Assembly: GCA_002104905.1 (NCBI GenBank)
Contig: MCFE01000571.1
Location: forward strand, 1-56,859
DNA length: 56,859 bases
Origin: Basidiobolus meristosporus CBS 931.73
Taxonomy: Eukaryota > Basidiobolomycota > Basidiobolomycetes > Basidiobolales > Basidiobolaceae
Direction of reading: 5' to 3'
Below the pieces are notes generated by a model, which was not told the origin of the DNA, ran no database searches, and worked only from the letters and a program-made list of their open reading frames with translations. Numbering within the stretch: the first letter of the stretch is position 1; every line of letters starts with the position of its first letter. Positions 1-56,859 of the stretch are shown here, piece by piece. A program made the translations under genes and the position numbers.

Positions 1-278
1 ATGAGACTTCTACCCAAATTCCAGGTTGGGACCTACCTGGAATGTTCTCACCGGTACATCAGGTACCCAGAACATGAAAAATCGGTAAGTTGTCCGAACA
101 GCCCCAAAATCTACGCGCATGCTTTTAAGGTCTCGATATGCATATTTTATGTGTTTTTTGTGCAAAAACCATGTGAAAGTAGAAATACTACTTTTCCATT
201 CAACAGGTAATTTAGAGAATGCCACATAATCTACTTGCTCCCCAAATTGCTTCTAATATCTCCCTAACTCTTGCTTCA
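1..278 (+). repeat. Partial 5' LTR of copia remnant C
   Basis: Right-hand part of a copia-type LTR entering from the window edge. It matches the 349-bp LTRs at 51899-52247 and 52338-52686 (shared segments around 'ggtacccagaacatg', 'gtccgaacagcccc', 'gccacataatctactt') and is followed directly by a primer-binding site and gag. The left end lies outside the window. Confidence 0.75.
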
Positions 279-297
279 GGCTATGAGCCCCCAGCCG
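279..297 (+). promoter_or_regulatory. Primer-binding site of copia C
   Basis: The sequence right after the LTR reads GGCTATGAGCCC. This is one base off GGTTATGAGCCC, the complement of the anticodon arm of eukaryotic initiator tRNA-Met (GGGCUCAUAACC). Priming from an internal half-tRNA is known for Drosophila copia and yeast Ty5. The copia K element in this window has the exact version. Confidence 0.6.
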
Positions 298-1483
298 GCA
301 CTTTCTTATAAATCTACCATCACTACAACCAGAACACCTCCCTCAGCTGAAATGATGGACAAATCTAACTACCAAGTCTGAAAGGTGAAGATCAGGATGC
401 TGCTACAGGAAATGGGCCTTTGGGATAGTGTTATGGGCAAAGAACACCCTTGCCAAGGTTTAGGAGAAGTGGCCTTCAAGTACCAGAAGAAAGAACAATG
501 TGCCCCTTACTGCATATATCTCAATGTCAATGACAAAATACTAATTCAATGCTCTAGCACAAGGGCAGCACAGAGTGCCTTGAAGGAATTGATATACACC
601 AATCAGTCATATTTGGCTCATGAGAAAATATATCTTAGATCAAAATGCTTTTCCACCAAGACACCCCCATGGGAAGAAACAAAAAATCAAAATAACAAGC
701 TGCCCTATTGGTTGATGTGATGGAATTAGTTGGAATACAAACTATTGCCAAAGATATAATACTTACCCTCCTGTGCAGCCTGAAAGACAGGCTTCAGGGC
801 CTTGCATCAGCCTTAGAATCCACAACTAAAGATCAGCCTTAAGGTAGATGCATGGAAAATTCCTTTACAAGGAATCAAGAAAATGAAGTTCCATTACAAA
901 TGAAGAAGAAAATGCTTTAATAGGCGGTGAGGGCTAACAAAGGAGGTACTCAAGACCCTACAAAGAAAGAAACCTACTTTCTAGTGGCTACTGCAAAATG
1001 AAAGGACACTCATTGGGCTGATGCTTCAAGATGAGCAATAGTTACTCAAAAAAACATCAATATGGATATGCTACTACCATAGATGCTTCATTACTCTTGT
1101 CTGCACTCAGCATGGCAACAAACAAGGATTGTCTGCTGTGCTAAATTGACTATAGAGTATCTCAACACCTTATCTACCAAAAGGAAACTTCCACTAAACA
1201 TCAAGAAATTTGAGTCAAAATGGGTTTCATGGCTGATGACAGAATATCAGATGTAGCTAGACACAGAATAATCTAAGTGAGCTTCAGAGGTAATAAAGGA
1301 AGTCACACACTTACCTTCAAAGATGCATCCTTTATACCTGAAATAGCCAAGAACCTATTATATATATGCAAGGCTACAGCAGGAGGACTCATTCTCAATG
1401 TTGACATTGGTGGTGATTAAGGGAACAAGTGGATTATGCAATTTTCACTTGTTGATCTATCAGATATAAAAGTAGTAAATATT
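298..1483 (+). pseudogene. Copia C gag and protease remnant
   Basis: Decayed Ty1/copia coding region. The longest open stretch (385-720, 111 codons) is capsid-like gag: it carries the segment KVKIRMLLQEMGLWDSV and then DKILIQ and YLRSKCFST, which also occur in copia E. Further on, near 985-1035, a broken zinc knuckle (GYCKMKGHSLG then CFK) is readable with stops, followed by a protease-region match (EVIKEVTHL near 1290-1320, compare copia E). Many stops and frameshifts make it non-functional. It ends abruptly where inverted-repeat element F1 is inserted. No integrase or reverse transcriptase of this copy is seen beyond F1. Confidence 0.8.
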
Positions 1484-2212
1484 AGACTTGTTCTGTTGGA
1501 TAGTACCACAATGAGCCATGAGTGCAAAATAATGGCTTAGTGTGCCAGAGAGGCCAAGTAGACCTATACTTGACCAAAGAGTGTGAAGCATTGTTCTATA
1601 TCATCATGTAAAGCAGCCCCTGTTCTTCACTCACTGTGCTGGAGAAAATCCATTTTTGACCTTGTTTTTGGGATCAATATTGCTCATGACATGAAAGAAC
1701 ACAGAAGGACTGAAGTCATGCATTTGATAAAATATACCCATGGCATTCTGAATCTAGCTCCAGAGTACTGTAACATGTCACAAAAATGCATGGCACTATC
1801 TTGGTCCATTGGTACTATCTGGCACTATAAGTGCTTTGTATTGGTCTTTTTTGAGGGCTAATATTTAAGCATAGGCCATATAGTACCAATGGACCAAGAT
1901 AGTGCCATGCATTTTTGTGACATGTTACAGAACTCTGGAGCTAGATTCAGAGTGCCATGGGTATATTTTATCAAATGCATGTCTTCAGTCCTTCTGTGTT
2001 CTTACACATCATGCACAATATTGATCCCAAAAAAAGGTCAAAAATGGATTTTCTCCAGCACAGTGAGTGAAGCACAAAAGCTGCTTTGCATGAATATGTA
2101 CACTATGTTTCACACTCAGTGACCAAGTGCAGTTCTGCTCAGCCTCTCCAGCATGTTATGGCACTATTTGGCACTCATGGCTTGATGTGACACTATCCAA
2201 CCAAACATGTCT
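1484..2212. repeat. Long-inverted-repeat (foldback) element F1
   Basis: A 729-bp unit that is almost entirely an inverted repeat. The left arm (AGACTTGTTCTGTTGGATAG at 1484, on to about 1835) is the approximate reverse complement of the right arm ending at 2212, with only a short spacer near 1840-1880. Both arms contain the same blocks (for example 'ccatggcattctgaatctagc' on one arm and its complement on the other). The 3-bp flanks are both ATT (1481-1483 and 2213-2215), which suggests a target duplication. No coding capacity: open frames here are mirror images of the repeat. It could be a MITE or Foldback-type DNA element; a related copy (F2) lies at 5601-7785. Confidence 0.8.
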
Positions 2213-2215
2213 ATT

Positions 2216-2465
2216 CCTTTGGATGGTCTTGACAAACCAAACATGCTGAATCTGCTAAGGCAGGTACCAAGAGCATATGTGCACATTTTAGGGCAGTTTG
2301 GACAACTTTGAGAATTTTGATGTTCTGGGTACTTGTTACTTTGGGTGAAAATATTCCAAGTAGATCCCAACATGAAATTTGGTTGGTATTATCTAAGATC
2401 TGCAGCTTATGGTCTCCATGATTGAATTAGATGAGTATTTAGGTGGAATTGCAAGCTTTTCAACA
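2216..2465 (-). repeat. Truncated 3' LTR of copia remnant D
   Basis: Minus-strand copia LTR. On the minus strand it begins TGTTGAAAAGC at 2465, preceded by a polypurine-like tract, and shares 'cacctaaatactcatctaa' and 'gtacccagaacat' blocks with the other copia LTRs in the window. The distal part is cut off next to F1. Confidence 0.7.
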
Positions 2466-2700
2466 CTCTTACTCAATTAGGTATGTATCTACGCTAATCC
2501 TAACTGTGATCTAAGATATTAAACTTTGTCTCTAGTCAATGGCTTGGTAAATATATCTATAATCCTTTCTTCTATAGGAGAGTAAATAAAGTAAGCTAAG
2601 CAGCTCTCTATAGCCTCATGTATGAAATGATGTCTAATATCTATTTGCTTAGTTATAGCAAGAAAAGTTAGGTTGCCACCTAATAGTGTACATCCTCAAT
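2466..2700 (-). pseudogene. Copia D RNase H C-terminal remnant
   Basis: Minus-strand reading gives the C-terminal end of a copia RNase H: IDIRHHFIHEAIE, then IIDIFTKPLTRDK and LRSQLGL, matching the end of the intact copia K polyprotein. An in-frame stop lies inside. It is cut at 2700/2701 by the CMC element (copy i) in the middle of the segment that in copia E reads DNQACVQLGRNP. Confidence 0.8.
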
Positions 2701-5060
2701 CATCATAAAATTAATTGCAATGATCCCATCCAATGGCCATCACAAAGTTTAAATCCCATGACTAGGAGGTATTGATGCCTCAAGGGGCACTGTGCAAAGA
2801 CTGTAAAAAAAATGTCACACTAGATTTCACAAAAACATGGTAACAACTTTTCATCACAACAGCACTAAGTGGGTTTTGATTATTTCTCTGCCAATTCTCT
2901 CACCCTCTGATCCAGACACTCAATCACCTCCTACATTTGTGCACATTAATTGGCTATTGCCTCTTTTTCAATCTCCCTACTTCCTCAATAAAAAATGCTC
3001 CTACTTTTCATTCATACAGACTGGTTTATTACTGCTCAATCTTCAGTTGTAAGATGATTACCAATTGTACTGACCAATACAAGTCCCTATACCAAACACC
3101 AGCATTAAGCCCAGCCTCAAACTCAACAAGTGGCTCCATTAAAATTCACCATTCAATAAGTAAATCTGCCAAGGTGTCCTTTTCATGACTCTGGTGGGAG
3201 CCCTACAGCTTTATATCATTATTCATTCAGTTGTCCCCATATGACCTGGTCTTTAGCAGGCACTGCAAGGTCTGGCACCTCATCTGCCAGTTTTTGTAAT
3301 AGATCCTGGCAATATTCAAGTACATCATCTTGAGCACTGCCCTTGAAGGAGTGTTGCAACCTCCTTGTGTGACTATTAATATTCCAAAACTGAACTCTTA
3401 GCATTGTGACAGTTGCCCAAATTCTAGACATTGCTGTATTGTCTGTCAATGGGATCTCTACTTGGTCAAGAATGGAGGACATAAAAGCTGTAATCGACAA
3501 ATGGTCCTCCTCTGCAGGCTCATCTACCTTGCTGAAGCTTAGCTCAACTGGCAGCACTTCCAACTCTTGCAACAACAGCTGTTGTCTTATTGGTAATTCC
3601 TGTTGGCTATTATGGGATTTAGCATGTTCTGGATTTACAATGTTAGTTGGTCAGAACTGTAGCTTTTTTCCCACTCTTCCCTATCACTGGCTTGGGTAGA
3701 ATCTGTGCCCTTTACCTTTATCATTGCTAAGTCTTTCACTGCTACTTTCACCAAGTGCTTCTTGTATAGTTCTACATTTTCTTCTAGATAAATACTGCAC
3801 CAGTGCATCCAATGCTGTCTGCTTGCTGTTGACCAGTACTCCTACAGCTACCTGGCATTTCTTTGCCACTTACTTGAGCTTTTGGCTCTGTTTGTGACAG
3901 GCTCTTGAGGAGCCTGTTGGTTTTTATAGCTGCCCGCTCCTTAATTGCTACCTTGACTAAGGGCTTTATGTTTTGAGCTACAGTTTTTTCCTGAGAAATC
4001 CCAAGCTGATGCATCAATATCTATCTGCTTGTCCCTTATTGGCACTGTTCCAGCTACCCAAAGCTTTGTTGTTGCTTGTCTCAAGCTTTCCACCCTGCTG
4101 AGACAGGCTCTTGAGAATTCTGCTGGTTTTTGGCCATGGTACCCTTGTTCTTCTCTCCTTGATAGTTTTGCCATTCCTGAGATACTTTTGTAGCATACCA
4201 ATAGTGACCTGGAATCCATTTGTTTGTAGCCTCTTGATTATTAGTTCACTCTTTATCATTGCACTCAGCAGCTTCATATATTCTCAGTGTCTTTTGATTT
4301 CTAGGCTTTAAAATGAATATCACAGTCTCTCCCACCCATGCTGAAGTGGGCATTTCTGTGGGCTTTATCTTTGGACAGAGTTGTTGTTCATCAAAGACTG
4401 TAGAGTGTTCCACTGCTGTATCATCAGGAAATGGCTCAATTCTAGGCTGTGACATTCAGCAACCTGGGTTCCTTCATTGCAACCCAGCTACTACATTCTC
4501 CACTTGGGAAATTGAATGCTGTACATGTAGTACCCATTCATTCAGTGTCTGGACTATTTCCTGATTTCTCTGGGCCTTTGCATTGGTTTCATTGGCCACT
4601 GCACCTAATTGCATTACTAATGCTTTTGTATGAGCTGACAGCATACTTGCAAGTGCTGGTGGTGATAATTTTTTGAAGATCATTGGCTGGTCTTCTACCT
4701 GTGGTATTGCTTTTTCTACAAACTGATTGCCTGTGCATTGTGGTCAGCTTGTAGATTTACAGAGATTTTCAATTGCCTATGCAACTGAGTGCCTGAGTAG
4801 TCAACATTATTATCTTCAGTGAGCATACTGTCAAAATGACATTTTTTTAATGTAGCCCTGCTTGTTACACTGATTGTCAAGGCAAGCTGTTGTCCAATCA
4901 TTCTTCTGCTGTTGTGTGAGGTGTGATTGGCTGCAAACATGACAGCTCTGCTGTATTTTTGCAGCATATGCATGGAAATGAGTAGGACCAAAGGGAAAGT
5001 AGAGTGTCATGTGCATGTATGCTTGGTGCCACAAGTTTATTTATAGTGCTTATTTTGGTG
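2701..5060 (-). mobile_element. CMC/CACTA-like element, copy i (R1 half only)
   Basis: The terminus at 2701 (CATCATAAAATTAATTGCAATGATCCC) aligns with the CCCTAT...ATTG.GATGATCC end of copies ii and iii with several substitutions. It contains the R1 gene remnant on the minus strand. The intergenic region and transposase half are absent: similarity to copy ii stops near 5060. It is inserted in copia D. No matching right terminus or target duplication is found. Confidence 0.65.
3050..4967 (-). pseudogene. R1 accessory gene remnant (copy i)
   Basis: Decayed copy of the unrecognised R1 gene (best copy 53261-55962). The start Met is equivalent to copies ii and iii (MLQKYS at 4967). Visible in order: the N-terminal Ser/Thr-rich region with RRMIGQQLALT; a coiled-coil segment with NAKAQRNQEIVQ (4474-4683); MSQPRIEPFPDD (4246-4455); two tandem repeats of about 207 bp at 3690-4110; and the C-terminal block with VQFWNINSHTRRLQHSFK and LLQKLADEVPDLAVP (3219-3575). 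Frameshifts separate the pieces. No known domain is recognised. Confidence 0.65.
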
Positions 5061-5600
5061 GTTATTCAACAACAAGGAAGCAGTTTAGGAGAATAAATTG
5101 AATTACTACCAAAGCTGTAGTTGTAATCTGTGTGAGAAAAATGAACTTGAAGATTATGCTTTTGTACTGAATTACTATGATTTGTTAAAAATCAAACAAT
5201 GCAAATCTTTTCTTAACAATCCAAATGTAACTATGTCTAGCAAATGATCATAATATTCCTGGTAAATGCTTTATCAAGATTGTCATTTCCTGTGACAGAA
5301 CTTCTATTTATAAGTACTCTCCATATATAAATATATCATCTTTAAAACTGGTGCAGCTATTTAATATGTCTTGCAGCTGCCAAATGATTTGCATGCATTT
5401 ACTCCATCCTATCCAATCACTAGACTTAAAAACTTACTTGCTCCATAGGAAAAATGGGATATTTGATGGCAAATCAGGTAGCTTGTACATTAGTCGCTGA
5501 GCCAGATAGATGATCACAGCTACAGAATACTCTTGAATCATTTAAAAATCATCCAACTTGAACAATGGTAACCAAAGTGGCATATATGATTAGATTTGTA
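5061..5600. other. Unassigned AT-rich stretch
   Basis: No coding region, terminal repeat or match to the other repeats of the window is recognised. It is AT-rich with runs such as 'ccatatataaatatatcatc'. With 7786 onward it forms the two flanks of element F2, so it may belong to the same older element as the Harbinger-like fragment. That link is inference. Confidence 0.3.
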
Positions 5601-5810
5601 AGACTTGTTCTGTTAGATGGTGCCACATTGATCCATAAGCACTAAATAACACCCTAGTGTGCTGGAGAGCTCAGGTAGACTAATACTTTGCCACAGAGTG
5701 TCAAGTATAGTTTCACTTTATCATGGAGAGCAGCCCCAATGTTGCACCCACTGTGCAGCAGAAAGTCTGTTTCTTGACCTTTTTTCTGGGATCAATGCTG
5801 TGCCTGACTT

Positions 5811-6876
5811 TGTGGTGGTGTATAAGTCCAAGGAAGGGATATGTCCAACACTTCTCAAGTGATTTGTGTGTGGGGTGCTCACTGGGTGCAATAACCTCTG
5901 GCAAAAGCTTGCTAGGAATACTTGGATTTTGTCTCTAATCCAATGAGAAGGGGAATAGAGCCACAAACTTGTCAAGAGAAAACTATTGAGCTACACTCCC
6001 CAACTTAATTGGCATCTTAACAAAAGTATGTGCTGGGTCCAGTGTTGCTTGAGATAACAATGTACTAAAGCTTCCAAAGTCAAAACAGCTGTAAACTCCA
6101 CCAGCAGGGACTTTATAAGAATGCAGCTGTGGTCAATAGTTACAAAGACAGAGAGGTATATTTGCCTGCACAAGAATAAACTTGGGAAAGAATCAAATAT
6201 AATAATTGATACCTACTCTGAGTATTCCTTACAAGTAGTACCTCCAGGGTCAGTTGGCTGACAGCATGGTTTCCTGGGAGAGTTCTGTGGACAAGGTTGG
6301 AGTTCAGGTAGCAGCAGGTAGCAGTGAAAAAACTAATCAACAAGTTGGTATATTGATAAAAGGGATGCTGATTTATTGTTGAGGGATTGCCCTGCTTATG
6401 TACGTTTCTCACTGGCAAAGTGATTACTAACCATGGTGTACCAGAAGGTTCTGGTGGTCAGTATAGAATCTTAATAGCATCAGAATGAGCTAGAATGTTC
6501 TAAGTAGGTGATGGAAAGTTCTAAGAAGCACAGCACACAACCAATCAGGGGTCAGTATTCTGAAGCCTGTGCAGCATAGAGATACCATATACAGTATGAA
6601 AATGGTAGGGATGGTGATGCAGTTTGCTCATGAGTTACAGGTACTAGAGCAGGTACCTGACTAATATACAAGCACTTACATCAAGCAATCTTACATAAAG
6701 TGAGGGACAACTTATGCAATATGGTAAGCAGGTATGATAGTCAGTTGGCTTACAGGATAGTACTGATCAAGTAAGACAAATGGATTCAAACTAATATAAG
6801 GGGAGTGGAAAATAGGGAAGTAGAAAATATGGGAATGAGCACATCTGTCAGTGGGTGTCACTGTGACCCCATCACA
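5811..6876 (-). repeat. LTR-like repeat (Z2 type), minus orientation
   Basis: Begins TGTGGTGGTGTATAAG and ends ACCCCATCACA, so it has TG...CA ends with short imperfect inverted termini. On the minus strand it carries an AATAAAT signal (near 6370) downstream of a TATA-like stretch. It resembles 20264-21214 and, more distantly, the Z LTRs. No coding potential. I interpret it as a solo LTR of an unidentified retrotransposon. Confidence 0.55.
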
Positions 6877-6914
6877 CTGCCTAAGGATTAATTTTGTATA
6901 GGTCCAAACAGATC

Positions 6915-7473
6915 ACAGGAACCTTATGGAACACCATGATTAGTAATCACTTAGCCAGTAAGAAAAGCATATAAGGGAGGCTATCCCTCAACAATAAATC
7001 ATCATCCCTTTTATCAATATTCCAACTTGCTGATTAGTGTGATCACTTCTTGTGAGGAATACTCAGAGTAGGTATCTTTTATTATATTTGATTCTTTCCC
7101 AAGCTTGTTCTTGTACAGGCAAAGATACTTTTCTGTCTTTGTAACTATTGACCACAGCTGCATTCTTATCAAGTCCCTGCTGGTGGAGTTTACAGTTGTT
7201 TTGACTTTGGAAGCTTTAGTACATTTTTGTCTCAAAGGACACTGAACCCAGCACATACTTTTGTTAAAACGCCAACTAAGTTGGGGATTGTAGATCAATA
7301 GTTTTGCCTTGACAAGCTTGTGGCTTTATCCCCCTTCACATTAGATTAGAGACCAAACCCAAGTATTCCCAGCAAGCTTTTGCCAGATGTTATTGCACCC
7401 AGTGAACACCCCACAAACAAAACACTTGAGAAGTTTTGGATGTATCTCTCCCTTGAACCTATACACCACCACA
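6915..7473 (+). repeat. LTR-like repeat (Z2 type), plus orientation, 5' truncated
   Basis: Approximate reverse complement of 5811-6440. It has 'catataaggga' (TATA-like, near 6970) followed by AATAAAT (near 6995) and ends ACCACCACA at 7473. It lacks the left end. Together with 5811-6876 it makes a large imperfect inverted repeat inside F2. Confidence 0.55.
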
Positions 7474-7869
7474 GCACCATGCATTTTTTCAACATGTTAC
7501 AAGCCACAGGAGCTAGATTCAGAGTGCCATGGGTATTAAGTACCTGATGCATGTGTTCAGTCCTTTTGTGCTCTTACGCATCCTGCAAAGCATTGACCTA
7601 AAAAAAAGGTCAAAAAATGGATTTTCTCCAACACAATGGTGAAACACAGGGGCAGCTTTGCATGAAGATGCAGAGCTATGTTTCACACACTGTGGCCAAG
7701 TATAGGTACACTTAGCCTCTCCGGGGCTCTACGGCATCATTTGGCACTCATGGCTCATTGTGGCACTATCCAATGGAACAAGTCTAATATCTTCCTGTAT
7801 GAATATACTGTGCAATAATAAGCACTTTAACTATTGCACCAGTTTGGCTGTATTCTCTTATATATGACT

Positions 7870-8560
7870 TTCCTCTCTATTTACCTGCCAATATGCAAAG
7901 TCTCTTTAGATGTCCAAATGTATGCATAACTCTCACTCTGAAATGTTTGAAAGTCTCATTATATAGCTTCTGCTTCATGCTAAACATACTGTTCCTTAGC
8001 TTCCTGTAAGCTGTGATACATCCTGATATCTGACAATCCTGTGCTATTTAAGCTAAGTCTGAATACATTTCTCCACTCTACTAAATTCTGGATGATTCTC
8101 TACCCATAGTGTTTTGTCATGCCTACTTTCAGCAAATGGCCAGCTAATTCAGATGATATTACCCTCAGTATCAGATAGTGCTTCAAATTTCACACAATGT
8201 GCCTTGTACTTGCCAGAATAACAGTGCCGCTGCCCTTAAGAAGGTCTGTTAATCCTAACTGGGAAGGTATCCAAAATACTCCCTATATGGAACCTATTGC
8301 CAAATACTCTGGGATATGGAGTCTATTGGAGCTTCTGAACCTAGTATTCAAAGCTTGCTCTAAGTACTGCATACCCTCTGCAAGGTGGTTTTCCATTGCT
8401 GTCAGCTGGAAATGAGACCTTCTGGGGCTTTTGTTGCCATGAATGATTGGATGAAACCTTGTGGGGCAATACTCCTTGTAATAGCTGAGAAGCTTAACAA
8501 GGGAGCTCCTTGAGTAGATTGGGGTAGATGGTCCACAATACTTGGTATATATCTCCACTA
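7870..8560 (-). pseudogene. PIF/Harbinger-like DDE transposase fragment
   Basis: Minus-strand translation near 8220-8080 gives YSGKYKAHCVKFEAL and, after a stop, ESRHDKTLW. This resembles the core of DDE_Tnp_4 (Harbinger) transposases (YSGK..HGVKFQ... then the .HD. motif). Downstream (7985-7880) FRVRVMHTFGHLKR resembles the C-terminal VRI.VEH.FG.LK segment of the same family. The order fits a minus-strand gene with several stops. The upstream frame at 8283-8558 (ENHLAEGMQYLEQAL) is probably part of it but not recognised. No terminal repeats found. Confidence 0.5.
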
Positions 8561-9191
8561 ATATCTCATAACAAAATTTAGTGGTAGTGATGGGATTGAT
8601 GAGAAAATACCATTCAGATTAGTAAGTCATATTCAAATTGGTAGGTGAATGAGCTGATGTGATTTGAATCAATTCAGCACAATTAGCTTTAGTTATCAGA
8701 TTTTCCATGCATTACAACTAAATCTTCATTGATTGCCATGTGTTCCATCATTATGGTGCAAAAATCATCCTCAAACAATGACCTGCTATTTTAATTGATG
8801 CTTTACTCACAAGTCTTTAATAAAGTAGGAAATCTGCAATTGTTGTGATCTAATATGTGTCAATGCAATCCAAGATGCATCATGGACAATATATGGAAAA
8901 TTCAACAATCACATTAGATTTCATAAATATTTCATATATGACCAGGTTGATGCCAATATACTACTGTAGAAGTTTCCAAATCCATCACCATGGTCCCTAT
9001 ACCAGGTCTCAATTCATCCTTAGTACAACCAAGACAAAACCCATCCCCCAACTCACAAGCACAGTTCAGATTGGAGAAGCCAATGTTGGATCCATTCAAG
9101 TTCTTGCCAAATAATTTTGATATAGCCCAAGTGTCTATGATGAGCCTTCATACAGCTATTTGGGCACTACACATTAATCTAGCAGAACTAG
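8561..9191. other. Unassigned stretch left of gypsy C
   Basis: About 630 bp with short open frames only and nothing recognised. It does not match the gypsy, copia or CMC copies of this window by eye. Confidence 0.3.
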
Positions 9192-9475
9192 TGTTACAGG
9201 TCTTGGTATAAGAGTTGAAAAGAATATGGAGTCTAGCTAGTATTGTATTTCCTAATGTAGGTTGTGGCTGATGACTCATTTGATTGCATCATCATCACCT
9301 GATCAGATTCTACTTCAAATATCTATTCCTGTCTGATAAGGATCTGATGATTCATTTGCTGACTAATGCTACTGATTTGATAGATAACACAGATACACTG
9401 ATAGGCATTACATGTAACTAACTAATTTGACTAAGAACTAATTATTCTTGAACATTCAAGCAGTAGATCATAGCA
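9192..9475 (-). repeat. 3' LTR of gypsy C with 84-bp deletion
   Basis: Matches the 368-bp LTR of gypsy A but lacks exactly the 84 bp that lie between two ATTGTATT direct repeats in A (11245 and 11329), leaving one repeat copy. TG...CA ends are kept. Confidence 0.8.
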
Positions 9476-10588
9476 TCCAAGTACAAGGTCAAACTTGCAG
9501 TTCCCAAGTGTATAGGCCCATAGATCTACTTCATAGTCATTGATCTTCATCCCTACAGGCTGAGTAATACAGTTAATTATGTGAGAGTTCCCATCAGCTG
9601 TGGAGACTGAAGTTGATTTAGTGGGTTTCAAGTTGATTACAGCTTTCAAAGCAAATTGCTCTGACATGCACTTGAGTGATGCTCCTGAGTCAATCATGAT
9701 CTTTGCAGGTACTCCATTGATTACTCCATTCAGATATAGTAGTTTTCTAAGTTTGAGGTCATCTGGGATAGTTATTCTTCTGTCATATGGAAGGAGAGTC
9801 CCAAGTCTTCATCAAGTTCATCCTCATGTTACTATGCTCAAGGGCTTCAATATGGTTGATGGTACTTGATGGCTGGTGTCCATCTCTTCTCTGAGAGCAG
9901 TACTTTGCAATATGTCCCTGCTGGGGGCAATTGCGGCAAAGTCCTTTCTTCTTACATTCTTCTGAGGTAGGATTTTTCTGTATAGCATCAATTTTCATTG
10001 GCACTGCTTCTGATTGTCTTCTTTCACAATGATTGGGGCCTCTCTGATCAGTCATTGTGGTCTACCCAACTCTAAACATAGCTGAGTCATAGTCAATGGC
10101 AATCTTGATGGCTTCTTAAGTAGTCTGCGGTCTTTGATAACTCACTTCCTTGCAAGTTCTTTCTTTCAACCCATCAATGAAGTATTCCACTTAATCCAGC
10201 AGGTCCACTCTTTCAATTTGTCCAAGTAGACATCTATATTCATAGATGTACTCTTGAGCCATTCCCCTCTGTCTGAGTGCCTTCAACTTTCTTCTTAGTA
10301 GTACCTAAAGGTGTGGAGGTTCAAAAGCATCCTGATATTTCCAACACAAACTCATACCAGGTAGAGATTGTAGAGCATTCCATCATGGTGGCTGACCTGA
10401 TCTTATTGTAGAACCACTGTTAAGCTGCATCTGCCAGGTAAGAGACTGCATAATGTAACATGCTTTCTAAACAATTTGCTTAGCCTTGAAAGCTTCTTCA
10501 ATCTGGAAGAGCCAAGTTCCCAGGTTTTCATTGACTTTACCATGGTACCAGTGTGGTAGGGTAAGCATTCCTTGCACATCAAGTTCAT
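9476..10588 (-). pseudogene. Gypsy C protease and gag remnant
   Basis: Minus strand. 9431-9697 encodes the retropepsin region ([19 protein letters not shown], with the DSGA active-site motif intact). 9783-10055 encodes a zinc-knuckle region ([14 protein letters not shown], the CCHC pattern). 10100-10550 matches gypsy A gag (see 15040-15540) with stops. The gene is interrupted by the Z LTR within the segment corresponding to A 15540-15550; the N-terminal remainder is at 16301-16512. Confidence 0.8.
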
Positions 10589-11193
10589 TCATATAGCCAT
10601 TATTATATACTTATCCCTATTTTATCTAATCAGTATTATCCCATTCTTCTTTTGCCCTTATTATCAGTATTATACTCATATGATGTTTACCCTGTTTAGT
10701 TATTAGCATTAGTTATTCTGGATGTTATTCAGCTTTGTGCTCAGTATATGTATCCACATAAGGCAAGTACCCATGTCAGCACCTGTGACACATGACCTAG
10801 GTACGTGTTACCATCCCTACCATTTCAATACCATATATGGCATTTCTATGTTGCACATGTTTCCAACTACTGATCCCTTATTGGTTGGATGTGCTGTGCC
10901 TTTTAGAACCTTCCAGGACATTCCTGGCATATTTTTAGCTCATAGTGATGTCATCAAGAATAACACTGATGCTTAGAATCTTATAGAACCTTGTCATTAG
11001 TGTTCACTTGGCAATCAGGAAAAGTACTAAAGGGAAAGCAATCCCTTATCAATAAACCATCCCTTCTATCAGAAACACTTCTCCCTTATTGATCAGCAGT
11101 TGATCACTGCACCTGCCTTCAAAAGTACATCTCAAACCTGCCATCAAGGAGCTTTTCAGGGTAGTGCACAAGACACACAGAGGCCTTTGGAGA

Positions 11194-11561
11194 TGTTACA
11201 AGTCTTGGTATAAGAGTTGTAGAGGAATAGGGAGTTTAGCTAGTATTGTATTCACTACAACTTGAACTGATTTTTATTGAGGTTCCAGCAGCTCCTTATA
11301 TACATTTTGCCAGATCAATTGCTGACTAATTGTATTTCCTAATGTAGGTTGTGGCTGATGACTCATTTGATTGCATCATCATCACCCAATAAGATCCTAC
11401 TTAATATATCTATTTCTGTCTGATAAGGATCTGCTGATTCATTTGCCAACTAATGCTACTGATTTCATAGATAATACTGATATACTGATAACCTAAACAT
11501 ATACTAATTGATTTGACTAAAAACTGATCTAACTTAAACATTCAAGCGGCAGATCATAACA
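11194..11561 (-). repeat. 3' LTR of gypsy A
   Basis: 368 bp, TGTTAC...CATAACA on the plus strand. On the minus strand it contains a TATA-like 'atgtatataagg' followed by 'caataaaaatc', the usual promoter and polyadenylation order. It is 99.5 percent identical to the other LTR (2 differences counted by eye). Confidence 0.9.
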
Positions 11562-11580
11562 TTCTCCCCTACTAAAGTTG
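11562..11580 (-). promoter_or_regulatory. Polypurine tract of gypsy A
   Basis: The minus strand reads AACTTTAGTAGGGGAGAA directly before the 3' LTR. This purine run primes plus-strand DNA synthesis in LTR elements, and it is conserved in gypsy B (35788-35805) and gypsy D (18609 onward). Confidence 0.7.
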
Positions 11581-11697
11581 AGAGGGTTCTCCTGAATCTC
11601 TTTTCTTGTGATACCAATATCTTGATGGTTCAGTATTATCAGCAAGTCATGCATGCTTGAGTCTGTCCCTATGCACTAAGTCTTCCTGGATATTACC

Positions 11698-12219
11698 TTA
11701 TTTGTCCACCAGTTGGTAAGTTACAAATGGACATTCTATGATGATCTTGAATGATCCTGTCCATTGTGGCTCAAACTTCTTCCAAGTGTTGTTTCTGAGC
11801 AATACAAAGTTCCCAACTGTCAATGCTTCTGGTGCTATAGTCTTATCAGATCTCTGCTTCATCTTTTCTGCACTTTGAGATACTTTGGTCTGTGCCTCTT
11901 GACGTCTTTGTTCCAGTTGCTGGTGTCTACTTGGCTGACTGAGTTCATCTTCTAAGGTGTCTGTAAGCTTTGGTTGTGTGAGATCTCCTGGAATTCTTGG
12001 TTCACATCCATAAACTAAGTAAAATGGTGATTGCTGGGTGGTGTTGTGTACTCTGACTCTGCATGCAAAGAGTGCTTGGTCTATATACTCATCCCATCTA
12101 CTGACAACTCCATTTGCATACTTGGTCAGCATTTTTCCAAATAATCCATTAAACCGCTCAGTGACTCCATTAGTTCTGGGGTGATATGCTAAGGTTTTTA
12201 AGTGTCTGATCTGCTGCAT
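11698..12219 (-). CDS. Gypsy A integrase C-terminal part
   Basis: 173-codon continuation of the polyprotein after the TAG codon at 12223-12225. It contains the third catalytic residue of the integrase (E in NGVTERFNG), the HNTTQQSPFYLVYGCEPR segment typical of gypsy integrases, and a C-terminal region with VGNFVLLRNNTWKKFEPQW resembling the small-barrel DNA-binding domain. In gypsy B the codon at the break is TAC (Tyr), so this is a nonsense change rather than a natural end. Readthrough would be needed for a complete integrase. Confidence 0.85.
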   Translation of the reverse strand: MQQIRHLKTLAYHPRTNGVTERFNGLFGKMLTKYANGVVSRWDEYIDQALFACRVRVHNTTQQSPFYLVYGCEPRIPGDLTQPKLTDTLEDELSQPSRHQQLEQRRQEAQTKVSQSAEKMKQRSDKTIAPEALTVGNFVLLRNNTWKKFEPQWTGSFKIIIECPFVTYQLVDK

Positions 12220-12225
12220 TTCCAG

Positions 12226-15200
12226 CTAAGCCTCTAATGTCTTTGCCATAAAGTTTGCACCTCTATTGGATAAGATCTCCACAGGGCATCCAAACTTCAT
12301 CAGGATCTCATGGTAAATGAAACTTGCAACTTCTTGTTCACTGGCTATTGGTACGGCTTTAGCAACTGGCCATTTAGTGGCATGGTCAATAGCTACTAGG
12401 AACCAATGGTTGCATTTCCTGGTAGTTGGCAGTCTTCCAATAAAGTCAATTCCCCATCTCTCAAATGGTCTTATAGGCTCCAAAGGGAAGAGTTTGGCAA
12501 TTCTTTGTGGCTGGCCTTGATTGATTTGGCAGTTTGGGCATGTTTTCACTAGCTTCTCAATATCTTGTTTCATTCTGGGCCACCATGCTCTGGCTTTCAC
12601 AAGGCTATAGGTTCCTTCAATCCCAAGATGTCCATATCCATTGTGTAGCTTGTGTATTAAATCCAGGTGAGCAACATAAGGACAATAGGCAATAGGGCTT
12701 CCATCAACAATTTGGTAGTGTGTTTCATCCTGTACAACAAATTTGCTGGCTTCATCACGGATTATCTTCTTGATATCTTCATCCACCTCATTAGGAATGG
12801 CTTGGTTCTCCAAGTACTTTGGTAATAGGCTAGGCCAATCTGATTCATGCACCAAGTTGAGTTGTGCAACTTGATCTAATCTTGATAAGGCATCAGCAAC
12901 TGTGTTGTTTTTTCCTGGGCAGTAGACAATCTCCAGGTCAAATTGCTGAATGTATTCACTCAATCTTGTCATTCTTCTAGAGAGTACCTTCTGAGTAAAT
13001 ATATACTTGAGGGAGGCATGATCAGTCTTCACAGTGCATTTGACTCCTTCAATATAGCATCTCCATGTCTTCAAACAATGTATTATAGCAAGCATCTCCT
13101 TCTCATGGACTGGATAGTTTTGTTCTGCTGAGTTCAGTTTCTTGGATTCAAAGGCAACAGGGTAGTCCTTTCCCTCGTGTTCTTGGCTCAGCACTCCACC
13201 AATTGCATAATCTGAAGCATCTGTGCACAGAGTGAACTCTTTTCTGAAGTCTGGTACTCTTAGGCTTGGCAGCTTAGCAAGTTCATTCTTGAGCATCTGG
13301 AAGGCAGTCTCACAAGCTATGTCCCACTTGTAGGTATTGTCTTTCTTGAGGATATCAGTTAAAGGGGCTGCAATACTTGCAAAAGACTTGACAAATCTCC
13401 AATAATAGGAAACCATTCCGAGGAATGATCTGAGTTCTGATATGCTATGGGGCTGCTTCAAATTCTTGATTACTTCCACCTTCTTTAGGTCTAAGGTTAC
13501 TCCTGTGCTAGTCACTATATGTCCCAGGTATTCAACGTGCTCCTTGAAGAATTCACACTTGGCTAGCTTGCCATATAGCTTGTTCTCTCTTAGTTTCTTC
13601 AAGACCTTTTCAATGTGCACTATGTGATCCTCTTCTGTCTTGCTGTATATCAATATGTCATCCAGGTAGATTATCACAAACCTGTCTAAGTACTCCTGAA
13701 AGACAGTCTGCATCAGCGTCATGAATGTTGCAGGGGCATTGGTGAGGCCAAAACTCATGACTAAGTACTTGTAATGTCCATATCTGGTCCTGAATGCTGT
13801 CTTGGGGATGTCTTCTGGCTTCACCCTAATCTGGTTGTATCCTGGCATGAGGTCAATCTTGCTGAAAATAGTGGCTCCATTAAGTTGGTCTAAAAGCTCA
13901 TCAATCCGAGGTATGGGGTACTTATTCTTGACGGTAACTGAGTTCAGGGCTCTGTAGTCAATGCACATCCTAAGTGTTCCATCCTTCTTTTTCACAAAAA
14001 GCACTGGTGCTCCCCAGGGTGACTTGCTCGGCCTGATGTATCCTTGCTCCAATAGCTGATCAATTTGTCTCTTCATTTCCTCCAATTCTAATGGACTCAT
14101 TCTGTAAGGTGTCTTGCGCACTGGAGGGCTATCTCCTGTGTCAATGGCATGATCCACGTCTCTGACTGGTGGTAGGCTTACAAGCTCATCTGGGAACACG
14201 TCTGAATATCTCTTCAAGAGAGTCTGGACCTGCCGGGGTGCTGGGGTAGAGGAATCCTCCTGTAATACCGCCATGAGGAACATCTTGGTACCTTTTCTAA
14301 GTGCTCTACAGAACTGGGTCTTGCTAAGTTCACTTGTCTCACACACACTGGAATTGACCAAGTTGAAATCCAGCATGGCAGGTAATAGCTCATAGGTCTT
14401 GTTGTCTTTTTGGATCTGAGTAGCATGGGTTCTCCAGTTGATTGATGGATTATGACAAAATAGCCAGGTTTTTCCAGGTACAAGGTCAAACTTGCAGTTC
14501 CCAAATATATAAGCCTGTAGGTCTTCTTCATAGTCATTGATCCTCATTCTTATTGGCTGGGTAATACGGTTGATTATGTGGGAGTTCCCATCAGCTGTGG
14601 AAACTGAAGTTGATTTGGTAGGTTCTGAGTTGATTCCAGCTTTCAAAGCAAATTGCTCTGACATGTACTCATGCAATGCTCCTGAGTCAATCATGATCTT
14701 GGCAGGTACTCCATTGATTACTCCATTCAAGTACAATAACTTCCCTGAGTTTGAAGTCATTTGGGACAAGTACTCTTCTGTCATATGGAAGGTGAGTTCC
14801 AAATCTTCTTCAAGCTCATCCTCCACATTACTGTGTTCATGGGACTCAATATGGTTGAAGGTTCTTGTTGGCTGGTGTCCATTTCTTCTCTGAGGGCAGT
14901 ACTTTGCAATATGTCCCTGCTGGTGGCAATTGAAGCAAAGTCCTCTCTTCTTGCATTCTTCTGAGGAGGAATTCTTCTGCATAGCATCTATTTCCATTGG
15001 TACTGCTTCTGATTGTCTTCTTTCATAATGATTATAGCCCTTCTGATTAGTCACTGTAGGCTTCCCAATTCCAAACATAGCTGAGTCATAGTCAATGGCA
15101 ATCTTGATGGCTTCTTCAATAGTCTGAGGTCTTTGGTAATTGACTTCCTTGCGAGTTCTTTCTTTCAACCCATCAATAAAGTATTCAACTTGATCCAAGG

Positions 15201-15345
15201 GGTCCATTCTTTCAATTTGACCAAGTAGACATCTGTACTCATAGATGTATTCTTGCACCATTCCTTTCTGTCTGAGTGTCTTTAACTTCCTTCTTAGTAG
15301 TGTCTGCTGGTGTGGAGGTTCAAAAGCATCCTGAATTTCCGACAC
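12226..15345 (-). CDS. Gypsy A Gag-Pol central polyprotein (1039 aa)
   Basis: Retrotransposon polyprotein. Domains by residue: gag C-terminal part 1-130; CCHC zinc knuckle 137-150 ([14 protein letters not shown]); aspartic protease with DSGA at 220-223; reverse transcriptase about 410-650 with YLDD at 560-563; RNase H from about 700 (CTDAS, 707-711) to 810; integrase zinc domain with H901, H906, C936, C939; integrase core starting at D967 (WGIDF). The second catalytic residue, expected Asp, is Asn1027 (ILSNRGANF, codon 12265-12267). The frame starts just after a TAG that truncates gag and ends at another TAG. In gypsy B the corresponding codons are sense, so both look like nonsense mutations. 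All other signature residues are intact. Confidence 0.92.
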
Positions 15346-15348
15346 AAA

Positions 15349-15705
15349 CTAATCCCAGGTAGAGATTGTAGAGCATCCCATCATAGTAGCTGACCTGATC
15401 TTGTTGTGGTACCACTGTAAAGCTGCATCTGCCAGGTAAGAAGCTGCATAATGCAACTTGCTCTCTGGAGCAATTCCTTTAGCTTTAAAAGCTTCTTCAA
15501 TCTGAAAGAGCCAAGTTCCCAGGTTTTCATTGACTCTGCCATGGTACCGGTTGACCTTCACACTAAAGTTGCTCTTGACAGGGCTTTGCGGGCTCTGAGC
15601 CATGGTAGTCATTCCTTGTTGCTGTTGGCTGAGGATCTGGAGTAGCTGTTGCTGTTGGGCCAGGATTTGCTGCATGGCATTCTTCCATTCTTGATTGTCC
15701 GACAT
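15349..15705 (-). CDS. Gypsy A Gag N-terminal part
   Basis: 118 codons from the start Met (MSDNQEWKNAMQQ), Gln-rich at first (ILAQQQQLLQILSQQQQ), then a capsid-like region (YHGRVNENLGTWLFQIEEAF, ASYLADAALQWYHNKI), which is typical of Ty3/gypsy Gag (Retrotrans_gag type). It stops at a TAG (15346-15348) where gypsy B has GAG, so the frame would otherwise run straight into the 1039-residue part. The start is about 60 bp downstream of the LTR and primer-binding site. Confidence 0.85.
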   Translation of the reverse strand: MSDNQEWKNAMQQILAQQQQLLQILSQQQQGMTTMAQSPQSPVKSNFSVKVNRYHGRVNENLGTWLFQIEEAFKAKGIAPESKLHYAASYLADAALQWYHNKIRSATMMGCSTISTWD

Positions 15706-15747
15706 CTTGAGGGTGGTTTCTTCTTTCTTCAGGAGGGAGGTTTCTGG

Positions 15748-15763
15748 TTATTGCTGCTACCAA
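15748..15763 (-). promoter_or_regulatory. Primer-binding site of gypsy A
   Basis: The minus strand directly after the 5' LTR reads TTGGTAGCAGCAAT. TGGTAGC begins as the complement of a tRNA 3' end (...GCUACCA), compatible with an initiator-Met-type tRNA as used by Ty3. The exact tRNA cannot be named without the host tRNA set. The same site follows the 5' LTR of gypsy B (32259-32272). Confidence 0.65.
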
Positions 15764-16131
15764 TGTTACAAGTCTTGGTATAAGAGTTGTAGAGGAATAG
15801 GGAGTTTAGCTAGTATTGTATTCACTATAACTTGAACTGATTTTTATTGAGGTTCCAGCAGCTCCTTATATACATTTTGCCAGATCAATTGCTGACTAAT
15901 TGTATTTCCTAATGTAGGTTGTGGCTGATGACTCATTTGATTGCATCATCATCACCCAATAAGATCCTACTTAATATATCTATTTCTGTCTGATAAGGAT
16001 CTGCTGATTCATTTGCCAACTAATGCTACTGATTTCATAGATAATACTGATATACTGATAACCTAAACATATACTAATTGATTTGACTAAAAACTGATCT
16101 AAATTAAACATTCAAGCGGCAGATCATAACA
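15764..16131 (-). repeat. 5' LTR of gypsy A
   Basis: 368-bp partner of 11194-11561, upstream of gag on the minus strand. It ends against the target duplication GAGA (16132-16135). Confidence 0.9.
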
Positions 16132-16300
16132 GAGACACTTGGAGCACCTAGGAAGCTAGAGAAGCAGGAGCTTTTACCATAGTGACATAATGACAAAGAC
16201 ACCAGCAGTTCAGACCCACAGGTTATTGCACCCATCAGACACCTCACACACCTTGAGTTGTGTAGCTACTCCCAGGAGTACCTCTACACCACCACACTGG

Positions 16301-16512
16301 TTGACCTTCACACTAAAATTGCATTTGACAGGGTTGTGCTGGCTTTGGGGCATGGTGGTCATTCCTTGTTGCTGCTGGGTAAGGATCTGGAGTAACTGTT
16401 GCTGATGGGCCAGGATTTGCTGCATAGCATTTTCCATTCTTGATTTTTGGACATCTTGAGGGAGGCTTCTTCTTTCTTTAGGAGGGAAGTATTGGGTTAT
16501 TGCTGCTACCAA
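16301..16512 (-). pseudogene. Gypsy C gag N-terminal remnant
   Basis: Matches gypsy A 15548-15763. The minus strand reads MENAMQQILAHQQQLLQILTQ and MTTMPQSQ, followed upstream by the LTR junction with the conserved primer-binding sequence. It is the part of gypsy C on the far side of the Z and gypsy A insertions. Confidence 0.8.
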
Positions 16513-16842
16513 TGTTAGCTAGTATTGTATTCACTACAACTTGAAGTGATTTTTATAGAGGTTCCAGCAGCTCCTTATATACAATTTTGCCAGATAAATT
16601 GCTGACTAATTGTATTTCCTAATGTAGGCTGTGGCTGATGACTCAAGTGATTGCATCATCATCACCCAATAAGATCCAACTTAATATATCTATTCCTGTC
16701 TGATAAGGATCTGCTGATTCATCTGCTGACTAATGCTACTGATTTGATTGATAACACTGATATACCAATAGGCTAAATATATAACTAATTAATTTGACTA
16801 ATAACTGATTTAACCTAAACATTCAAGCGGTAGATCATTTCA
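16513..16842 (-). repeat. 5' LTR of gypsy C, shortened
   Basis: Matches the 368-bp LTR but lacks about 38 bp near one end (TGTTA joins directly to GCTAGTATTG) and has a decayed CATTTCA end instead of CATAACA. Confidence 0.75.
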
Positions 16843-17590
16843 CTTTGGCAAAGTAGTCCTAATAAGAGCTATTTGTATTTTGCATCCAACCCAACTTTGC
16901 ATTGCTCAACTGATTAGTTATGCATTGGGGCTGCTTAGCTTGTTAGTAGCAGCAGATATCTATGTATTCAGCTTTGTGCTTGTAGTATAGCTGCTCAAAC
17001 CCTATCACAAACTCCTCTCATAAATGCTGTAGATGCATCAAGTTAACATTGGCAATCTGCTTCTGCATAAATATTCTTAAAGTGTCAAGTTATGACTCCA
17101 AATACTTCCAATATACACTAGGTAGAAATACACTCATAAAGACATATGAATAAGTACATATCAAGTTTAGTTCATCCAGTGCTTGCATCTGTATTATTGT
17201 ACATAAATATAAATATTGGTTGAAGCTTATGCAAAATACTTTGGGTATTAGATATTTTGTAATATCTTCCCAGTTCTCTCAAGTTTCTCTGATAATACTA
17301 AGGGCTCATTCCACTTGAAATCCCCCATGTACAACTTGGTTATTAGTATAGAGATATAGTTGAAGAGCAAATGCATGGTTCCTAGTGGATAGCTTTTGCT
17401 CCAATATATTCCCTCTATCTTGAGTATATCTGGTTTTTGATTAATTCCATATTCTGGCCAATGGTGTATAGCTTGCCAGCAATGCTGCAGTTGCTTGCTG
17501 ACTCTTCATGTTCTCTCTGTGGAAGGATGATATTTGTAGTGTTGGTGTCTGGGTAACATTAATGTATGTGAGTTAGTAAAAAATGGTGCC
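16843..17590 (-). pseudogene. Tnp2-like transposase fragment (CMC copy vi)
   Basis: Minus-strand remnant of the CMC transposase, homologous to 29690-30720 and to the complement of 43330-44430. It retains GIYWSKSYPLGTMHLLFNY, matching the (P.DxMHLL) region of Tnp2 transposases, with Gly where the catalytic Asp is expected. It is heavily frameshifted, and its left end abuts the gypsy C LTR. The N-terminal part is missing. Confidence 0.65.
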
Positions 17591-17956
17591 ATTACAAAAG
17601 TATCAAGTGGCCAGCTTGGTATTGCATGTACAGTAGAAACTGATGAGTTCTCAAATATGACATGTGTGGCCAAATACTGGCTATTATCCTTATAACACTT
17701 CCTGTACCATTTGTTTGCTTTATAGTTGAGAGGCTGGTTACAATAGCTGCATAGTCTTTTACCCTACTCTTGTGGCATTGAAGCAAAGTAGTCTTCTCCA
17801 TGGGGCAAACAGCTTGACACACAACAATGTTATGCTGTTATATCACTTATGTGTTGGCACTGATGTTATTTTACAACAGTCCTGTATATGCAACATTGCA
17901 ACTATATGTATGTGATATTTGCTGATATTGCATCATAGTTGGTATTACATATAAGC
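17591..17956 (-). other. Possible transposase N-terminal remnant with Cys pairs
   Basis: The minus-strand frame gives LCSYCNQPLNYKANKWYRKCY, a CxxC-containing segment resembling the Cys-rich part of CMC copy ii (CAYCCMVL..., then CPTC near 43010-43080). Similarity is weak and no other feature is recognised. Confidence 0.3.
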
Positions 17957-18239
17957 TTTATAAGAAATAATTTAGTCCCCCAGGTGGATCCAATCTGGGT
18001 CAGCTATTGGGATCCCACAATGAGTCAGTGATAGTGCTAGCAGCTTGGAATCATTGACTTTCCATACCATCTTATGATAGGATTATATTGGCATTTTGCT
18101 GATTTTACTGCCAAATAGAGTAAAATCTCAATGGTGTTTTAGCAGTCTTGCAACAGGAGCTCCATAGCACTTTAATGGTCTTAGTGTGCTCTTCATCCCT
18201 GCAAAAAATAATATGATCATGCAGGTGTAACCAATATGG
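17957..18239 (-). repeat. CMC element transposase-side terminus (copy vii)
   Basis: Starts CTTTATAAGAAATAATTTAGTCC, aligned with the CCCTATCAAAAATTGTTTGGTCC terminus of copy iii. It then follows the conserved subterminal sequence (GGTGGATCCAAT, ATCTTATGATAGGAT, CCAAATAGAG). It is truncated by the gypsy D LTR at 18240. Confidence 0.7.
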
Positions 18240-18608
18240 TGTGGCAAGTCTTGGTAAAAGATTTGTAGAGGAATAGGGAGTTTAGCTAGTAGTGTATTCA
18301 CCAAAACTTGAACTGATTTTTATTGAGGTTCCTGCAGCTCCTTATATACATTTTGCCAGATCATCTGCTGCCTAATTGTATTTCCTAATGTAGGTTGTGG
18401 CTGATGACTCAATTGAGTGCATCATCATCACCCAATAAAATCCTACTCAATGTCTCTATTTTGGTCTGATTAGGATCTGCTGATTCATTTGCTGACTAAT
18501 GCTACTGATTTGATAGATAACACTGATACACTGATAGGCATTACATGTAACTGATTAATTTGACTAAGAACTAACCTATCTTGAACATTCAATTAGTATA
18601 TCATTACA
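18240..18608 (-). repeat. 3' LTR of gypsy D
   Basis: 369-bp LTR of the gypsy A family (TGTGGCAAGTCTTGG...ATCATTACA), followed by the conserved polypurine tract. It is more diverged than the A pair. The other LTR of this copy is absent. Confidence 0.8.
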
Positions 18609-19785
18609 TTCTCCCCTACTAAAGTTGAGAGGGTTCTTCTGAAGCTCTTTTCTTGTAGTACCAATATCATGATGGTTCAGTATTGTTGGCAGGTCTTACC
18701 AGCTTGATTCTGTCTCTATGAACTAAATCTTTCTGGATATTCCTGTGTTTGACCATTAGGTGGTAGGTTGCAAATGGACATTTGCTGATGATCTTAAAAT
18801 GTCCTGTCCATTGTGGCTCAGACATCTTCCAAGTGTTGTTTCTCAGCAATACATAGTTCTCAGCTGTCAATGCTTATGATCAAATAGTCATATCAAATCT
18901 CTGCTTCATCTTTTCTGCACTTTGAGATACTTTGGCCTGTGCCTCTTAACATCTTTGCTCCAGCTGCTGGTGTCTAATTAACTGACTGAGCTTATCTTCT
19001 AAGGTGTCTGTAAGCTTTGGTTGTGTGAGATCTCCTAGAATCCTTGGTTCACATCCAGACATCAAGTGAAATGGCAATTGTTGGGTGATGTTGTTTACTA
19101 TAACTTGGCATGCAAAAGGTGCTGGGTCTATATACTCATCCCATTGACTGACAGCTCCATTTGCATGCTTGGACAGCATTTTCCAAACAATGCATAAGCC
19201 ACTCATTGACTCCATATGCTCTAGGGTGATATGGTAAGGTATTCAAGTGTTTGATATGCTGCATTTCCAGCAAGATTCCAATGTCTTTGCCATGAAGTTT
19301 GCTACTCTATTGGATAAAATCTTTACAGGGCATCCAAACTTCATAAGGGTCTTATTGTAGATGAAACTTGCAACTTCTTGCTCACTACCTACAGGTACTG
19401 CTTTAGCCACTGGCCATTTGGTGGCATGGTCAATTGCTACTAGGATCCAACATTGCATTTCCTGGTTATTGGCAGTTTTCCAATAAAGACAAATCCCCAT
19501 ATATTGAATGGTCTTACAGGCTCCAAGGGAGAGGGTTTGGCAATTATCTGTGGTTGGCCTTGGTTGATTTAGCAATTTGGGCAGGTTTTCACTAACTTCT
19601 CAATATCTTGTTTCATTCTAGGCCACCATGCTCTGGCTTTCACAAAGCTATAGGTACTTTCAATTCCAAGATGTTCACATCAATTGTGTAGCTTATGTAC
19701 TAAATCCAGGCAAGCAACATAAGGGCAACAGGCAATAGGGCTTCCATTAACAATCTGGTAGAGAGTTTCATCAGGTACCATAAAT
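18609..19785 (-). pseudogene. Gypsy D integrase remnant
   Basis: Minus strand. 19243-19575 contains [19 protein letters not shown] and ILSNRVANF; 18946-19215 and 18667-18870 hold the distal integrase (GCEPRILGDLTQPKL, YVLLRNNTWKMSEPQW). The zinc-binding segment reads at 19575-19780. Stops and frameshifts throughout. Everything upstream of the integrase zinc domain is missing. As in A and B, the second catalytic position is Asn. Confidence 0.8.
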
Positions 19786-19844
19786 CTGCAACACCATTAT
19801 AGTAAGGTTAGCATATGTCCAACTAGACACAATAATAGGCATAG

Positions 19845-20255
19845 GACCTAATTGCCAATCCAGCTAGGTAACCTGATAATAAACCATGATGATGTGGCCA
19901 TACCTGTTTCAGCCAACAGCCCACTTATTGGCAAGAGTTGGTTTCTCCAACATAAGATGGACTCTACAGTGCATCTGAGCTCTGGTAGGACACTTAGAGT
20001 AGCCCACTGATTCATATCATCAATGAGATCAAGGTGTGTAGCAACAGTGTAACAATACAAGAGGTGAAGCCATCACAGTCTCTAATTATTACACATAAGG
20101 TGATAAAAATACTACTTGCAAGTTAGACCGTGATCTCATTAGAGATACCAGTAGCATATTTGACAAATAGAAGAATGATAACCACAACCAAGGTATTTGG
20201 CCATTTGAAGGAAATCTTAATCCCTATAGTAGGGACACTGCCAAAATCTGAGATG
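19845..20255 (-). pseudogene. Integrase fragment of a second gypsy lineage
   Basis: Minus-strand pieces resemble a gypsy integrase of another lineage. 20123-20255 reads GIKISFKWPNTLVVVI, similar to the G(Y/F)..ILVVVDR core of chromovirus integrases. 19848-20060 (THLDLIDDMNQWATLSVLPELR) is comparable with an H..H integrase zinc region. Stops and lost catalytic residues make it only a relic. Confidence 0.45.
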
Positions 20256-20263
20256 CAAAGCAT

Positions 20264-21214
20264 TGTGGTGGTGTGTAAGCCCAAGGGAGAGATACATCCG
20301 GCACTTCTCAGTGTTTTGTGTGTGGGGTGTTCACTGGGTGCAATAACCGCTGGCAAAAGCTTGCTAGGAATACTTGGGTTCTGTCTCTAATCTAATGTGA
20401 TGGGGAATCAAGCCACAAGCTTGTCAAGGGAAAACTATTAAATCAGAATGTGCTAGAATGTTCTAAGCAGGTGCCAGAAGGTTCTAAGAGGCACTGCACA
20501 TTCAACCAATCAGGAATCAGTACTCTGAAGCCTGTGTAACATAGGCATACCATATATGGTATGAAAGTGGTATGGATGGTGACAGAGGTTGATCATGTGT
20601 CATGGGTACCGGCATGGGTACTTGCCTAATTTAGAAGCACTTACAGCAAGTAATCTTACATAAAGTGAGGGATAACTTATGCAATAAGGTAAGCAGGTGT
20701 GATAGTCAACCTGCTTATGGGATAGTACTGATCAGGTAAGACAAATGTGATAAAGCTAAAATAAGCATAGTAGAGATATAGGGAAGTAGAAAATATGGGA
20801 ATGTGTTATGATCTGCCGCTTGAATGTTTAAGTTAGATCAGTTTTTAGTCAAATCAATTAGTGTATGTTTAGGTTATCAGTATATCAGTATTATCTATGA
20901 AATCAGTAGCATTAGTTGGCAAATGAATCAGCAGATCCTTATCACACAGAAATAGATATATTAAGTAGAATCTTATTGGGTGATGATGATGCAATCAAAT
21001 GAGTCATCAGCCACAACCTACATTAGGAAATACAATCAGTCAGCAACTGATCTGGCAAAATGTATATAAGGAGCTGCTGGAATTTCAATAAAAATCAGTT
21101 CAAGTTATAGTGAATACAATACTAGCTGAACTCCCTATTCCTCTACAACTCTTATACCAAGACTTGTAACAAATGAGCATATCTGTCAGTGGGTGTCAGT
21201 GTTACCCCACTACA
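20264..21214 (-). repeat. LTR-like repeat (Z2 type) holding a solo gypsy LTR
   Basis: Starts TGTGGTGGTGTGTAAGC and ends ACCCCACTACA. Homologous to 5811-6876 but lacking that copy's roughly 350-bp middle block. A gypsy solo LTR with target duplication AATG is inserted at 20804-21171. No coding potential. Confidence 0.55.
20804..21171 (+). repeat. Solo gypsy LTR with 4-bp target duplication
   Basis: A 368-bp LTR of the gypsy A/B family (TGTTATGATCTGCC...CTTGTAACA) flanked by AATG on both sides (20800-20803 and 21172-21175). The uninterrupted site is present in the sister repeat near 6833-6840 ('tatgggaatgagcaca'). Contains 'atgtatataagg' and 'aataaaa'. Confidence 0.9.
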
Positions 21215-23647
21215 GTGTGAAAAGCTTAGAGGTTGATAATGGACAACAGATGGTGATACTGCATAGAGGAGCGCTGTTGTTGAACATAGAGTAAGTCAAC
21301 AGAAATGACTAAGAGCCACCTACATGCAAGGAGTCAGAAGTCAAGCTCCTTCAACTGGATGTTGACCTAGTCTACCGCTAATGCTACAAGACAGGTTCCT
21401 AGAAGGAATGCACCCTCTTGCTTGAGTATTCTCTAAGAACCATATATTGGCCATAGGCCCAGAGTATATCACCAAATCCACCTTGCTGACAAGTACTCCA
21501 TGAAGTAAAAAGCCTAAAGGAACTCACAAACTGACACAGTATATACTAAAGAGACAATTGAAACCTTATTAAAGAGCAACATCATTGCAGAGAGCCATTC
21601 TTGTGGGCCTCCCCAGCACTGATAGCCCAAAGAGGTACAGAGAGGCAATTTTTTGGAATAGACTTTCAAGAGGTGAATACCATCACCCAGAACAATGTGT
21701 ATTCACTACTACAAATAGACAACCTCTTGAACAGATTAGTTGGAGCTAAATATTTTAGCTCTCTTGACATAATCTCTAGGTATTGGCAACTAGAAGTAGC
21801 TCCAGAAGATTAACCTAAAGCTGCTTTGATATCATTGTTTGTACTAAGCAAATGGAAACTACTGCCCTTTGGCTTGTGAAGTTCCCCTGCTAAGTACTAA
21901 AGGATAATCAATAGGGTACTAGGAATACCACAATGGGAATGTGCTCTTCTGTGTCTAGAAAACTTCACTTTATATTCTCTGGATGTAGAAGAACATAAAT
22001 ATAATGTGCACCATTTCCCAACAGCCTTCTTGAGGATCAGCTCAAACTTCATCCCAAGAAGTGACACTTCTTGAATACAAAATTGTTGTTGCTAGGCCAC
22101 AAGATACTGGTAGATGGGATTTACCCATCTACTTCCCTACAGAAGGCTGATCAAGATACACTTGTGCCATAGGATATCAAGCAAATGATGAGTTACCAGG
22201 AGTAGCTGGCTACTATTGCCACTTTGTCAAATGCTTTGCAACAATAGTGGCCCCTATGTACAAATTAATGTGGAAAGGCCATTGTTCTATGTTGTTAGAG
22301 CCTCAAAAGGAAGCATTCAATCAGATAAAATATTCCCTTATATTACCCCCAGTGTTACAATGTCCAATCAGGATGTGCAATTTCTTGCTAACTGTGATGG
22401 AAGCCTCACTGGTAGAGGCACCATACGGGGACTATACTACTAACCCTGCAAACTCCACCCAATTGGTTACATGAGCCATTTGCTAAACAAACACAAACAT
22501 AACTTCCTTTTTACTAAGATAGATAATCTGGCTGTTGTTTATTCCATTAAGCAATTCTATACATACATACATGGTTGCCAATTAAAATAGTAAAAGACCA
22601 CAGCACATTGGTCTAGCTGATGAAAACTAAAGACTACACCAGCTGGCTAGCATATTGGGCCCTCCAACTGCAGGGATACAACTTTGAAATAATCCAATGT
22701 GCTCACAAGAAACACCAGGATGCAGAATACCTGAGTTGCTATCCTGTTTGCCCAATACAGATCAGTGGTATTCAATAGGACCTAGTCTACTTTATAGAGA
22801 AGACAAAGTATCTCAAACACATTGTTCCAAACAAACTGAAGAGAGAACACCAAAGGAAATTGTGTCAGTATAGAATACAAGAAAATCAATTATGGTTCCT
22901 CCAAGGGCAGTTCAGAGCCAAGGTGCCCCATTAGCTGCCCACAAAGCAATCATATAAGAAAGACATCTGATATCAGGACACATTAACCCCCTAATAGCAT
23001 ATAGGCTTTTAAGAAAGACATTTCATTGGAAAAAGATGATGACCAACATCATAGATATATTACAAAGATGCATCACATAAAAACAACTTAACTGGAGTCA
23101 CAAGATAGGGACAGTTGCACCAACACTAGTTAGCTTACCCTTCCACCAGGTACAGATTGACTTTGTAGGGTCCCTTACAAAAAAAGAAAGGAGAACAATA
23201 CATAATAATTGCTACCAATTATTTCTTGCAGTGGGTAGAACCCATGCCATCCAAAATAAAGATCAGAAGACAACTGCCCAATTCATTTTAGAATACCTCA
23301 TCAGCCAGCATGGATATCCTCAGATACTCCTGACCAACATTGGAGGTTCATTCCTGAGCTACACTGTGGCCCACCTGTGCAAAATGATAGGTGTGAAACA
23401 GGTCTTCATGGCCATTGATCATCTCCAGACTATCATATTAACCAGGTAGATGGAGAAGGAGTGTTGCTCTATACTAGGGAAGCTTCACTGGGAACTTCCC
23501 CTGTCATGGGCCAAGCTGCTCCCACTGTCACTGCTAGCAATGCCTACAACACCTAATAAAATAATAGGTTTCTCCTTGTAAAAAATCCTACATAAACAGA
23601 GACCCAAGTGGCATGAAGAAGCTGGACTGACAACGGAGGGTGTCCCC
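21215..23647 (+). pseudogene. Gypsy G pol remnant (different gypsy lineage)
   Basis: Decayed plus-strand Ty3/gypsy pol unlike the A family. 21601-21813 encodes reverse transcriptase (FFGIDFQEVNTITQNNVYSL, then KYFSSLDIISRYWQLEV). 22190-22440 is the palm/RNase H border (RCFATIVAPMYKLMWKG in a shifted frame). 23170-23449 is the integrase core (ILEYLISQHGYPQILLTNIGGSFLS). The Asp of the usual SDRG is lost. Many stops. It is interrupted at 23647/28334 by copia K. Confidence 0.75.
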
Positions 23648-24016
23648 TGTTGCAATTTAAGAAGTGATTTGGATATAAGGAACTTATCAAGAAATAGTGA
23701 TAATAGTTGAACTGTTGTTTATTCATAAAGAAGCTCAGTATTTATACCTTTGTAGAAGTAATACAGCTGCAACACTAAGTAGGGAGGGTTTCTCAATATT
23801 CAGGAGCATTCTGTAACAGTTTCAGGGTTAGTACATAATGTTTGGTAATAGTGCTAATTTGATCCTGACTATAGGGGAATAATCATAAGATCATATATCT
23901 GGAGAAAGTGGCGAAGTAAAGGCAGTAAATGAGTCCTACAGTGACTAAGACTAGCCTAGAATTGTTAAGTAAATTTTTAGCTGCTGAATGATACCAAATA
24001 GTCCAATATTTCAACA
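23648..24016 (-). repeat. 3' LTR of copia K
   Basis: 369 bp, TGTTGCAATTTAAG...ATATTTCAACA on the plus strand. The minus strand contains 'ggtataaatactg' (TATA-like) and a run ending 'gaataaacaac' that could serve polyadenylation. Confidence 0.95.
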
Positions 24017-27000
24017 CTCCCCCTCAACTAAATAATTTCTTAATCCCAATTTCTCTCTAAGGATCTCAAACTGTGGCCTAGCTAGTGGTTTTGTCAATAT
24101 GTCTGCCACCATTTTGTCAGTTGGGCAGTAAACCAGCTCTACTAAGTTATTTTCTACAGCTTCCCTCACAAAGTGATGCTGTATATCAATGTGCTTAGTT
24201 CTGGCATGCTTAGTAGGATTTCTAGCTAATGAAATACAACTTTGATTATCCTTGTAAATACATGTTGGTTCACCTGAATTAAAACCTAAGTCTTTGAATA
24301 ATTTTCGTAGCCATATAGCCTCCTTAGTTGCTTGACATGCAGCCATATATTCGGCTTCAGTTGTAGATAGTGCCACAGTTGGTTGTTTCTTGCAATTCCA
24401 AGTAATAGCTGCACCAGCATAAAGAAATACATAGCCTGTGGTAGAGCGTCTGTCAATCAGATCTCTACCCCAATCTGAATCACTATAACCATCAAATTTT
24501 CGCCTATTAGCTGCTCCAGAGTATTCCAGTACCATATTTATGGTACCTTGTAGATATCTGAAAATCCGCTTAACTGCTGCAATTTGATCTGATCCATAAT
24601 TCTGCATGAATTGACTGACTATTCCAACTGCTACTGCAATATCTGGACGTGTAGACACCATCAAGTACATTAGGCTACCGACCATTGATTGATAGGGAAA
24701 GTTTTGGTCCATATTTGAGCCGTTTTCATCCATAACTGGCTGAGATTTGCTTAATTTCAGGTTATTGTCCATAGGGGTTGCTGCAGGTTTGCAATTTTCC
24801 ATTTTGAAGCGTCTAAGAATGTCCCTGATGTACTTAGACTGATTCAGCACAATTTTCTGCGTAGGTATGTCAAATTTGACCTCAATTCCAAGAAAATAGC
24901 TCAATTTTCCAAGATCTTTCATCTCAAACTTGCTGAAGAGATCTGATTTCGTCTGTTTAAGTGCCTCTTGATCACTTGTAGCTATAATTAGGTCGTCCAC
25001 ATAAAGAACTAGGATGATCACACCCTTTTTGAGCTGTTTCACATATATACTGTGATCTGCAGTGCTACGAGAGAACCCAATTTCCTCTAGATATGTGTCA
25101 ATCTTGTTATACCATGCTCTGGGTGCCTGCTTAAGCCCATACAACGATTTTCTAAGTTTGCACACCTTATGGGGGCTTTTTGGATCGGTAAAACCTTCTG
25201 GTTGCTCCATATATATAGTTTCTTGCAAATCTCCATTTAGAAAGGCTGTTTTGACGTCCATTTGGTGTAGATCTAGACTGTGTACAGCTGCCAGGGCTAG
25301 AACTGTCCTAATAGAGTTAAACTTGGCAACCGGAGCAAATGTTTCCTTAAAGTCTAGTCCCTGGATCTGGGAATAGCCTTTAGCTACCAATCTAGCCTTG
25401 TACTTATCAACGGCACCATTTGAGGTTATCTTGATCTTATAGACCCATCTACATCCTATTGGCTTTCTCCCATTTGGTAAATCTACCAGTTCCCACGTTT
25501 TTGCCTTGATCAGTGATTGGTACTCCTCCTGCATGGCTTGTTGCCACTTAGTAGCATCTGGACCTTGCATTGCCTGTTCCAGATTCTGAGGTTCGGCACA
25601 TAAGGCAAGATAAGCTTCTTCATGATCATTGGATATCTGCCACCAGGATCCAGGGGCATTTCTTATTCTGGTAGATCTCCTAACTGGGATAATCTGTTCT
25701 GATCTGGAACTGGTAGAAGTATCTTCCATCTCTGGCTGGATTTGGTACGTATCTTCTTCATTTGTGTTGATTGCATCATCAGGCAGCTGGCCAATGATTT
25801 CTGTGGCTTTCTGATCTGAATTCTCCTCAAATACAACGTCCCTGCTCTTGATCAGCTTCTGAATTTCGCCATCATACACTCTATACCCTTTAGTACCTTC
25901 ACAATACCCAAGAAAGATCCCTTTTCTACTCTTTGGTTCCAACTTTGAGCGTTTTTTGTCAGGGATGTGATAAAAGACATCACTGCCAAAGATCCTGAGG
26001 TGCTGGAGATCTGGTTTTTTGCCTGTATATGCTTCAAAGGGTGTAGAATCACGTAGTGCTGTTGTTGGGCATCTGTTCTTGATGTATACAGCGGTAGCAA
26101 CAGATTCAGCCCAAAACTTGTAGTCCATTTCCTTATCATGTAGCATAGATCTTCCCATCTCTACTATTGTTCTGTTTGCACGTTCTGCTACTCCATTTTG
26201 CTGTGGAGTATGAGGAACTGTGGTCTGTTGAAGTATACCAGTAGACAAGCAGTATTTTGCAAACTCCTTTGAGCAGTATTCTCCTCCATTGTCACTTCGT
26301 AGTACCTTCAATTTACACCCAGTTTGTGTTTCTGCCATGTTCTTGAAGTGCTTAAACGTCTCTAAAGCTTCATCCTTTGTTTTGAGGAAGTACACCCATG
26401 TATATCTTGTCTTGTCATCAATAAACATCATAAAGTATCTCTTGGCTCCAAAGGACAGTGTTCTCATGGGGCCACATATGCCTGAGTGTACAATAGCCAA
26501 TATTTTGGTGGTATTGATGCCTTCTGAGCTCTTGAAACGTTGCCTAGCTTGTTTGCCATATGAACATCCTTTACAAACATTCAATTTGATCGGAATTGAG
26601 TATTTTAGGCCCAAAACAAGCTGATTTTTCACCAATTGGCTCATTTTCTGTTCCCCTATGTGTCCTAGCCTCCTATGCCACGTCTCCCAGTTGGTTTCAT
26701 CGGTTTCAGCAATGTTGACATACTCAGGTACAATGATCTTGCATTGTAACTTGTATATATTGTGATCTCTGATTCCCGAAGCTAATTTTTGTCCATTTTC
26801 ACTCAATATTGAGCAGCTCAGCTTAGTAAAAACAAATTTCAGTCCCTGAGTAGTTGCTTTACTGACTGAGAGTAGGTTCTTAGCTATTCCAGGTACATAG
26901 AGTACGTCAGTCAGTTTTGCTGTTGTTGCCCCTGAGTTATCACTCATATTTAGTTGTATGGACCCACTGGCGGTAGCTTCCAATGCAGAGTTATCTCCCA

Positions 27001-27928
27001 GATAAACCTTTCTTACGGGAATAGTCTTTAAGTTGCTGAACCAATCCTTTATACCACAAATATGCTGTGATGCTCCAGAGTCAATATACCATTCATTACT
27101 TCGGTTACTTGCACTCTCTTGTACAGTGACAAATAGCTGTTCATCAGTAGTTATATGGTTTGCCTGCTCTAGTTTCTGTTTTTTGTCTGCTTGTTTCTTC
27201 TTGCATTCTCTTGCCCAGTGTCCTGGCTTCTTACAGTAGTTACAGCAGCCAGGTTTTCTTCGGTTTTGTTGCTTTCCCTTCTTTTCTGTATGCCTTTCTG
27301 AACTGAATAAAGCATTATCTTCAATTTTCTCTGCTTGGTCATTACGTCTGAGTTCTTCATGGAGAAGTCTTCCTTTGACATAGTCTAAAGTCAAGTTGTC
27401 TTCTCTGCTTTCAAAAGAAAGTATGAGTGGCTCATACTCGTCTGGTAGGCTGCAAAGCAGACAGAGTATCTTTTCTTCATCATCTACACCAGCATTAATA
27501 CTGTAAAGTTCTTCTGCAAGTGTCTCCATTCTGGTAATGAGTTGTAGCATGTCATCATCTGGCTTTTTTTTCATGTTGAAGAACTTTTGTTTCAAATAAA
27601 GCTTGCTTGATACTGACTTTGCTCTAAAGATCTTCTCCAAGGATTCCCATGCTGCTTTGGCAGTATTTGAGGCATGGATTTGTCCAATGAAGGAGTCTTG
27701 CACATTGATGCATATTGCATTGAAGGCCTTTCTCTCCTTCTCTTGAAACTTCTCCACATCTTCTGCTGTTCCTTTGGGCTCAACTTCCTTTCCTGTTACT
27801 ATATTCCAAAGCTTTCTTTCCTCAAGGTGGATCTGCATCTTGATTCTCCAAAGTCTGTAGTTCTTCCCATCAAACCTCTCCTTTACAGGGAAGATGTTGG
27901 TATTGCTTTGTTTGCTGGTAGAAGTCAT
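24011..27928 (-). CDS. Copia K Gag-Pol polyprotein (1305 aa, uninterrupted)
   Basis: Gag with capsid region at residues 15-200; CCHC zinc knuckle at C229, C232, H237, C242; aspartic protease with DSGA at 283-286 (WYIDSGASQHIC); integrase zinc domain H418, H423, C452, C455; integrase core with D546 (LRSDNGGEY) and E582 (NGVAERANR), which are 35 residues between-spaced as in D35E; reverse transcriptase about 800-1040 with YVDD at 976-979; RNase H from about 1110 (GYSDSDWGRD) to the end. The first integrase Asp, expected in HSDxCGPM, is Gly483 (HSGICGPM, codon 26480-26482). Order PR-IN-RT-RH is diagnostic of Ty1/copia. The stop lies inside the 3' LTR edge. Start chosen at the first Met, about 36 bp inside the primer-binding site. 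Confidence 0.97.
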   Translation of the reverse strand: MTSTSKQSNTNIFPVKERFDGKNYRLWRIKMQIHLEERKLWNIVTGKEVEPKGTAEDVEKFQEKERKAFNAICINVQDSFIGQIHASNTAKAAWESLEKIFRAKSVSSKLYLKQKFFNMKKKPDDDMLQLITRMETLAEELYSINAGVDDEEKILCLLCSLPDEYEPLILSFESREDNLTLDYVKGRLLHEELRRNDQAEKIEDNALFSSERHTEKKGKQQNRRKPGCCNYCKKPGHWARECKKKQADKKQKLEQANHITTDEQLFVTVQESASNRSNEWYIDSGASQHICGIKDWFSNLKTIPVRKVYLGDNSALEATASGSIQLNMSDNSGATTAKLTDVLYVPGIAKNLLSVSKATTQGLKFVFTKLSCSILSENGQKLASGIRDHNIYKLQCKIIVPEYVNIAETDETNWETWHRRLGHIGEQKMSQLVKNQLVLGLKYSIPIKLNVCKGCSYGKQARQRFKSSEGINTTKILAIVHSGICGPMRTLSFGAKRYFMMFIDDKTRYTWVYFLKTKDEALETFKHFKNMAETQTGCKLKVLRSDNGGEYCSKEFAKYCLSTGILQQTTVPHTPQQNGVAERANRTIVEMGRSMLHDKEMDYKFWAESVATAVYIKNRCPTTALRDSTPFEAYTGKKPDLQHLRIFGSDVFYHIPDKKRSKLEPKSRKGIFLGYCEGTKGYRVYDGEIQKLIKSRDVVFEENSDQKATEIIGQLPDDAINTNEEDTYQIQPEMEDTSTSSRSEQIIPVRRSTRIRNAPGSWWQISNDHEEAYLALCAEPQNLEQAMQGPDATKWQQAMQEEYQSLIKAKTWELVDLPNGRKPIGCRWVYKIKITSNGAVDKYKARLVAKGYSQIQGLDFKETFAPVAKFNSIRTVLALAAVHSLDLHQMDVKTAFLNGDLQETIYMEQPEGFTDPKSPHKVCKLRKSLYGLKQAPRAWYNKIDTYLEEIGFSRSTADHSIYVKQLKKGVIILVLYVDDLIIATSDQEALKQTKSDLFSKFEMKDLGKLSYFLGIEVKFDIPTQKIVLNQSKYIRDILRRFKMENCKPAATPMDNNLKLSKSQPVMDENGSNMDQNFPYQSMVGSLMYLMVSTRPDIAVAVGIVSQFMQNYGSDQIAAVKRIFRYLQGTINMVLEYSGAANRRKFDGYSDSDWGRDLIDRRSTTGYVFLYAGAAITWNCKKQPTVALSTTEAEYMAACQATKEAIWLRKLFKDLGFNSGEPTCIYKDNQSCISLARNPTKHARTKHIDIQHHFVREAVENNLVELVYCPTDKMVADILTKPLARPQFEILREKLGLRNYLVEGEC
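24017..24028 (-). promoter_or_regulatory. Polypurine tract of copia K
   Basis: The minus strand reads GTTGAGGGGGAG immediately before the 3' LTR, the classical copia plus-strand primer. Confidence 0.8.
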
Positions 27929-27951
27929 CTTTAGAATAGATTAAGGCAATC

Positions 27952-27964
27952 GGGGCTCATAACC
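27952..27964 (-). promoter_or_regulatory. Primer-binding site of copia K
   Basis: The minus strand reads GGTTATGAGCCCC directly after the 5' LTR. Its complement GGGGCUCAUAACC contains the anticodon arm of initiator tRNA-Met (GGGCUCAUAACC, anticodon CAU). This points to half-tRNA priming as in copia and Ty5 rather than 3'-end priming. Confidence 0.8.
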
Positions 27965-28333
27965 TGTTGCAATTTAAGAAGTGATTTGGATATAAGGAAC
28001 TTATCAAGAAATAGTGATAATAGTTGAACTGTTGTTTATTCATAAAGAAGCTCAGTATTTATACCTTTGTAGAAGTAATACAGCTGCAACACTAAGTAGG
28101 GAGGGTTTCTCAATATTCAGGAGCATTCTGTAACAGTTTCAGGGTTAGTACATAATGTTTCGTAATAGTGCTAATTTGATCCTGACTATAGGGGAATAAT
28201 CATAAGATCATATATCTGGAGAAAGTGGCGAAGTAAAGGCAGTAAATGAGTCCTACAGTGACTAAGACTAGCCTAGAATTGTTAAGTAAATTTTTAGCTG
28301 CTGAATGATACCAAATAGTCCAATATTTCAACA
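27965..28333 (-). repeat. 5' LTR of copia K
   Basis: 369-bp partner of 23648-24016, one difference. Upstream of gag on the minus strand and bordered by the TCCCC duplication. Confidence 0.95.
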
Positions 28334-29100
28334 TCCCCCCAACAACACATAACAGCTATATAGAGAGGTTGATGCACCATATTGCCTACCTATACTTAAA
28401 AATATTTGAAAATGTTGCCAAACATCCTCCCCATGCACCTAAAAATTAGAAACTAACAAGACAAAAGTAGAAACCAGGGAATAAGAGGTATGACTAAGCC
28501 ATTACAGGCCTCAAGTTTTGCCCTCAATTTACACCCTAATTGATTGGTCCTTGCACCATTATCAATTTGGACTATAGACCAAAGTACAACATCACCCTGG
28601 ATAATAGGACAATCAGCAATGTGCCCATCTAAAACAGTTCATTTCATGATCCACTGATCATCACCAAGACCAAAGTGTTATTAAACAATCATCAGGACAA
28701 GGACTGAGAATGACACAGAATATGTACAGGGTTTATTAGAGGAGATTCTGATTGATATAGGTACAAATGAATTTCGCATGGAGGTTTGCCCACAAGGGAG
28801 CAGAAAAGAATTTACATGCAAAGTATTAAAGGAAAGAGTTCACCTAAAACTGGCTATACTCCCTCTAGCAGCAACAATCAAGACAACATCAAAAAAAAGA
28901 TGGACCTGCTGGTGTTGAGAGATGTGACACAAATATAATGTGCAACAGGAAGCACCTAAAAGGAGACATTTGCCAGTAAAGTCATGCTAATACACAGCAC
29001 AGTTAGGCAGGGACATGACAAGTTACCAACACAATCAGTACATGGAGATACTACCCAAAAAGTCAGTATACCACTTGTGAAGAGGTTCTTGAGTTATTAA
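28334..29100 (+). other. Gypsy G 3' flank, with possible retropepsin relic
   Basis: Resumes the sequence interrupted by copia K. One plus frame near 28730-28800 reads EEILIDIGTNEF, loosely like a retropepsin (LIDSGA...) motif, but the order after an integrase would be unexpected, so it may belong to another element. Otherwise nothing recognised. Confidence 0.3.
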
Positions 29101-29359
29101 GATTAGTAAAAAACAATTTGGTCCATGAGTTGCTCTAATCCAGATCAGTTGTGAAGATTCCATCAGGAGACCACAATGATACCAGTGGCTCTGAATTAAT
29201 GACCATCTACACAATCTTGTGATGGGATCACAATGGCCTTTTGCTAATTTGTCAGCCAAATAAAGTTGTTAAAATATATTGGTGTTTGTACATTTTTTTG
29301 GCAAGGGTGGCATGGCATTGTTGCATTCTTAGCTCGCTTTACAGATATTAGAGTAGATC

Positions 29360-31260
29360 TAACAGACCAGTACATCCAATTGCCTTATATGGCAAGAAAC
29401 CTGATGGTTTTTTGATGGCCTCATTGCAAGCTCTGATGGCTTTATTGCAGCAGTATATCTTTTTAGTGTGTTGCTTGCCAAGTTGCCATCTATTTTGCAT
29501 TGCTGGTAAAATATACATCTTGCAAACATTTGCTTAGTTGTTGCATATTTGCCATAAATACCTCCTGAATATTTGCAACATACTTGGTATTTGGCCAATA
29601 TATTCCTTCTCCCAGCTTGATTCTAATCCCCCTTATAGGTGTGTTCTGGCTCATGTCTGTGTGAATTCCATATTAAATGGTGTAAAAGTTAGCTTGTGAC
29701 CACAAGAAATCCAGCATACTTTGGTAGAGTTTTTCTAATAGAAATTAGTTGCTTGTTGCACCCAACCCAACTTTGCATTACCTGATTGATTACACACACA
29801 TTGAGGCTGCTTAGCTTCTTAATGCCATAGGCATAGATGTCTCCATGAGCACATCTGTACTCAGTATTTTCCAGCTCTTCCTGGCTGTCCTCCATTTGCC
29901 AACTCTTCACATCCATGACAGACTTGAAGGTATTATTCTTGATGAGATTGGGTTATGGTAGTGCCTGCAACTTGATTCATCTTCCCATTTCCCCACACAT
30001 CTGCATCATAGGAAGCTCCCAAAAGGTAAAGCAAGGCCCAACATTCTCCACACACTGTGCACATTGGAGTAGAGAATGGATACATTAGAGGCAGAGATCT
30101 ACATGCTCAGCTCTATGTTTGCAACATAGCCGCCCAAATCCCATTACTAACTCTTTGCAAAGCAGCTGTAGATGTGTCAAGTTGGCATGGGCAATCCACT
30201 TCTTGATATATATCCCTGCAATGTCCTCATATGACTCCCAATGCTTCCAGTGCTCTCTTAATAGAAATGGCTTCAGTAGGACACTTAAATAAATAGATAT
30301 CCAGTTCATCTAGTCCTTGCACTTGTATTGTTAAGTGTGCAAATGAATGTTGATTGAAGCCTGTAAGAAGCACTTAGGGTATCAGAGACTCTCTATTTTC
30401 TTGCCTATTCATTCAAGTTTCTTCAGTAACTCAAAGGCTCATTTAGCTTGAAATGCTCCATGCACAACTTGGTCATTGTTAAAGGGATACTGTAGAAAAG
30501 TGATTGCATTGCTCTCAGAGGAAAGCTTTTGCCCCAGCAGATACCCACTACCTTAGGTGTCTTTGGTTTCTGACTAAATCCATATTCTGACCAATGGCTT
30601 TTAGCTTACCAGCTTTGCTGCAATTATGTGCTGACTTCTCTGTGTTCTCTCTGTGGGAATCTGATGCTGATTGTGTTGGTATTTGGACAATAGTGATGTG
30701 TGTGAGCTATGGAGTAAGTCCAATGGATCTCCCACATGAGATAGCAATACCATCCATTGTGCCCAGAAAAGTTGGCTATATTGCTGATGGCTAGGATATC
30801 TCCAAAGCAGATAATAATATATGGTTTTACATGACAGCCGTTTATTGTTATCCCACTGGAAAGTATACAAAGTTCATTGAGCAATGAATACCAGTAGCTA
30901 CCCAGGTTGGATGGTGATTTAGGCTGAGGTACCAGTGAGATAGCCATCAGATTTCTGCTCTAATACTGTAAGATAGGCAGCAGATTCAGGTTAACAAGAA
31001 TTGGTGGCCAGCAGGATTTGGTGATAGTGTACTTGTTCAATGGGAAAACATCAGGTGCCAAGGAAAAGGCATGGTCAAACATACCATCAGAATTGCCCTT
31101 GCTTTGTGGCTGTTTATAATGTTTGCCATCATACATATCTGATATGTTTGCAAATGATTGATACTGAGTGCAGTACTTTATAGCTTCACAATATTTGTTA
31201 GATTGCATGAGCTTCTTTACACAGAGCATTCCAGGAATATATCCAGAGTGTGAAGAATGT
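29360..31260 (-). pseudogene. Tnp2-like transposase remnant (CMC copy v)
   Basis: Minus-strand pieces of the transposase. 30960-31229 has SLAPDVFPLNKYTITKSCWP then NLNLLPIL, resembling the Tnp2 (Transposase_21) pattern ALD.F.P......WP..L...NLPP. 30624-30947 has SYWYSLLNELCILSSGITING and CFGDILAISNIANFSGHNGWY, resembling Tnp2 GD.PA..K...F.GHN. About 30490-30580 has GICWGKSFPLRAM, where DxMH is expected. 30085-30309 and 29689-29916 are C-terminal pieces (KKWIAHANLTHLQLLCKEL). Frameshifted and inactive. Confidence 0.7.
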
Positions 31261-31890
31261 TTTCCCCAAATGGCTGGGGATTCTTGACAAGTTGGTCAAC
31301 CTTGCAATTGTGGCTCTAGTACCCATTACAAGCAGGGCCAAAGCCCCAAACCAGCATCAAAGAGGCATCAGGTTGCTGGAAGAGTGCCAATAAGGGAAAA
31401 GCAGGTAGACACAGATGCACCAGCTCAGCATTTATTATGGAAAAGTGTAGTTCTAATCAAGAAGCATTCATCCAAAGTAGCAGTGAAGGACCAAGCTGTC
31501 ATAAAAACAAGCAGCTACCTCAGAAGCCTGTTGCAGCATAGGCCAAGAGCTTAAAACAAGCAAGAAAGCAGTGTCAGATTGCTTGCAGATTGCCAGCAAG
31601 GAACATGCATACCAAACAGATGCATCAGAGCAACATTTATCAAGGTAAAACTTATTTAATACTAGAAGCACTCAGACAAAGTAGCAGTGAAAGACCTGGC
31701 AGTGATAGGGAAAATGGTAAAGGGCAAAAAGTCCACCCAAGCCAGTGATAGGGAAGTGTAAGAAAAAAGCTGCCATTCTGGCCAAATAATACTTTATGCA
31801 TGGAAAAGACTGGATTCAATCATAGCCAAGAAGAATTCCCAACAAGATAACAGCTGCTTTTATAAGAGTTGGTAGTGCAGCCAGTTGAGC

Positions 31891-32258
31891 TGCTATGATC
31901 TGCCGCTTGAATGTTTAATTTAGATCAGTTTTTAGTCAAACCAATTAGTATATGTTTAGGTTATCAGTATATCAGTATTATCTATCAAATTGGTAGCATT
32001 AGTGAGCAAATGAATCAGCAGATCCTTATCAGACAGAAATAGATATATTAAGTAGGATATTGTTGGGTGATGATGATACAATCAAATGAGTCATCAGCCA
32101 CAACCTACATTAGGAAATACAATTAGTCAGCAATTGATCTGGCAAAATGTATATAAGGAGCTGCTGGAACCTCAATAAAAATCAGTTCAAGTTATAGTGA
32201 ATACAATACTAGCTAAACTCCCTATTCCTCTACAACTCTTATACCAAGACTTGTAACA
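31891..32258 (+). repeat. 5' LTR of gypsy B
   Basis: 368 bp, TGCTATGATCTGCC...CTTGTAACA, with 'aatgtatataaggag' near 32146 and 'aataaaaatc' near 32176 as TATA and polyadenylation candidates. Followed directly by the TTGGTAGCAGCAAT primer-binding site. Confidence 0.88.
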
Positions 32259-32272
32259 TTGGTAGCAGCAAT
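32259..32272 (+). promoter_or_regulatory. Primer-binding site of gypsy B
   Basis: TTGGTAGCAGCAAT immediately after the 5' LTR, identical to gypsy A. Confidence 0.65.
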
Positions 32273-32316
32273 AACCAGAAACCTCCCTCCTGAAGAAAGA
32301 AGAAACCACCCTCAAG

Positions 32317-35300
32317 ATGTCGGACAATCAAGAATGGAAGAATGCCATGCAGCAAATCCTGGCCCAACAGCAACAGTTACTCCAGGTCCTCAGCCAACAG
32401 CAACAAGGAATGACTACCATGGCTCAGAGCTAGCAGAGCCCTGTTAAGAGCAATTATAGTGTGAAGGTCAACCAGTACCATGGCAGAGTCAATGAAAACC
32501 TGGGAACTTGGCTCTTTCAGATTGAAGAAGCTCTTAAAGCTAAAGGAATTGCTCCAGAAAGCAAGTTGTTTTGTGCAGCTTCTTACCTGGCAGATGCAAC
32601 CTTACAGTGGTACCACAATAAGATCAGGTCAGCCACTATGATGGGATGCTCTACAATCTCTACCTGGAATGAGTTTGTGTCAGAAATTCAGGATGCTTTT
32701 GAGCCTCCACACTAGCAGACACTAATAAGAAGGAAGTTAAATACACTCAGACAAAAAGGAATGGTGCAAGAATACATCCATGAGTACAGATGTCTACTTG
32801 GACAAGTTGAAAGAATGGACCCCCTGGCTCAAGTTAAATACTTTACTGAGGGGTTGAAAGAAAGAATTTGCAAGGAAGTGAATTATTGAAGACATCAGAC
32901 TTTTGAAGAAGCCATCAAGATTGCCATTGACTATGACTCAGCTATGTTTGGAGTTGGGAAGCCTACAGTGACTAACAAGAAAGGGTGTAATCATTATGAA
33001 AGAAGACAGTCAGAAGCAGTACCAATAGAAATAGACGCTATGCAGAAGAATCCTACCTCAGTAGAATGAAAGAAGAAAGGACTTTGCTTCAATTGCCACC
33101 AGCAAGGATATATTGCAAAGTACTGCCCCAAGAGAAGAAATGGACACCAGCCATTGAGAACCTTTAACCGTATTGAGGCCATGGAGCATAGTTACATGGA
33201 GGATGAGCTTGAAGAAGACTCAGAACTCACCTTCCACATAACAGAAGAATACCTATCTCAGATGACCTCAAACTCAGGAAAGCTATTATACTTGAATGGA
33301 GTAATCAATGGAGTACCTGTCAAGATCATGATTGACTCAGGAGCATTGCATGAGTATGTGTCAGAGCAATTTGCTCCAAAAGCTGGAATCAACTCAGAAC
33401 CTACCAAATCAACTTCAGTCTCAACAGCTGATGGGAACTCTCACATAATCAACCATATTACTCAGCCAGTAAGAATGAAGATCAATGACTTTGAAGAAGA
33501 CCTTCAGGCTTATATATTTGGTAACTGCAAGTTTGACCTTGTACTTGAAAAAACCTGGCTATTTTGCCGTAATGCATCAATCAACTGGAGAACTAATGCT
33601 ACTCAGATCCAAAAAGACAACAAGACCTATGAGCTATTACCTGCCAGGCTGGATTTCAACTTGGTCAATTCCAGTATGGGTGAGACAAGTGAACTTAGCA
33701 AGACCAAGTTCTGTAGAGCGCTTAGTAAAGGTACCCATATGTTCCTCATGGCAGTATTACAGGAGGATTCCACTACCCCAGCACCCCAGCAGGTCCAGGC
33801 TCTCTTGAAGAAATATTCAGATGTGTTTCTAGATGAGCTTGTAAGCTTACCACCAGCCAGAGATGTGGATCATGCCAATGACACAGGAGATAGCCCTCCA
33901 GTGCGCAAGATAGCTTACAGAATGAGTCCATTGGAATTGGAGGAAATGAAGAGACAAATTGATCAGCTATTGGAGCAAGGATACATCAGACCCAGCAAGT
34001 CACCTTGGGTGCACCAGTGCTTTTTGTGAAAAAGAAGGATGGAACACTTAGGATGTGCATTGACTACAGAGCCCTGAACTCAGTTACCGTCAAGAATAAG
34101 TACCCCATACCTCAGATTGATGAGCTTTTGGACCAACTTAATGGAGCTACTATTTTCAGCAAGATTGACCTCATGTCAGAGTACAACCAGATTAAGGTGA
34201 AGCCAGAAGACATCCCAAAGACAGCATTCAGGACCAGATATGGACATTACAAGTACTTAGTCATGAGTTTTGGCCTCACCATGCCCCTGCAACTTTCATG
34301 ACCCTGATGCAGACTGTCTTCCAGGAGTACTTAGACAAGTTTGTCATAATCTACCTAGATGATATACTGATATATTAGCAAGACAGAAGAGGATCACTTG
34401 ATGCACATTGAAAAGGTCTTGAAGAAGTTAATAGAGAACAAACTCTATGGCAAGCTAGCCAAGTGCAAATTCTCCAAGGAACACGTTGAATTTCTGGGAC
34501 ACATAGTGACTAGCACAGGAGTAACCTTAGATCCTAACAAGGTGGAGGTAATTAAGAATCTGAAGCAGCCCCATAGCATATCAGAGCTCAGATCATTCCT
34601 TAGAATGGTTTCCTATTATTGAAGATTTGTAGTACACGATGAAGCACTCTACCAAATTGTTGATGGAAGCCCTATTGCCTATTGCCCTTATGTTTCTTGC
34701 CTGGATTTGATACATAAGCTACACAATGGATATGGACATCTTGGAATTGACAGAACCTATAGTCTTATGAAAGCCAAAGCATGGTGGCCCATAATGAAAC
34801 AAGACATTGAGAAGCTAGTGAAAACATGCCCAAATTGCCAAAACAACCAATGCCAATCACAGAGAATTGCCTAACTCTTTCCCTTGGAGCCTGTAAGTCC
34901 ATTTGAAAGATGGGGAATTGACTTTATTGGAAGACTGCCAACTACCAGGAAATGCAACTGTTGGATCCTAGTAGCAATTGACCATGCCACTAAATGGCCA
35001 GTTGCTAAAGCTGTACCAATAGCCGGTGAACAAGAAGTTGCAAGTTTCATTTACCATGAGATCCTGATGAAGTTTGGATGCCCTGTGGAGATCTTATCCA
35101 ATAGAGGAGCAAACTTTATGGCAATGACATTAGAGGCTTACCTGGAAATTCAGCAGATCAGACACTTGAAAGCCTTGGCATATGACCCCAGAACTAATGG
35201 AGTCACTGAGCGGTTTAATGGATTATTTGGAAAAATGCGGACCAAGTATGCAAATGGAGTTGTCAGTAAATGGGATGAGTATATAGACCAAGCACTCTTT

Positions 35301-35747
35301 GCATGCAGAGTCAGAGTACACAACACCACCCAGCAATCACCATTTTACTTAGTGTATGGATGGGAACCAAGAATTCCAGGAGATCTCACACAACCAAAGC
35401 TTACAGACACCTTAGAAGATGAACTCAGTCAGCCAAGTAGACACCAGCAACTGGAACAAAGACGTCAAGAGGCACAGACCAAAGTATCTCAAAGTGCAGA
35501 AAAGATGAAGCAGAGATCTGATAAGACTATAGCACCAGAAGCATTGACAGTTGGGAACTTTGTATTGCTCAGAAACAACACTTGGAAGAAGTTTGAGCCA
35601 CAATGGATAGGACCATTCAAGATCATCAGAGAATGTCCATTTGCAACTTACCAACTGGTGGACAAACAAGGCAATATCCGGGAAGACTTAGTGCATAGGG
35701 ACAGACTCAAGCTTGCAAGACTTGCTGATAATACTGAACCATCATGA
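32317..35747 (+). pseudogene. Gypsy B gag-pol pseudogene
   Basis: Same order as gypsy A. Gag starts MSDNQEW at 32317, with stops at 32431 and 32713 (TAG where A has CCG and CAG), 32887 (TGA) and 33067 (TGA). The protease has [10 protein letters not shown] (33154-34029 frame). Single-base indels near 34008, 34282 and 34376 break the reverse transcriptase. About 654 bp encoding the C-terminal reverse transcriptase and the RNase H are missing at 34628, precisely between two ATTTGT repeats of the intact form. The integrase is open at 34884-35747 ([23 protein letters not shown]), again with Asn at the second catalytic position. Confidence 0.88.
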
Positions 35748-35805
35748 TATTGGTATCATAAGAAAAGAGATTCAGGAGAACCCTCTCAACTTTAGTAGGG
35801 GTGAA

Positions 35806-36173
35806 TGTTATGATCTGCTGCTTGAATGTTTAAGTTAGATTGGCTTTTAGTCAAATCAATTAGTATATGTTTAGGTTATCATTATATCAGTATTATCTAT
35901 CAAATTGGTAGCATTAGTCAGCAAATAAATCAGCAGATCCTTATCAGACAGAAATAGATATATTAAGTAGAATCTTATTGGGTGATGATGATGCAATCAA
36001 ATGAGTCATCAGCCACAACCTACATTAGGATATGTAATTAGTCAGCAATTGATATGGCAAAATTGTATATAAGGAGCTGCTGGAACCTCAATAAAGATCA
36101 GTTCAAGTTTTAGTGAATACAATACTAGCTAAGCTCCCTATTTCTCTACAACTCTTATACCAAGACTTGTACA
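35806..36173 (+). repeat. 3' LTR of gypsy B
   Basis: TGTTATGATCTGCTG...CTTGTACA, preceded by the polypurine tract TTTAGTAGGGGTGAA. It is clearly more diverged from its partner than the LTRs of gypsy A are from each other, so this insertion is older. Confidence 0.85.
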
Positions 36174-37158
36174 AAGCTACACTCTAGCAAGCCAGATGAG
36201 TTTGCAGAGAAAGGCATTTCATCTGCCAGAGCCTCCTCATCCTCCATTGCTGATGGAGTGGAGATCCCACTGACAGACAAAGTAGCAATGTCAAGAACTG
36301 AAAAGGCTATCATGATGCCTTCAGTGGAATATTAGAACATGAATAGGTGCATCAAGAGGTTGCAGCACTTCTTCAAGAGCAGTGGTTAAGAAAATGCACC
36401 TGAATATTGCAAAGACCTGTTTCAAAGACTGGCAGATGATGAGCCAGACCTTGCAGTGCTGGCTGAAGACTAGGATGCATGGGAACCAGTGAATAAACAA
36501 TGGCACAAAGACATAGGGTTCCCACCAACGTCATGGAAACAGAGCATTACATTAGAAATACTTATTGAGTAATAGATCCTGATGGAGTTACTTGCTGAGT
36601 GTGGGGTTGGGCTTAATGTCAGTGTAGGGGATGGGGACTAGTGTAGGTCAATACAATTGGCAATTGATGTACAACCAAAGTTTCAACAGAAATAAATAGA
36701 TTTGCATGCATGAAAAATAAGAGAAATATGTGAGTCAAGTAGCAAAGAGTATGAAAAAGAGGCAATAACCATATGTATGGTTCAACAGAATTGGCAATTG
36801 GGGTACATCTGAAGTTTCAATGGAAGTATATCTATTTGTATGGGTGAAAAGTAAGAGAATTAGCGCCGTCAGGAAGTAAGGAGTATGAAAGAGAGGCAAT
36901 AGCCAATCAATGTGCACAAACATAGGAGGTGACTGAGTCTCTGGGATCAGAAGGTAAGAACAGTTGCAGAGAACCAATCTAAAGCCACTTTTGTAATGTT
37001 GTGCTGGGAAATTTGACCAAGTTTTTTATGAGATCTGGGGTGCAATTATTTCTTGATGGTCTTTGCATGGTGTCCTGATGGAATCAATACTTAATAGTTA
37101 TGGGGCTTAGATTCTGTGATAACCTATTGACAGGATCATCACAATAGTTTTCATAGGG

Positions 37159-38733
37159 TGCTCCATTGATTTTGGTCTCCATACTGGACACATTCAAACA
37201 AGGATGCATGTAATCAACTGCTGAGCCCTCCTGGCTTGTTGCATGCTTACCTTTGATAGGTATCACATTTGTTGAGATATATTCAGACCTGGTACAAGCT
37301 TCAAGAGAACCAGAAGTAGAATTCCCAATCAAAGAACTTCTCTGAGAAATCTGCAAATATCTCAAACCACATTTCCAAGAAGGAACCAACCTGAAGGTAT
37401 ATGAACAGATTAAATACACCAGCCAGTTAGCCTGTGCAATCCACCAAGTTGCTGTGTTACAACTGTAACAGTGGTTCAGTATAGGACAACTCAGGAGCCA
37501 GAATAAAGTCCAACTCTAAGAAACCAAAGAAACCACTCCAAACTCTGTAGAATCTATGAGTGAAGTACAAAAATGCCTTGATTGAGCCACAGTCTCCACA
37601 GTATTACTACAATACATCTCAGAACAAGCAAAAACTTGTTATTGACATTGGATGACTGCCAACCAAGTGTATGCTCTCTTCAAAGAGCGCCTGGTGTCAT
37701 GTTGAATGTGACAGAGACAAGCCTCAACAGCATTTGGAAGATAATGAAGGAAGACTTCATTGCGTTATTGCATCTCTTCTTGTTCTCCAATCCACCTAAG
37801 GAACTAACCTAGAGCCCTAGGGCTAGCCAATTATTTGGGCTCCGTGGCAAACATCCCTCAAACAATCCAAGCCACACCCCACTCAGCTGCCAAATGGTAT
37901 CAGGTACCCACTCACAATTCCTGTGTAAGGTACAACCAGCAATGGTACTATGGTGACTCCACATGCTCTGTAAACAAAATCAACCTTGGAAAGGCAAGTC
38001 AGTCATAGAAAGGACAAAGCTCCATCTTTACCCCTGGGATATGTGAGTACTAAATGTAGTACAAGTCTTTGCCCTAGAGTCCCCCTAAAGTCCTACCTGA
38101 AGTCTCCCTAATATCCTCCCTATGAGTCCTTTGTATATCCTTCCTCCTGTTCTGGTCCTTACCTAATTAGAATTCTTACAATAACAGAAAGGTGCTCATA
38201 CCCCTATTTTATAACACATTGTTAATTATACAAGCTCCTCTCTGTGAGATATATATATTCAATTGACACAAGTTGAAGGGGAGAAACTTTCAATGTAGTG
38301 AACATAAGTCTTGGTTGACTTGCTACCTTCCATTGGAAGCTATTCTGAGCCAAGCGGTACTGACTTGACCTACAAGTTCTCCCAACTACCAAGTTCAGTC
38401 AGTAATAAGCCATGCAGTCAACTTGTATCTCTCCACATTCACATAGCTAGTAGCTCTTCAGGAAGGTCCAATTTGCAAGATCACTTTGTATATAGTGAGA
38501 GCATGATCTCTTTGATGCTGTAGGGGGTTTCTTGCTAGCCACAATGGCCTCAGGTACTTAATAGGCTCTGCAGAAAAGCTCCCACCTCTTGATGAAAGCT
38601 TTAACCTGGATTCCATTCAAGTAAGGAGTCCCTTGCATTCCTAGTTAAGGTAGATTCATAGTCTTGATAAGATCTCTTACTTGAGTCTGCTAGGGGCAGT
38701 TCTGTCAAACCCTCCCCCATGTTGGGTGCCAAA
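37159..38733 (-). other. Possible internal region of the LTR element with Z LTRs
   Basis: Lies directly after a Z LTR on the minus strand. The junction reads TTTGGCACCCAACATGGG, which looks like a primer-binding site (TGGCACCC...). Further along the minus strand near 38610-38550, GIQVKAFIKRWELFCRAY resembles a capsid-type Gag helix region. The open frame 37084-37419 is not recognised. The region is stop-rich and no pol domain is seen. Confidence 0.4.
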
Positions 38734-39677
38734 TATGAGGTAGTATAGAGGTACTCAAGGGAGAAGCTACACATATTAAGTTGTGTGAGGCATCAGATGG
38801 GTGCAACAACCTGTGGGTCTAAATATCTGGTGTCTTTGTCAATATGTCACTATGGTAAAAGCTCCTACTTCTGTAGCTTTCTAGGTGTTCCAAGTATATC
38901 CAAAGGCTTTGTATGTCTTGTGCACTACCCTGCAAAGCTCCTTGATGGCAGGTCTGATGTGTAACTGTTGAAGGTAGGTGCAGTGATCAACTACTAATCT
39001 ATATGGGAGAGTTGTTATTGGTAGAAGGGATGATTTATTGATTAGTGATTGACTTCCCTTAAATACTTTTCCTGATTGCCATGTGATTACTAATGACAAG
39101 GTTATAGAAGATTCCAGACATCAGTGCTATTCTTGAAGACATCACTATGAGCTAAAAATTTGCCAGGAATGTCCTGGAAGGTTCTAAAAGGCACAGCACA
39201 TACAACCAGTCAGGGATCAGTAGTTGGAAACCTGTGGAACATAGAAATGCCATGTATGGTATTGTAGAGTACCAGATGGCATCACTGTATGCCAAAAATT
39301 TCCAAGAAGGTTCAGGAAGGTTCTAAAAGGCTTAACATATCCAACCATTGAGGGATCAGTAGTCTGAAATCTGTGTAGCATAGAGATAGCATGTATGATA
39401 TTAAAATAGTAGGGATGGTTATACAGACTTAGATCATGTGTCACAGGTACTGATATGTGTACTTGCCTAATGTAGTTACTTATACTGATCACAAAGCTGA
39501 ATAACATCTGGGAAAACTAATCCTAATAGCTATTCAGGGTAAACATCAAATGAGGATAATGCTAATAACATGGGCAAAGTAGAATATGATAATGTTGTTA
39601 AGATAAAATATGGATAAGTGCACCACATTTTCTATGTAGATAACCTTATCTGTGGGAGGTATGTTTACCCTACCACA
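38734..39677 (-). repeat. Z-family LTR (minus), with internal duplication
   Basis: Decayed TGTGGTGG end at 38734 (TATGAGGTAGTATAGAGG) and TTACCCTACCACA end at 39677. It matches 54260-54892 and the Z LTR in gypsy C. A block of at least 100 bp is present twice with a 139-bp offset ('ttctaaaagg' at 39182 and 39321). Its right flank CTGTACAG is R1 sequence. Confidence 0.6.
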
Positions 39678-40093
39678 CTGTACAGTCTTTGAAGCACTAC
39701 AGCAGTGCACAAAGATAAAGCCCACAAAGAAACCTTTCAGCATGGGAGGAAGACACTGTGGTGCCCTATGAGAAATTATTGTGATGATCCTGTCAAAATG
39801 CCATCACATACCCTAAGTCCTGTGACTATTAGGTATTGATTCCATCAAGACACTGCTCAGAGACCCTCAAAAATAATTGCACCCTAGATATCATACAAAA
39901 CCTGGTCAAACTTCTTCATCACAAAAATACAAAAGTGGCTTCTGATTGATTCTCTGCCAATTTTCTCACTTTCCAACACCAGAGACTCAGTAACCTCCTA
40001 CATTGGTGTACATTGATTGGCTATTGCCTCCTTTTTGCACTCCTTATTACCTGACTCAACCATTTCTCTTATTTTTCATGCATTCAAATTGAT

Positions 40094-42155
40094 TTATTCC
40101 TGTTGAAACTTCAGTTGTACCTCAGTTGCTAATGTATTGAACTATTCAATTCCCTATAACCTACACCAACAATTAGCCCAACCTCACACTCAACAAGTAA
40201 CGCCAGTAAGATCCACCACTCATTAAGTATTTCTGCTGTAATGCTCTGTTTCTACATACTTGGCAGGAGCTCTGCAGCTTTATGCCATTGTTTATTCACT
40301 AGTTTCCATACATCCTGGTCTTCAGCCAGCTCTACAAAGTTTAGCTCCTCATCTGCCAGTCTTTGCAATAAGTCCTTGCAGTATCCAGGTGCATTTTCTT
40401 GATCACTGCTTTTGAAAAAATGCTGCAACCTCTTGGTGTGCCTATTAATGTTTCTAAATTCCACTATAGGCAAAGTGATAGTCTTTTGAGTACTTGATAT
40501 TGCCACTTTGTCTGTCAGTGAGATCTCCACTCTGTCAGCAATGGAGGATGAGGAGGCTCTGGTGGATGAAATGCCTTTCTCTGCAAACTCATCTAGCTTA
40601 CAGAAGTGTAGCTCAACTGGCTGTGCTTCCAACTCTTATGAAAACAGCTGTTTTCTTGTTGGTAATTCTTCTTAGCTATGATGGTGTTCAGTTTGTTTCA
40701 GGCTTACAGTGTTAATTGGCAAGAACTGCAGCTTTTCTCTTATGCTCCCTGTCTCTGGCTTAGGTAGACTTTTTTCCCTTTACCTTTTCCTTTATCACTG
40801 TCAGGTCTTTCACTGCTACATTGTCTGAATGCTTCTTGTATTGAATTGTGTTTTTTCCATAATGAATGCTGCTCTAATGTATCTGTTTTGGCCTGCTTGT
40901 TCCTTGCTTGTACTCTGCAGGCAACCCAACACCTCTTTCCTGCTTGATTTGAGCTCTCAGCCTGTGCTGTGACAGGCTCCTGAGGTGGCCACTTGCTTCC
41001 ATCATTGCCAGGTCCCTTACTGCTACTTTAACTGGGTTCTTCTCAGGTAAACCTACACTTTTTCCTTTGTAAATGTTGTGCTGGTGCATATGTGTCTGCC
41101 TGCTTTTTGCTTATTTGCACTCTTCCTGCTACCTGATGCCTCTTTGATGCTTGATAGGAGCTTTTGGCCCTGCTTGTAATGGGCTCTCAAGGAAGCCACT
41201 AGTTTTAGCCATTGCACCCATGCTCCTCTGCCTTTAATAGTCTCAGCTTTTCTTGAGATAGTTTCCTAACATACCTATACTGGCCAAAAAAAGTGTGCTG
41301 GTTTCAATTGGGAATAATGCTCATGAAGATAGTTAAGCACATTCTGCATGGCCATGAGTTTCTGATGGTCCCATTATATGCTGGCCTTGAGGTGTTGGCA
41401 TGCTGGACTTTTAATAGCCTATTGAATATTAGGTCATTCTTCATCATTGCACTCAACGCTTCACAGATCTTCAATATCATTTGATTCTTAGACATTGGTA
41501 TAAACCCCACATTTGTGCCCTTCTATGGTGTGAGAGGTTTTCTGCAGGCATTATCATTGGGCACTATTGTTGTGCCTCAAAGACTGTACAATATTCCTTG
41601 ACTGTTACATTGGGAAGTGGCTCAATTCTTGGCAGTGATGTTGAGCTACTTGAGTTCCTTCTTTGCAGCAAAGATACTGCTTTTCTAGCTAGGATATTGA
41701 TTGCTTTACACCTTTTGTCCACTCATCCTGTCTCTGGATTATTTCCTGATTTCCCTGGGTCATTGCATCTACCCTATCAGCCACTGCACCCAAATACCTC
41801 ATTAATGCTTTGGTATGCACTGACAACATACTTGCTAATATATGTGGTGGTGATGTTATGACAGCCACTTGCTGGTCTTCAACTGAAGGTACTGCTTTTG
41901 CTACATTCTCATTGGCCTCAGCAATATGGTCAGCTTGTAGCTCCACAGATATTCCCAGCTGCCTACTTGACTGAGAACCTGAGGAGCCCACATTGTTCCC
42001 TTCAGTGGGCACACTGTCCACAGGGCCTTTTTTGGTTGTAGCTGTGCTTGTTGCACTATATGTCAAAGCAAGCTGTTGTCCAACTGTTATTCTGCTGCAG
42101 TCAGCAGGGGGTTTGGTTGGGAACTAGACAACTTGGCTTTATTTTTTGACAGCAT
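40094..42155 (-). pseudogene. R1 accessory gene (copy ii), about 687 codons, frameshifted
   Basis: Starts at ATG 42155 (MLSKNKAKLSSSQPN) and ends after QLKFQQE at TAA 40094-40096. The span of 2062 bp nearly equals copy iii without its insertion (2065 bp). Order: Ser/Thr/Gln-rich N-terminus; predicted coiled coil (GAVADRVDAMTQGNQEIIQ and QDEWTKGVKQSIS, 41689-42066); KIKLTE-like middle; two 207-bp tandem repeats at about 40800-41210; C-terminal block RNINRHTKRLQHFFKS (40252-40632). The protein family is not recognised. By analogy with TnpA of En/Spm it could bind element ends, but that is inference. Confidence 0.7.
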
Positions 42156-42494
42156 ATATGTGGAAGGGAGTAAAACCAAAGGTGGAATTGTGTTACATAG
42201 ACACATGTATGTGGTGCCACAACTTTATTTGTAATGCCTACTATGGTGAGTCATCATAGAGTTTTACATTCATGTAGGTGCAATATTTCAAATACAAGAC
42301 TGTCTCAAACTGACATAAGTACTGACAGAAAGTAAAATAATAGTATTGTGTAGTTGAGTGTCAAACTGTTTGCCCCATGGACTAGACTAGTTTGATACAA
42401 TGCTGTAAGAGAAGAAAAAAAGACCATCCATTAAGCATGTGGAAAGCATAGGAAGTATTACAACAGTTACAGCCTTTGTTTTGTCACACAAGTC
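42156..42494. promoter_or_regulatory. Divergent intergenic region of CMC copy ii
   Basis: About 340 bp between the R1 start codon and the first transposase frame. The R1-proximal part is conserved in copies ii and iii ('ccacaactttattt', 'ttacattcatgtaggtgcaat'), which suggests a shared bidirectional promoter. No individual element can be assigned. Confidence 0.4.
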
Positions 42495-44940
42495 ATGTTT
42501 GATCACTCACCGGTCACTACAGTACCAATGATATCTTGCTGGCTACTTGATACTTTACTCACAGCATCTGGCTGTACTTGTCACCTTGCGCAAGCCAAGT
42601 CAGGAGAGTTTGTGATGCATTTAGGCTTACCCCAGCCTTCTCTATATGGCATGCAGAGTGATAGCTCTGAAGAAGCAGGCTCACTGATGGATTGTGAGCC
42701 TATCTTCCCAACACCAGTACCATGCATGAGCCCAGCAAAATCCCATATGCAATGAGACAACACTCACGGAAAATATACCAAGGATACTTTATGGAATTAA
42801 GTGAGCCCAGTAATCAATTTACTGGTGAATGATGTGATGTTGTGGCTAGAGGAGTGGAGTGATTCCACCAATGTCATAATGGGGGCTTTGAGGATTTACT
42901 ACTACTTTTTGCTAAAACCATCCTGGGATGCAACTTATCATATACATAGTATAAATGGAAAAGCATCATGCAGCTGGCAACATATGACCCAGAGACCGTC
43001 CTGATACCAGCATGTGCTTACTGTTGCATGGTGCTTACATCAGAAAATGCCACAACTGCAAGGTGTCCAACTTGTCAGGAATACCCCACCATTTGGGGAA
43101 AGCATTCTTCACACTCTTGATATATTCCAGGAATCACTGTCCAATCTGGATAGCTACCTGTATCCATTGCTGGATAAATTTTGTATGCTTTCCAGTGAGA
43201 TAACAATAAATGGCTGTTGTATAAAAGTACAAATAATTAGCTGCTTTGGATATACCCCAGCCATCAGATAGATAGCAGCCTTTCTGGGCACAATGGATGA
43301 TACTACTATCAAATGTGGGAGATACAGGGTACTCACACCATAACTCACATACTTTATTATTACCTAAACACCAACACCAAGAACATCTTTCCACAGAGAA
43401 AATGTACAGAAGTAAGCATGCAATTGCAGCAAGGCTGGCAAGCTCAAAGTCATTGGCCAGAATATGGAATTAATTGCAAACCAGAGATACTTAAAATAGA
43501 GGGTATCTGTTGGAGCAAAAGCATTCCACTGGGAGCAATGTGTTTGCTTCTCAACAATATCCCTATACTGATGACCAAGTTGTACATGGGGCATTTCAAA
43601 CTAAATGAGCCCTCTGAGATACTAGAAAAATTTGAAAGTGATGGCAACTTATTACAGAGTATCCACTAGACTACATACTTGTCATAGGCTCCAGTCAATA
43701 CTCATATGAATATTCAGCAATACAAGTGCAGGGACTGGATGAACTGGATTTGTATTTATTCAGGTGGCCTTCTGAAGCCATTTCTACCAAGAGTTCACTG
43801 AAAGCATTGGGAGTCATATATGGACACTGTAGGAATGCTTTTCCAGAAGTGCATCACCAATGCGAACTTGACACATCTACTGCTTTTGTGCAAAGAGTTT
43901 GTGAAGGGATTTGAGTGGCTATAAAACAAACATAAAGCTAATTGTGTAAATCTCTGCCGCTACTGTATTCATTTGCTACTCCATCTTGCTTGGTGTGTTG
44001 AGAATATTGGACCTTGCTTCACCTTTTGGGAGTTTCCTATTGGGTAGATGTTTGGGGAGATAGGTAGACAAGTCAGGTTGCAGCTATTACCACATCCCAA
44101 TCTCATAAAGAACAAGGATCTTCCTAGGAAGCAGATATGTGGGGAGATAGGAAGATGAATCAAGTTGCAGGTACTACCATACCCCAATCTCATCAAGAAT
44201 AATACCTTCTAGTCTGTTATGGATGTGATGAGCTGGCACATTGAGAACAGCCAGGAAGAGTTGGAAAATACTGAGGTCAGATGTGCACATGCAGACACCT
44301 ATGCCTATGGCATTAAGAAGCTAGGCAGCCCCAATGTGTAGGTAATCAGTTAAGTAATGCAAAGTTGGTTAGGTGCAACAAGCAACTGATTTTTTTGTAG
44401 GAAAATGCTACCAAGGTTGGTTGGATTTCTCTTGGCCACAAGTCAATTTCTACACCATTTGATACGGAATCCACACAAACAAGAGCCAGAACACATCTAT
44501 AAGGGGGCCTAGAATTTAGCAGGGAGTAGCAGTATACTGACTAAAACCAAGAAGTTCTTTACATATTCAGGAGGTACTCATAGCAGATGTGGCAAAACTA
44601 AGCATATGTTTGCAAGATGTATATGGCACCAGCAATGCAAGATAGATGGCAACTTTGCAAGCATCACACTGAAAAGCCATACAGTTGAGGTGATAGAAGT
44701 ATGTCAGCTGCTGAGGTGTGTGGGTCCATGGAGGTAGGTAAGCAGGAGGCCATAGCATATTTTGATTCAAACTATATGTGGGGTACCCATTATAGTAGCG
44801 GGTAAGCAAATAAAGAGAGGTGATTCTATAGTACAATACATGAATTGTGCAAAGGGACGTAGAAAAGGAAATACCACTTGGTAAATTAATACAGTAGCAT
44901 TATACAGAACTAGCTGTGGGCTGCCATACTGCTGTGATAA
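42495..44940 (+). pseudogene. Tnp2-like transposase of CMC copy ii
   Basis: Plus-strand remnant, frames at 42495-42755, 42801-43004, 43014-43271, 43313-43669 and 43726-43914. Recognisable segments: CAYCCMVLTS and CPTC (possible zinc site); SNLDSYLYPLLDKFCMLSS followed by GCCIKV and CFGYTPAIR (Tnp2 GD.PA pattern); SHWPEYGINCKPEILKIEGI, then SIPLGAMCLLL where Tnp2 has P.DxMHLL; and LFRWPSEAISTKSSLKALG toward the C-terminus. The expected Asp of DxMH is Gly here. Several frameshifts make this copy inactive. The best identification is the Tnp2/Transposase_21 family; other GHN-type DDE transposases are possible. Confidence 0.65.
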
Positions 44941-45280
44941 TGCCCTCAATGGCTTGCAAAGAGGCCATCAAAGCATTGTCAAGTTTTTTGCCATCAAAGG
45001 CAATTGGATGTGCTGACCAGTTAGATCTACTCAGACAGTTGTAAAGCACACCAAAACTGCAACAATGCCATGCCACCCTTACTAAAGCATTATACAGGCA
45101 CTTTATATTTTATCAACTTTATTTGGCTGTAAAATTAGCAAACACTGTTTTCATCCTGTCACATGATTGTGTAGTTGGTCATTTGTTCTGAGCTGCTGGT
45201 ATTATTGAGGTCTCCTAATGTGATCTTGACAGCAGAGCTGGATTGGCTCCACCTGCTGGACCAAGTTACTTTTTGCAGGG

Positions 45281-46744
45281 GTGTTTTTTCCCCAAGCCTA
45301 AAAAACAGAAGACATTAAAGATCAATAAAGATATTGGGTGCAATGATAAAGAGTGCGCTAATCTTCAAGAGGTCATTAAAGGTCTTGCATGGCAGCACCT
45401 CAAGGAGAGCATACTGTAGGACCATTAGGACCTCAAGGCTCAGCAGAGTGTGTTTGACCTGCTCTATGAGCATTATCCTGGCTTCAAGTAAGCAAATGGA
45501 CTATTGGCCAGCATTGGCATGCTAAGTAAGTTTCCCAAGAGTAGCAGAAACCACTAAAGGCAGAAGAACAAGGGTGCCATGGCTAAAAGCCAGCAGCTTC
45601 CTCATCAGTAATGCAGCATATATCAAGGAAACAATGTAGTTTAATACAAGAAGCATTGAGTCAAAGCAGCGGTGATGGGCCTGACAGTGACACTAGCTTG
45701 CAGCTTTCTCAGAAGCCTGTCATATGTAGAGCTGAATGTTCTAAATAGGCACTAAAGAAACATCAGGTTTCTAGGGGAGTGCAGGCAAACATGAATGCAA
45801 CAGTGCAGCATTCATCAAGGATGGATTGCGGTACAATACAAGAAGCAATCAGTCACAGTAGCAGTGATGTATATGAAAGTGGTAAAAGCCCATGTCTTTC
45901 TCTGGAGCCTGTAACAAGCAGGGCTGAAAATTCTAAAACAGCAACACAAAAGCATCTGGTTGCCAGCAGAGTGCTGGCAAGGGACCAACAGGCATAAGAA
46001 GATATCTTAGTGTAGCATTCATCATGGAGAATACATGGTACAATACAAGAGGCACTAAGTTAAATTAGCAGTGAAAGATTTGGTAGTGATAAAGGCAAAG
46101 GTATTCAGAAACAATTTAGCAAGCCACAGACACGAAAGTGCCAGAAGAAAGTTACAGGTCTCATCAATTGATACCATCAGCCCAGAACATGATTAATCCC
46201 ATCATGGCTAAGAAGAATTACCAACAAGACAGCTGTTTTCTCAATAGTTGGAAGTGTAGCCACTTGGGCTACACTCCAGTGAGGTAGATGAGTTTGCAGA
46301 AAAAAGCATCTTGTCTACTGCTGCCTCCATTTTCTACATTGTAGACAGAGTAGAGATCCTACTGATGGACAAAGCACCAGCATCAAGAGCTCAAAAGACT
46401 ATCACTTTGCCTATGGTGGAATTTTGGAGCAATAATAGGCATACCAATAGGTTGTAGCACTTCTTCAAAAGCAGTGCTCAAGAAAACACACTTGAATATT
46501 GCAAGTGCTTATTACAAAGACTGACAGATAAGGTGCTAGCCCTTACATGGCAGAGGCCCAATTGAAAGCCACTTATGTATTGGTGTGATGAAAAGTTTTG
46601 ACCAAGTTTTTTGTGAAATCTGGGGTGCTACTATTTTTCAAGAGTCTTTGCATGGTGCCCTGATGAGAGCAATACCTACTGGTCACAGGACTTTAAGCTT
46701 GTGATGGTTTTTTGACAGGATCATCACAGCTATCTTGCATTGGG
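45281..46744 (+). pseudogene. R1 accessory gene remnant (copy iv)
   Basis: Continues 39678-39763. It contains the middle region (CNDKEC-type segment near 45340), three tandem repeat units (anchors near 45666, 45858 and 46075) and the C-terminal block around 46380-46520 (decayed NNRHTNRL and CSSSKAV in shifted frames). The site where gypsy B inserted in copy v is intact here ('cttgggctacactcc', 46252-46266). Confidence 0.65.
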
Positions 46745-46984
46745 GGCTCTCATTGCTCCTCTTCAGAAATTGGTGAGGATCCTACCTCCTCCCTTGTCAG
46801 CAAGCATTCCATCAGCATCAAAATGTACTATCCCATCTTTAAATAGCTGAGTAAGATATGAGCATTTTTGCCTGGCATGCTAAATAGAGTCACAGGAGAT
46901 ACATTTTCTGGGCAACAATATCTGGCTTGCAGTAGCCACTTCAGCTGAGCTATTAATTTTGAAGGCTAGCTTTTGCAGCTGTTC
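46745..46984. other. Unassigned stretch beside copy iv
   Basis: No coding region or repeat recognised. It may be a scrambled part of the neighbouring copia remnant. Confidence 0.25.
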
Positions 46985-47424
46985 AGCAAGTTGATCAATT
47001 CCGTAGACCAAATGGGGGTTGTCTTGATCAGCAAACCTGTGAGGCTGGTCCATGGACATGTCCTTGTCAAGTTCTTCATTCTAGAATGTTGCTTGTATGT
47101 CCATTTGATGAATGAAAAACTTATAATTGGCTGCATTAGTCAATATCAATTTGAGGAAATCAAGCTTGGCTACAGGTGCAAAGGTCCCAGTAATGTCAAG
47201 TCCTTTTGTTTGGGAGTATCCCTTGCCCACAAGTCTTGCTTTGCATCCTTCAACTGTACTATCAGCCTTGTATTTTGTCTTGAAGACCCATCTGCATCCA
47301 ATTGATTTTTGGTGGACTGGTAATTTGACCAAGTCCTAAGTTTCATTTCCCTCAGGGCTTGATACTGTTCAGTCATTGCAGATCTCCAAGACTTTTTCTG
47401 AGGGCTATCTAGAGTTGATATTAT
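46985..47424 (-). pseudogene. Copia F reverse transcriptase fragment
   Basis: Minus-strand frames 47081-47332 and 47170-47427 read SIGCRWVFKTKYKADSTVEG, ARLVGKGYSQTKGLDITGTF and PVAKLDFLKLIL, then FFIHQMDIQATF. These match the N-terminal half of the copia K reverse transcriptase (CRWVYKIK, GYSQIQGLDFKETFAPVAK, LHQMDVKTAF). One frameshift. It is closest to the copia E group. Confidence 0.85.
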
Positions 47425-47761
47425 CAAGTGGTCACCTAAATATTTATGCTAGCTTAGTAACATAGATCTTATTTGATGATTAGCATTCACTCCCAACCAA
47501 ATTTCTTGCTGAGACTTGCTTAGAATGTTTTCACTAGATTATCAGGAGCGTAGATTATGACTTTCTTAAAGTTGCCCAAAAGCCCCAAAATTGACACACA
47601 AATACTCTTGGAACCTTCCTTAGCAAACTCTACCTATTTATTTGCACTACTTTATCACAAGTATAAGGACCATACTTTTGACCAACAGATCTAACAGTGA
47701 AAAACATGCATATCCTCTGTTCTCCGCATCACTTCCAATACTCCTCAGAATATTTCAACAA
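47425..47761 (+). repeat. Copia LTR, plus orientation, 5' truncated
   Basis: Matches the 349-bp copia E-type LTR (shared 'cacctaaatatt', 'accaaatttcttg', 'acttgcttagaatgttttca') and ends AATATTTCAACA. It is inserted or joined in opposite orientation to the copia fragments on both sides. Confidence 0.65.
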
Positions 47762-47951
47762 GTTATTATCCCCAAGCTTACTGTGCTCTTGGTGTCTACA
47801 TTGCTTTGTTCTTGGTACCTGGTATTTTGGTGAAAATGTTCTAAGTAAATGCAAACAAGGAATTTGGTCAGTATTATCTGGGATTTAAAGGTAATGTCCT
47901 AAGTGACTAAGTTAGGTGAGTATTTAGGTGGAATTTAAATTCTTTACAACA
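47762..47951 (-). repeat. Truncated 3' LTR of copia E
   Basis: Ends TTCTTTACAACA at 47951, preceded on the minus strand by GCTGAGTGGGAG (polypurine tract). It shares 'ttttggtgaaaatgttctaagtaa' type blocks with 52570-52590. The outer half is missing. Confidence 0.65.
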
Positions 47952-47962
47952 CTCCCACTCAG

Positions 47963-50900
47963 CTAATTATTCATACTGACAAGTCCTAATTTTGACCTAA
48001 GATATTCAAACTTGTCACCAGCTGATGGTATGGCAAATATGTCTGCAATCATTTCATTTGTAGGACAGTAAACCAAGCTATTTTCTATAGCTTCACATAT
48101 GAAATGATGCTTAATATCTATGTTCTTTGTTCTAGTATCAAAAGTTGGATTTCTACCTAATTGTACACATGCTTGATTATCTTGAAATAAAGTAATAGGC
48201 ACTTTTTGACATAGGCCTAAATCAGTAAAAAGCTTTCTCAACCACACTGCCTCTTTTGTAACTTCACAGGTTGCCATATACTCTACCTTTGCGGTAGAAA
48301 CTTCTGCGGTTGGTTGCTTTCTTGAATTCCATCAAATTGCTCCTTTGCAGTAAAAAATGCTGTACCCTGTGGTGGATCTTCTGTCTTCCCTACTTTGTCC
48401 CCAATCAGCATCAGAGTATCTCACAATATCCTGTTCAGAATCCTTAAAGGTGTATCTTGAGCCAATATCAGCAGTTCCTTTTAGGTATCTAAAAATCTGC
48501 TTAACTACTGCAATATGATCAGATCCATAGTTCTGATTATGTTGGCTGACAACTCCTCCTGAATATGAGATATCTGGATGTGCTACAAGCATAACATACA
48601 TTGGATAGTCAGCCATGGATTGATAACAACACTCAGGACTTTCAGATGGCACCAAGCTCTCTTGATTTGGCTGAGTTTTGACCAAGTTAAGGCTTGTCTC
48701 CATTGGGGTAGCTGCTGTTCTACAGTCTTTCATTTAGTACTTCTTTAGTATATCTTGAATATACTAGGATTGTCTTAGGGTGATAGTGTAGGACCTTTGT
48801 CAATGGAGAACTTAATCCCTAATTAGTAACTGAGTTCTCCTAGATTGGACATCTTGAACACCTTGGATAGGCTGGATTTAGTCTATTACAATATTCCTAG
48901 GTTATTGGTGGCTGTAATAAGATCAGCTACATATAGAGCTGATTGAACTGAGCTTGCTCTATCTTGCTTATATTATATACTATAGTCATTATTACTCCTT
49001 TTGACACTCAAAGATTCCAAATAAAATCTATCTTGCAATCCCAGACTCTTAGTGATTGTTTGACCATGTAGTGACTTTTTAAGCTTGCAGACCAAATGGG
49101 GGTTATCTTGGTTAGTAAACCCATCAAGCTGGTCCATATAGATAAGCTCATCAAGCTCCCCATTCAAAAATGCTACTTTTACATCCATTTGATAAATATA
49201 AAGCTTTTATTTGGCTGCAATAGCCAATATTGATCTGATGGAATTAATCTGGGCTACTGGTGCCAAGGTCTCAGAATATTGAGGTCCCTTTGTTTGAGAG
49301 TATTCTTTGGCAGCAAGTCTTGCTTTGTATCTTTCATATGTACCATCAGCCTTGTACTTTGTCTTGAAGACCTATCTTCATCCATTGATTTTTGGTAGAA
49401 TGGTAATTTGACCAAGTCCCAAGTTTAATTTTCCATTGGGGCCTTATATTCCTCAGTCATTGTAAATCTCCAAAGCTTCATCTGATGGCTATTAAGGGTC
49501 TCTTTTACAGTCTGTGGCTCATCAATATTGACTGCATAGGCATAGGCTAAGTTTGTACAATTGTTGATATAGTAATTTGGGCTGTTTCTTTTCCGGTTGG
49601 ATCTCCAGGCATTTGATACTGGAATGATCACTTCTGGGATATTCCTGGACACTAATATAGGCTGAACCACAGTTGTAGAGTCCTCTGGAGTGAAAAAAAC
49701 TCTCATTGTTTTGCTCTAATTCAATCCTGACAATTGGTGGACTTGGGGTCATATTTGTATCTTCATCTGATGTCATTTATTGAAAAATTTAAATTTTCAT
49801 CAAACAACACATCCCTGAACTTGATTAGCTTCATTACTTTGATGTTATAGAGTCTGTATGCCTTACTCTCATTGCAGTGGCCCAAAAATATGCCTTTTAC
49901 ACTTTTTGGCTCAAATTTTGACTGATTTCTGGGCAGTGTCTTGTCATATGCAGTACACCCAAATATCCTTAGATGCTCTGCACTTGGTCTGTATCCATAT
50001 CATGCTTCAAGTGGAGTAGAGTCACAAAATACTCTGTTAAAACACCTACTTTAAGGTATAGAGCTGTGGCAACTGATTCTGCCCAAAAATCACAGGATAA
50101 TTTTTGATCAGGGATCCTAGATCTTGCCATATCAATTATTAATCTGTTAGCACATTCTGCTACTCCATTTTGCTGTGGCAAGTGTGGTACAGTAGTCTCT
50201 TGCTTTATCCCATGAACTTTGCAGAAGTGGATGAAGAGTTTTGATGTATATTTTCTACCATTGTCAAAGTGTATTTTCTTGATTTTTTCACCAGTTTCTC
50301 TCTTCACCATGGCTTTAAGCTCCATGAACTTAGACAGAGCTTCTTCTGTTCTCTCCATGCAGTAGACCCACATATATCATGTATAATTTTTTTAAAGATA
50401 GCTTTTTCCTTTCTCTCCATGAAGTAGGCCTCCATGTGTCTTGTATAATCTTCAATAAAAGTGATTAAATACTTCATCCTGCCTAACAATACATTTTTGC
50501 ATAGTTCCACATAGATCTGAGTGAGTTAGATCTGGTTTTTTCTTGTTTTTGATTAACCCAGAGCTCTTGAATGATTTTTTGGCTTGTTTTCCATATATGC
50601 AGACCTCACAGTGCTCCAAATTAGCTGGGGGTTCAGTTTTTACTCCCACAGATTAGTTGGTCTTTGATCATTTTGCACTAACAATCAAATTTGATGTGCC
50701 CAAATCTACTGTGCCTAAGCATTGGTGTTTCTTCATTCAAGTCACTAATATTGGCTTCCAGATATGATGGAGTTTAAGTCAATCTTATAGATTCTGACCT
50801 CTGATACCCAAAGCAATATGGGTACTATACTGATCAGTGATCCTGCATCCAGAATTGTCAGAGCTCAAACTGAGTCCTTCTGCTGTGACCTTGCTTACAG

Positions 50901-52330
50901 ATAGTAAGTTCTTGGCTATTTCTGCCACACAGAGTACCATTTTAAAGGTCAGTGTATGGCCTCCTTCACTGCTTCTAAGGTTTACTTGAATAGTTCCTTC
51001 TCCCACTGCATTAGGTGTTCTATTGTCACTCATGAAAACCTTCTCAAATGGAATTTCTTGATATTGAGTAAGTAGTTCTTTTTCGTGTGTAAAGTGTCGG
51101 TATGCTCCAGAGTTGATGTACCATGTCTGAGAATCCTTGTTTGTGGTCATATTTAATGCAGATGTGAACTGTCTATCTTCAGTTGTTGCAGTATTTCCAT
51201 GTTCAGGCTTCTTTTGCTGATTATTCCTCTTTTTGAGACACCTGTCAGATATGTGTCCTTTCCTTTTGCAGTGGTTGCAAGACAGGTTGTTGTTGCCTTT
51301 GTAAAGTCTTGGGTACCTCCTATGTTGGTTATCACTGCCTATTAATGCATTTTCTTCTTCCTTCTCATTGACATTTGATTTTCTTAATTCTTCATCCAGG
51401 AGCCGTTAATATATGTAATTCAAGGTCAAATCATCAGTTCTGTACCCTAGGGCGGATACAAGGCCATGAAACTTGTCTGTCAGGCTATTCAGGATGGTAA
51501 CTATCACATCCTCATCAGTAGCTGGTACACCCACAGATTCCATTGCACCCACCAGCTGTGTAATTCTGTTAGTTAGATTGTTCATTTCTTCCCCTGGCAG
51601 CATCTTTGTAGTAGAAAATATTTGTCTCAGATACATTCACTTAGCAGCTGAACATGACTGGTAGGTGTCTTCTAATGCTATCCAGGCATTCTTTGCCATT
51701 TTTGCTCTTGAGCATTGAATCAGCAATTTGTCTGCAACATTAAGTCCAATTCAGCCAAAGGCACTTTGTTCTTTCTTCTGGTACTTTAGGCTTCTTCTCC
51801 CATATTTTTAGGAGGGCATTCTTCTCCCATGAAAGCATCCCAAAGGCCTCTTTCTTGTAGCAGCATCTTCATCTTCACCTTCCACACTTGGCAGTTAGTG
51901 TCGTAAAAATTTGTAATTCCACCTAAATATTCACCTAAATTAGTCACTTAGATCATCACATTCATATCCTAGAAAATACTGACCAAATTCCTTGTTGGAA
52001 TTTACTTAGAATATTTTCACCTAAATACCAGATACCCAGAACATGAAAATTCTCAAAGCTGTCCAAACAGCCCCAAACTTTGCACATATGTTCTTGGGAC
52101 CTTCCTTAACCTATACTACGTGTTTGTTATTCCAAGACCAGGTTAGAGTATAAATACTACTTTTACATTCAATAAATCATTAAGTGAAAGCCACATAATC
52201 TACTTGTTCTCCAAATCACTTCCAATATCTCCAAGACTCTTACAACAGTTGGACCCATCCAACTTTTCAGCAGAGGTAAATGTTTTGGCAATAGCAGTAG
52301 TAGACATTGCAGAGAGTGGCAGCTTGGAGC
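47963..52330 (-). pseudogene. Copia E gag-pol pseudogene
   Basis: Minus strand. Gag begins near 52310 (AIAKTFTSAEKLDGSNC), continues across the solo LTR with QVWKVKMKMLLQ (51870) and 51406-51636 (STTKMLPGEEMNNLTNRITQ). Zinc knuckle near 51260. Protease at 50785-51150 has TWYINSGAY, so the catalytic Asp is Asn. Integrase at 49969-50650 has LTHSDLCGTM (first Asp kept) and HLPQQNGVAECANR. Reverse transcriptase at 48973-49500 has the segment DVKVAFLNGELDELIYM. RNase H at 47963-48733 has MATCEVTKEAVWLRKLF and IDIKHHFICEAIE. Numerous stops and frameshifts. No YVDD motif is preserved. Confidence 0.85.
51899..52247 (+). repeat. Solo copia LTR in copia E gag
   Basis: 349 bp, TGTCGTAAAAATTTG...CTCTTACAACA, in the opposite orientation to its host. 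It is flanked by GTTAG (51894-51898) and GTTGG (52248-52252), a 5-bp target duplication with one change. Removing it rejoins gag (SNC then QVWKVK). The plus strand carries 'gagtataaatact' near 52145 and 'caataaatc' near 52171. Confidence 0.88.
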
Positions 52331-52337
52331 AATAACC

Positions 52338-52686
52338 TGTTGTAAGAGTCTTGAAGATAAAGGAAGTGATTTGGGAGGTTAAGAAAATTATGTGGCATTC
52401 ACTTAAAGATTTATTGAGTGTAATAGTAGTACTTATACTTTTCCATGATCTTGGCATAAAAAACACATGAAATAGGTTAAGGAAGGTCCCAAGAACATGT
52501 GTGCAAAGTTTGGGGGCTTTTAAACAACTTTTTGAAATATCATAATCAAGGAACCTGATAATTTGGTGAAAACATTTTAAGTAAGTCCTAAAGAGAAATT
52601 TGGTCAGGACAGAATGCTAATGAAGTAATAAGATCTATGTGACTAAGTTAGCATGAATATGCAGTGATCACTTAATAGTTTCAACA
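52338..52686 (-). repeat. 5' LTR of copia E
   Basis: 349 bp, TGTTGTAAGAGTC...GTTTCAACA. It is followed on the minus strand by GGTTATTGCTCC, a decayed version of the initiator tRNA-Met anticodon-arm primer site, and then gag. Confidence 0.85.
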
Positions 52687-53260
52687 GAAAGGACAAACAT
52701 TGGACCCATGCTTCAAAAAGATAGATAATGATCAAAGAAGCCTGAATAAGAAAATGCTGCAACAACAGATGATAGACAACTCATATATGCAGTAAACATG
52801 ATTGCAAACAGGAATTATCAGACATGGTACATTGACTATGGTGCATTTCAACACTCTACATATCAAAGAAAACTTCTTACCCTATATCAAGAAATTCCAA
52901 TTGAGAAGGCTTTCACGAATGACAATACCCTATAAAAATTATTGAGATGATCCCATCAAAAGGCCATCACAAAGTTAAAGTCCCATGACTAAGAGGTATT
53001 GATCCTGTAAGGACATCATCCAGAGACCATTGAAAAATAGTTGCACCCCAGATTTCACAAAAAACTTAGTCAAAAATTTTCATCACAACAATGTATACGT
53101 GGCTGTTGATTGGTTCCCTGCCAATTTGCTCACTGTTTGATCCTGGATACTCTATTGCCTCCTACACTTGTGTGAATTGATTGGCTATTGCCTCTTTTTT
53201 ACACTCCTTACTTCCTGACTTAACTGTTTCTCTTATGTTTCATGCCTACATATTGATTTA

Positions 53261-55962
53261 TTACTGTTGAAACTTCAGTTGTACCTCAATTACCAATTGT
53301 ATTGGCCTATACAAGTCCCTATACCTTACACTAACATTAAGCCCAACACCACACTCCACAAGTAACTCCATTAAAATCCACCACTCAATAGGTATTTCTG
53401 CTGTAATGCTCTGGTTCCACAACTTTGGCGGGAATCCAAAAGCTTTATGCCACTGTACATTCACTGGTTCCCACACATCCTGGTCTTCAGCCGGCACTGC
53501 AAGGTCTAGCTCCTCATCTGCCAGTCTTTGCAATAAATCCTTGCTATATTCCAGTGTGTTTTCTTGAGCACTGCTCTTGAAGAAGTGCTGCAATCTCTTG
53601 GTGTGCCTATTGATGTTCCAAAACTCCACTGAAGGCATTGTGATAGTCTTTTGAGCCCTTGATGTTATAGCCTTGTCTGTCAGTGGGATCTCCACTCTGT
53701 CAACAATGGAGGATGTGGAGGCTGTAGTAGACAAATTGCCTTTTTCAGCAAACTCATCTACCTCCCTGGAGTGTAGCTCAACTGGCTGAGCTTCCAACTC
53801 TTGTGAAAACAGATGTTTTCTTATTGGTAATTCTTCTTGGCTATGATGGGATTTGGTCTGATCATGGCTTACGGCATTAATTGGCAAGAACTGCAGTTTT
53901 GTCTGCATGTCTCCCTGACTCATGCTTGGGTAGACATTTTTCCCGTTACCTTGTCCTTTATCACTGCCAGGTCTTTCACTGCTACTTTGTATGAGTGATT
54001 CTTATAAAGAGCTATGTTTTCTCCTGGATAAATTCTGCTCTGACGCATCTGTTTTGGCCTGCTTGTCCCTTGCTGGCACTCTTCATGCAACCTGACATTT
54101 CTTTTCCGCTTTTTTTGAGCTCTCAACCATAGTTGTGATAGACTCCTTTAAGAGCAGCTGGTTCTTATCACTACCAAGTCCATCACTACTACTTTGACTG
54201 GGTGCTTCTTGAGTGGTACTGCGCTGTCTCCTTGATAAATGCTATGCTGGTGCATCTGTTGTGGTGGTGTAGAGGTACTCCTGTGAGAAGCTTTACAACT
54301 CAAGGTGAGTGAGGTGTCTGATGGGTGCAATAACCTGTGTGTCTAAACTGCAGGTGTCTTTGTCAATATGTCACTATATTAAAAGCTCCTGCTTCTCTAG
54401 CTTCCTAGGTGCTCCAAGTGTCTCCAAAGGCCTCTATGTGTCTTGTGCACTACCCTGAAAAGCTCCTTGATGGCAGGTCTGAGATGTACTGTCAAAGGCA
54501 GGTGTAGTGATCAACTGCTAATCAATAAGGTAGAAGTGTTAGTGATAGAAGGGATGATTTATTGATGAGGGATTGCTTTCCCTGAAATACTTTTCCTGAT
54601 TGCCAAGTGATTACTGATGACAAGGTTCTAGAAGATTCTAGGCATCAGTGAAATTCTTGATGAGGTCACCATGAGCCAAAAATATGCCAAGAATGTCCTG
54701 GAAGGTTCTAAATGGCACTGCATATCCAACCAATCAGGAGTCAGTAGTCTGAAACCTGTGCAACATAGAAATACCATATATGGTATTGAAATGGTAGGGA
54801 TGGTAACACAGACCTAGGTCATGTGTCATAGGTACTGACATGGGTACTTGCCATATGTAGATACATATTTAACTAACCCTAACCCTACCACATTGTGTCT
54901 GCCTGCTTGTCCCTAATTGGCACTCTTCCAGCTACCTGACATCTCTTTGACACTTGTCTGGAGCTTTCAGCCCTGCCTGTAACAGGCTCTTGAGGAAGCC
55001 ACTGTTTTTTAGCCAAAGCACCCTTGTTCTTCTGCCTTTGACAGTTTCTGCTAATCTTAAGATACTTTCTTAGCATACCAATGCTGGCCCAAAATCTGTT
55101 TGCCCATTTGAGTCCAGGATAATGCGCATAGCAGAAGTCAAGTGCATTCTGCTTGGCCTTGAGTTCCTGATGGTCCCATTGTATGCCAGCCTTCAGGTGA
55201 TGGCATGCTAGACTTCTGGCAGCCTCTTGTATATTAGCCCACTCTTCATTATTGCACTCAACGGCATCACAGATCTTCAGTGTCTTTTGATTTTAAGCTT
55301 AGGTATAAACACCACATTGTCTCCCTCCCATGCTGTGATAGGTTTTTCTGTGAGCTTTATCTTTGGGCACTGTTGTTGTGCTTCAAAGACTGTACAGTGT
55401 ATCTCTGCTGTTACATCAGGAAATGGCTCAATTCTTGGCTGTGACATTGAGCTACTTAAGTTCCTTCTTTGCAGCAAAGATACTGCTTTCTCTACCTGGG
55501 ATATTGATTGCTCTACACATATTATCTGCTCATCCTGTTTCTGGACTATTTCCTGATTTCTCTGGGCCATTGCATCTATCCTATCAGCCACTGCACCTAA
55601 TTGCTTCATTTATGCTTTGTATGAGCTGACAACATACTTGCTAAAATGGGAGGTGGTGATGTTATCATGGCCACTTGCTGATCTTCCACTGAGGGTACTG
55701 CATTTGCTACATTCTCATCTGCCTGAGAATAATGGTCAGCTTGTGGCTCCACAGAGGTTCTCAATTACCTACTTGACTGAGAGCCTGAGGAGTCCGCATT
55801 ATTACCTTCAATGGGCACACTGTCCACAGGGCCTTTTTTGGATGTAACCCCACTTGTTGCACTGAGTGTCAAAGCAAGCTATTGTCCAACTGTTCTTCTG
55901 TTGCCCTCAGTGGTGAGGTTTGGTTGAGAACCAGACAACTTTGCTTTATTTTTTGGTAGCAT
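53261..55962 (-). pseudogene. R1 accessory gene (copy iii), best preserved, split by a Z LTR
   Basis: Starts at ATG 55962 (MLPKNKAKLSGSQPN), ends QLKFQQ at 53261. 2065 bp without the LTR and its duplication, about 688 codons. Parts: N-terminal Ser/Gln-rich segment with KKGPVDSVPIEGNN; coiled coil GAVADRIDAMAQRNQEIVQ (55277-55609) followed by MSQPRIEPFPDVTAEIHC and NVVFIPKLK; a middle block NNEEWANIQEAARSLACHH and LKWANRFWASIGMLRKYLK (about 54990-55270), possibly a helical DNA-binding region; two 207-bp (69-aa) tandem repeats (anchors at 53970 and 54177); an open 220-codon C-terminal block (53261-53923) with WNINRHTKRLQHFFKSS and EIPIEWWILMELLVECGVGL. A few frameshifts or stops separate the blocks. 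No known family recognised. Not Gag-like: no zinc knuckle. Confidence 0.72.
54260..54892 (-). repeat. Solo Z-family LTR in R1 of copy iii
   Basis: 633 bp, TGTGGTGGTGTAGAGG...AACCCTACCACA. Flanks CTGT (54256-54259) and TTGT (54893-54896) are a 4-bp target duplication with one change: the R1 consensus reads GCATCTGTGTCTGCC. Contains the uninterrupted version of the gypsy A insertion site near 54411-54430. Confidence 0.78.
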
Positions 55963-56105
55963 ATATATGGAAGTGAGTCAAACCAAAGGGAAAATAGTGT
56001 TACATACACATGTGTATTTGGTGCCATAACTTTATCTAAAATGCTTACTATGGCAGGTCATCATTGAATCTTACATTCATGTAGGTGCAATGTTGCAAAT
56101 ACAAG

Positions 56106-56476
56106 ATTGTTGGGCTATCAATCTGCCAATATAAAGCTATCAGAGTCTTGCTGTGAGGCTGTCAAAATACTGTCAAGTTTCTTGCCATATAAGGCAGTTA
56201 GATGTCCTGGCCAATTGGATCTACTTAAAATAGTTAAAGAGCGCAAAAAGATCACAACAATACCATTCAAATATTGTCACAGCACCAATAAAATATTGTC
56301 AAGTTTTATCCCTTTATTTGGTTGCAAAATTAGCAAAATACCATCATGATCCTGTCACAAGATTGTTAGGAGGGTCACTAATTCCAAGCTGCTGGTATTA
56401 TGATAGTCTCTAAATGGGATCCTGATGGCTGATCCAAATTGGATCCACCTGCAGGACCAAACAATTTTTGATAGGG
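56106..56476 (+). repeat. Transposase-side tail of CMC copy iii
   Basis: Non-coding 3' and subterminal sequence homologous to 44930-45280 (copy ii) and, reversed, to 17957-18239 and 29101-29390. Conserved blocks are 'tttatttggttgcaaaattagca', 'gatcctgtcacaagattgt' and 'ggatccacctgcaggacc'. Confidence 0.75.
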
Positions 56477-56713
56477 ATAGAACACTTGATATAGTTGAAG
56501 AAGGAACTATCCAGGTTAAACTCAGAAGCACTGAAGGAAGCCACACATCCACCTTCAACAAAGTACTCTATTTGCTAGAAATTTTCAAGTACCTACTATT
56601 TTAAGCTAGGCCACAGCAGAAGGACTCTGTTAAAGTTTTGACAATTCTGGATGCAGAATCACTGATCAAAATTATGATCTGTGTGGACCTATACAACATT
56701 AATCCTTAGGCAG

Positions 56714-56859
56714 TGTGATGGGGTCATAGTGATACCCACTGACAGATGTGTTCATTCCCATATTCTCTACTTCCCTATTGTCTATTGCCCATGCTTTAGT
56801 TTTATCACATTTGTCTTACATTATCAGTACTATCCCATAAGCTGGCTAACTACATTACT
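56714..56859 (+). repeat. LTR-like repeat (Z2 type), running off the window
   Basis: Starts TGTGATGGGGTCATAG and is the reverse complement of the end of 5811-6876 (ACCCCATCACA). The 35 bp before it ('gacctatacaacattaatcc') are also shared with the flank at 6880-6905, so the true boundary may lie further left. Confidence 0.5.

What the first reader, a model, noticed from the sequence alone, without database searches (positions are those of the whole stretch)
39764..45280. Two-gene, divergently transcribed CMC-type transposon with an unknown partner protein
Copy ii is bounded by matching inverted termini (CCCT...AGGG) and an exact GTG duplication. It carries a Tnp2-like transposase on one strand and the unrecognised R1 gene on the other, starting about 340 bp apart. 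Copy v has the same arrangement in mirror image. Plant En/Spm elements encode a transposase plus a helper, but on the same strand and with CACTA ends. A fixed divergent pair with CCCT ends would be a distinct family. Termini, duplications and gene order are seen; the functional partnership is inferred.
Basis: partly seen in the sequence, partly recalled or inferred. Interest (0 to 1): 0.85.

Follow-up and report, generated by a model that had tools for sequence, protein, structure and literature searches.

The report
Two-gene jumping element in a fungus
The stretch is a real, many-copy "cut-and-paste" DNA transposon of a fungal genome that carries a transposase gene and, back to back with it, a second gene for a protein with no recognised relatives, so it looks like a new variant of a known class of mobile element.

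Summary
The finding holds in its main point. Window 39764-45280 is one copy of a roughly 5.8-kb CMC-type DNA transposon of a fungal genome: a Transposase_21 (tnp2) transposase on one strand and R1 on the other, an intronless gene of about 690 codons without a credible match in Pfam, PDB or the protein database searched (whose eukaryote cover is thin). Start codons lie about 222 bp apart, not 340. Termini are CCCTATGAAAAAT...ATTTTTCATAGGG. Of 19 places with both ends read, 9 have exact 3-bp duplications, 5 exact 4-bp, 1 fits either, 4 neither. Empty sites inside the window confirm GTG (copy ii) and ATA (52928-56476). Of 59 transposase places that could be judged, 55 have R1 divergent upstream. 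Shared variants are enriched for synonymous changes in both genes, which suggests selection on both proteins. Corrections: copy ii is dead; 52928-56476 has the same orientation and has lost its transposase; the mirror-image copy (29108-37158) has lost both gene starts. Two-gene CACTA elements and CCC ends were already known; the divergent pair with an unrecognised partner and the mixed 3/4-bp duplications I found in none of the papers seen. R1's role (TnpA-like cofactor) is inferred.

The parts
39764..45280 (+). Copy ii of the element, whole; inserted in the R1 part of an older reversed copy
39764..39781 (+). Left terminal inverted repeat CCCTATGAGAAATTATTG
45258..45280 (+). Right terminal inverted repeat ...TACTTTTTGCAGGG (diverged; many other copies read ATTATTTTTCATAGGG)
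39761..39763 (.). Target-site duplication GTG, left
45281..45283 (.). Target-site duplication GTG, right; single in the empty site at 55310-55313
40132..42155 (-). R1 gene, broken: start ATG 42155-42153 (MLSKNKAKL...), C-terminal part in ORFs 40252-40635 and 40132-40251
   Evidence: frame from L065
42156..42376 (.). Intergenic region between the two start codons (highest mean identity of the five blocks compared, measured on L065 coordinates)
42377..44900 (+). Transposase gene (Transposase_21), broken: stop at the third codon, and about 314 bp missing near 43130 that hold the presumed first catalytic Asp; 3' limit approximate
   Evidence: motif position counted by hand
52928..56476 (+). Second delimited copy, same orientation, ATA duplication, transposase deleted, foreign insert about 54260-54894, last 246 open codons of R1 at 53264-54001 (minus strand)
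29108..37158 (-). Mirror-image copy with R1 3' half and transposase 3' half; about 1.9 kb with both gene starts missing; split by a gypsy element (31891-36171); right end decayed

Best explanation
This is a family of CMC-supergroup (CACTA/EnSpm-like) DNA transposons of about 5.8 kb. Shown: imperfect inverted termini CCCTATGAAAAAT, 3- or 4-bp target duplications, a Transposase_21 transposase, a divergent partner gene R1 in a recurrent place and spacing, and a synonymous excess among shared variants in both genes. Inferred: cut-and-paste transposition by the transposase, with R1 as a helper expressed from the same intergenic region. R1 probably acts like plant TnpA: it would bind element DNA near the ends through its conserved basic central and C-terminal blocks, self-associate through its N-terminal heptad-like segment, and bring the ends together or regulate the promoter. 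I put the two-gene element at about 0.95 and the TnpA-like role of R1 at about 0.5.
For: Termini and copies. Target duplications: 15 of 19 exact, where chance gives about 1 in 64 for 3 bp. Transposase: PF02992 at E 1.7e-16; motifs ALALDGF, IGDTPA, CCxxC and WEFPMER shared with P0002, 47% identical over 67% (their reading as catalytic residues is recalled CMC knowledge). Pairing: of 82 transposase places, 40 have a listed R1 upstream and divergent (29 by the R1 N-terminal search within 3 kb, 11 more by the C-terminal search within 6 kb); no listed R1 lies on the same strand within 3 kb or downstream within 5 kb. 15 of 19 further places read by 101-bp probes also have R1 in that orientation. Spacing is 178-195 bp in 22 of 29. 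Selection: shared variants synonymous in 34.3% (R1) and 35.8% (transposase) against 22.7% and 22.8% for singletons, p = 5e-7 and 7e-5.
Against: In the copies whose frames I listed no copy has both genes unbroken. R1 has no recognisable domain, and its two fold predictions were unusable (mean pLDDT 41.3 and 44.8). Subterminal repeats that a TnpA-like binder would use were not convincingly found. A plain count of mismatches by codon position does not separate R1 (39% at position 3) from non-coding controls read in an arbitrary phase (intergenic 43%, left end 37%). One antisense frame of R1 also shows a synonymous rise (33.3% against 25.0%). There are no expression data. Four of 19 two-ended places show no duplication; 4 of 19 probed transposase places showed no R1 at the probed spot.
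Confidence: 0.8

Rival explanations
1. R1 is a captured passenger, a host gene fragment carried along by the element without a role in transposition.
For: No R1 homologue in the database searched, though its eukaryote cover is thin; a CACTA family of grapevine carries captured gene sequence in opposite orientation (PMC2528002, passages seen).
Against: R1 in the same orientation in 55 of 59 transposase places judged, spacing 178-195 bp in 22 of 29, and a synonymous excess in R1 like that of the transposase.
Confidence: 0.15
2. R1 protects the element from the host (anti-silencing, as proposed for transposon-borne TET/JBP dioxygenases in fungi) rather than helping transposition.
For: Fungal EnSpm, Plavaka and other elements carry a TET/JBP gene for that proposed purpose (PMC12730594, abstract and passages seen).
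Against: R1 pieces show no dioxygenase or other enzyme match in Pfam.
Confidence: 0.2
3. Two separate elements nested next to each other, each with its own ends.
For: Self-nesting is seen: copy ii itself lies in another copy; L023 and L032 also show it.
Against: Shared outer ends with duplications around independent insertions; near-constant spacing of the genes. A terminus between the genes was not sought by a search of its own.
Confidence: 0.02
4. R1 is a chance open frame, antisense or non-coding.
For: Codon-position counts alone do not set R1 apart from non-coding controls, and one antisense frame also rises.
Against: Frame open for 503 codons in L065 and 447 in L039; the synonymous share of shared variants is highest in the annotated frame (34.3%, others 27.6-33.3%).
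Confidence: 0.04

Closest known systems
Plant CACTA/En-Spm elements (TnpA + TnpD)
   Same: Transposase_21 domain, two proteins, 3-bp duplications
   Different: CACTA ends; in maize Spm the proteins come from one alternatively spliced transcription unit (PMC1636069), whereas here they are divergent genes; R1 was not compared directly with TnpA sequences
TRC elements of animals (SmTRC1, Tribolium, Aedes)
   Same: Transposase_21, TIRs starting CCC (CCCTAG in Tribolium), fungal relatives noted
   Different: 2-bp direct repeats reported for Tribolium and Aedes; SmTRC1 makes its proteins by alternative splicing; no divergent R1-like gene in the passages seen
Fungal EnSpm of Puccinia with TET/JBP
   Same: CMC transposase, 3-bp duplications, accessory gene in a fungal element
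   Different: CAC..GTG ends; the accessory gene is a dioxygenase
Plavaka, ESTA and CNEST
   Same: CMC(T) transposases of fungi
   Different: Ends TGT..ACA or CATCA..TGATG and 2-3 bp duplications for Plavaka; TA duplications for ESTA and CNEST
PIF/Harbinger (Nuwa) and IS3EU elements
   Same: Further gene beside the transposase; [quoted passage not shown]
   Different: Other transposase superfamilies; the Nuwa helper has a Myb/SANT domain, none detected in R1

Membership tests
CMC supergroup (CACTA/EnSpm-Mirage-Chapaev) | Transposase_21-type transposase | tested here: met
   PF02992 60.5 bits against cut-off 28.6, copy C665
CMC supergroup (CACTA/EnSpm-Mirage-Chapaev) | DDE residues with C(2)C and H(3-4)H motifs | tested here: inconclusive
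   Candidate D, D and CxxC conserved with P0002 and P0003, candidate E with P0002 only because P0003 ends before it; assignment recalled, H(3-4)H not checked
CMC supergroup (CACTA/EnSpm-Mirage-Chapaev) | Short duplications (2-5 bp for the wider CMCT group) | tested here: met
   15 of 19 two-ended places with exact 3 or 4 bp
CACTA/EnSpm proper | Ends CACTA or CAC..GTG | tested here: not met
   Ends CCCT..AGGG
CACTA/EnSpm proper | Strict 3-bp duplication | tested here: not met
   5 of 19 places have exact 4-bp duplications
TRC (CCC-ended animal/fungal CACTA relatives) | TIR beginning CCC with Transposase_21 | tested here: met
TRC (CCC-ended animal/fungal CACTA relatives) | Groups with TRC transposases in a tree | not tested
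   No TRC sequences in hand
TnpA-type helper (for R1) | Binds subterminal repeats | tested here: inconclusive
   TIR-core motif found 5 times (the termini included) against maxima of 2-4 in 40 shuffles; of three internal sites one is above and two are at the median of conservation. Binding itself not testable here
TET/JBP dioxygenase (for R1) | Pfam domain match | tested here: not met
   no such match up to E 5 in four R1 pieces

The most novel reading that the evidence does not exclude
A distinct fungal lineage of the CMC supergroup built on an obligatory, divergently transcribed two-protein system, in which R1, a protein without recognisable relatives, is a new type of transposition partner and the transposase staggers its cuts by 3 or 4 bp; it has probably reached thousands of copies in its host.
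Probability: 0.45. Interest if true: 0.65.

Novelty: new variant of a known kind. Interest (0 to 1): 0.5.

Why it matters
CMC transposases share motifs with Transib and RAG1 (PMC12730594) and are called understudied in fungi and animals (PMC12810828). A family with a recurrent two-gene layout would let one ask directly whether an unrelated partner protein is needed, how such a transposase comes to make 3- or 4-bp duplications, and whether TnpA-like helpers arose repeatedly. It probably also makes up a sizeable part of this host's repeats, which was not measured.

Tried and rejected
Separate nested elements: rejected (shared ends, near-constant spacing). R1-only subfamily: the junction of copy 52928-56476 was sought in the genome; of 40 scored places (2493 candidates) only itself and its 99% counterpart span it. 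R1 homologues: none at E 0.01 for the N-terminal 498 residues or the C-terminal 447 residues; the same database gave only 2 relatives of the transposase, so its eukaryote cover is thin and absence of R1 relatives is weak evidence. Pfam: nothing for the central and C-terminal R1 pieces, six weak matches under cut-off (best E 0.035) for the N-terminal piece. PDB: one meaningless match at E 0.029 to a profile in which two of ten rows are partly out of frame. Fold prediction: two jobs, both of low confidence, no fold search made. Subterminal binding motifs: inconclusive. Transposase relatives in viral contigs: none. Rfam: nothing in the window. Host species: not identified; paper searches by contig count and by one recalled candidate species led nowhere; nine chitin-synthase places (PF01644) point to a fungus. 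A first selection test on the transposase used one frame across a frameshift of the reference and showed nothing clear; it was redone piecewise. Structure prediction was limited to window sequences because that tool names the loci it accepts and those of the fetch from genomes are not among them.
Full report
Setting. The window is one contig (C837) of an 89,006,234-base, 1311-contig assembly. Nine chitin-synthase places (PF01644) make the host a fungus by inference; the species was not identified. A second contig, C1102, runs parallel at about 97% identity, so duplicate haplotypes are present. Two duplicates that I noticed were left out of the counts of duplications: C1102 for copy ii, and C657, which shares its flanks with C247. 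Others may remain.

Ends. Of 44 listed genome matches to the left-end query, 38 start at window base 39762-39767; of the other six, two run through the boundary (the window itself and C1102) and four start further in. Of 41 listed matches to the right-end query, 32 stop at 45272-45281; two run through and seven stop elsewhere. Only the best-scored places are listed. The terminus is CCCTATGAAAAATTATTG on the left and AAATTATTTTTCATAGGG on the right, with variants. Exact left 27-mers number 116, with up to 3 mismatches 813; exact right 23-mers 236; reversed-pattern controls 0. First-look candidates number 2013 to 6425 in the DNA and protein searches, so thousands of copies or fragments are likely; the number was not measured.

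Target duplications. Both delimited copies of the window have a paralogous empty site in the window itself: copy ii GTG, empty site at 55310-55313; copy 52928-56476 ATA, empty site at 51021-51023. Of 19 places with both ends read, 9 have exact 3 bp (copy ii, 52928-56476, C855, C728, C158, C599, C2, C247, C419), 5 have exact 4 bp (C120, C369, C502, C422, C411), C391 (AAAA) fits either, and 4 fit neither (C549, C665, C147, C418). In one search one end was not found where sought at C247 (found later), C770, C524, C562 and C515, and C535 was read on the left only; apart from C247 these are outside the 19. C147 and C418 were paired over 7 and 12.5 kb and may not be single elements.

Genes. The transposase of copy C665 (P0001, 523 open codons) matches PF02992 (60.5 bits, cut-off 28.6) and, just under cut-off, DUF1258. 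The protein database gave two relatives, P0002 (47% identical over 67% of the query) and P0003 (31% over 46%). The gene continues in further ORFs and seems to have one intron of about 59 bp near its 3' end, judged by eye. R1 is a single frame of about 690 codons in L065, interrupted there by one stop (503 + 190 codons), and open for 447 codons in L039. By eye it has an N-terminal heptad-like segment, a conserved central block, two basic Ser/Lys-rich repeats of about 70 residues, and a conserved C-terminal block. No credible relatives were found. The nearest ATGs of the two genes are 222 bp apart in L065 and in copy ii (counted by hand).

Pairing. Of 82 transposase places, 40 have an R1 hit in the lists, upstream and divergent: 29 by the N-terminal search within 3 kb and 11 more by the C-terminal search within 6 kb. 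No listed R1 lies on the same strand within 3 kb, and none downstream within 5 kb. Those lists hold only the best 150 of 4448 and 3013 candidates. The first 20 of the 42 others were probed with a 101-bp read upstream: one lay beyond the contig end, 15 of 19 matched R1 in the expected orientation (one of them about 200 bp displaced), and 4 did not (C1117, C740, C432, C422). So 55 of 59 judged places have R1, and 23 were not judged. The gap between the two protein matches is 178-195 bp in 22 of 29, and 243-1749 bp in 7.

Selection. The 84 alignments of 300 bp or more to L065 were used; columns within five of a gap, columns with fewer than 12 letters, and variants seen exactly twice were dropped. 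Variants seen once (mostly changes after insertion) are synonymous in 22.7% for R1 (332 of 1461). Variants in three or more copies (mostly inherited from moving elements) are synonymous in 34.3% (169 of 493; p = 5e-7). The transposase, read piecewise, gives 22.8% (222 of 973) and 35.8% (81 of 226; p = 7e-5). Wrong frames rise less: the two other R1 frames reach 29.4% and 28.4%, the antisense ones 27.6%, 33.3% and 29.4%, the other transposase frames 29.2% and 30.5%. Sites are not independent, so p values are indicative. Against this, a plain count of mismatches by codon position gives 39% at position 3 in R1, but 43% and 37% in the intergenic and left-end controls read in an arbitrary phase, and no excess in the transposase. 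That count proves nothing, and the case rests on the synonymous share.

Corrections to the finding. Copy ii is not functional: its transposase has a stop at the third codon, has lost about 314 bp near 43130 and holds an 87-bp tandem duplication. The copy at 52928-56476 has the same orientation and lacks the transposase through a private deletion. The mirror copy, 37158 to 29108, has lost about 1.9 kb with both gene starts. Copy ii sits inside the R1 part of an older reversed copy.

Comparison. CCC-ended TIRs with Transposase_21 (TRC) and two-ORF CACTA elements are in print (PMC1636069 and PMC4158355, passages seen). Fungal CMC elements with accessory genes and with 2-5 bp duplications are in print too (PMC12730594, passages seen). 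I did not see a divergent CMC pair with an R1-like partner in the searches made (listings only; passages of six papers; no paper read whole). Repbase and closed journals were not searchable, so a record there is possible. I call it a new variant of a known kind: by its transposase it belongs with CACTA-like transposons, and by its ends and its mixed 3/4-bp duplications it does not meet the strict CACTA/EnSpm definition.

Noticed in passing
window 23646-28343: Copia element with terminal repeats 99.2% identical over 383 bp and a 1309-codon open frame: a recent insertion.
   Followed up: no
C1102 (L017) against window 42926-42930: The parallel contig carries a copia-like insertion of about 4.7 kb inside its version of copy ii that the window lacks; the junction overlap is 5 bp.
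   Followed up: partly
window 1483-2213 and 51927-52660: Two long palindromes (83% and 75% self-complementary over about 740-756 aligned bp) that look like foldback elements.
   Followed up: no
window 11193-16131 and 31891-36171: Gypsy-type elements with repeats of about 366-369 bp at their ends and further copies of that repeat around; one splits the mirror-image copy.
   Followed up: no
L024 2683-3591 and 1172-2365: Harbinger-type DDE transposase frame (PF13359, E 3.8e-22) and, on the other strand, an unrecognised 397-codon frame: perhaps a second two-gene element next to this family.
   Followed up: no
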